36,989 bases of DNA from Mesorhizobium sp. (lineage in GTDB: Bacteria > Pseudomonadota > Alphaproteobacteria > Rhizobiales > Rhizobiaceae). A model generated the notes under the pieces. It saw only the letters and a program-made list of their open reading frames with translations, was not told the DNA's origin and ran no database searches. How positions within the stretch are numbered: position 1 is the first letter of the stretch; each line of letters begins with the position of its first letter. A program made the position numbers and the translations under genes. This document shows positions 1 through 36,989 of the stretch, piece by piece. Location of the stretch: NCBI RefSeq assembly GCF_017306585.1, contig NZ_JAFKIC010000119.1, positions 1 to 36,989 of the forward strand, given 5' to 3'.

Positions 1-1138
1 AGACATGGCCCGAGCCCGGCGTCGCCTTGAAGCCGCCCGTGCCCCAGCCGCAATTGACGTAGAGGCCGGGCACCGGCGTCTTGGCCAGGATCGGCGAGCG
101 GTCGGGCGTGACGTCGACGATGCCGCCCCAGGAGCGCAGCATCTTCATGCGCGTGAAGATCGGAAACATCTCGCAGATGGCGTCGAGCGTGTGCTGCAGG
201 ATGTGCAGGCCGCCGGTCTGCGAATAGGAGACATACTGGTCGGTGCCGGCGCCGATCACCAGTTCGCCCTTGTCGGACTGCGAAATATAGGCATGCACCG
301 TGTTGGACATCACCACGCAAGGCACCACCGGCTTGATCGGCTCCGACACCAGCGCCTGCAGCGGATAGCTTTCCAGCGGCATGCGCACGCCGGCCATATT
401 CATGATGACGGAGGAATGCCCGGCGGCGACCACGCCGACCTTCTTGGCGCCGATGAAGCCGCGTGTCGTCTCCACGCCCGTCACCGCGCCATTGGCGGCG
501 CGCTTGACCCCGGTAACCTCGCAATTCTGGATGATGTGCACCCCGCGCGCCGAGGCGCCGCGTGCATAACCCCAGGCCACCGCATCATGACGCGCCGTGC
601 CGCCGCGCCGCTGCAAGGCTGCACCGACGACCGGGTAGCGCGCGTCCTTGGAGATGTTGAGCGGCGGGCAGAATTCCTTCGCCTGCTCCGGGCTCAGCCA
701 CTCATTGTCGATGCCGTTCAGCCGGTTGGCGTGGACATGGCGCTTCAGCACCTGGATGTCGTGCACATTATGCGCCAGCATCATGACGCCGCGCGCCGAA
801 TACATGACGTTGTAGTTGAGCTCCTGGGAAAGCCCGTCCCACAGCTTCAGCGCATGGTCGTAAATCCCCGCGCTCTCGTCATAGAGATAATTGGAGCGGA
901 TGATGGTGGTGTTGCGCCCCGTATTGCCGCCGCCGAGCCAGCCCTTTTCCAGCACCGCGACATTGGTGATGCCATGCACCGTGGCGAGATAATAGGCGGT
1001 GGCCAGGCCATGGCCGCCGGCGCCGACGATGATGACGTCGTATTCCTTCTTGGGCTCCGGCGAGGACCATTGTTCCTCCCAGCCCTTGTGGCCGCGCATG
1101 GCCTCGCGGGCGATGGCGAATACCGAATATTTTTTCAA
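1..1138 (-). CDS. soxB: Sarcosine oxidase beta subunit, 3' end cut by window edge
   Basis: FAD-dependent subunit of heterotetrameric sarcosine oxidase, which oxidatively demethylates sarcosine to glycine with transfer of the one-carbon unit to tetrahydrofolate. About 379 codons are visible; the family is about 415 residues, so only the C-terminus is missing. The N-terminus reads [19 protein letters not shown], followed by the Rossmann FAD motif [18 protein letters not shown] and then [19 protein letters not shown]. Near the window edge is [15 protein letters not shown]. All are hallmarks of SoxB. The reading frame upstream holds no ATG or GTG before an in-frame TGA near 1197, so a TTG at 1136-1138 is the likely start, with AGGA about 5 bases upstream. 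The remaining sox genes should lie to the left, outside the window. The gene is divergent from the YrdB-like gene. The identification is firm; the start is inferred. Confidence 0.93.
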
Positions 1139-1207
1139 CGTCCTGGCCTCGCTGGTGGCGGCAGGGTGTCTGTTACTGGCCCTGGCGCGCGAGGTGTATC
1201 ACTAGCG

Positions 1208-1235
1208 AAACAGCGCTGCCATCCTTGCGCTGTTT
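1208..1235. promoter_or_regulatory. Inverted repeat between soxB and the YrdB-like gene
   Basis: AAACAGCGC at 1208-1216 is repeated inverted as GCGCTGTTT at 1227-1235, a perfect 9-bp repeat with a 10-base spacer. It lies in the 201-base divergent intergenic region, about 70 bases upstream of the soxB start. It could be an operator for soxB or a leader hairpin. Nothing identifies the regulator. Confidence 0.3.
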
Positions 1236-1339
1236 GCGACGGCGCTTGCCGTTTTGCGCCGTGGCGAAACGGATGCATCCGATCTGGCCTCGATCCTTGC
1301 CATCGGCCACACTCCCGGCCGCCAAGGATTCGGAGAACG

Positions 1340-1711
1340 ATGATGGGCAACGCCTGGTGGAATCTGACATTGCGCTTCCTGCTGGAGCTTGCCGCCTTGC
1401 TCGGTCTGGGCATGGCGGGCTGGAGCCTTTTCGGAGGATGGTGGCGCTGGATCCTTGCCCTGGCCCTGCCGCTCATCGCCGCCATCCTGTGGGGTGTCTT
1501 TGCCGTGCCGGGCGATCCGAGCCGGTCAGGCCGTGCGCCCATGCCAGTGCCGGGCGCAGTCCGGCTGGTGCTGGAGTTCATCATACTGTTCGGCGGCGCG
1601 GCGGGTTTCTATGTGGCCGGCCATGCCGCCACGGCCATCGTCATGGCGGTGCTGATCGCCATCAGCTACGCGTTTTCGTTGGACCGTCTGGCTTGGCTGC
1701 TGCGCCAATAG
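1340..1711 (+). CDS. YrdB/DUF2568-like small membrane protein
   Basis: Encodes about 123 residues with four predicted membrane segments: roughly residues 8-28, 34-53, 73-93 and 95-112, separated by a short Pro/Arg-rich loop (VPGDPSRSGRAPMPVPG). Trp-rich hydrophobic segments and a conserved-looking LRFLLELAALLGLGMAGW start resemble the YrdB/DUF2568 family of unknown function. Two adjacent ATG codons (1340 and 1343) are possible starts. GGAG at 1332-1335 gives better spacing to the second. It sits alone between the divergent soxB and the SDR gene, which begins 104 bases downstream. No function is assigned; the family assignment is from memory of the pattern. Confidence 0.75.
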   Translation: MMGNAWWNLTLRFLLELAALLGLGMAGWSLFGGWWRWILALALPLIAAILWGVFAVPGDPSRSGRAPMPVPGAVRLVLEFIILFGGAAGFYVAGHAATAIVMAVLIAISYAFSLDRLAWLLRQ

Positions 1712-1815
1712 GCCGGCGCGAGCCTGCGCGGGTTTCGGGTGGTTCGCCCTGCCTTGATTTGCGACCCAGCATCCGACCGCCGACTGAACCGGCGCGAGGG
1801 AAAAGGACGCCGAAC

Positions 1816-2574
1816 ATGCTCGCACTCGCCAACAAGATCGCCATCGTCACCGGCGCAAGTTCCGGCATCGGCCGCGCCGCCGCAATACTGTTCGCAAGGG
1901 AAGGCGCAAGGCTCGTCATTTCAGGTCGCCGCAAGGCAGAGCTTGATGCAGTCGTGGCCGAGATCGAGGCGGCCGACGGCACGGCCGTCGCGCTCGCGGG
2001 TGACGTAACCGACGAAACCTATGCGCAGGCTCTTGTGGAGCTCGCGGTCGGCAGCTTCGGCGGCCTCGACATCGCCTTGAACAATGCCGGCGCGGTCGGA
2101 GCGATGGGGCCTTTGCCTGCCATGTCCGCGCGGACGTGGCACGGGGCGATCGACACCGGCCTGACCAGCGCCTTTCTCGGCGCGAAATATCAGATACCGG
2201 CGATGCTGGAGCGCGGCGGCGGCTCGCTGATCTTCACGTCCAGCTTCGTCGGTTACACCGCCGGCATGCCGGGCATGGCGGCCTATGCCGCCGCCAAGGC
2301 CGGGCTGATCGGCCTGACGCAGGTTCTGGCCGCCGAGCACGGACCGAACGGCCTTCGCGTCAACGCCTTGCTGCCGGGCGGCACCGACACGCCCGGCGCG
2401 ACGACGACCACACCCGAGGCCCGCGCCTTCGTCGAGGGCATCCATGCCTTGAAGCGCATGGCGCGGCCGGAGGAGATCGCGCGCTCGGCGCTCTATCTCG
2501 CCTCCGATGCGTCGAGCTTCACCACCGGCACGGCGCTGTTTGCCGATGGCGGCGTCTCGATCAACCGGACGTGA
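1816..2574 (+). CDS. SDR-family NAD(P)-dependent oxidoreductase
   Basis: Classical short-chain dehydrogenase/reductase of 252 residues, a typical length, cytosolic. The cofactor motif TGASSGIG is at residues 12-19. ISGRR follows the second strand, which suggests NADP(H) preference because of the paired arginines. NNAG is present, followed by the catalytic Ser in IFTSS and the YxxxK pair in AAYAAAKAG. The C-terminal LASDASSFTTGTALFADGG is typical of the FabG-like SDR branch. The substrate cannot be read from sequence. The ATG at 1816 has AAGGA about 9 bases upstream. A terminator-like hairpin follows the stop, so the gene is probably a single transcription unit or the end of one. Confidence 0.93.
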   Translation: MLALANKIAIVTGASSGIGRAAAILFAREGARLVISGRRKAELDAVVAEIEAADGTAVALAGDVTDETYAQALVELAVGSFGGLDIALNNAGAVGAMGPLPAMSARTWHGAIDTGLTSAFLGAKYQIPAMLERGGGSLIFTSSFVGYTAGMPGMAAYAAAKAGLIGLTQVLAAEHGPNGLRVNALLPGGTDTPGATTTTPEARAFVEGIHALKRMARPEEIARSALYLASDASSFTTGTALFADGGVSINRT

Positions 2575-2591
2575 AGCCGGTTTTCAGTCGA

Positions 2592-2636
2592 GGAGGCCTG
2601 TTCGTCGCTGTGACGCAGGCCTCCGGCCTTGCTTTT
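2592..2636 (+). terminator. Probable terminator after the SDR gene
   Basis: GGAGGCCTG at 2592-2600 pairs perfectly with CAGGCCTCC at 2616-2624 (15-base loop). A T run (TTTTT) begins about 8 bases after the stem. The stem is strong but the T-tract is displaced, so termination efficiency is uncertain. Confidence 0.5.
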
Positions 2637-2684
2637 TCGGCGCGATTTGGCGATTCCGTTTTTGAAACAGGTCTGCTTGTCAAA

Positions 2685-3086
2685 ATGGGTCCCAAACAGA
2701 TGATGCTGATCCGAACCTATGTGGCGCAAAGCGCAATCGAGGGCGTCGGCATGTTTGCCGCCGAGCCGATCCGGAAAGGCGCCTCGATCTGGCGCCTCGA
2801 CCCGGATTTCGACCGGCTGATCCCGATGGAAAAATACGAGACCGCCGCCCAACCTCTGAAGGAACTGCTCGACCGCTACGCCTATCCGAGCCCGGACAAG
2901 CCCGGCTTCATGGTCTATGAGGTCGACAATGGCCGCTTCATGAACCATTCGGCGACGCCGAATACCGATTTCTCGCAGTATGGCGGCGCCACCGCCACCC
3001 GCGACATAGCCGCCGGCGAAGAGATCACCTGCGACTACGGCGAGTTCTTCGAGGATTTCGAGCGGCTGCATCTGGCCAGCGCATAG
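2685..3086 (+). CDS. SET-domain protein
   Basis: Small stand-alone SET domain of about 133 residues. The family methylates lysine in eukaryotes; bacterial stand-alone members are mostly uncharacterised. Visible SET hallmarks are the early GVGMFAAEPIRKG motif (residues 20-32), the cofactor motif RFMNHSATPNTDF with NHS at 87-89 and PN at 92-93, and the catalytic EEITCDYGE with Tyr118. There are no pre-SET or post-SET cysteine clusters, so the protein is just the catalytic core. The start could be ATG 2685 or the ATG pair at 2700/2703; no clear ribosome site decides. No methylation target is suggested by the neighbours, although ribosomal protein S21 (lysine-rich) is the next gene, 173 bases on. 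Confidence 0.85.
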   Translation: MGPKQMMLIRTYVAQSAIEGVGMFAAEPIRKGASIWRLDPDFDRLIPMEKYETAAQPLKELLDRYAYPSPDKPGFMVYEVDNGRFMNHSATPNTDFSQYGGATATRDIAAGEEITCDYGEFFEDFERLHLASA

Positions 3087-3259
3087 TTGGGCCCTATTTG
3101 GCAGCTGGTGGCGATTTGGCCGCCGTCCTTCATTTCGGCTGTGGACAGCGAGGCTTGATTCTGCTATCAGCCGCCACAATTCGTGGTGTCGATCGCCGCG
3201 GAGGCTAGTGGCTATGGCCGCGAGCCTGTTGATATCAAACCCGAAAGACAGGATTGCCC

Positions 3260-3526
3260 GTGCAGGTACTCGTCCGCGACAATAACGTTGATCAGGCGCT
3301 TCGCGCGCTGAAGAAGAAGATGCAGCGCGAAGGCATTTTCCGCGAAATGAAGATGCGCGGCCACTACGAGAAGCCTTCCGAGAAGCGTGCCCGTGAAAAG
3401 GCCGAAGCCGTGCGCCGCGCCCGCAAGCTGGCCCGCAAGCGCGCACAGCGCGAAGGCCTGCTGCCGATGACCCCGCGTCCGGTTGCTGCTGGTGGCGCTG
3501 CTGGCGCACCGCGTTCGCCGCGCTGA
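3260..3526 (+). CDS. rpsU: 30S ribosomal protein S21
   Basis: S21 binds the platform of the 30S subunit near the anti-Shine-Dalgarno end of 16S rRNA and helps translation initiation. The sequence from [20 protein letters not shown] through [20 protein letters not shown] is a canonical alphaproteobacterial S21. The highly basic helix is followed by the low-complexity tail [16 protein letters not shown], which is usual in rhizobia. The start is taken as GTG 3260 (AGGA 6 bases upstream); an upstream in-frame TTG at 3254 would add two residues. It is a single gene closed by a strong terminator. Confidence 0.96.
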
Positions 3527-3562
3527 TTATCGCCAATATTTCGTCCTTTTCGAAGGATACCA

Positions 3563-3601
3563 AGGTGGCGCGATGCGGAATCGCCGCCACCTTTTTATTT
3601 T
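3563..3601 (+). terminator. Rho-independent terminator of rpsU
   Basis: AGGTGGCG (3563-3570) pairs with CGCCACCT (3585-3592). The stem is extended inward by CGAT/ATCG with one bulged C, and is followed by TTTTTATTTT. It is a textbook intrinsic terminator about 36 bases past the rpsU stop. Confidence 0.88.
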
Positions 3602-3669
3602 GATTGAGACCCGGCCCGGAGGGGGGATCCGGACCTGAACGACGCGGCGCAAGTGAGGACAGGGCAGAT

Positions 3670-4524
3670 ATGAACGCAATCAGCGTGGAGAGCAAAACCA
3701 CATTTCGTGGCTTTGCCCTGACAGCGGCCCTGCTTTCCGGACTCGTGCTGGCCGGTTGCCAGACCTCGGGCCCGGCCGGCGAGTTCAACAACATCGACAA
3801 GGCGCAAGGGTCGAGCGAGAACATCTCCTCGCTGTCGGACGTGATCCAGCGCAATCCCCAGGATCCGGAAGGCTACAATGTGCGCGGCTCGGCCTATGGC
3901 CGCGGCGGCCAGTATCAGGCGGCGCTCAAGGACTTCAACCAGGCCATCCAGATCAATCCGAATTTCTACCAGGCCTATTCGAACCGGGCCCTCATCCAGC
4001 GTTTCCTCGGCAACCAGGAAGCAGCCCTTGCCGACTACAACCGTTCGATCCAGATCAACGGCAATTATGACGCCGCCTATATCGGCCGCGGCAATCTCTA
4101 CCGCAAGGCGGGCCGCACCCAGGATGCCTTCAATGATTTCCAGAAGGCGATCCAGCTCGACACCACCGACGCACGCGCCTACCACAATCGCGGCCTGATC
4201 TATCAGAGCCAGGGCCAGCACAAATTCGCCATCGAGGACTTCTCGACCGCCATCTCGCTGGCGCCTGACGCCGCCGAACCCTATAACGGCCGTGGCCTCT
4301 CCTATCTGGCGACGGGCGACGAGGACAACGCCTTCTCCGACTTCAACATGGCCATCAAGCTCGACGGCAAGAACGCCGAGGCCTGGGCCAATCAGGCGCT
4401 GATCTACGAACGGCGCGGCGACAAGGCCAAGGCGCAGAAATCCTATCGCGAGGCTGTACGGCTCGACCCGAGCTACCAGCCGGCCAAGGACGGTCTGGCC
4501 CGCGTCGGCGCCAGCGCCAGCTGA
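3670..4524 (+). CDS. TPR-repeat lipoprotein
   Basis: A 284-residue protein with an N-terminal signal ending in the lipobox LVLAGC (Cys30), so it is probably lipidated and anchored in the envelope facing the periplasm. From about residue 65 to the end it consists of consecutive tetratricopeptide repeats (about six). They have the spacing YxxRGxxYxxxGQxxxAxxDFxxAIxxxP, for example VRGSAYGRGGQYQAALKDF, SNRALIQRFLGNQEAALADY and HNRGLIYQSQGQHKFAIEDF. TPR proteins are scaffolds for protein contacts. NlpI-type lipoproteins are a functional analogy only. The ATG at 3670 is about 70 bases past the rpsU terminator, so the gene is transcribed separately. Confidence 0.9.
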   Translation: MNAISVESKTTFRGFALTAALLSGLVLAGCQTSGPAGEFNNIDKAQGSSENISSLSDVIQRNPQDPEGYNVRGSAYGRGGQYQAALKDFNQAIQINPNFYQAYSNRALIQRFLGNQEAALADYNRSIQINGNYDAAYIGRGNLYRKAGRTQDAFNDFQKAIQLDTTDARAYHNRGLIYQSQGQHKFAIEDFSTAISLAPDAAEPYNGRGLSYLATGDEDNAFSDFNMAIKLDGKNAEAWANQALIYERRGDKAKAQKSYREAVRLDPSYQPAKDGLARVGASAS

Positions 4525-4620
4525 CATCGTCGTCAGCGGCGGCATCTAGGCGATAGCCGCCTGTTTGCGTGTCCAAAAGGACACGCCGCACGCAAGATCG
4601 CCGCCGATCCGGCAACCACG

Positions 4621-4648
4621 CGTTAACCCCGGTTATACCAGGTTAACG
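4621..4648. promoter_or_regulatory. Inverted repeat upstream of the first DUF992 gene
   Basis: CGTTAACC at 4621-4628 is repeated inverted as GGTTAACG at 4641-4648 (12-base spacer), about 85 bases before the DUF992 start. The GTTAAC halves resemble CtrA half-sites of alphaproteobacteria, but the spacing does not match the TTAA-N7-TTAA consensus. It is only a candidate operator. Confidence 0.3.
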
Positions 4649-4732
4649 TTTGCCTTGTTCGCGCCAAGTTTTCGACGGAACGGTCTGGCCATTCAAGCCG
4701 TTGTTTTGCGGCAATTATGAAAGGACCGTCCC

Positions 4733-5209
4733 ATGATCAAGAAACTCGCCTGTGCCGCCGTTCTCGCCACGACGGCGTTCGCCGCCGCCCCGGCCAACGC
4801 CGGCAAGCTGCAGCTCGGCACGCTCGACTGCACCATAGACGGCGGTACCTCTTTCGTCGTCGGCTCCAACAAGGGCGTGTCCTGCGTTTTCCGTCCCTAT
4901 CATCATGGACCGTCGGAGATTTACACCGGCGTCATCTCCAAGCTTGGCGTCGATCTCGGTCAAACGCATCAGGGCCAGCTCGTCTGGGCGGTTTTCGCCG
5001 CGACCCGCGACCGTGACGCCGGCGATCTCGCCGGCAGCTATTACGGCGTCAACGCCGAGGCTAGCGTGGTGACCGGCGGTGGCGCCAACCTGCTGGTCGG
5101 CGGCTTCGACAGCGCCTTCATGCTCGAGCCGCTCAGCGTCCAGGCGCAGACGGGCGTCAATCTCGCCGTGGCCGTAACCTCGCTCGAGCTGATCCACTCG
5201 CTCAAATAA
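4733..5209 (+). CDS. DUF992 secreted protein, copy 1
   Basis: A 158-residue exported protein of unknown function. A Sec signal peptide is clear (MIKK, hydrophobic core to about residue 20, cleavage after APANA at 23). The mature part begins KLQLGTLDCTIDGGTSF and holds two cysteines, Cys33 and Cys51, well placed for a disulfide. The C-terminal half has GGGANLLVGG and LQ/VQAQTGVNLAVAV. The pattern matches DUF992, a family almost confined to Rhizobiales. AAGGACCG lies just upstream of the ATG. A second copy with the same cysteine positions follows 87 bases downstream. Confidence 0.85.
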   Translation: MIKKLACAAVLATTAFAAAPANAGKLQLGTLDCTIDGGTSFVVGSNKGVSCVFRPYHHGPSEIYTGVISKLGVDLGQTHQGQLVWAVFAATRDRDAGDLAGSYYGVNAEASVVTGGGANLLVGGFDSAFMLEPLSVQAQTGVNLAVAVTSLELIHSLK

Positions 5210-5296
5210 TTGACCTGGAGCCTCGGCTCCAAGGCCACTACCCCGCGGCGCGGAACCAGATAGGATGGTTCCGGGCCGTTTGCTTTAGGGGACCGC

Positions 5297-5779
5297 ATGC
5301 CGAGGATAGCCTTTGCCGCTGCCGTGATCGCAACAATGCTAGCCGGCACCGCGCGGGCGCAGGATCGGGGCGTGGAACTCGGCACCCTCGAATGCGCCAT
5401 ATCGGGCGGCACCGGCTTCATCTTCGGCTCCAGCAAGGATCTGAGCTGCACCTTCACCCCAGCCGACAAGACCTTCGCGCCGGAAGCCTATTTCGGCGCC
5501 GTCAACAAATACGGCCTCGACATCGGCACAACCAAGCAGGCGGTGATGCGCTGGCTGGTGCTGACGCCGCTGAAGAACATCTATGCGCCGGGCGCGCTGG
5601 CGGGCGACTATGTCGGCGCCAGCGCGGAAGTGACGGCAGCCGTCGGCGCCGGCGCCAATCTGCTAGTCGGCGGTTCCTCCGAGGCCTTCACCTTGCAGCC
5701 GCTCAGCCTGCAGACCCAGACCGGCGTCAACCTTGCCATCGGCGTCAGCCAGTTCCAGCTGCGCAGCACCGAGAACTGA
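5297..5779 (+). CDS. DUF992 secreted protein, copy 2
   Basis: A 160-residue paralogue of the preceding gene, with a signal peptide cleaved around ARAQ (residue 22), the same GTLEC start, Cys33 and Cys51 in identical positions, and the GAGANLLVGGSSEAFTLQPL and LQTQTGVNLAIGV blocks. The periplasmic role is unknown. AGGGGACC precedes the ATG with good spacing. The two copies are clearly related but well diverged, so the duplication is old. A 7-bp inverted repeat (5251-5257/5267-5273) lies between the two genes. Confidence 0.85.
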   Translation: MPRIAFAAAVIATMLAGTARAQDRGVELGTLECAISGGTGFIFGSSKDLSCTFTPADKTFAPEAYFGAVNKYGLDIGTTKQAVMRWLVLTPLKNIYAPGALAGDYVGASAEVTAAVGAGANLLVGGSSEAFTLQPLSLQTQTGVNLAIGVSQFQLRSTEN

Positions 5780-5839
5780 TCGGCGGGCACAGGCACGGGC
5801 AAGTGCATCCCGTGGATGACGAAGCCGCGAAAAACCCGC

Positions 5840-5870
5840 TTGAACTCAACCGCGGTTGAGGTTCTACAAG
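5840..5870 (+). promoter_or_regulatory. SoxR/MerR-type operator-promoter of the MFS gene
   Basis: CTCAACCGCGGTTGAG (5845-5860) is a perfect 16-bp palindrome. It sits between a -35-like TTGAAC (5840-5845) and a -10-like TACAAG (5865-5870), with a 19-base spacer. MerR-family activators such as SoxR act at promoters with overlong 19-20 bp spacers. The E. coli SoxR box has the same CTCAA-N6-TTGAG layout. The architecture is seen directly; assignment to SoxR rather than another MerR protein is inference, and no such regulator is in this window. Alternative reading: a terminator hairpin for a lost gene on the minus strand. Confidence 0.55.
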
Positions 5871-5956
5871 CCCACCCCATCCAGCAGTACGCCGATCAGG
5901 CGCGCATGGTCCTGCCGGAAGCTCCTTTCTGGCTTCTGGTCGCGCGCGCCGCCGTC
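5864..5956 (-). pseudogene. Possible C-terminal remnant of a TetR-family regulator
   Basis: Read on the minus strand, the leader of the MFS gene encodes ...ERSFRQDHARLIGVLLDGVGL followed by TAG (5864-5866). The ending ARLIGVLLDGVGL looks like the last helix of TetR-family repressors. The similarity stops near 5956, just before the MFS start. If real, it is a decayed local regulator of the efflux gene. About 30 codons is too little to be sure. Confidence 0.25.
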
Positions 5957-5984
5957 GAGCTATGTGCAAAAGGCGGGGGTGAAG

Positions 5985-7421
5985 ATGACTGAATTCGGCA
6001 CGAACAAGGTCGACTGGCGCGCATTGTGGGCAAGCGGCGACCTGGCGCGCTTCTGCTTCATCAGCCTCGGTATCCTGCTGCACGCCACGAACGAAACGAT
6101 GGTGGCGACCGTCATGCCCGCCATGGTCGGCGAACTGGCTGGTGTCCAGCTCGTCGGCTGGTCGCTGGCGATCTACGAACTCGGCGCCATCGTCGCGGGT
6201 GCCGCGGCCGGCCGGCTGGTGAGTTATGTCGCGCTGCGCACCAACATGGTGGTCGCTGCTTTGCTCTACGCGGCCGGGGCGCTCCTCTGCGCCACCGCGC
6301 CTTCCATGCAATTGTTCCTTGCCGGCCGCCTGGTCGAGGGGCTTGGCGGCGGCGCGCTGGTGTCGCTGGCCTACGTGTCGGTCGAGCGGCTGTTCTCGCG
6401 CGCCATCTGGCCGCAGCTGTTCGGCATCATGTCGGCGATCTGGGGCGTCGCCGCGTTCAGCGGCCCGCTGCTGGGCGCGATCATGACCGAATTTCTGTCA
6501 TGGCGCTGGGCCTTCGGCGTCTTCACCTTGGGCGGCGCCGCCATGGCACTGGCGAGCTTCGTCGCCCTCGACACGCCGGAAGCAAGGCGGCCGAGCGCGA
6601 GCGCGGGCAAGGCGCCGCCTTTCCCGTTCACCGCGCTGGGCTGCCTTGCCGTCGCCGTGGTGCTCATCGCCTCCGCCGGCGTCGACATCGCCTTGCTGCG
6701 CTCCTCATTGCTGATCGTGCTGGGCCTCGCCGGCCTGGCATTGTTCTTCTACATCGACGGGCTGAAGCCCCGCTCGCGGCTTTTCCCGGCGCGGCTGTTC
6801 TCCTGGCGCACGCCGGTCGGCGCCGGCATGACCATGATCGCCGCCTTTTCCGTCGCGACCTGCTCCTTCGGCGTCTACGGACCGCTGCTGCTGACCAGCC
6901 TGCACGACATTCCGCTTCTGACCACCGGCTACATCATCGCCGCCGAATCGATCGCCTGGTCGATCCTGTCGATCCTCGTCGCCAACGCGCCGCCGCAACG
7001 CGAAAAGCTGATCATCGTCTGCGGTGCGCTGATGATCGCGGCCGGCATCGCCGGCTTCGCCTACACGATCCCGCTGGGCTCGATCCCGCTGATCCTCGTC
7101 TGCGCGCTGTTGCAGGGCGGCGGCTTCGGCATTGCCTGGCCGTTCGTAACGCGCGTCATCGTCGCTTCCGCGCCGCGCGAGGAACAGACCATCGCCTCGT
7201 CCGCGGTGCCGACCATGCAGCGCATCGGCTATGCCGTCGGAGCAGCACTTGCCGGCATCGTCGCCAATGCCAGCGGGTTTTCGCAAGGGTTGAACCACGA
7301 CGCTGCGGCCGCCGTCGCGAGCTGGCTGTTCCTTGCCTTCGTGCCGCTCGGTGTCCTCGGCTGCCTGGCGGCCTTGCGGACATCGGCGGCGGCAAATCGG
7401 CAGCTCGAAGCCGCCGGCTGA
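5985..7421 (+). CDS. MFS drug-efflux-type transporter
   Basis: A 478-residue inner-membrane protein of the major facilitator superfamily with 12-14 hydrophobic segments. The second segment region shows VGWSLAIYELGAIVAGAAAGRL. A loop resembling the MFS motif A region follows (GRLVSYVALRTNMV). A motif C-like glycine-rich stretch is present (WGVAAFSGPLLGAIMTEFLSWRW), which marks drug:H+ antiporters. The late GGGFGIAWPFVTRVIVASAP is also typical of this group. The likely role is export of toxic or redox-active small molecules. ATG 5985 is preceded by a G-rich ribosome site. The SoxR-like promoter about 115 bases upstream suggests induction by redox-cycling compounds. It converges on kdpE with 12 bases between stops. 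Confidence 0.88.
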   Translation: MTEFGTNKVDWRALWASGDLARFCFISLGILLHATNETMVATVMPAMVGELAGVQLVGWSLAIYELGAIVAGAAAGRLVSYVALRTNMVVAALLYAAGALLCATAPSMQLFLAGRLVEGLGGGALVSLAYVSVERLFSRAIWPQLFGIMSAIWGVAAFSGPLLGAIMTEFLSWRWAFGVFTLGGAAMALASFVALDTPEARRPSASAGKAPPFPFTALGCLAVAVVLIASAGVDIALLRSSLLIVLGLAGLALFFYIDGLKPRSRLFPARLFSWRTPVGAGMTMIAAFSVATCSFGVYGPLLLTSLHDIPLLTTGYIIAAESIAWSILSILVANAPPQREKLIIVCGALMIAAGIAGFAYTIPLGSIPLILVCALLQGGGFGIAWPFVTRVIVASAPREEQTIASSAVPTMQRIGYAVGAALAGIVANASGFSQGLNHDAAAAVASWLFLAFVPLGVLGCLAALRTSAAANRQLEAAG

Positions 7422-7433
7422 CGCAGGTGCCTG

Positions 7434-8123
7434 TCACTCGACCCGCAAGCGATAGCCGACGCCGGTCTCGGTGGTGATGTAGCGCGGCTGGTCGGGGGTT
7501 TTTTCGATCTTCTGCCTGAGCTGCCTGACATAGACCCTGAGATACTGCACGTCGGTGGTGTCGCCCCAGATCTGCTTGAGAATGAAATGGTGGGTCAGCA
7601 CCTTGCCGGCATGCTGCACCAGGATGCGCAATATGTCGTATTCCTTCGGCGAGAGTTTCACCTCCCTGCCCTCGACCTTGACGATGCGCTTGACCAGGTC
7701 GACGCTGAGGTCGCCGCTCTGGAAGACGGGCTTCTCGCCCTGCTGCTGGAACTTGTGCCTGAGCGCCACGCGGATGCGCGCCACCAGTTCGTTCATGCCG
7801 AACGGCTTGGTCACATAGTCGTCGGCGCCAAGCTCCAGCGCGTTGACGATGCCGGCCTCGTCGGTGCGGCTGGAAAGGATGACGACGGGGATGTCGAGGC
7901 CGCCGTCTCGCCATTGGCGCAGAAGCTCGTGGCCGCCCATGCCGGGCAGGCCGAGATCGAGCAGCACCAGATCCGGCTTTTCCTGCTCCATGAGCTCGAT
8001 CGCGGCCTTCGCGTTCGGCGCCTCGCTTACCGCATAGCCCTGACTGGCGAGACCGACCCGAAGCAGTTTGCGGATCGGCGGCTCGTCGTCGACAACCAGT
8101 ATCCTCACATTCGAATTTGTCAT
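7434..8123 (-). CDS. kdpE: Response regulator KdpE
   Basis: OmpR/PhoB-type response regulator of 229 residues that activates kdpFABC on K+ limitation or osmotic stress. The receiver domain has the acidic pair DDE (12-14), phospho-acceptor Asp56 in LVLLDLGLPG and Lys106 in DDYVTKPFG. The C-terminal winged helix contains LSPKEYDILRILVQHAGKVLTH and the recognition region QYLRVYVRQLRQKIE, typical of KdpE. Its start overlaps the kdpD stop by 4 bases (ATGA), so translation is coupled. It is the last gene of the operon and has no obvious terminator before the convergent MFS gene. Confidence 0.97.
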   Translation of the reverse strand: MTNSNVRILVVDDEPPIRKLLRVGLASQGYAVSEAPNAKAAIELMEQEKPDLVLLDLGLPGMGGHELLRQWRDGGLDIPVVILSSRTDEAGIVNALELGADDYVTKPFGMNELVARIRVALRHKFQQQGEKPVFQSGDLSVDLVKRIVKVEGREVKLSPKEYDILRILVQHAGKVLTHHFILKQIWGDTTDVQYLRVYVRQLRQKIEKTPDQPRYITTETGVGYRLRVE

Positions 8124-10858
8124 GGGAGGCGCTCCACGCCGGGCTCATGGCGGCCGCCAGTGCCGAGATCGGCCGCTTCGCTCGGCACCGGCATCCTGAT
8201 AGTGAAAACAGCACCGGAGCGATCGGTTCGGTTGGAGGCCTTGATCGTGCCGCCCATCGCCTCGACAAAGCCTCGGCAGATGGACAGGCCGAGCCCAGTG
8301 CCGGCGCGCACCTGGTCGCCCTTGCGCACCCGGTAGAAGGTGTCGAACACACGTTCCAGGTCCTGTGGCGGAATGCCTGGCCCCTCATCCATGATCTGCA
8401 GGATGACGCTGCCATTGTCGCGCCAGCCCTGCAGGCGGATCGTCGAAGCCGGCGGCGAATATTTCGCGGCATTGTCGAGAAGATTGAACAGCACCTGCTC
8501 GAACAGCACCGGATCGAGCTTCAGCATCGGCAGGTCGGATGGGATGTCGACCTCGATCCTATGCTCGCTGGTGATCTTGCGGGCGCGGCCGAGTGCCGAA
8601 CCGACAATGTCGCCGGCATAGTGCAGGGCATAGTTCGGCTCCATCGCCCCGGATTCGATCTTGGTCATGTCGAGCAGGTTGGCGATGAACCGGTTCAGCC
8701 GTTCGGATTCGTCGATCACCGTTGCCAGCAGTTCCGCCCTGTCCTGTTCGGGAAGTGCCGGGGCGAATTCCTTGAGTGTTCCAGCCGCTCCCATGATGGC
8801 CGAAAGCGGCGTCTTCAGATCATGCGAAATGGAGGTCAGGAGCGCCGAGCGCAGCCGGTCGGCCTCCGCCGCGAGCTTGGCGCGGTCGACGTCGGCGACG
8901 AGCTGGATGCGTTCGATTGCCACCGCCGCCTGGTCGGCGAGCGCGTCGAGCAGGCGCTGCTGCTCGGGCGTCAAAATCGGGCCTTGCTTGTCATTGTCGA
9001 GGCCGACGACGCCGATCGCGGTGCGGCCCGTGCGCAAGGGAAGATAGAGACGCTTGGCGCCGGGAAGCGTGTCGGCGCCACGACCCGCGGCACGGTTGTG
9101 CTCCCAGGCCCAGCGGGCGGCGGCGATGTCGGCCTCGGCCAGCGTGTCGTCGGGCGGATAGCCGGCCTTGACGGTGATGGTGCCGTCCTCGGGCAGGAGC
9201 AGCACCACGCGCAGCTTCAGCATCGAGGCGATCTGGAAGGCCGTGGCCCACAGCACGTCGTCGAGCGTGCCGGCGCCGGCGAGCTTCTTGGAGAAGAGAT
9301 AGATATCTTCCGTGGCCCGCGCCCGCGAGCGGGCCGCCGCGGCCTGCCTTTGCACGCGCGCCGTCAGATTGCTGGCGATGATGGCGACGACAAGGAAGAC
9401 GGCGAACGCGACGATGCTTTCCGGATCCCGGATCGTCAGCGTGTAGCGCGGCTCCAGGAAGAAATAGTTGAAGGCAAGCGCGCTCAGGAAGCAGGCATAG
9501 AGTGCCGGCCACAGTCCGAACGTCACCGCCGATGTCAGCACCGACAGCAGAAGCACGATCGCGAGATTGCGAACGTCGAGAAACTGGTCGAGAACCGTGC
9601 TGACAGCCAATGCGCCTGCGACGAAGGCGGTGGCGAACAGATAGGGCCAGATCTGGAACTGCCGGCGCTCGGCCGCCGCGCTGACGGCCCTGGAAGGCGC
9701 GTCGGTGTTGCGCTCGTTACCGGAAATGACATGTACGCTGATGTCGCCGGCATTGCGGATGAGATCATAGGTGAGCGAGCCTTCGATCAATTCGCGCCAG
9801 CGCGAGCGGGTCGGCCGCCCGACCACGATATGGGTGAAATTGTTCGCCGTCGCGTGGCGCACGATATCCTGCGCGACATTCTGGCCGGGAATGGTCGTCA
9901 CCTCGGCGCCGAGCTGCTCGGCAAGTCGCATATGGGTCGCCAGCCGGTCCTTGTCTTCCTCGGACATGCCGGCCGACCGGGGCGTATCGACATGCAGCGC
10001 CGTCCAAGGCGCCCGCAGCCGGTCGGCAAGCCGGCGCGCATAGCGCACGCGCGCCGCCCCGCCGGGCCGCGCATCGAGGCAGACAAGCACCCTCTCTCCG
10101 GCCGCCCATGGGCCTTCGATGGCGTGGGACTGCATGTGGTTGAGCAATTGCTCGTCAACGCGCTGGGCGGTGCGGCGCAACGCCAGTTCGCGCAGCGCCG
10201 TCAGATTGCCAGGCGAGAAATAGTTCTCGATGGCGCGTTGGGCGGTGTTGGGAAAATAGACCTTGCCTTCCTGCAGCCGCTTGATCAGGTCGTCGGGCGT
10301 GAGATCGATGATTTCGATGTCATCGGCCTGGTCGATGATGGAGTCCGGGACTGTCTCGCGGACCCTGACGCGGGTGATCTGGGCGACGACGTCGTTCAGG
10401 CTTTCGACATGCTGGATGTTGAGGGTGGTATAGACGTCGATGCCGCGCGTCAGGATTTCCTGCACGTCGAGATAGCGCTTGGGGTGGCGGCTGCCTGGCG
10501 CATTGGTGTGGGCGAGTTCATCGACCAGGACCAGTGCCGGCCGCCGTTTCAGTATGGCGTCCAGATCCATCTCGTCGAGGACGCGGCCCTTGTATTCGAC
10601 CGGCCGGCGCGGGACGACCTCGTAGCCCTCGACCAGAGCCAGCGTTTCCTTGCGGCCATGCGTCTCGACGACGCCGATCACCACATCGACGCCGTCGGCC
10701 AGCCGGGCGCGGCCGGCCATCAGCATCTCGTAAGTCTTGCCGACGCCGGGCGCGGCGCCGAGGAATATGCGCAGACGCCCGCGCCCCTCGCGCTCGGCGT
10801 GTTCGAGCAGTGCATCGGGGGAAGGTCTTTTTTCAGCGTTGGTTCTGTCGTCCGGCAT
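8120..10858 (-). CDS. kdpD: Osmosensitive K+ channel histidine kinase KdpD
   Basis: Membrane sensor kinase of 912 residues, the usual length, that phosphorylates KdpE. Order of domains: N-terminal KdpD domain with Walker A GAAPGVGKT (34-42) and LVDELAHTNAPGSRHPKR; a Usp-like domain (about 255-375); four membrane segments of the DUF4118 region (about 403-497); a GAF-like domain (about 515-650); HisKA with phospho-acceptor His679 in SISHDLKTPLSAI; and an HATPase with N-box LFNLLDNAAKY and G-boxes (DEGPGIP, GTGLGLSI). A ribosome site (AGGGAG) is close to the ATG. It is separated from kdpC by 102 bases containing a large perfect hairpin; it overlaps kdpE. Confidence 0.97.
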   Translation of the reverse strand: MPDDRTNAEKRPSPDALLEHAEREGRGRLRIFLGAAPGVGKTYEMLMAGRARLADGVDVVIGVVETHGRKETLALVEGYEVVPRRPVEYKGRVLDEMDLDAILKRRPALVLVDELAHTNAPGSRHPKRYLDVQEILTRGIDVYTTLNIQHVESLNDVVAQITRVRVRETVPDSIIDQADDIEIIDLTPDDLIKRLQEGKVYFPNTAQRAIENYFSPGNLTALRELALRRTAQRVDEQLLNHMQSHAIEGPWAAGERVLVCLDARPGGAARVRYARRLADRLRAPWTALHVDTPRSAGMSEEDKDRLATHMRLAEQLGAEVTTIPGQNVAQDIVRHATANNFTHIVVGRPTRSRWRELIEGSLTYDLIRNAGDISVHVISGNERNTDAPSRAVSAAAERRQFQIWPYLFATAFVAGALAVSTVLDQFLDVRNLAIVLLLSVLTSAVTFGLWPALYACFLSALAFNYFFLEPRYTLTIRDPESIVAFAVFLVVAIIASNLTARVQRQAAAARSRARATEDIYLFSKKLAGAGTLDDVLWATAFQIASMLKLRVVLLLPEDGTITVKAGYPPDDTLAEADIAAARWAWEHNRAAGRGADTLPGAKRLYLPLRTGRTAIGVVGLDNDKQGPILTPEQQRLLDALADQAAVAIERIQLVADVDRAKLAAEADRLRSALLTSISHDLKTPLSAIMGAAGTLKEFAPALPEQDRAELLATVIDESERLNRFIANLLDMTKIESGAMEPNYALHYAGDIVGSALGRARKITSEHRIEVDIPSDLPMLKLDPVLFEQVLFNLLDNAAKYSPPASTIRLQGWRDNGSVILQIMDEGPGIPPQDLERVFDTFYRVRKGDQVRAGTGLGLSICRGFVEAMGGTIKASNRTDRSGAVFTIRMPVPSEAADLGTGGRHEPGVERLP

Positions 10859-10919
10859 ATGCTCCCTGAAGCGCGCGGGCCGTGCTGTTTCGAATCCTGA
10901 TCGTTGAAAGAGATCATGA

Positions 10920-10954
10920 ATTGCGCCGGGGATCGTGTCGATCCCCGGCGCAAT
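10920..10954 (-). other. Perfect 15-bp hairpin between kdpC and kdpD
   Basis: ATTGCGCCGGGGATC (10920-10934) and GATCCCCGGCGCAAT (10940-10954) pair over 15 bp with a 5-base loop, beginning 6 bases after the kdpC stop. No U-tract follows on the minus strand (TCATGATCTC), so it is not a classic terminator. It may protect the kdpFABC message end or lower kdpDE expression relative to the pump genes. Confidence 0.75.
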
Positions 10955-10960
10955 GCTTCA

Positions 10961-11524
10961 CTATTTGGTCTGGTCCAGCGCCATGTTGAGAGCCAGCACA
11001 TTGACCACCGGCTCACCCAGGAACCCGAGTTCCCGGCCCGTGACCTGGCTGTCGACCAGCGACTTGACCTTGGCCTCGTCGAGGCCCCTGGCCTTGGCTA
11101 CTCGCGGCACCTGGAAATAGGCATCGTCGGGGCTGATATGCGGATCCAGGCCGCTGCCCGATGTGGTGACGAGGCCCATCGGAACCGGCGCGCCCGGATT
11201 CTCCGCCTTCAACTTCTCCGCATCGCCCTTGATGCGATCGATCAGCTTGGGATTGGTCGGGCCGAGATTCGAACCGCTGGAGGCGCCGGCGTCATAGCCA
11301 TTGCCGGCGGCGGACGGCCTGCCATGGAAGTATTTGTCGCTGGCGAAGGCCTGGCCGATCAGCGACGAGCCGATCACCTTGCCGTCCTTCTCGATCAGGC
11401 TGCCATTGGCCTGCCTGGGAAACAGCGCCTGGGCGATGCCGGTCATGCCGATGGGATAGATGAGCCCGGTCAGGATGGTGAAGAAGGCGATCATGATGAT
11501 CGCGGGTCTGATTTGCTTGAGCAT
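10961..11524 (-). CDS. kdpC: K+-transporting ATPase subunit KdpC
   Basis: KdpC (187 residues) is the single-span periplasmic subunit that assists ATP/K+ coupling in the KdpFABC pump. One N-terminal membrane anchor (about residues 7-28, [21 protein letters not shown]) is followed by a soluble domain. Its conserved blocks are [23 protein letters not shown], the [12 protein letters not shown] block, [24 protein letters not shown] and [11 protein letters not shown]. Length and motifs are standard. It begins 11 bases after kdpB. Confidence 0.97.
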
Positions 11525-11535
11525 CGGAATGATCC

Positions 11536-13629
11536 TTATGCGAGGCCAAGGGCCGTGACGGCCATGTCGATCAGCTTGATGCCGACGAACGGTACGACGA
11601 TGCCGCCGAGGCCATAGACGAGAAGGTTGCGGCTGAGCAGCGCGCCGGCGCCGATCGCCCGGTATTTGACGCCTTTCAGCGACAGCGGGATCAGCGCGAT
11701 GATGATCAGCGCGTTGAAGATGATTGCCGACAGGATGGCGCTCTGCGGCGTCGCCAGGTGCATGATGTTGAGCGCCTGCAGCGGCCCGGTGGTCTGCCCC
11801 GGCGCGACGTAGAAGACGGCGAACATCGCCGGGATGATGGCGAAATATTTTGCGACGTCGTTGGCGATGGAGAAGGTCGTCAGCGAGCCGCGCGTCATGA
11901 GCAGCGCCTTGCCGATCTCGACGATCTCGATCAGCTTGGTCGGGTCGCTGTCGAGGTCGACCATGTTGCCGGCCTCGCGGGCGGCCACCGTGCCGGTGTT
12001 CATGGCGACGCCGACATCGGCCTGGGCAAGCGCGGGTGCGTCATTGGTGCCGTCGCCGCACATGGCGACCAGCTTGCCCTTGGCCTGTTCGTCGCGGATC
12101 AGCTTCAGCTTGTCCTCGGGCGTTGCCTGGGCAAGGAAATCGTCGACGCCGGCTTCCGCGGCGATCGCAGCCGCGGTCATCGGATTGTCGCCGGTGATCA
12201 TCACGGTCCGGATACCCATGCTGCGCAGTTCGGCGAAGCGCTCCCGGATGCCGCCCTTGACGATGTCCTTCAGATGGACGACGCCGAGCAGGCGCCCGTC
12301 ACGCTCGACGGCAAGCGGTGTGCCGCCCGACTTCGCGATCTCGTCGGCAATCGACTGCAAGTCGCGCACCGTATCGCTGCCGGGCCGGGTGCCATGGGCG
12401 GCAACGGTCGGCTGGTTGACATAGGCCAGGATCGAATCGACGGCGCCCTTGCGCACCGATGAGCCGTCGACATCGACGCCGCTCATGCGGGTCTGGGCGG
12501 TGAAGGGCACGAAGGTAGCGTGCAAGGTGGCCATGTCGCGGGCGCGGATGGCGTATTTCTCCTTGGCCAGCACGACGATCGAGCGGCCCTCCGGCGTCTC
12601 GTCGGCCAGCGAGGCAAGCTGCGCCGCATCGGCCAGTTCCTGCTCGCTGACGCCCTTGACCGGCCGGAGTTCGGTGGCCTGGCGGTTGCCCAGCGTGATG
12701 GTGCCGGTCTTGTCGAGCAAAAGCGTGTCGACGTCGCCGGCGGCCTCGACGGCGCGGCCCGACATGGCCAGCACGTTGAAGCGCACCAGGCGATCCATGC
12801 CGGCAATGCCGATGGCCGAAAGCAAGGCGCCGATGGTGGTCGGGATCAGCGTCACGAACAGGGCGACGAGCACCGTCACCGAGATATAGCCGCCGGAATA
12901 GGAAGCGAAGCTCGGAATGGTCGCGGTGGCCAGCACGAAGATCAGCGTCATGCCGACCAAAAGGATGTTGAGCGCGATCTCGTTCGGGGTCTTCTGACGC
13001 TCGGCGCCCTCGACGAGAGATATCATCCGGTCGAGGAAGGTGTGGCCGGACGCCGCGGTGATGCGCACGCGGATCCAGTCGGACAGCACCTGCGTGCCGC
13101 CGGTGACCGCCGAACGGTCGCCGCCGGATTCACGGATGACCGGCGCGGACTCGCCCGTTATCGCCGCCTCGTTGACCGAGGCCACGCCTTCCACCACCTC
13201 GCCGTCCGACGGGATGATGTCGCCGGCCTCAACGAGAACGATGTCGCCGACCTTCAGGCTGGTGCCCGGCACCAGCTTGAACTTGGTGCGGTCTTCACCG
13301 GCGAGCAGCTTGGCCTGGGTCTCGGTGCGCGCCTTGCGCAGGGAATCGGCCTGCGCCTTGCCGCGCCCCTCGGCGACGGCTTCGGCGAAGTTGGCGAACA
13401 GCACGGTGAACCACAGCCAAATGATGATCTGCAGCGTGAAGCGCAGGTCCCCGCCGCCGGTAATGAGGTCCCTGATGAACAGCACAGTGGTCAGCGCCGA
13501 AACGATGGCGACGACGAACATCACCGGGTTCCTGACCAGCGTGCGCGGATCGAGCTTGCGGAAGGCGCCGCCGATGGCGGGCCAAAGAATGCCGGCATCC
13601 AGGATGCTGGCTGATTTTGACTGGCTCAT
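11536..13629 (-). CDS. kdpB: K+-transporting P-type ATPase catalytic subunit KdpB
   Basis: P-type ATPase (type IA) subunit of 697 residues that hydrolyses ATP to drive K+ uptake. Visible elements: actuator-domain TGES (158-161); membrane motif IPTTIGALL (262-270), typical of KdpB in place of the CPC of heavy-metal pumps; phosphorylation motif DKTGT with Asp306; [10 protein letters not shown]; and the hinge [16 protein letters not shown]. Length and motifs are complete. The ATG overlaps the stop of the small upstream gene by 4 bases (ATGA), so the small protein and KdpB are translationally coupled. GGAG lies 7 bases before the ATG. Confidence 0.98.
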
Positions 13630-13835
13630 TTTGAAGCTCCGGCTTCAGTGTTGTTGGACGGCACCGACCGAACGGATGCCGAAAAGGGTGGGCCGTAGAC
13701 CAGCAGCCAGATCACGATCATGACCGCGGCAATGCCCAGGAATGTGGACACGCTCGGGAATGGAGGGGGTTTTGCATCCCCCTCCTTGCCGGCTGGCAGC
13801 CGGCCCTTGCGACGCATGGTGCTGAACCAGGGCAT
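13626..13835 (-). CDS. Small single-span membrane protein inside the kdp operon
   Basis: An open frame of about 69 residues wedged between kdpA and kdpB. It has a basic N-terminal tail ([19 protein letters not shown]), one clear hydrophobic span (about [23 protein letters not shown]) and a short polar tail. Its stop overlaps the kdpB start (ATGA), and GAGG lies 5 bases before the ATG at 13835. An in-frame ATG at 13859 would overlap the kdpA end by 17 bases. It is not one of the known Kdp subunits. The tight coupling suggests a real protein that interacts with the pump or its assembly. No family is recognised. Confidence 0.65.
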
Positions 13836-13842
13836 GGCCGCC

Positions 13843-15546
13843 TCAGAAGGTCTGTCCATGGATCATCGCCAAGTGCTCGACGATCGGGCCGACGGCGAGC
13901 GCCGGGAAGAAGGTCAGGCCGCCAACGATGACGATGACACCGACCAGCAGGCCGACGAACAGCGGGCCGTCGGTCGGGAACGTGCCGGCCGAGGCGGGCA
14001 CGGTCTTCTTCGCCGCCAGCGCGCCGGCGATGGCAAGCGCCGGGATGATGACCAGGAAGCGGCCCATGAGCATGCCGATGCCGATGGTGATGTTGTACCA
14101 GGGCGTGTTGCCGCTGAGGCCGCCGAAGGCCGAGCCATTGTTGGCCGCCGCCGAAGTATAGGCATAGAGCACCTCGGAGAAGCCGTGCGGACCGCCATTG
14201 CCCATAGAGGCCACGGCGCTCGGCAGCACCACCGAGATTGCGGTGAAGACCAGCATCGCCAGCGGCAGGCAGAGGATGGCGAGCATTGCCATCTTGACCT
14301 CCTTGGCTTCGATCTTCTTGCCCAGATATTCCGGCGTGCGGCCGACCATCAGGCCGGCGACGAAGACGGCGATCACGATGAACATCAGGATGCCGTAGAA
14401 ACCGGCGCCGACGCCACCGACGATGACTTCGCCGAGCTGCATGTTGATGAGCGGGATCATCCCGCCGAGCGCGGTGAAGCTGTCATGCATGGCATTGACC
14501 GCGCCGCAGGAGGCGGCCGTGGTGATGACCGCGAACAGCGCCGACGCGGCGATGCCGAAGCGTGTCTCCTTGCCTTCCATGTTGCCACCGTCGATGCCCA
14601 GCGCATGGACCAGCGGGTTGCCCGCGGCTTCCGCCCAGTAGCAGACGGCGACGCCGACGATGAACAGCACGCCCATCGAGGCCAGGATTGCCCAACCCTG
14701 GCGCTGGTTGCCGACCATGCGGCCGAAGACATTGGTCAAGGCAGCGCCGATGGCGAAGATCGACACCATCTGGATGAGATTGGAGATCGCGTCTGGGTTC
14801 TCGAACGGATGCGCCGCATTGGCGTTGAAGAAGCCGCCGCCATTGGTGCCGAGCATCTTGATGGCGACCTGCGAGGCGACCGGGCCAAGCGCGATCGTCT
14901 GCTTGGCGCCTTCCAGCGTCGCGGCATCCACATAAGGCCCGAGCGTCTGCGGTATGCCGAGCCAGACATAGACCAGCGTCAGCACGACACAGATGGGCAG
15001 GAGCACGTAGAGCGTGGCGCGGGTCATATCGACCCAGAAATTGCCGATGGACTTGCCGGAGGCACGGGCGAAACCGCGGACCAGCGCCATGGCGATGGCG
15101 ATGCCCGTGGCGGCCGAAACGAAGTTCTGCACGGTCAGGCCGGCCATCTGCACGAGATAGGACATCGTGCTTTCGCCGCCATAGTTCTGCCAGTTGGTAT
15201 TGGTCATGAAACTGGCGGCGGTGTTGAAGGCAAGTGCCGCGTCGACCGCGCTCATGCTGGCCGGATTGTACGGCAGGCCGCCTTGCACGCGCTGCAGGAC
15301 ATAGAGCACCAGGAAGCCGGCAAGGTTGAAGAGCAGCAGCGCCACCGCATAGGTGGTCCAGTGCTGCTCCTCGCGGTCGCTGGTTCCGCAAATGCGATAG
15401 AGCCCGCGCTCGAGCGGGCCGAAGATCAGCGAGAGCGGCGTGCGGTCGCCGCTGAAGACGCGGTGCATATAGCCGCCGAGCGGCTTCACCAGCAAAACGA
15501 TGATCCCGCAAAAGACCAGGATCTGTATCCAACCGTTCATTGTCAT
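13843..15546 (-). CDS. kdpA: K+-transporting ATPase channel subunit KdpA
   Basis: KdpA (567 residues) is the K+-selective, channel-like subunit related to Trk/Ktr proteins, with about ten membrane segments. The four selectivity-filter repeats are visible: [49 protein letters not shown] and [15 protein letters not shown]. The filter glycines are intact. The ATG at 15546 (alternative ATG 15540) follows kdpF by 20 bases. Length is slightly above the E. coli protein. Confidence 0.97.
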
Positions 15547-15566
15547 GGCTGTGGCTTTCCGTGCCT

Positions 15567-15656
15567 TCAGAAGCGTTCTGGGCGAACCAGCGCGTAGGTC
15601 AGGTAGACGAGCAGGAACAAGGTCACGCCGCCACCGAGGATGTAATCGACAAGCAT
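15567..15656 (-). CDS. kdpF: K+-transporting ATPase small subunit KdpF
   Basis: A 29-residue single-span peptide with the sequence features [19 protein letters not shown] followed by [10 protein letters not shown]. The C-terminal YxLxRPERF ending is the KdpF signature. KdpF sits in the membrane and stabilises the KdpABC complex. AAGGA lies upstream of the ATG. It is 16 bases after the preceding micro-ORF and 20 bases before kdpA. Confidence 0.95.
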
Positions 15657-15672
15657 GGTCCGGTCCTTCCGC

Positions 15673-15753
15673 TCAGATTTTGTCGCAGACTTTGATGTAA
15701 GCCATGGATAGAGCGAAGAACAAAACCCCTATCCCGATAAGAACTATGTCCAT
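15673..15753 (-). CDS. 26-residue membrane micropeptide heading the kdp operon
   Basis: This short frame encodes MDIVLIGIGVLFFALSMAY followed by IKVCDKI: a single hydrophobic span, then a short charged tail with a cysteine. An AAGGAACGAGAG ribosome site precedes the ATG. It is first in the operon, 16 bases before kdpF. Similar tiny proteins with a FALxxAYxxxC core are often seen ahead of kdpF in other bacteria but are usually left unannotated (recollection, not checked). The role is unknown; a second small pump-associated peptide or a leader peptide are the options. Confidence 0.7.
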   Translation of the reverse strand: MDIVLIGIGVLFFALSMAYIKVCDKI

Positions 15754-16021
15754 TGCTCTCGTTCCTTGTGCTATAGAGTATTTTGCGCCTTTGATCCAAA
15801 GGCTGGCAATACCCGGAACGGCCCGTCGCATACCCACAACGGCGCCGAAATTTTTCTCACACGGAATATGGACCCGATCGCCATAAAGGTTCGAGACGAG
15901 GCGGCGCGAAAAGAAATAGGAATTTTATAAAGATTTTGGGTTTGCCGACGCTGCCGTCAACGCGGAAGCGCCGGGCACCGGCGCCGATAGCGCAACGGGC
16001 CGCCAGGCTGAGGTGCCTGAT
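15754..16021 (-). promoter_or_regulatory. kdp promoter region with a 17-bp palindrome
   Basis: The 268 bases upstream of the kdp operon hold the perfect inverted repeat GCCTTTGATCCAAAGGC (15787-15803; 7-bp arms, 3-base spacer). On the minus strand a -10-like TACTCTATAG follows it just before the ribosome site. An AT-rich block at 15905-15945 (minus strand TTTATAAAATTCC) faintly recalls the T-rich KdpE site but is far upstream. A 7-bp GC hairpin (15966-15982) may mark the end of the preceding Crp/Fnr gene. The KdpE site itself cannot be pinned down. Confidence 0.4.
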
Positions 16022-16741
16022 CTAGCGCGGCTCCCGCGTCATGCTGAGGTAGGTCGGATCGAACTCGGCGATTTCCTGAAGCTTGTGCCAGTCGAGGATT
16101 GTGACCGTGTGGTTTGCCCAGCTGACGACGCCGATCTTGCGCAGGGCGCCGATGACCCGGTTCATGTGCACAACGGACAGGCCGATCACGTCGGCGAGTT
16201 CGGCTTGCGACAAGGGCAGGTGGAAGCTCATGCCGTTGGTCCGCTGCACCACCTGGAGGCGAACGAAGAGTTCGCACACGAGATGGGCAAGATGCGAGGT
16301 CTTGGAGCGGCGGCCCATGGCGACGATCCATTCCCTGTGAATGGCGCCGTCCACCAGCGTGTCCAGCCAGAGCAGGCGGGTGAGGTGCGGCGCCTCCTCG
16401 GTGATGGCGCGCAGCCGGCTGTGGTCGGCGAAAACGACATGGCAGGGCGAAAGCGCAACGATGCCGTGGTCCATCGTCTTCAGCAGAAAGGCGTGGAGAT
16501 CGACGAAATCGCCGGCCACCTGAAGCGACGTGAACTGCCGGCCGCCGTCCTCCAGCACCTTGTAGCGAGCCGCCAGCCCATCCAGGATCAGGGTCGAGTA
16601 GGTCGGCCGCGATCCGGAGGCGACAATATCCTGGCCCGTCGCAAAGTGCCTCTCGAACGTCATGGCGCCGACCAGCAGCGCCTTCTCCGCATCGGAAAGC
16701 GCATCGTGCTGGCCAAGGTTCAGATACAGGGATTCAAGCAC
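16022..16741 (-). CDS. Crp/Fnr-family transcriptional regulator
   Basis: About 239 residues. An N-terminal cyclic-nucleotide-like beta-roll (roughly 20-120, including FATGQDIVASGSRPTYSTLILDGLAARYKVL) is followed by a dimer helix and a Crp-type helix-turn-helix LPLSQAELADVIGLSVVHMNRVIGAL near residues 175-205. No FNR-type N-terminal cysteine cluster is present, so it does not bind an Fe-S cluster in the FNR manner; the ligand is unknown. GGAGG lies 5 bases before a GTG at 16741; an immediately preceding GTG at 16744 is also possible. It is divergent from the DUF6894 gene. Confidence 0.88.
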   Translation of the reverse strand: MLESLYLNLGQHDALSDAEKALLVGAMTFERHFATGQDIVASGSRPTYSTLILDGLAARYKVLEDGGRQFTSLQVAGDFVDLHAFLLKTMDHGIVALSPCHVVFADHSRLRAITEEAPHLTRLLWLDTLVDGAIHREWIVAMGRRSKTSHLAHLVCELFVRLQVVQRTNGMSFHLPLSQAELADVIGLSVVHMNRVIGALRKIGVVSWANHTVTILDWHKLQEIAEFDPTYLSMTREPR

Positions 16742-16959
16742 CACTACCTCCAGCGAAAGGGCTTAGAGCTGATCGCCAACAGTTCGGTGGGAAGCATCGG
16801 GCGGCGGCGGAAGCACTATGTCCTTGGCCGATGCCAGGCATTAACATTTGTTAGAAGACGCTTATTCGCCGGCAAATGCTTCGCGAATGGAACAACACCC
16901 CAATCCGGGAATTGACGATTCATCTTTCGCCAACGCCGCCAACCGGATTCAGTTGCAAG

Positions 16960-17196
16960 ATGCCGCGATATTACCTGGACCTGTACAGCAGTGATGGCCT
17001 CACCGTGGACGAGGAGGGTCAGGTCTTTGAAAGCCGCGACCGCCTGCGGCGCGAAGCGGTTCGGATCCTGCCAGACATCATTCGCGACGAAATGCTGGAA
17101 GACGATCGAACTGCGATTGCCGTCAAGGTCCGCGACGACACGGGAAACCACGTCCTTGAGGCATCCCTGGTCATATGCCTGAAATGGCGAGCTTGA
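16960..17196 (+). CDS. DUF6894-like small protein
   Basis: A 78-residue acidic protein starting MPRYYLDLYSSDGLTVDEEG, with ESRDRLRREAVRILPDIIRDEM and VKVRDDTGNHVLEASLVICLKW. The MPRYxFDL...D..G..F start, helix and closing beta-strand match the small DUF6894 family that is abundant in rhizobia; the function is unknown. The ATG at 16960 is chosen because family members begin there. In-frame codons upstream to 16876 do not look conserved. Confidence 0.75.
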   Translation: MPRYYLDLYSSDGLTVDEEGQVFESRDRLRREAVRILPDIIRDEMLEDDRTAIAVKVRDDTGNHVLEASLVICLKWRA

Positions 17197-17337
17197 TGGC
17201 GGGTGCCGCGCAAAAGTCGGCGACGACCATCATTTGTAATCGTCAGCGCCGAACTGTCCCGGCATCCTGCTCGTGGGCAGGTGGCCCAGAGGCCCGACAA
17301 CCTCTGTAGAAATGTGCAGGAAACGGAGAACCGACGA

Positions 17338-17535
17338 ATGACCCGGGCGAAAGTGGATACGCAGCGCGACGAGCGCGCCAAGCGGGAATCCGAGATCGTC
17401 ATCGCGGCCGAGCGTGCGGCCCGGGAAGAGAAGACCGCCAGGCTGAGGGCATTGCGGCTGGCCGCGCAAACGGCTGACCGGCCCGCTCCGGCCAGTCCCG
17501 GGGCGGCTCCTCACAAATCATCCTCCCGGGACTGA
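17338..17535 (+). CDS. Small charged helical protein, unknown
   Basis: About 65 residues: MTRAKVDTQRDERAKRESE, then a long Arg/Glu/Ala-rich helix to about residue 48 and a Pro-rich tail ending SSRD. Such a pattern predicts a coiled coil or nucleic-acid contact, but no family is recognised. GGAG lies 9 bases before the ATG. It is transcribed in the same direction as the DUF6894 gene, 141 bases after it. Confidence 0.55.
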   Translation: MTRAKVDTQRDERAKRESEIVIAAERAAREEKTARLRALRLAAQTADRPAPASPGAAPHKSSSRD

Positions 17536-17553
17536 TCTGCCCGCGCAGCGGGA

Positions 17554-17802
17554 TCAGGGATGCCGGATGCAACGATAGGTGCGCTTGTGGCCGGCCACCT
17601 TGTTGCCGGTCTTGACGCTGCGGTCGCTCCCGGCCTTGACTTCCTTGATCTGTCCTTTCGGGCAGGAGCCGTCGTCCACAAGGACAGTCTCACCTGTGCG
17701 CAATTGTCCGCCGCCTGGTTCGTGGCGCAGGATTTGCTGGCCCGCATTGGCCTGCGCGGCGCAAAAGAGCCCCACCAATATCGAGTACGCGACTTTCTTC
17801 AT
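17554..17802 (-). CDS. Small secreted protein, DUF6719-like
   Basis: An 82-residue exported protein. The signal peptide MKKVAYSILVGLFCAAQANA is followed by a mature part QQILRHEPGGGQLRTGETVL, then VDDGSCPKGQIKEVKAGSD and a basic end with YRCIRHP. Two cysteines could form a disulfide. The LRxGxxVLVDDGxCPxGQIKEV core recalls the small rhizobial DUF6719 family (recollection). Function unknown. Confidence 0.65.
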   Translation of the reverse strand: MKKVAYSILVGLFCAAQANAGQQILRHEPGGGQLRTGETVLVDDGSCPKGQIKEVKAGSDRSVKTGNKVAGHKRTYRCIRHP

Positions 17803-17949
17803 GATTTCCCCCTGCCCCTGAGGGCCATGACGCTATCATCGTCGTCCGCTGGGGCGAAAGGAAAGCCGCTGTCAGGTCAAACACGAAATCTCGATCACGC
17901 GGTGAACATCGGCCCGTGACAAGGTTTGGAATGTCGTGAAAATCCGGGA

Positions 17950-20511
17950 TCAGGCCGTGGTGCGCCGGTTCTGCGACTGGAGAGCCGCTGTCAGCGCGCG
18001 CCGCAGGGCGTCGGCATTGTAGGGCTTGCAGACCACCGCTACGTCAGCGAAGGCCGACGGGATCAACGACTTGTCGCCGTACCCCGTGGCGAACACGAAC
18101 GGAATGCCTCGCCGCGAAAGCTCCTCGGCAACCGGCAGCGACGTCCCCTCCCCCAGATTGATGTCGAGCACCGCTAGATGGGGCGCGCCTGCGCGCAGTT
18201 TCTGCAATGCATCCGCGGCGGAGGCGGCGACCGAAACGTTCGAAATTCCCTGATCGGCCAGCATGTTTTCCGCGTCCATGGCGATCAGCATCTGGTCCTC
18301 GACGAGCAGGACACGCAGATCGCCGTCGAAACCCGTCTCCTTGACGGAGGCGGCGTGCCCCGCCGCATCCTCATGCCTCCTGGTCTCGACTGGCGCCGCC
18401 ACATGCCTGGCCGGAAGCACGAACCGCGCATTGATACCGTCCGGATTGTAGTCGACCCGGCTTTCGCCGCCGAGGTCGTAGGGAATGCTGCGGTCGACCA
18501 GAGCGGCGCCGAACCCGAACCGCATCGGCGGCGAAACCCCGGGGCCGCCAGTCTCGCTCCACAGCAGTTCGCAGTCGCCGCCGTCGAGCAGCTTCCACGA
18601 GATGCTCACAGTGCCTCCCGCTTTCGACAGCGCGCCATATTTGGCGGCATTGGTGGACATCTCGTGCAACACCAGGGCCATCACGGAAAAAGCCCGTGCG
18701 TCGAGCCAGACGGCCGGCCCGGCCAGTTCGACTGTCGACGACGGCGTCCGGTAGGGAGACAGCTCGGCATTGAGCAGATCGGCGAGCGCACCGCCGCCAT
18801 CGCCGCGCACCACCTGGTCGTGCGCGAAGGAAAGCGCCTGGATCCGGCCCTTCAGAGCCTCGACATAGTCCCTCAGTCCACGGCCTTCCTGCACCGGATG
18901 GCCGACGAGCGATTTGATGACCGCCAGGATATTCTTGACGCGGTGATTGAGCTCCTCGTTCAGCATGCGTTGCCGCACATCGGCTTTGTCGCGTTCCTCG
19001 GCGACAAGCTCGTTGTGGTGGAGAACGATCTCTACCAATGCGATGCGCGCGGCCTCGGCGATCTCGCGATCGGCCTCGGTCCAGGGCTGCGACTGCATGT
19101 GGACGGTTTCTTTCCAGATGGCGAAGCTCTTGCGCGGCGTCAGCCGGTCTCCGAGCGGCCCGACCTCATAGACCTTGTCGGGATTTCCGGCCCAATTGAG
19201 CGTCTGCACCAATTCCTTGCGGAAGAAGAAAAGGTAATCCTTAGGGCGTTGCGACAGCGGCACCGCCAACAGGCCGGCGGCGTCGCGGCTGAAATCCTCG
19301 GCATCCGGGAAGCCCTGGGAAAGCGAATGGCTGGCCCACACCTTGCCATCGGCGACGGTCCCGACATGGCGCGACAGGTCGGGGATATAGTCCGCCGCGG
19401 GCGCCGACCCGACCGCGGTCCATTTCTTGTCCTTCCACAGGCCGACCCCGTCGCAGGGCATGAGCTTGGCCAGTTCCGGCAGATTGTCACGCAGCAACGC
19501 GTCCAGGTCGGCGGTTCGGGAGGCCAGCTTCAGGAAGCCGTCGATCGCCTGACGCGCGATCCTGGCGGTTTCGAGCGTCCGCTTCTGCTTCAGCGCCTGC
19601 AGATGCAGGGAGAAGAACTCGCCGAACATTTCCGCCGCAACGCGCTTTGCCATCGGCAGCGATCGCGCGCTGTAGTGGTGGCAGGCGATAAGCCCCCAGA
19701 GCGCGCCGTCGACAATGACGGATATCGACATGGAGGCCGCCACGCCCATGTTGCGCAGATACTCGCAATGGATGGGCGAGACGCTTCTCAGATGCGCGAA
19801 CGACAGATCGAGCGGTTCGCCGGAGGCATCCAGCTCCGGCACGACCGGTACCCGCTCGCCGCTGGCGTCGGAAATGATCCTGATCGTGTTGCGCAGATAG
19901 AGGCTGCGCGCCTGCTGGGGGATGTCGCTCGCCGGAAAATACTGGCCGAGAAAGCTTTCCAGGTCCGCGCGCTTGACCTCGCTGACCACCTTGCCGGCCC
20001 CATCCGCCTCGAAGCGGTACACCATCACCCTGTCGTAGTTCAGCAGGCCGCGCACAAGCCGCGCCGCCTGGTTGATCAGGCGGTCGACATCCTCGATATC
20101 ACCAAGACGGCCGATCAGCGAGCGGGCAAGCGTCAGCGGCTGCTCGGCGTCGCTGCTGGCGGGCTCGAGCTCGATGATCGTGCTGGACTTGTGGCGATGC
20201 ACGGCTATGTCGAAGGCCCTGCCGGAAGGCAGCTGGACGCCGAATTGCAGCGCCGGGCGCGATCCTGATCCCACCGTCGCCAGCGTGTTGCGAAGATCGT
20301 GGGCAGCCCTGTCGCCAAGGATCGCTTCCAGCGGCGTCCCGTTGATCTCACCGTCCCGGCCGAGCGTCTCGTTGGCATTGGCTGAATGGCGCAGGCACGT
20401 GACCGCGTTCGCATCGCAGGCGATCAGGCAGCCATGCGGCTGGATGCTCCCGGGGATATGGATGGGCTCCCGGTCGCAATTGGTCAGGTTCACCGCCGTC
20501 TTATTCAACAT
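17950..20511 (-). CDS. Bacteriophytochrome with HWE histidine kinase and receiver domain
   Basis: An 853-residue red/far-red photoreceptor. The biliverdin-binding cysteine is present near the N-terminus (Cys12, in LTNCDREPIHIPGSIQPHG), as expected for bacterial phytochromes. PAS, then GAF with FPASDIP (193-198), His248 in SPIHCEYLRNMGV and LIACHH (His278) follow. The PHY domain has the tongue motif PRKSF (459-463). The kinase is of the HWE/HisKA_2 type, with His523 in EELNHRVKNILAVIKSL, instead of ordinary HisKA. A C-terminal receiver carries Asp783 (LAVLDINLGE) and Lys829, so phosphotransfer could occur within one chain. The start is taken as ATG 20511; an in-frame TTG lies at 20517. It overlaps the heme oxygenase gene by 11 bases. 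Confidence 0.95.
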   Translation of the reverse strand: MLNKTAVNLTNCDREPIHIPGSIQPHGCLIACDANAVTCLRHSANANETLGRDGEINGTPLEAILGDRAAHDLRNTLATVGSGSRPALQFGVQLPSGRAFDIAVHRHKSSTIIELEPASSDAEQPLTLARSLIGRLGDIEDVDRLINQAARLVRGLLNYDRVMVYRFEADGAGKVVSEVKRADLESFLGQYFPASDIPQQARSLYLRNTIRIISDASGERVPVVPELDASGEPLDLSFAHLRSVSPIHCEYLRNMGVAASMSISVIVDGALWGLIACHHYSARSLPMAKRVAAEMFGEFFSLHLQALKQKRTLETARIARQAIDGFLKLASRTADLDALLRDNLPELAKLMPCDGVGLWKDKKWTAVGSAPAADYIPDLSRHVGTVADGKVWASHSLSQGFPDAEDFSRDAAGLLAVPLSQRPKDYLFFFRKELVQTLNWAGNPDKVYEVGPLGDRLTPRKSFAIWKETVHMQSQPWTEADREIAEAARIALVEIVLHHNELVAEERDKADVRQRMLNEELNHRVKNILAVIKSLVGHPVQEGRGLRDYVEALKGRIQALSFAHDQVVRGDGGGALADLLNAELSPYRTPSSTVELAGPAVWLDARAFSVMALVLHEMSTNAAKYGALSKAGGTVSISWKLLDGGDCELLWSETGGPGVSPPMRFGFGAALVDRSIPYDLGGESRVDYNPDGINARFVLPARHVAAPVETRRHEDAAGHAASVKETGFDGDLRVLLVEDQMLIAMDAENMLADQGISNVSVAASAADALQKLRAGAPHLAVLDINLGEGTSLPVAEELSRRGIPFVFATGYGDKSLIPSAFADVAVVCKPYNADALRRALTAALQSQNRRTTA

Positions 20512-21100
20512 CTTCAAGTCTCGTGAATGCCTTCTCAGCCGCGGCGAACGTGCTCAGCGCCGCCGACACGACGCGTTCCATGTCCAGCCCATCGGCATTT
20601 TCGAGCGCCGAAACGAATACGGTCCAGCTGTCGGACGAAGCCTGGCGCGAGAGGTGACTTGCCCCATGTCCACGGTCCAGCCCGAGCGCGAGCGCTCGCT
20701 TGAGCAGGATGCGCGCGCCAAATCCGGAGCCTTCCAGAACATAAAGGCAGCCGAACAGCGATGAATCGTCCGCCAGCAGGCCAACCGGCCATTCCGGAAC
20801 ATCGTGCACCGGCAATCCCAGGGCCAGCAGGTCCGCGGACAGCTCGGGACCGACAAGGGTCGGCTGCCAGCTTTCCAGGCTATGCGGAAAAGAGGCTCCC
20901 CGCAGCGCCCGCTCGATCGGGAGCCGGAACCGGTAGAGGCCCGTCAGATAGTGGCCATAGGCTTCGACGGTATCGAAACTTCCGACGCGTTCATCGACAC
21001 GGCGGTGCGCTGCGGCTGTACGCTCCCTCAACAGGAAGCGGCGGGAAGGTTGATGCATGCTTGTCTGCAAGGCCCCAGGAAGATGCCGTAGCTCTGGCAC
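20501..21100 (-). CDS. bphO: Biliverdin-producing heme oxygenase (BphO)
   Basis: About 199 residues. It opens heme to biliverdin, the chromophore of the adjacent phytochrome. The heme-ligand region LLRERTAAAHRRVDERVG (His32) and the distal-helix motif YVLEGSGFGARILLKRAL mark the heme-oxygenase fold; the sequence is of the divergent BphO type. The start is uncertain: GTG 21100 has GAGG six bases upstream, while ATG 21058 (MHQPSRRF) would give 185 residues with a poor ribosome site. The stop lies inside the start of the phytochrome gene, so the two are translated together and chromophore supply matches apoprotein. Confidence 0.9.
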   Translation of the reverse strand: MPELRHLPGALQTSMHQPSRRFLLRERTAAAHRRVDERVGSFDTVEAYGHYLTGLYRFRLPIERALRGASFPHSLESWQPTLVGPELSADLLALGLPVHDVPEWPVGLLADDSSLFGCLYVLEGSGFGARILLKRALALGLDRGHGASHLSRQASSDSWTVFVSALENADGLDMERVVSAALSTFAAAEKAFTRLEDVE

Positions 21101-21192
21101 ATTTGGCCTCTAACGCCGCCTGGGAAAGTCGGTTCCACGACGTTTTGAACAATTTACGCGAAATCGGGCCTTTGTTGCGCGCAGGCAACCCC

Positions 21193-21236
21193 GCTGAAAA
21201 TAGGAAAGCCCGGCTCGGGAGGGCGGAGCCGGGCTT
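21193..21236 (-). terminator. Terminator of the DUF982 gene
   Basis: AAGCCCGGCTC (21206-21216) and GAGCCGGGCTT (21226-21236) form a perfect 11-bp stem with a 9-base loop. On the minus strand it is followed by TTCCTATTTTC. It lies 37 bases after the DUF982 stop and insulates that gene from bphO. Confidence 0.8.
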
Positions 21237-21272
21237 CCGGTGGCGGCTTGACGGATAGCCACCACGATCTCG

Positions 21273-21575
21273 TCAGGCAGCGTAACCGCCGTAGCCGCGC
21301 GCGACGGCGCGCGCCACGATGAGCGGCTCGATCTCCGGCCAGAGGATGCCGGTGGCATCGGCGAACTCGACCAGGGCATGCCGGGCCTCGTCCCTGGTGA
21401 TGCAGCCTTCCAGAGCCAGCCCGCACGCCTCGACCGCGTTGCGATAGAGAGGGCCGCGGCGGGCCGTGGTCCAGTCGGTGAGGAAATCGTGCATTTCGGC
21501 CAGCGACGAAATCTCACGCTTGAAGCCGAGGCCGACGGACAACCAAACGGGTGAGTGAAACACCTTGTCGTGCAT
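21273..21575 (-). CDS. DUF982 protein
   Basis: A 100-residue protein of a family expanded in rhizobia, with no established function. It opens MHDKVFHSPVWLSVGLGF, then REISSLAEMHDFLTDW, RRGPLYRNAVEACGLALEG and TRDEARHALVEFADATGIL, which is the DUF982 pattern. It is cytosolic and shows no catalytic motif. ATG 21575 has AGGAG 8 bases upstream. Its own terminator follows. Confidence 0.87.
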   Translation of the reverse strand: MHDKVFHSPVWLSVGLGFKREISSLAEMHDFLTDWTTARRGPLYRNAVEACGLALEGCITRDEARHALVEFADATGILWPEIEPLIVARAVARGYGGYAA

Positions 21576-21721
21576 GAAGCAGGCTCCTGTTGCCACGGGT
21601 TCGGAAAATGGAATTCGATGGATAGACTGGCGGGATCTGATGATTCAGACGCCATGAAACGCACCGCGCGGCAGGAGGTTCCAGAGACCTTTCACTGATC
21701 CGACCGGGACGGCGCGAACGC

Positions 21722-22048
21722 CTATGTCAGATGACCGGTCCACCAGCCATGGCTGCTGCTGAGACGGATCGCAAGCATGCCGACGCCAGATATCATCGCC
21801 GCCCAGTAAAGCGGTGTGCCGACCTTCCAGCGTTCGTCGGCTGGAGCGGCGCCCAGCAAGGCCTTGCGGGTGCCATAGAGACCGGCAAGCAGCGCCAGGT
21901 TGAGGAGGATATCCAGCCAGACCACGCCCCTGCTGGCGAATTCACCGCCCGGAATACAGAGCCGCCAGACGAAAGGCAGGATCAGCAGGGCGGACAACAC
22001 CCGGAACGGCATCCAGGACACAGGTTTGCTTCGGCTGATATCCGGCAT
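21722..22048 (-). CDS. Small membrane protein, unknown
   Basis: A 108-residue protein with three hydrophobic stretches: about residues 15-33 (FRVLSALLILPFVWRLCI), 43-58 (VWLDILLNLALLAGLYG) and 80-96 (LYWAAMISGVGMLAIRL). It ends in the polar SSSHGWWTGHLT. A strong GGGGGGAAA ribosome site precedes the ATG. No family is recognised. It is the last gene before the proposed left boundary of the island. Confidence 0.7.
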   Translation of the reverse strand: MPDISRSKPVSWMPFRVLSALLILPFVWRLCIPGGEFASRGVVWLDILLNLALLAGLYGTRKALLGAAPADERWKVGTPLYWAAMISGVGMLAIRLSSSHGWWTGHLT

Positions 22049-22187
22049 GATTTCCCCCCAAGGGAAACAATATAGCTTAAAAAGCGCGGCTACGAATTGC
22101 CCGAATTTACACGAAGTGGTGACTGCTGGTGAGAATGGCGGAAAGATGGCGTGCGCCTATCCTGCGAAGCTCGGACAGCGAAGCGGG

Positions 22188-22200
22188 ATGGCGGAGAGAG
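22188..22200. repeat. Left copy of tRNA-Ser 3'-end repeat (candidate att site)
   Basis: ATGGCGGAGAGAG here is identical, in the same orientation, to 30780-30792, which covers the CCA end and acceptor stem of tRNA-Ser. Position and orientation are those expected for the displaced tRNA end after integration of an element. A weaker copy, ATGGCGGAAAGA, is at 22135-22146. Confidence 0.5.
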
Positions 22201-22267
22201 GGGTATAGGCCAAAAATGGTTGCCTACCCATACGGGAGATCAATTTCCGATGGATCTCTAAAGCGGA

Positions 22268-23014
22268 TTACTTGCGTAACATATCTGAGAGAGTTCTGTC
22301 CTGCTTGCTGACAAGCTCCAAATCCAATCCTGACAGCAAATCGACAAGGTGGCTCCTCATCAAATTTGCTGCATCGTCTGGTTTATGGTTCGCTATGGCC
22401 TCCACAAGAGCATGATGGGCGTGGCTTTCGCACGTCGCGTCGCGTCGCTTCCAGTAGAGGGCGACTATGAGCGAAGATCGTGACAATAGGTCATATACAT
22501 AACTGGCAAATATCGAATGTGCCGCAATATCCGCGATCGCCATATGAAAACCGGCCGATAGCTTGATCGCAGCGCCATCATCATGAGCCTGGGTCGCAGA
22601 GTGCTCATGCTCCAAATGTAATCGGAGTTCTTTTATGGCTGCAGGGGTAGCAACCTGTGCAGCCAACGCGGCGACCTTAGGTTCGATGAGCGCGCGCGCT
22701 TCAAATATCTCGCGAGCCTCCTGCTTAGATGGTTGAGCTACGAAAGCACCGCGATTTGGCTCCAGCCGAACCAGCTTGTCATGTGCGAGCGCCTGCAGCG
22801 CTGGTCTGATAAGGGCTCGTCCGACGGAATAAATTGATGACAGTTCATCCTCTGGGAGTTTTGTTCCAGGGGGTATTTGATGACTGATGATAGCCTCTCT
22901 CAGGGCTTGATAGACTGGCGCCCAACTCACCGGTTGGGCGTCTGATTGTTTGTGAGCGAGTGTTTTCATAGGGTTTGGCGACGTGTTGAACTCGATGCCT
23001 CGGGACATGATCAT
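22268..23014 (-). CDS. GntR-family regulator, FCD type
   Basis: About 248 residues: an N-terminal winged helix (VYQALREAIISHQIPPGTKL through RPALQALAHDKLVRLEPNRG) followed by an all-helical FCD effector domain with candidate metal/ligand residues in SAGFHMAIADIAAHS and HAHHALVEAIANH. FCD regulators usually sense small carboxylates and repress adjacent catabolic genes. The start at 23014 overlaps the racemase stop by 4 bases (ATGA); ATG 22969 is an alternative. No strong ribosome site is seen for either. The gene is clearly more AT-rich than the sequence to its left. It probably acts on the TTGTCTACAA sites near 23.8 and 24.0 kb. Confidence 0.88.
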   Translation of the reverse strand: MIMSRGIEFNTSPNPMKTLAHKQSDAQPVSWAPVYQALREAIISHQIPPGTKLPEDELSSIYSVGRALIRPALQALAHDKLVRLEPNRGAFVAQPSKQEAREIFEARALIEPKVAALAAQVATPAAIKELRLHLEHEHSATQAHDDGAAIKLSAGFHMAIADIAAHSIFASYVYDLLSRSSLIVALYWKRRDATCESHAHHALVEAIANHKPDDAANLMRSHLVDLLSGLDLELVSKQDRTLSDMLRK

Positions 23015-23742
23015 GCTGGCGAGAACGAAGAAAATATTCCAGAGAAGCTTTTGGGGCGCGGTCTTTGATAGCCCCCCAGAGAAGTAGTCGACAATCCTAA
23101 ACGGATCAGTCCTTCGCAAAGCTGTACTGCGCACGAGACGCCTTCAAGCACCGGAGCCCGGAAGCGCTGGCTCATCGCTTGCGCCAGTTCCGCCATTCCA
23201 GCACAGCCAAGAACGATCGCCTCAGCATTGTCTTCGCTCAGCGCTCGGCTGATTTGATCCGCGACCCTCTCTTGAGCTGCCGAACCTGGGCGTTCCAGTT
23301 CCAAGACCGGCACGTCGCACGCACGAACCGACGAACAACGCGAGGATAGTCCATAGCGAACAAGGTTTTGTTCGATGGCCGGTACCGACTGCCTTAGTGT
23401 CGTCACGACGCTGAAGCGTCCCGAAACGAGGCTTGCCATGTGAAACGCTGCCTCGCCAATCCCGATCACGGGGCCGACCGAAACGCATCGTGCAGCATCC
23501 AACCCAGTATCGTCGAAGCACCCAATGATGACGGCGTCGGCGTGACCGCCATTGTGGTGAATTTGGTCGATGAGACCCGGCACGGCAAAGGCCTGATCAT
23601 AATAGCCCTCGATACTGGGAGGACCGAAGAACGGGTTGACGGTGGTAATCGCAGTATCGGCACTGGCAGTTTTGCGAGCGGCGAGATCGATCTTCGCCGT
23701 CATCGAAGCGGTCGTGTTGGGATTGATGATCAGAATCTTCAT
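23011..23742 (-). CDS. Hydantoin/aspartate/glutamate racemase-family protein
   Basis: A 243-residue cytosolic enzyme of the Asp/Glu/hydantoin racemase superfamily, closest in pattern to hydantoin racemase. It starts MKILIINPNTTASMTAKID and has NPFFGPPSIEGYYDQA. The two catalytic cysteines are present: Cys75 in IIGCFDDTGLDAARC and Cys180 in VLGCAGMAEL, matching the usual Cys76/Cys181 pair. Family members racemise hydantoins or amino acids by two-base proton transfer; maleate isomerases are relatives. The substrate here is unknown. It is co-transcribed with the GntR gene (4-base overlap) and divergent from the transporter operon. Confidence 0.87.
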   Translation of the reverse strand: MKILIINPNTTASMTAKIDLAARKTASADTAITTVNPFFGPPSIEGYYDQAFAVPGLIDQIHHNGGHADAVIIGCFDDTGLDAARCVSVGPVIGIGEAAFHMASLVSGRFSVVTTLRQSVPAIEQNLVRYGLSSRCSSVRACDVPVLELERPGSAAQERVADQISRALSEDNAEAIVLGCAGMAELAQAMSQRFRAPVLEGVSCAVQLCEGLIRLGLSTTSLGGYQRPRPKSFSGIFSSFSPA

Positions 23743-23782
23743 ATGAGGGTGCACCTGCGGACGCGTATCGCTGTTATGCGGT

Positions 23783-23794
23783 TTTGTCTACAAA
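23783..23794. promoter_or_regulatory. Candidate GntR operator, racemase side
   Basis: TTTGTCTACAAA contains the palindrome TTGT-CT-ACAA (23784-23793). This is the type of half-site pair bound by FCD-type GntR proteins. It lies about 42 bases upstream of the racemase start and overlaps a possible -35 element (minus-strand TTGTAG). Confidence 0.55.
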
Positions 23795-23971
23795 GTTATT
23801 CCTTTTTGGTGACGGCGAATGATCAGCCCGGAAGAAGCCACGGGTGGGGGATCGTTGACTGCTCCAGCCGATTTTCTGTGGCACTCTAGCTGGTCTCGTC
23901 ATTGAATTTGGCCGCCCGGCTTTCATGGAAATCAACCATCCGCGAGAAAACTGTTGCCATATCGATGGATT

Positions 23972-23982
23972 TTTGTCTACAA
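23972..23982. promoter_or_regulatory. Candidate GntR operator, transporter side
   Basis: This is a second exact copy of TTGTCTACAA (23973-23982), again preceded by a T run and followed by GTTA, as in the first copy. It lies about 40 bases upstream of the binding-protein start. The two sites are 189 bases apart, each near one divergent gene. Confidence 0.55.
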
Positions 23983-24021
23983 GTTACGATAATAATCTAC
24001 GACAATAAGGGGAACTCGAAA

Positions 24022-25182
24022 ATGAGCACAATCAATTCGGAATCGGTTTTGCGAAATTCGGCGGTTGCCAATCGCATCAACAGGCGGCGCCTTATCGCAA
24101 GCGCAATGGGCGCGACGGCTACCGTGTTAGCGGCGCCATATCTGGTCCGCCGGGCCAGAGCGGCGGGGCAGATCAACCTCTTGGGCTGGGCCGAGGAGAT
24201 GCCCCAAGCCATAATCGATCTCTTTGCAAAGAAGACGGGAATTCAGATCAAGATCACCCCGTTTTCCTCGAATGAGGAGCAGATGAACAAGCTGATGGCG
24301 ACCGGCGGGGAAGGGTTCGATCTTTGCCAGCCGACCGTCGATCGTGCTGCCCAGTTCAGAGACCTTGGCGTGCTCGCGCCGATAGATACCAACAAGGTGC
24401 CGGTCGACAGGATTCTTCCCGCGGTGATGGATGGCATGAAGGCCTGGCATTTCGACGGCGGCCTTTACTCGCTCCCGCATTGCTGGGGCACGGAGGCAAT
24501 CGGCTGGCGAAGCGACCTGACTACGCTGGAATACAGGACGTTGAGCTACGGCACGCTCTGGCAGGACGAGTATGTTGGCAAGATGCAAGGTAAGCCGGAT
24601 ACCCTCTTGCTCGGCATCGGACTTTGGTTCGACGCCTCCGGCAAGCTGCCTTCCAACCGGATGCTGGATAGCTACAAGGACGAAAGCACGATGAGAAAGA
24701 TCTACGAAGAACTCCTCGCCTTTGCCGTCTCGAAGAAGACTCAGGTCCGGCAGTTCTTTGAGACGTCCGACGTGGTTAAATCGGGCTTCATGGAGAATGG
24801 CTGTGTAATCGGCCAAGTATGGGACGGGCCCTGCTTCGCGCTCAAGCGCGAAGGAAAACCCGTTCGCTACATGGCTCCCCGGGAAGGCGCCCAGTCTTGG
24901 ATCGACGGGCTGTCGATCGTGGCCAATGCTGCGAATTCTGGAGAGACATACGAGTTCCTCAAGTTCCTCTACACGCCCGAGATCTCGGGCATGGTGGCAG
25001 AAGGCTCCGGTTACAATGGCGTCATGCAAGGAGTGGATGCGTTCCTTTCTGAGGAAACCAAGAAAAACTTCGCCGAGGCGTACCCTGAGGACGCATTGTC
25101 GAAGCTATGGAATCGCCAGGAAGAGCCCGCTTGGTACGGGACTATACGCAACGAGTATTCCGAGCGATTCAAGGCGGCATGA
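24022..25182 (+). CDS. PotD-like ABC transporter binding protein, Tat-exported
   Basis: A 386-residue periplasmic solute-binding protein of the spermidine/putrescine (PotD, SBP_bac_8) type. The N-terminus contains a twin-arginine signal, NRRRLIASAMGATATVLAAP, with cleavage near RARA. The mature part starts INLLGWAEEMPQAIIDLFAK and contains GEGFDLCQPTVDRAAQF, AVMDGMKAWHFDGGLYSLPH and GTEAIGW, consistent with the PotD/PotF fold. AAGGGG lies upstream of ATG 24022. First gene of a six-gene run: binding protein, ATPase, two permeases, NMT1-like, M24-like. The ligand may be a polyamine or another small cationic/nitrogen compound. Confidence 0.9.
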   Translation: MSTINSESVLRNSAVANRINRRRLIASAMGATATVLAAPYLVRRARAAGQINLLGWAEEMPQAIIDLFAKKTGIQIKITPFSSNEEQMNKLMATGGEGFDLCQPTVDRAAQFRDLGVLAPIDTNKVPVDRILPAVMDGMKAWHFDGGLYSLPHCWGTEAIGWRSDLTTLEYRTLSYGTLWQDEYVGKMQGKPDTLLLGIGLWFDASGKLPSNRMLDSYKDESTMRKIYEELLAFAVSKKTQVRQFFETSDVVKSGFMENGCVIGQVWDGPCFALKREGKPVRYMAPREGAQSWIDGLSIVANAANSGETYEFLKFLYTPEISGMVAEGSGYNGVMQGVDAFLSEETKKNFAEAYPEDALSKLWNRQEEPAWYGTIRNEYSERFKAA

Positions 25183-25235
25183 TTATGTCGGAAGGCATAA
25201 TTCGCGCTTCGGTCTGAATTCGGTTGCTGCCTGAT

Positions 25236-26360
25236 ATGATGACATCCAATGCTACGCCTGACGCTATCCCCGTGGAGGGTCACCCAGGGCGCGGAAGCGT
25301 CAGTCTGCGTGATGTGGAGATACGCTTTGGTGAATTTACTGCGGTTCATCGAACGAACCTCCATATCGAGTCTGGTGAGTTTTTCAGTTTCCTGGGACCC
25401 TCGGGATGCGGAAAAACAACGTTGTTACGGGCAATCTCGGGATTCCTTCAACCTACCAGCGGACAGGTCAGCATTGGTGGGGTCGACGTGCGGCGGAAGG
25501 GGCCGAATGCGCGTCCCACCGCCCTGGTGTTCCAGAATCTCGCTCTGTTTCCGCTAATGTCGGTTGCCGAGAATATCGGCTATGGGCTGCGGGTCCGAGG
25601 CGTGGCGCGCCACGCCCGCCAAACAACGGTGGAACGCCTCCTGGATCTCGTTTCCTTGCCTGGGCAGGGCGGGAAGAAGATTCACGAGTTGTCCGGCGGC
25701 CAAAAGCAACGCGTCGCGATTGCGCGTGCCCTTGCCGTCGAACCGTCCGTTCTCCTGTTGGACGAACCGCTGTCCGCGCTGGATCTCAAGTTGCGCCAGC
25801 ACATGAGAGCCGAATTGCGCGCGATCCAGCGTCGGATCGGAATTACATTTGTCTACATCACTCATGACCAAGGCGAAGCTCTGGCGATGTCGGACCGGGT
25901 TGCGGTGATGAACGCGGGGCGGATCGAACAGGTCGGGACCGCCCGCGGCGTTTACGATGCTCCCGAGACTCCGTTCGTCGCCTCGTTCGTCGGCGAAAAC
26001 AATATCGTCCACGGCCGGGTCAAGGAAGTCCACGACAACCAGGCCGTGCTGGAAACGCCGCTCGGCGATCTGACGGGTCGGCGCACGGGAAGCCTGAGGC
26101 CGGGCCAGGAGGCGGCCTTCTTCATCCGGCCTGAATCGATACAGATTCAGCCGTCAGCTTCGGCCCTCGCCGCTGAGATCGTCGAGATATCCTATGAAGG
26201 CAGCACCTCGCAAATAACGCTGAAGATGACCAACGGGGAGACGATGTTGGCCCGTGTGCCGACAAGCCGGGCACTCAACCCTGCCGTTGGGGACCAACTC
26301 GGTTTCGGGTTCGGCAGGGAAGAGGGAACCGTCATCGCGACCGATGGTGTGCGGCCATGA
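25236..26360 (+). CDS. PotA-like ABC transporter ATPase
   Basis: A 374-residue ATP-binding subunit of the polyamine/Fe/sulfate import class. Walker A GPSGCGKTT (54-62), Q-loop FQNLALFPLMSVAENI, signature LSGGQKQRVAIARAL, Walker B VLLLDEPLSALD and switch His in YITHDQGEA are all intact. A C-terminal TOBE domain (from about residue 260, NIVHGRVKEV to the end) is present, as in PotA. ATG 25236 or the adjacent 25239 is the likely start; an upstream TTG is less likely. The stop overlaps the first permease (ATGA). Confidence 0.94.
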   Translation: MMTSNATPDAIPVEGHPGRGSVSLRDVEIRFGEFTAVHRTNLHIESGEFFSFLGPSGCGKTTLLRAISGFLQPTSGQVSIGGVDVRRKGPNARPTALVFQNLALFPLMSVAENIGYGLRVRGVARHARQTTVERLLDLVSLPGQGGKKIHELSGGQKQRVAIARALAVEPSVLLLDEPLSALDLKLRQHMRAELRAIQRRIGITFVYITHDQGEALAMSDRVAVMNAGRIEQVGTARGVYDAPETPFVASFVGENNIVHGRVKEVHDNQAVLETPLGDLTGRRTGSLRPGQEAAFFIRPESIQIQPSASALAAEIVEISYEGSTSQITLKMTNGETMLARVPTSRALNPAVGDQLGFGFGREEGTVIATDGVRP

Positions 26361-27373
26361 GAAGCACATCGGTACAGTCGGTCATGTTGCTTCTTCCGTT
26401 GCTGGTGACCGTTCTGCTTCTGGCAAGCAGCTTTTACGATCGACGCTCGGGAAAGGCGGTCGGTCCCGGCTTCTTCCAACGCAACGGGATCGTGGTGGCG
26501 ATCTTTCTGATTGCGGCGGTAGCCTGCTGGACGTTTCTCACGATCATATTTCCGCAAGTGGCGATGATCGAGTTGTCGTTCCATCCGAACCTGTCACCCA
26601 GACAGATCGGCGGGCCTGGCGACGTCTACACGCTCGACAACTATCGCTACTTCCTCTTCGGCCCGCCCGGGTCCCCCGACGGTTACAACTTCCTGCATCT
26701 TCGAGCCTACGGCATCACGATCGTCGCCAGTGTCTTCGTCACGCTTTTGAACTTCATCCTGTGTTATCCGCTCGCATTCTATATGGCGCAATCGGCGCTC
26801 CCTCAACGGCTGCGGCTCCTGTTTGTCTTCCTGATCCTGCCATATTGGATAAACGAAGTTCTTCGCGTCTTCGCGATTCGTTTACTTCTGTCCAACTCCG
26901 GCATCGTCAACACACTGCTCCTCTCCACCGGGATGATCAGCCAGCCGGTTGATTTCGTGGGCAATGATGTCGGCTTGTATTGGGGGTTGAGCTACTCCTG
27001 CATTCTGGTGATGGTCTTCACGCTCTACAACGCTCTGGAGAGCCTTGACAAAAACCAGATCGAGGCAGCCCGTGATCTCGGTGCTCCCTGGTGGCATGTC
27101 CATGCTTTCGTCGTGATGCCGCATGCAAAGCCCGGCATCGCTTCGGGATGCGCGCTGACATTCATGGCCTGCGTCGGCTCGCTCGCGGCGCCGCTGATCC
27201 TCGGCGGACCTCGGACACTGTGGTTCACGCCGGTGATCTACAATCGCTTCTATCAGGCGCTCAACTGGCCGCAAGGCGCCGCCTATGCGTTCATCCTGCT
27301 CGTCGGCTGCGTGATTTTCGTGCTGGTCACGCTGCGGCTCTTCAAGCTTAAGCTCGGGCAGATCGCGCCATGA
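26357..27373 (+). CDS. PotB-like ABC transporter permease
   Basis: A 338-residue inner-membrane permease with six core membrane segments plus an extra N-terminal one (MLLLPLLVTVLLLASSFY). The cytoplasmic EAA loop, EAARDLGAPWWHVHAFVVMPHAKPG in function (about residues 236-260), contacts the ATPase. The large periplasmic loop after the second segment (FHPNLSPRQIGGPGDVYTLDNYRYF) is typical of PotB/PotH. It is translationally coupled on both sides by 4-base overlaps. Confidence 0.92.
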   Translation: MRSTSVQSVMLLLPLLVTVLLLASSFYDRRSGKAVGPGFFQRNGIVVAIFLIAAVACWTFLTIIFPQVAMIELSFHPNLSPRQIGGPGDVYTLDNYRYFLFGPPGSPDGYNFLHLRAYGITIVASVFVTLLNFILCYPLAFYMAQSALPQRLRLLFVFLILPYWINEVLRVFAIRLLLSNSGIVNTLLLSTGMISQPVDFVGNDVGLYWGLSYSCILVMVFTLYNALESLDKNQIEAARDLGAPWWHVHAFVVMPHAKPGIASGCALTFMACVGSLAAPLILGGPRTLWFTPVIYNRFYQALNWPQGAAYAFILLVGCVIFVLVTLRLFKLKLGQIAP

Positions 27374-28194
27374 GTGCCGATATTTTCCGCCGCGTCACCT
27401 TCCGCGCGTATCTAGCGCTGTTTCTGTTCTTGTTGATGGCGCCGCTGCTTGTCATGACGGCCTCCGCTTTCAATACGCCAAGCTATCCACAGGCCTGGCC
27501 GATCGAGGGATTTACCTTCGCATGGTTCAGCAAGCTCATGATCAGCTACGATCTGATCGAGGGATTGGGCAATAGCCTGATAATCGCACTCGCGGTAACG
27601 GCTCTGTCCGTACCGATCGGGCTGGCCGCCGCCATTGTGATGAGTCAATTGCAGGCCCGCTTTCGCGCCATCTACTATCTGGTTGCGATCTCACCGATGC
27701 TGACCCCCGGCATCATCACCGGCGTTGCGACCGTCGTCTTCTGGCGTGAAACCACGCGACAGATTGGCCTGACCTTCTTGTACAATGGCCTGTTTCTCAG
27801 CGTCGCCGCGCAAACCACTTTCGTGTCCACGCTCTGCATGCTGATCATACTCGCTCGACTTCAGCGCTTCGACCCCAGCCAGGAAGAGGCTGCGCTGGAC
27901 CTAGGCGCAAGTCCGCTCCAAATCTTCACCAGCATCACGCTGCCTTTCCTGCGCCCGGCGCTCATATCGTCCGTCGTGCTTTCCCTGCTGTCGTCGATCG
28001 AAGAGTTCAACGCGACCACTTTTACGATACTGGCGCAAAAGACACTTACCACAGTTCTCGCCGGTCGCATTCGCGTGGGTCTCACGCCTGAAATCAGTGC
28101 TCTGGCCGTCTTGATCGTTTCGCTGACCCTTATCGGCGCCGTCGCGCACGAAATATTTGCCCGTCATAAGTCCCGACGCGCCAAAGCCGACTAA
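27370..28194 (+). CDS. PotC-like ABC transporter permease
   Basis: A 274-residue permease with six membrane segments and the EAA motif EEAALDLGASPLQIFTSITLP near residue 175. It has the PotC-type opening FLLMAPLLVMTASAFNTPSY and the loop WPIEGFTFAWFSKL. It partners the preceding permease to form the import channel. The start overlaps the preceding stop (ATGA); the following gene begins 28 bases later. Confidence 0.92.
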   Translation: MSADIFRRVTFRAYLALFLFLLMAPLLVMTASAFNTPSYPQAWPIEGFTFAWFSKLMISYDLIEGLGNSLIIALAVTALSVPIGLAAAIVMSQLQARFRAIYYLVAISPMLTPGIITGVATVVFWRETTRQIGLTFLYNGLFLSVAAQTTFVSTLCMLIILARLQRFDPSQEEAALDLGASPLQIFTSITLPFLRPALISSVVLSLLSSIEEFNATTFTILAQKTLTTVLAGRIRVGLTPEISALAVLIVSLTLIGAVAHEIFARHKSRRAKAD

Positions 28195-28222
28195 CACCTT
28201 GGCAGACTACAGGAGCTTCTGA

Positions 28223-29110
28223 ATGAGAACCCTTCGGCTGATCGCGGAAGAGCATATCACTTATGTGCCACATCATGTCGCGCAGCATCTCGGCCTGTTT
28301 GCCGAGCACGGACTTACGATCGATGTGAACTATAATTCCGGTCCAGGCGGTTCTTGGCTGGCCGACGTCCTGGCCGAGGGCCGCGCCGACATTGCCCGCG
28401 GCGGCGTCTGGATACCGCTGATGTATCGGGGACGGCTCGAAGAGATCCGTATCTTCGCCCAGCTTTGCGGTTTCAACACCCAGGTCCTGATCGCGCGCGG
28501 TCCTCAGCCTCGGTTCAAATGGAGCGACCTCTACGGAAAGAAGGTGCTTCTGCCCGCCTCGTCGACCAGCCAGTGGATGTTCTTCAAAGGTGTCTTGCGC
28601 GAGGCCGGGATAGACACCGGGCGGATCACCTTCATTCGCGATCTGGATGAATCCACTACAAACCGTCTCTGGAGAAGTGGCTTTACCGACTACTACCTCA
28701 CCTATTCTCCGCTCGCCGAGGAACTGTTGAACGAGGGTTTCCATGTCGCCGCCGACTTCTCCCTCATGGCTGGAGAGGTCCCTTGGAGCGTGTACTACAC
28801 GGCGCCGCGGGTTCTAAGTGAAAGGAGGTCGGATATCACCGGTTTCGTGGCGGCACTTTCCGCAGCCGCCCGCTGGATGGAATCACATACCGGCGCAGAC
28901 ATTGCGAAGCTGATCGCCCCCGATTTCAAGGCCGTGTCAGTTTCGGTCTTGGCCGCCAGCATCGATCGTATGAAATCGCATGGAACATGGTCCCCGGACC
29001 TGCGCGTGAGGCCGGAGCCGTTCATGCGCTACCAGGGCATGATCGCGGCGTACGGGCTTATCGAGACGCCGGTGGCCTATGACGACATCATCGACACTCA
29101 AAGCCTCTGA
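28223..29110 (+). CDS. NMT1/THI5-like protein without a signal peptide
   Basis: A 295-residue protein with the type II binding-protein fold of the NMT1/THI5 (SsuA/TauA) family. It shows PHHVAQHLGLFAEHGLTIDV, then GPGGSWLADVLAEGRADIARGG and LYGKKVLLPASSTSQWMFFKG. Relatives are usually periplasmic binding proteins, but this one starts directly with MRTLRLIAEEHITYVPHH, which enters the first beta strand, so no export signal is present. AGGAG sits 7 bases before the ATG, which makes a missed upstream leader unlikely. It may therefore act in the cytosol as an enzyme or ligand sensor. No THI5-type CCCFC motif is seen. Confidence 0.78.
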   Translation: MRTLRLIAEEHITYVPHHVAQHLGLFAEHGLTIDVNYNSGPGGSWLADVLAEGRADIARGGVWIPLMYRGRLEEIRIFAQLCGFNTQVLIARGPQPRFKWSDLYGKKVLLPASSTSQWMFFKGVLREAGIDTGRITFIRDLDESTTNRLWRSGFTDYYLTYSPLAEELLNEGFHVAADFSLMAGEVPWSVYYTAPRVLSERRSDITGFVAALSAAARWMESHTGADIAKLIAPDFKAVSVSVLAASIDRMKSHGTWSPDLRVRPEPFMRYQGMIAAYGLIETPVAYDDIIDTQSL

Positions 29111-29125
29111 ATCGGACGGCGAAGC

Positions 29126-30532
29126 ATGACTTACAGCAAAACCGAGAAGCTTCTCGCCGGATTTGAGCCCAGCTTCGAGTTCGTGCCGGTCGACCCGTTA
29201 CCGGAGGCGGAGTTCGCTGATCGATTGCGCCGCATCAGGCGCGCGGCCATTGTCGGCGAATATGACGCGCTGATTGTCCATGCCGACGACGTGGGCTGGT
29301 ACCACACGTCGAATTCTTACCTCCGTTACATTTGTGATTGGTCACGTGAAGGCTTTCTGATCATACCCACGGATGACGACAAGGATATGCAGTTGATCTC
29401 GTTCTTCAGCGATTCCGTCATCCTGCCGCCTGGCGGAGAGCCTGTTCTCGTCGAAAAAATTTCGCAGGTCGGCTGTTGGGGACGGGAGTACGCAGACAGG
29501 CCAGGATCTGCCCGACAGAAAGCAATCGATGCCGTTCAGGACAGGCTGGTCAGCCTGGGACTTGCGGCTGGTCGGATCGGGCTGATCGGCGACGACACAT
29601 CAATACCCTATTGGCAGCAACTCGGCGAGGCGGTCCCTCGCGCTGAATTCATGCCCGAAAATGGCATCATAGATCGCATGCAACGCATTAGATCCCCGCG
29701 AGAGATCGAACTGTTCCGCGCCGCGTCGGCCCTGATCGACATCGGAATACAGGCCGCCTACCACGTCACCAAGCCGGGCGTGACCGATCATGAGATCTAT
29801 GCTGCCTTCACCTTTGCTCAGATGTCTCGAGGCGGTGAAACCGGCGATGGCTACCAGATAGGTATCAATCGCTTCGGCACACACTGCGGCAAGCCATATG
29901 GCCACGTTGTGGCACCGGGTGACCTGATCAACCTTTATATCTCTAATGTCACCTACCGCGGCTATTTTGCACAAAGCGCTCGCATGATCGCGGTAGGCGC
30001 CATTACCGCGAAGCAGGAAGAGGTGCTCGTGATGTGCTCGGAAGGCGTTCGCCGCGCCGCAGCTATCGCGCGGCCGGGAATGCTGATCCGCGATATCAAC
30101 GAAGCTTCATTCTCCCCCTTCATCGAGCGGGGATACCTTGCCGATGCCGCAGCGAGGACCATGCCGTTCAATTGGGAATCGATGCCTGATGGATCTCCGA
30201 GAACCATCGAGCGGCGCCATGTCCACGACGCGGATTGGGAGCGGCAGGGTCGCCGGTTGAACCATGTCTATCCCGCGCAGCACGGCCCGCACAACCCGAA
30301 TCTCGGACACGAGGTCGGGCTTCCAGGCATGCCGCTGTACAACATCTCGTCGAACAATTACGACCGGCTGGAAGAGGGCATGGTTTTTGTCCTTCACTCT
30401 CAATGGCTCGAACCCTTAGTGGCAGGCGCAAATGTCGGCGACTGTTTCGTTGTCACTTCGCAGGGTCTGGAGAATCTCACATGCAACACTCCGCTCGAAG
30501 CCCATCGGGTTCCATCCGTAGCCATGAGCTAG
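29126..30532 (+). CDS. M24-family protein lacking metal ligands (creatinase-like)
   Basis: A 468-residue protein with the pita-bread fold of aminopeptidase P/creatinase: an N-terminal creatinase-type domain (about 30-185) and a C-terminal M24 domain (about 190-455). Metal-ligand positions are lost. In APGDLINLYISN the usual first Asp is Tyr271; in YRGYFAQSARM the second Asp is Gln283; the final EEGMVFxxE Glu is His424; and the HE of the fourth motif is missing after GHEVGLPG. His395 is kept. This matches metal-free members such as creatinase rather than peptidases. It is the last gene of the operon, 15 bases after the NMT1-like gene. A hydrolase acting on a C-N bond of a small compound is the likely role. 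Confidence 0.82.
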   Translation: MTYSKTEKLLAGFEPSFEFVPVDPLPEAEFADRLRRIRRAAIVGEYDALIVHADDVGWYHTSNSYLRYICDWSREGFLIIPTDDDKDMQLISFFSDSVILPPGGEPVLVEKISQVGCWGREYADRPGSARQKAIDAVQDRLVSLGLAAGRIGLIGDDTSIPYWQQLGEAVPRAEFMPENGIIDRMQRIRSPREIELFRAASALIDIGIQAAYHVTKPGVTDHEIYAAFTFAQMSRGGETGDGYQIGINRFGTHCGKPYGHVVAPGDLINLYISNVTYRGYFAQSARMIAVGAITAKQEEVLVMCSEGVRRAAAIARPGMLIRDINEASFSPFIERGYLADAAARTMPFNWESMPDGSPRTIERRHVHDADWERQGRRLNHVYPAQHGPHNPNLGHEVGLPGMPLYNISSNNYDRLEEGMVFVLHSQWLEPLVAGANVGDCFVVTSQGLENLTCNTPLEAHRVPSVAMS

Positions 30533-30616
30533 GGGATGAGAAGGAGTTAGCCTCAAAACCTGATAGTTATTCTTTCGAGGATGGCAGCCTCTTCAATTCC
30601 AACTGAAACCGGTGGC

Positions 30617-30683
30617 TCCGCTTAGCGCACCGCCTCCGCCCGGGAGAAGTCCGCCTTGTCGATGGCATGGCGCACTAAGCGGA
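30617..30683. repeat. Short palindromic (REP/MITE-like) element
   Basis: TCCGCTTAG (30617-30625) and CTAAGCGGA (30675-30683) are perfect inverted ends of a 67-bp segment; the next 8 or so bases of each arm also pair imperfectly (GCGCAC/GTGCGC). It follows the M24-like gene and could be an intergenic repeat element or its terminator. The minus strand also reads as a short open frame ending KADFSRAEAVR, probably incidental. Confidence 0.4.
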
Positions 30684-30779
30684 TTCGTAGCGGCTTGTTA
30701 CACAAATCAGGAATGTTTCAGCTTTAGCGACCTTGCAATTCCATTAAATTATTGAACTTATTATATTATTAGGAAAATT

Positions 30780-30792
30780 ATGGCGGAGAGAG
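30780..30792. repeat. Right copy of tRNA-Ser 3'-end repeat (candidate att site)
   Basis: ATGGCGGAGAGAG spans the 3' terminus of the tRNA-Ser gene and equals 22188-22200. An intact tRNA on this side, with foreign-looking genes beyond its 3' end, is the usual arrangement for tRNA-targeted integration. Confidence 0.5.
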
Positions 30793-30870
30793 CGGGATTC
30801 GAACCCGCGTTACGGTTTCCCGTAAACACACTTTCCAGGCGTGCGCCTTCAACCACTCGGCCACCTCTCC
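30781..30870 (-). tRNA. tRNA-Ser (anticodon GGA)
   Basis: On the minus strand the 90-base gene starts GGAGAGGTGGCCGAGTGGTT and ends with encoded CCA. The anticodon arm reads CACGC-CTGGAAA-GTGTG, giving anticodon GGA (Ser, codons UCC/UCU). A long variable arm (TTTACGGGAAACCGTAA) marks a class II tRNA, and the T-arm GCGGGTTCGAATCCCGC is perfect. Its 3' end faces the 22.2-30.7 kb segment. Confidence 0.98.
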
Positions 30871-31253
30871 GTCGTTGCCTTCGCGCCGGCCGGTTTCGCC
30901 GCGCGGGTTGGGGAGATGCGTCTCCTTCGGGGCTCTGATGCGGTATCTCCGCGCCATGGACGCCGCCCAACCAGTTGGCGTCCTTCCCCGCACCTGAGCC
31001 GTCAAAGCAACAGGCGCGGGGCTCATCTAGTCGATCCCGCGCCGAATGCCAAGCCATAACGGCAGTCTATTCACCGTACCCGTCATGCGGGGCCTGGTTC
31101 CCTCGCCGGCGTGGCGTTTTTGCAAGCTTTGCCGCCGAATGATGTGCACAGCCGGGACCGCAGGGCCGGGCATGCTTGACTTCGCCCGGGCGTGGCGGTC
31201 GAGTGCCCGTGACCGAGCGATCGGCGGACTTTGCGGGGGAGCATCGTCGCGCA
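30871..31253. other. 383-base intergenic region upstream of tRNA-Ser
   Basis: No convincing gene is found here. It must contain the tRNA-Ser promoter (minus strand) and that of the following membrane-protein gene, but no clear -35/-10 pair stands out. Small hairpins such as GGAGATGCGTCTCC near 30911 are present. Open frames seen here on both strands have no conserved features. Confidence 0.5.
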
Positions 31254-31958
31254 ATGACGACAGGCACAGGACAAACACCGGCCGGAGGCCCCGACAACGG
31301 CCTATCCTATGTTCCCGTGGGCTGGCTCGTCATCGTCATGGCGTGGTCGCTCTACGGTCTGGCTTCGGCGTCGTGGCTGTTCGGAAGTTCCAGCCTGCCC
31401 GACGCGGTCCTCTACTTCTTCCTCGGCGGGCTCGTGGTCAATGTCATCACCGTTCTGTGGGGGCTTTACCTGCTTGGCCTCGCCTTCGGCCGCTCGGCGC
31501 GCTTCCCGCGCCAGTTCACCATCTGGCAGGTCGCGCTCATCGTCTGGGTGCTGGCGAGGCAAGCCTATGTGCTTGCGATGCCGTCTTTCGTATTCACCGC
31601 CAGGAGCCTGCTCATAGGCGGCGCCGAGATCGCCATCGGCCTGCTCTGCATCTACCTGCTGCGCCGGGGCTCCGGCGCGGAGGCCGTCTATGCCAAGCCG
31701 CAAACCGAAGCGCCGCCGGTCTATGTTTCGATCGTCGCCGCCCTGCTCGGCATCCTGCTTGGCGCCGTCATCGGCGCCGTTGGCGGTTTTCTGGCCGGCT
31801 CGGTGATCGCCGATGTCGCCGAGGTAAGCTGCTTCGAGGGCGGCTGCGGCTATTTCGCCGTGTTCATCGGCCTGGCGGGGCTGGTGGTCGGCGCCATTGC
31901 CGGCGGCATCCTTGCCGTCTGGCTCGTTCACCGGCGCCCGCGCAAGCCAGCCGTATAG
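31254..31958 (+). CDS. Polytopic membrane protein, unknown
   Basis: A 234-residue protein with about six membrane segments. The N-terminal four (from VGWLVIVMAWSLYGLASASW to LLIGGAEIAIGLLCIYLL) are separated from a C-terminal Gly/Ala-rich pair (VSIVAALLGILLGAVIGAVG and FIGLAGLVVGAIAGGILAVW) by a short soluble linker. The last two form a glycine-zipper-like hairpin around the cysteine pair SCFEGGCGYF. No family can be named. The start at ATG 31254 has a G-rich site 12 bases upstream, which is long; a GTG upstream (about 31209) is possible. Confidence 0.65.
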   Translation: MTTGTGQTPAGGPDNGLSYVPVGWLVIVMAWSLYGLASASWLFGSSSLPDAVLYFFLGGLVVNVITVLWGLYLLGLAFGRSARFPRQFTIWQVALIVWVLARQAYVLAMPSFVFTARSLLIGGAEIAIGLLCIYLLRRGSGAEAVYAKPQTEAPPVYVSIVAALLGILLGAVIGAVGGFLAGSVIADVAEVSCFEGGCGYFAVFIGLAGLVVGAIAGGILAVWLVHRRPRKPAV

Positions 31959-32090
31959 GGTGATCGGACACGCGCCTTCAAATTCGCGGATCGCGATTGC
32001 GGAGAGGCCGCTGCCATTCTATTTCTGCTCCTGGGACATGTGCAGCGGATCCGCTGGAAGACGTCCGGTTTTCGCCGGGGGAGAGCCTTG

Positions 32091-32414
32091 ATGTTGCGTT
32101 TCATCTTTCGTCTTGCGGCAATGGTCGCGCTGTCGGTTTCCGTCATCATGGCGGTGCTCGACACCACCCGCACGGTGGCGGCTTCGGCCCTTGTGCTGAC
32201 CCCGCTCAACGCCAGTTGGCTGGCCGTTTCGCCGGATACGCGGGCCGCTTTCGAAACCTACGTGCGCGCCAAGGCCGGCCCGCTGCTGTGGGACGGCGTC
32301 ATCGCCTGGGTGCTGAACCAGCCCGGCTTTGCCGTGTTCGCGGTGCTGGCCTTCCTGCTCTACGCGATCGGCTACAGGCGCCAGCCGCGCACGGGACGGT
32401 TCGCGGCCACCTGA
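32091..32414 (+). CDS. Small two-span membrane protein, unknown
   Basis: A 107-residue protein with an N-terminal hydrophobic segment (FRLAAMVALSVSVIMAVLD) and a C-terminal one (GFAVFAVLAFLLYAIGYRR). The polar middle, DTTRTVAASALVLTPLNASW to PLLWDGVIAWVLNQ, probably faces the periplasm. GGGGGAGAG precedes ATG 32091. The type is common in rhizobia (recollection); the role is unknown. Confidence 0.7.
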   Translation: MLRFIFRLAAMVALSVSVIMAVLDTTRTVAASALVLTPLNASWLAVSPDTRAAFETYVRAKAGPLLWDGVIAWVLNQPGFAVFAVLAFLLYAIGYRRQPRTGRFAAT

Positions 32415-32651
32415 TCCGCGCGGCCTGCTTCTCGCAAAGCGGGCATGCGCGCCATGCCCGAGTTGCCGCGCGGTTCGCCCTTGGCATGCTTTTCCAAAAG
32501 GTCAAAATTCCGCGTGAGTTTTGTTTCGGGCCGTGCCAGATTGCCGCCAAGCGGGAGGGAGTACACTCCTGGCTGACGTCGCGTGCCTGCCGCAGAACCG
32601 GGCAGTCACGCGAGGCGTAACGGAAAAAATAACCGACAGGGTGTGGATCAC

Positions 32652-33641
32652 ATGAAACGTATCGTTCTCGGCCTCCTGGCCGCAACCGCAATGGTTCTTC
32701 CGGCTTTCGCCGCGGACGTGCAGCCCGCCATCCTCTATGATCTGGGCGGCAAGTTCGACAAGTCCTTCAACGAGGCCGCCTATCACGGCGCCGAGAAATT
32801 CAAGACCGAGACCGGCATTGCCTATGTCGAGTTCGAAGTCTCCAACGCTTCGCAGCGCGAGCAGGCCCTGCGCCGCTTCGCCGAGGACGGCCGCAACCCG
32901 ATCGTCATGGCCGGCTTTGCCTGGGAAGATGCGCTGAAAGCGGTCGCGAAAGATTATCCCGACCTCAACTTCGCCATCATCGACGATGCCGTCGACCTGC
33001 CTAATGTCCGCTCGCTGGTCTTCAAGGAGAATGAAGGCTCCTACCTCGTCGGCATCATGGCGGCGATGGCTTCGAAGTCCAAGAAGGTCTCCTTCATCGG
33101 CGGCATGGACATCCCGCTGATCCGCAAGTTCGAATGCGGCTACGTCGGCGGCGCCAAGGCAGCCGGCGCGACCCAGGTCATCCAGAACATGACCGGTGAC
33201 ACGCCGGCCGCCTGGAACGACCCGGCCAAGGGCGGCGAAATCGCCAAGACGCAGATCGACCAGGGCTCCGACGTGGTCTATGCCGCCGCCGGCGGCACCG
33301 GCGTCGGCGTGCTGCAGGCGGCGGCGGATGCCGGCAAGCTCGGCATCGGCGTCGATTCCAACCAGAACGGCCTGCAGCCCGGCAAGGTGCTGACCTCGAT
33401 GATGAAGCGCGTCGACGTTGCCGTCTACAACGCCTTCATGGATGGCAAGAACGGCACCTTCAAGGGCGGGCTCGAGAACCTCGGCCTCAAGGAAGGCGGC
33501 GTCGACTACGCCATGGACGACAACAACAAGGCGCTGGTGACCGACGAGATGAAGGCCGCCGTCGAAAAGGCCAAGGCCGATATCATCGCCGGCAAGATCG
33601 AGGTGCACGACTATACGGCCGACAACGCCTGCCCGTATTGA
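32652..33641 (+). CDS. BMP-family ABC transporter binding protein
   Basis: A 329-residue periplasmic binding protein of the basic membrane protein (BmpA/Med) family, whose members bind purine nucleosides. The signal peptide MKRIVLGLLAATAMVLPAFA is cleaved near residue 20. The mature start has AILYDLGGKFDKSFNEAAYHG, then VFKENEGSYLVGIMAAMAS, VSFIGGMDIPLIRKFECGYVGG and VDSNQNGLQPGKVLTSMMKRVDV, all family hallmarks. A strong terminator follows the stop, so it is transcribed apart from the ATPase and permease that resume at 35006. Confidence 0.94.
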   Translation: MKRIVLGLLAATAMVLPAFAADVQPAILYDLGGKFDKSFNEAAYHGAEKFKTETGIAYVEFEVSNASQREQALRRFAEDGRNPIVMAGFAWEDALKAVAKDYPDLNFAIIDDAVDLPNVRSLVFKENEGSYLVGIMAAMASKSKKVSFIGGMDIPLIRKFECGYVGGAKAAGATQVIQNMTGDTPAAWNDPAKGGEIAKTQIDQGSDVVYAAAGGTGVGVLQAAADAGKLGIGVDSNQNGLQPGKVLTSMMKRVDVAVYNAFMDGKNGTFKGGLENLGLKEGGVDYAMDDNNKALVTDEMKAAVEKAKADIIAGKIEVHDYTADNACPY

Positions 33642-33662
33642 TCGGCAAACACCAATTTGCGA

Positions 33663-33696
33663 ACCGCCGGGCCTGTCCCGGCGGTTTTGTTTTTGG
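33663..33696 (+). terminator. Rho-independent terminator of the BMP gene
   Basis: ACCGCCGGG (33663-33671) pairs perfectly with CCCGGCGGT (33677-33685) around a 5-base loop, followed by TTTTGTTTTT. It lies 21 bases after the stop. Confidence 0.92.
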
Positions 33697-33721
33697 AAGA
33701 CTTCCGACGACCGAGGCCAGA

Positions 33722-34183
33722 GTGACGCCGATCATAGAACCCATGACCGAACGCGACGTCGAGGCTATGGCGCGATTGCGCGTCGCAGCCTTTTTCGAGA
33801 GCACCGCAAGGACGCCGGACGAGGATGCCGCCGGGCTTCGCATGCTACTGCCCGGGGACGGCTTCGAGACGGCGCTCGTGGCGCGGATTGGCGACGTATC
33901 GGTCGGGACATGCCTGCTGGTTCGCCACGAATTGGAGCCCGCGCATAAGCTGACGCCATGGCTGGCCGGCCTTGTCGTCGATGACGCGTACAGAGGCCGA
34001 GGAATCGGCCGCGCGCTGGTCGCGGCTATCGAAGCGTATGCGGCGTCGATCGGCGTGCAGAGGCTCTACCTCTATACCTGGGAAGCGCGTGATTTCTATG
34101 CCGGGCTTGGTTGGGTGGTCGTCGAGCAGTTCGAGCAGGAAGGTGGCGCAATGCTGCTGATGGCGCGCGAAATCCAGCTATAA
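33722..34183 (+). CDS. GNAT-family N-acetyltransferase
   Basis: A 153-residue GNAT enzyme that transfers an acetyl group from acetyl-CoA to an unidentified amine. The acetyl-CoA loop is VVDDAYRGRGIGRALVAAIE (the R/QxxGxG/A motif is RGRGIG), and the closing strand is RLYLYTWEARDFYAGLGWVV. The start is GTG 33722, which has GAGG 5 bases upstream and restores the first beta strand (TPIIEPMTERDVEAMARLR); ATG 33743 would clip it. It converges on the next gene with a 6-base overlap at the 3' ends. Confidence 0.87.
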   Translation: MTPIIEPMTERDVEAMARLRVAAFFESTARTPDEDAAGLRMLLPGDGFETALVARIGDVSVGTCLLVRHELEPAHKLTPWLAGLVVDDAYRGRGIGRALVAAIEAYAASIGVQRLYLYTWEARDFYAGLGWVVVEQFEQEGGAMLLMAREIQL

Positions 34184-34576
34184 CCGGCCTACGAGATACC
34201 CCAGCGCGAAGACCGCGATCAGCATGTCGGCGACGACAAATCCGCGTCGGCCGCCGAGCGAATGCACTGCGACGCCGTACGGGGACCGGGACAGGCTTCG
34301 GATCACCGGACGCGCCCCGGCATCATTGCCGAGTCCAACGCTGCGCATCTGCGGCAATTCGGCGAGACGTTGCGTCACCAGTTCCCAATGATTGGCGGGT
34401 AAGGCGTGTTTTTCGACTCGATCGAAGACATGCATGCGCTCGGCCAGCCGCATGACCGTGTCGCGGAAGGCCGGGTCGATCTGGAGATCCCGCTCCGCGC
34501 GCTCCCTTTCCCTGTCGTTCATCAGGCCCAGCACATAGTCGCCGGCCCTGGCGACGCGGTCGCTTTCACTGACCAT
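34178..34576 (-). CDS. Anti-sigma-factor-like single-span membrane protein
   Basis: A 132-residue protein. The N-terminal AGDYVLGLMNDRERERAERDLQ region resembles the helical sigma-binding start of RskA-like anti-sigma factors (YVLGLLxxxERxxxExxL), and one membrane span lies at the C-terminus (about 112-131, FVVADMLIAVFALGYLVGRL). The zinc-binding HxxxC motif is absent, and no sigma-factor gene is nearby. GGAGGG precedes the ATG. The anti-sigma role is an inference from a short similarity. Confidence 0.6.
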   Translation of the reverse strand: MVSESDRVARAGDYVLGLMNDRERERAERDLQIDPAFRDTVMRLAERMHVFDRVEKHALPANHWELVTQRLAELPQMRSVGLGNDAGARPVIRSLSRSPYGVAVHSLGGRRGFVVADMLIAVFALGYLVGRL

Positions 34577-34597
34577 GACAGGCGCCCTCCCCTTCCC

Positions 34598-34807
34598 TCA
34601 CCAGTGCGGCGGCTTGGTCACCGGCACGTCGGGTGCCGCCTGTTCCTCCAGCGCCAGGAAACGGTCGGTCAGCGCGTCGAGCTTGCGCTGCATGCGCTCG
34701 ATCACCGTCCACTGCTCGGCGATCTGGCCGGACAGTTCCTCGATGGTCTTTTCCTGCTCGGCGGCGCGGATTTCCAGCGTCGTCAACCGGTCGGCGGGCA
34801 TGATCAT
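34598..34807 (-). CDS. slyX: SlyX-family protein
   Basis: A 69-residue coiled-coil protein. After MIMPADRLTTLEIRAAEQEK, the heptad-like TIEELSGQIAEQWTVIERM and the C-terminal PHW ending (VTKPPHW) are typical of SlyX. The function is unresolved, although it is widely conserved in proteobacteria. The start is ATG 34807 or 34801; AGGGA lies 8 bases upstream of the former. It lies 21 bases upstream of the anti-sigma-like gene on the same strand and divergent from the ABC ATPase. Confidence 0.85.
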   Translation of the reverse strand: MIMPADRLTTLEIRAAEQEKTIEELSGQIAEQWTVIERMQRKLDALTDRFLALEEQAAPDVPVTKPPHW

Positions 34808-35005
34808 GCGAAGGTCCCTAGTCTTGCGCCGCACACGTGTTCGGCCGGGTCATATTAGCGAATGTGAGGGCTTCGGCCACGTTGGAAATTGACAAGCACA
34901 CCGGGATTTGCCGAGAGTGATCGCTGCTCCGGCCAATTGGCATGGGCGGAGGGTCATGCTAGGCATTTTGACCAAGCGATAAAAAATAAGAGTGGGACAG
35001 GCTGC

Positions 35006-36535
35006 ATGGCGCAAGCCGCAATCGAACTGATCGGCATCAACAAGAGTTTTGGCGCCGTTCGCGCCAACCGCGACATCAACCTCGAAATCGCGCGCGGCAC
35101 CATTCACGGCATCGTCGGCGAGAACGGCGCCGGCAAGTCGACGCTGATGTCGATCCTCTACGGTTTCTACCAGGCCGACAGCGGCGAAATTCGCGTCGGC
35201 GGCAAGCCGGCATCGATCAAGACGCCCAACGACGCGATCGCGCTCGGCATCGGCATGGTGCATCAGCATTTCATGCTGGTCGACAACTTCACCGTGCTGG
35301 AAAACATCATCCTCGGCGCCGAGAACGACGCGCTTCTGAAGAGCAGCATAGCCAAGGCGCGTTCCGAACTGGACCGGCTGGAGCGCGAATACGGGCTGGA
35401 GGTCGATCCCGACGCCATCATCGAGGAACTGCCGGTCGGGCTGCAGCAGCGTGTCGAAATCCTCAAGGCGCTCTATCGCGGCGCCGAAATCCTGATCCTC
35501 GACGAGCCGACGGGCGTGCTGACGCCGGCCGAGGCCGACCACCTCTTCCGCATCCTCAAGCAATTGAAGGACCAGGGAAAGACGGTGGTGCTGATCACCC
35601 ACAAGCTGCGCGAGATCATGGCCATCACCGACACCGTGTCGGTGATGCGCCAGGGCACGATGGTGGCGACCCGCGAGACCAGGAAAACCACTGTCGAGGA
35701 GCTGGCCGAGTTGATGGTCGGACGCCGCGTGCTGTTGAGGGTCGAGAAGGGCGAGGCGGAAGCCGGCGCGGTCAAGCTCGCGGTCAAGAACCTGACGGTG
35801 AAGGATTCCCGTGGCGTCACCATGGTCGACGACATTTCCTTCGACCTGCGCGCCGGCGAGATCGTCGGCATCGCCGGCGTCGCCGGCAACGGACAATCGG
35901 AACTGCTCGAGGCGATTTCAGGCATCAGGCGCGCGGTTTCCGGCTCGGTCATGCTCGACGGCAAGCCGATAGATCTGACCGGCGCCGCCGATCCCGGTGA
36001 GTTGCGCGACCGGGGACTGGCGCATGTGCCGGAGGACCGCCACCATGTCGGGCTGGTGCTGGCCTTCGAGGAGAACGAGAATTCGATCCTCGGCTATCAC
36101 GACGACCCGCGCTATCTCAAAGGACCATTCCTCAACATCGACGCCATCATGGCCGATGCCAGGGACAAGATCGAGAAATACGACATCCGCCCGGCCAATC
36201 CGCGGCTGAAGACGGCCAATTTTTCCGGCGGCAACCAGCAGAAGATCGTGCTCGCGCGCGAGATCGAGCAGGACCCCGGCGTTCTCATCGTCGGCCAGCC
36301 GACGCGCGGCGTCGATGTCGGCGCCATCGAGTTCATCCACAAGCGCCTGATCGCCATGCGCGACCAGGGCAAGGCGGTGCTTGTCGTCTCGGTCGAGCTC
36401 GACGAGATCCGCTCGCTCTCCGACAGGATCCTGGTGATGTTCGCCGGCCGCATTGTCGGCGAGCGCGGCCCGGAAGCGACCGAAGGCGAGCTCGGCCTGC
36501 TGATGGCCGGCGTCGAGCAGGAGGCCGCGGCATGA
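35006..36535 (+). CDS. Nucleoside/BMP-type ABC transporter double ATPase
   Basis: A 509-residue duplicated ATP-binding protein of the simple-sugar/nucleoside import class. The first domain has Walker A GENGAGKST (38-46), Q-loop HQHFMLVDNFTVLENI, an altered signature LPVGLQQRVEILKAL and Walker B ILILDEPTGVL. The second has a degenerate Walker A GVAGNGQSELL and signature FSGGNQQKIVLAREI, followed by LIVGQPTRGVD, as usual for this class. It partners the permease that starts within its last codons (ATGA overlap) and, by family, the BMP binding protein 1.36 kb upstream. Confidence 0.94.
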   Translation: MAQAAIELIGINKSFGAVRANRDINLEIARGTIHGIVGENGAGKSTLMSILYGFYQADSGEIRVGGKPASIKTPNDAIALGIGMVHQHFMLVDNFTVLENIILGAENDALLKSSIAKARSELDRLEREYGLEVDPDAIIEELPVGLQQRVEILKALYRGAEILILDEPTGVLTPAEADHLFRILKQLKDQGKTVVLITHKLREIMAITDTVSVMRQGTMVATRETRKTTVEELAELMVGRRVLLRVEKGEAEAGAVKLAVKNLTVKDSRGVTMVDDISFDLRAGEIVGIAGVAGNGQSELLEAISGIRRAVSGSVMLDGKPIDLTGAADPGELRDRGLAHVPEDRHHVGLVLAFEENENSILGYHDDPRYLKGPFLNIDAIMADARDKIEKYDIRPANPRLKTANFSGGNQQKIVLAREIEQDPGVLIVGQPTRGVDVGAIEFIHKRLIAMRDQGKAVLVVSVELDEIRSLSDRILVMFAGRIVGERGPEATEGELGLLMAGVEQEAAA

Positions 36536-36989
36536 GCACGCCTTACGCCAAATTGCCGGCCTGGGCCGACTACGGGCTGATCCCGCTGATCAATCTGTCC
36601 GTGGCCTTCATCGTCGCCGGCTTCGTCGTGCTCCTGGTCGGTGAAAATCCGTTCCGCGCCGCCGTCATTCTGGTCGAGGGCGCTTTCGGCAAGGGAACGG
36701 GCATCGCCTTCACCCTCTTCTATGCCACCACTTTCATATTCACCGGACTTTCGGTGGCGGTGGCGGCGCATTGCGGCCTGTTCAACATCGGCACCGAGGG
36801 GCAGGCCTATATTGCCGGCCTCGGCATCGCCATCGTCTGCCTGTCCTTCGACAGCGTGCTGCCCTGGTGGGTCAACTTTCCGCTGGCCATCGTCGCCTCC
36901 GCGCTCGTTGGCGCGCTCTGGGCGCTGATCCCCGCTTACCTCCAGGCCAGGCGTGGCTCGCACATCGTCATCACCACCATCATGTTCAA
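36532..36989 (+). CDS. Nucleoside/BMP-type ABC permease, cut by window edge
   Basis: The first 152 residues of a branched-chain/simple-sugar type permease (BPD_transp_2). Segments include LIPLINLSVAFIVAGFVVLLV and FTLFYATTFIFTGLSVAVAA. The family hallmark HCGLFNIGTEGQAYIAGLG and the stretch AYLQARRGSHIVITTIMF follow. Homologues continue for about 200 more residues, and a second permease is usually next. Translationally coupled to the ATPase. Confidence 0.93.
   Translation, partial: MSTPYAKLPAWADYGLIPLINLSVAFIVAGFVVLLVGENPFRAAVILVEGAFGKGTGIAFTLFYATTFIFTGLSVAVAAHCGLFNIGTEGQAYIAGLGIAIVCLSFDSVLPWWVNFPLAIVASALVGALWALIPAYLQARRGSHIVITTIMF

Follow-up and report, generated by a model that had tools for sequence, protein, structure and literature searches.

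Tycheposons of marine bacteria carry nutrient-acquisition cargo at tRNA genes. CIMEs, which derive from ICEs and IMEs by deletion, keep attL and attR, lack integration and transfer genes, and accumulate together with other elements at a single tRNA gene (PMC5704250). In the Islander approach (PMC4383910), a displaced 3' fragment of the tDNA in the correct orientation marks the far end of an island, and the filters test for an integrase gene. In Mesorhizobium, PMC8627217 records ICEs and IMEs beside a tRNA-Ser gene, together with alpha regions of tripartite ICEs that have no integrase of their own, their recombination being carried out by integrases from other regions.

The locus studied here is an 8.6 kb block of eight genes (Pfam) beside a tRNA-Ser(GGA) gene, in a 36,989-nucleotide stretch of a Mesorhizobium genome that we call the window. 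Its likeness to tycheposons, namely nutrient-uptake cargo at a tRNA gene, is to their general description and not to their sequence. Like the CIMEs of PMC5704250, the block is bounded by attachment sites, as seen from the repeat of the tRNA tail and from an empty site in a sister genome (G010), lacks integration and transfer genes, and shows accretion with other elements at its tRNA gene; unlike them, it is also missing its left arm. This comparison concerns ends and gene content, not descent (PMC5704250). With respect to a possible ICE or IME ancestry, the right arm is common to a group of elements without a detected integrase, and the left end is unmatched. As in Islander-type islands, the displaced tDNA fragment lies in the same orientation, but the block holds no integrase gene for the filters to find (PMC4383910). 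The Mesorhizobium ICEs and IMEs of PMC8627217 come from the same genus and lie at a tRNA-Ser site, although this may not be tRNA-Ser(GGA), and the alpha regions resemble the block in lacking an integrase. The block differs from them in its length of 8.6 kb and in having no relaxase or conjugation gene among its eight Pfam-annotated proteins.

The block and its place at tRNA-Ser(GGA)

As originally predicted, a 13-mer covering the 3' end of tRNA-Ser(GGA) is repeated exactly, on the + strand each time, at 22188-22200 and 30780-30792. Its shortness had been named as a weak point; the exact repeat is indeed only 13 bp, but similarity reaches 17/19 bp over 22188-22206 versus 30780-30798. A frequent 13-mer is ruled out, as the prediction had asked, by its three copies in the whole genome (G000; 7.09 Mb, 385 contigs), the third of which, C34:19233, is coding sequence as judged by eye. 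With up to 2 mismatches, the window also has matches at 22135-22147 and at 15170 (- strand). Since shuffles give a mean of 1.67 matches at this tolerance, weight rests on the exact copies and their positions only. A chance repeat is ruled out by the empty site in G010 and by the location at the tRNA tail.

Table. Features of the block, its target site and the adjoining scar
Feature	Position	Strand	Remarks
Older, decayed tRNA-Ser 3' end copy (TGGCGGAAAGAT)	22135..22147	+	2 mismatches
REP-like palindrome	22160..22187	+	elsewhere directly adjoins the 3' end of tRNA-Ser; in the window, 8.6 kb separate it from the tRNA
Distal attachment core, displaced tRNA-Ser 3' end copy	22188..22200	+	similarity continues to 22206
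GntR/FCD transcriptional regulator	22268..22969	-	Pfam FCD and GntR; ORF 22268-23134, likely start 22969 (by eye)
Asp/Glu/hydantoin racemase family protein	23011..23754	-	Pfam PF01177
PotD-like solute-binding protein	24022..25182	+	ORF 23902-25182, likely start 24022 (by eye)
ABC transporter ATPase, PotA/PhnT-like	25224..26360	+	
ABC permease, PotB-like	26357..27373	+	
ABC permease, PotC/PotI-like	27370..28194	+	
NMT1/THI5-like protein	28223..29110	+	Pfam NMT1
M24 family peptidase (Xaa-Pro peptidase / ectoine hydrolase-like)	29126..30532	+	Pfam PF00557; relatives annotated Xaa-Pro peptidase
Right attachment arm	30628..30780	+	other genomes have homologous arms next to tRNA-Ser and next to non-tRNA core copies
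TTGTTACACA arm motif	30695..30704	+	86 bp from core
tRNA-proximal attachment core	30780..30792	+	30781-30792 = tRNA-Ser(GGA) 3' end
tRNA-Ser(GGA), target gene	30781..30870	-	

The uninterrupted junction that was to be sought in a strain without the block is present in G010. This genome and the window are colinear, with 88-91% identity on both flanks, and in G010 window position 22146 is followed directly by 30781, which makes it a clean empty site. None of the 20 loci compared has the block beside tRNA-Ser (about 18 kb on the tRNA 3' side of each, further in G010); the opposite expectation, the same genes at this place in all close relatives, did not come true. At the loci other than G010 different DNA lies at the tRNA, and absence there is therefore weaker evidence. 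In the genus search, the sole long colinear DNA match besides the block's own genome, among the matches listed, lies in G004, elsewhere in that genome. The junction, the absence at 20 loci and the rarity of the 13-mer support the predicted insertion at the tRNA 3' end.

An imperfect copy of the tail at 22135, counted earlier as another weak point, does exist, but it does not weaken the case. The sequence on its left continues in G010 straight into the intact tRNA 3' end, and on this alignment the copy is best read as the mark of an older insertion that had used this site before.

Pfam families agree with the regulator, racemase, transporter and enzymes foreseen for the enclosed 8.6 kb. The left end is more AT-rich than its neighbours, as had been noticed: the GC content of 22188-23900, the lowest in the block, is 0.545, compared with 0.570 for 22188-30779 and 0.642 on either flank. 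Judged from its protein families, the cargo is probably a GntR-controlled uptake system with a hydrolase and a racemase, acting on an amino-acid-like or peptide-like substrate. The closest relatives of the two genes on the left (22268-23754) are not those of the six genes on the right, and the block may therefore be a composite of the two parts.

Neither Pfam nor PHROGs detected an integrase among the eight proteins, in a PHROGs run in which two known integrases matched phrog_1, and all 10 PF00589 matches in the block's own genome are on contigs other than the window's. An integrase relic in the block was ruled out as well, since only 67 bp separate position 22200 from the GntR ORF and none of the eight proteins matched an integrase. 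The prediction was therefore right about the absence. Islands that do carry an integrase share this core and this tRNA, and a missing integrase then has a standard reading, that of a cis-mobilizable, decayed island.

Reuse of the site and the attachment arms

The block is very likely an ordinary type of genomic island, at a site where insertions are unusually frequent. In 25 of the 146 genus genomes, a 14-bp core occurs another 27 times no more than 60 kb from this tRNA, in every case on the tRNA strand and on the tRNA 3' side. At least 11 islands with the same core (G024, G049, G002, G104, G133, G025, G063, G001, G033, G040 and G036) have a tyrosine integrase adjoining the far copy, whereas the window block has none; in these eleven the integrase ORF starts 80-180 bp inside the far core (Pfam was run on the integrases of G024, G001 and G036). 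In G022 such an integrase adjoins a core that lies 212 kb away from the tRNA. In the window's far copy TGGCGGAGAGAG is followed by G, but in the exact far cores of other islands that were read by C, with the exception of one extra core in G133.

The block shares its right arm with a group of tRNA-Ser elements that is widespread and that we name type D in this analysis; they measure 1.9-64 kb and carry metabolic cargo, and no integrase was found in them. Their right arms have TTGTTAC[AG]CA 86-90 bp from the core, and the window has the motif at -86, where TTGTTACACA is its single occurrence on either strand of the 37-kb window. Within 1 mismatch, the motif is present in 11 of 59 distinct tRNA-Ser(GGA) flanks among the fetched loci, the window's included, against a mean of 0.45 in 20 mononucleotide shuffles. 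Two genomes of the genus, G112 and G111, have the arms most similar to the window's. The type D left end comprises the core, CGTCTTTCGAT and TTGTTAC motifs at about +66 and +78. The window has neither CGTCTTTCGAT nor the paired motifs, and its left end has no match past 22206 in 145 other genomes (up to 5 candidates scored per genome); the two ends of the block are therefore not a matching pair. An occurrence of TGCGTAACA at 22273, inside the GntR coding end, was judged to be chance.

Type D elements stack in tandem and carry unrelated metabolic genes. No autonomous member was found. Two integrase models built in this analysis (P4-type and DUF6538-type) gave no match inside eight core-bounded elements (G077, G078, G105b, G047, G057, G071, G128 and G084), a match at 64622 in G071 being beyond the right core, in the next element. 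They also gave none at 23 type D-like left-end loci, some of them doubtful members (e.g. G026, G056, G049), over 1.5 kb inward (only 67 bases at one). Searched by name, PHROGs returned no integrase or recombinase among 88 ORFs of seven elements (36 in G057, 34 in G084, 18 in G128, G077, G078, G105b and G047 together); this set consists of ORFs of at least 120 aa not split by the 20-kb pieces, G071 being covered by the two models only. In Pfam, 87 of these ORFs showed no recombinase among the 25 of 169 families that were listed. The type D left end had no match in plasmids, phages or IMG/VR. Among the open-licence papers listed, no title or abstract opening describes these elements, and a term search of PMC5882170 gave no match.

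G136, which has the type D left end but not the right one, gave a weak DUF6538-type match (E 3e-5 and 0.0037 in two runs), and this counts against the claim that type D elements are integrase-less.

It is conceivable, although we hold it only tentatively, that the block belongs, in damaged form, to a family of integrase-less type D cassettes found across the genus, and that these reach tRNA-Ser tails through the action of an integrase whose gene lies elsewhere in the cell. The complete PHROG match lists, in which no recombinase appears, make this reading slightly more likely.

Origin of the block

Considering the repeat, the empty site, the absence at the loci compared, the reuse of the core by integrase-bearing islands and the homology of the right arm, the block (22188-30780) is very likely a genomic island that integrated site-specifically into the tRNA-Ser(GGA) 3' end. 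The lower GC content of the block and the displaced palindrome add to this. Points against it are that a clean empty site is known from one genome, that the base after TGGCGGAGAGAG differs at the far core, that the left end matches no other element, and that the two parts of the block have different relatives. The block is now probably a decayed CIME, because the integrase and the left arm motifs are both missing. According to this model, the incoming DNA would have supplied its own copy of the tRNA tail upon recombination, leaving the tRNA intact and displacing the old tail by 8.6 kb. The insertion point would have been the scar (22135-22187) of at least one earlier insertion. The integrase would later have been lost; the left arm motifs, which relatives with the same right arm do have, are missing too, and the remnant, presumably immobile, would have been retained for its cargo.

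An ancestral block, lost from G010 by recombination between the tail copies, would produce the same kind of junction, as deletion between direct repeats does, and the empty site is known from this one genome. However, the left flank of G010 joins the tRNA where the window has the older copy (22135) and not at 22188, with no palindrome there, and the block has a lower GC content than its flanks and is missing from the 20 loci compared, which makes such a loss quite improbable. Also unlikely is homologous recombination with a donor tRNA-Ser locus already carrying the block, in which case the repeat would mark a former attachment site of the donor, without action of an integrase in this lineage. 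Conserved tRNA genes are plausible anchors for such an exchange, and the most similar right arms do come from the same genus. But G112 and G111 have no block at the tRNA and no long match to it among the matches listed, the left breakpoint coincides with the core copy, and the 91% identity to G010 from 30781 onward argues against a long donor tract.

The copy at 22188 might instead belong to a dispersed REP-like repeat that ends in a tRNA-Ser tail, with the block placed by something else, since the palindrome and the start of the following core recur in 61 of the 146 genus genomes, the block's own included. We consider this highly improbable: among all the places matched in those 61 genomes, 11 were read besides the window, and nine of these are at a tRNA-Ser gene and two at a core copy followed by an element's left end. 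The G010 breakpoint, moreover, falls at the tRNA.

On the favoured reading, this locus is a clear example of uptake and degradation genes acquired as a single unit at a tRNA gene, with the state before insertion preserved in a sister species. Across the genus, tRNA-Ser(GGA) accepts islands with several types of integrase and arm, as well as elements in which no integrase is detectable, and near the tRNA all of them have the same polarity. If type D elements are indeed moved in trans, tRNA-Ser in Mesorhizobium would be a collecting point for cargo that has no recombinase of its own, somewhat like integron cassettes but with tRNA-tail attachment sites, and one recombinase would explain much of the metabolic variation at this site.

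The tRNA tail copies and the empty site

Both exact 13-mers and the imperfect copy were found by a sequence scan where the original prediction had placed them, and the right-hand 13-mer is indeed the 3' end of tRNA-Ser(GGA), as follows from the position and strand of that gene. The repeat similarity runs on to 17 of 19 bp. In the 7.09-Mb genome the 13-mer occurs three times, the third copy looking, by eye, like coding sequence. GC content is 0.570 over 22188-30779 versus 0.642 on each side. On the strand opposite to the tRNA, Rfam gave a match below gathering score to Plastid-psbl-rps4, which we take to be due, perhaps, to this family overlapping a plastid tRNA-Ser.

Positions of features, in the window unless a fetched locus is named
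Feature	Position	Strand
tRNA-Ser(GGA)	30781-30870	-
Tail copy, tRNA-proximal	30780-30792	+
Tail copy, far	22188-22200	+
Tail copy, imperfect	22135-22147	
REP-like palindrome	22160-22187	
Motif TTGTTAC[AG]CA	30695	
Patchily conserved zone	15941-21700	
Stretch (~480 bp) unmatched in G010	33694-34175	
Plastid-psbl-rps4 match	30784-30834	+
Two tRNA-Ser(GGA) genes, G099 (L066)	14086-14175; 18344-18433	
Two close cores, G133 (L094)	3734-3763	
DUF6538-type integrase piece, G114 (L074)	14095-14991	

The tRNA query was matched in 146 of 146 genomes of the genus set (own included), the majority of best matches ending at the tRNA 3' end or within a few bases of it. The block was absent from all 20 tRNA-Ser loci that were read. 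A window-like left flank lies within the stretch read at 13 of these loci and not at the other seven, two of which (G024 and G049) carry it further left. The only clean empty site among the 20 is that of the sister genome G010; elsewhere, different DNA separates flank from tRNA. G010 aligns at 88-91% to window positions 1-5782, 5809-22146, 30781-33693 and 34176-36989, and in it 22146 adjoins 30781, the shared part being the tRNA tail only. The region holding the ~480-bp unmatched stretch is otherwise colinear. Since the G010 flank meets the tRNA where the window has the imperfect copy, this copy is the oldest of the tRNA tail copies, and 22148-22187 was added later.

The added stretch contains a REP-like palindrome (TCCTGCGAAGCTCG..GCGAAGCAGGA). 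Of 11 places read, nine have this palindrome exactly at a tRNA-Ser 3' end, with three isoacceptors represented (GGA, CGA, GCT): it adjoins tRNA-Ser(GGA) in G017, G110, G081, G008, G009 and G136, and other tRNA-Ser genes in G004, G077 and G035. In the window it is 8.6 kb from the tRNA. The zone left of the block is patchily conserved among compared relatives, G010 excepted, and the variable zone is therefore wider than the reported block.

Insertions at tRNA-Ser across the genus

The 14-mer TGGCGGAGAGAGCG, carrying the core (the tRNA tail copy), is present in 142 of 146 genomes. In pattern-match listings of the 146 genomes, counted by eye, 25 genomes have additional copies on the contig of the tRNA and no more than 60 kb from it, 27 in total; all share its strand and lie on its 3' side. 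One of these, in G099, is part of another complete tRNA-Ser, and the window's far copy is left out, its 12-bp core being followed by a different base. Six more lie 60-250 kb away, on the 3' side in G022, G058, G084 and G092 and on the other side in G095 and G134. An integrase adjoins the distant core of G022, and the left end of type D elements (tRNA-Ser elements sharing the right-arm motif TTGTTAC[AG]CA) is found at those of G058, G084 and G092. A control pattern was rare in the same genus-wide search. The two complete tRNA-Ser(GGA) genes of G099 point the same way at a distance of 4.26 kb, and the far end of the G133 island holds a pair of cores spaced 18 bp apart, resembling the outcome of a minimal insertion. 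The integrase-flanked core of G022 (L096, L106), 212 kb from the tRNA, is perhaps the far end of a very large island.

A P4-type integrase lies just inside the far core in G024, G049, G002, G104, G133, G025 and G063, and also at the 212-kb core of G022. A second kind of island has a DUF6538-type integrase (Pfam; G001 and G036), and G033 and G040, whose sequences were included in building the DUF6538-type model, resemble it by sequence. G005 has G036-type ends, but only a piece of this integrase; another piece lies ~4 kb from tRNA-Ser in G114. The islands of G034, G056, G077, G078, G090, G105, G099 and G047 matched neither the P4-type nor the DUF6538-type model. Among 59 distinct tRNA-proximal flanks, drawn from hand-chosen loci rather than a random sample, the arm motif TTGGTCTAAG occurs at -85 and -72 in five, TGGGGCACC at -85 and -72 in three, and TTGTTAC[AG]CA at -86 to -90 in 11. 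Across groups with different integrases, or none, the arm motifs differ and lie almost equally far from the core (-85 to -90).

Type D elements

Bearers of the third motif, which the window also has, share a common left end, found (23-mer, up to 3 mismatches) at 53 places in 42 of 146 genomes; 11 of the 53 are one recurring variant (TGGCGGCGAGAG...), dropped as probably unrelated to type D. The tRNA-Ser(CGA)-type cores of G084 and G086 also precede such left ends. Eight of the elements read are bounded by cores on both sides (1.9, 2.5, 6.5, 7.3, 7.6, 34, 47 and 64 kb), counting G047 and G084, whose left cores carry mismatches; five have the exact right motif, G077 and G078 an altered form of it, and G105b none. 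Five protein groups are common to at least three of 13 elements compared: ABC ATPases, LysR-like, cyclase-like and kinase-like (by eye) proteins, and a fifth group, of which the member in G084 hits a FabG-like reductase family. By these signs none of the five is a recombinase, and a PHROGs scan of seven elements, with integrases as positive control, found no integrase. An integrase-less type D group is supported, not proven.

Cargo and origin of the block

The block encodes GntR/FCD and Asp/Glu racemase proteins, a solute-binding protein, an ATPase, two permeases, an NMT1-like protein and an M24 peptidase (Pfam). Its transporter is nearest to polyamine and 2-aminoethylphosphonate systems (NCBIfam), each under the curated cut-off, and the substrate may be an amino-acid-like or peptide-like compound. 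Mesorhizobium atlanticum CNPSo 3140 (G004) has the six right-hand genes in unchanged order, with proteins 70-80% identical, without regulator and racemase, and no tRNA gene lies in the 19.9 kb read around them. Among the matches listed in a whole-block DNA search (two candidates scored per genome), only G004 gave a long colinear match. The regulator-racemase pair has relatives in many genomes of the genus at 65-69% DNA identity. Rhizobium and Agrobacterium plasmids carry relatives of the M24 peptidase, in pAtC58 directly after an ABC transporter.

The window's right arm aligns with nine other arms from 30660 onward (E 6e-21 against G112); 30533-30779 is matched in 8 of 146 genomes (own included), and at non-tRNA sites of G108 and G064 this arm is followed by a core. 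At the window element's left end, both the type D sequence and the paired motifs that belong to it are missing, and the block is therefore not filed as type D; one of its ends is of this type. Most likely, the tRNA tail underwent site-specific integration at least two times, one event after another, and the left end and any integrase would have been lost afterwards. Three points speak against this course of integration and loss: there is only one clean empty site, the left end has no match, and the cargo may be composite. We infer the recombination itself, its enzyme and the present immobility of the block.

Located at a tRNA, the block fits the definition of a cis-mobilizable element (CIME), which keeps attachment sites and lacks integration and transfer genes, as worded in a passage of PMC5704250, and a section of PMC8627217 already records Mesorhizobium elements at a tRNA-Ser. 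As far as these passages go, the window element therefore belongs to an already known kind; of our findings, the type D group is the more unexpected one.
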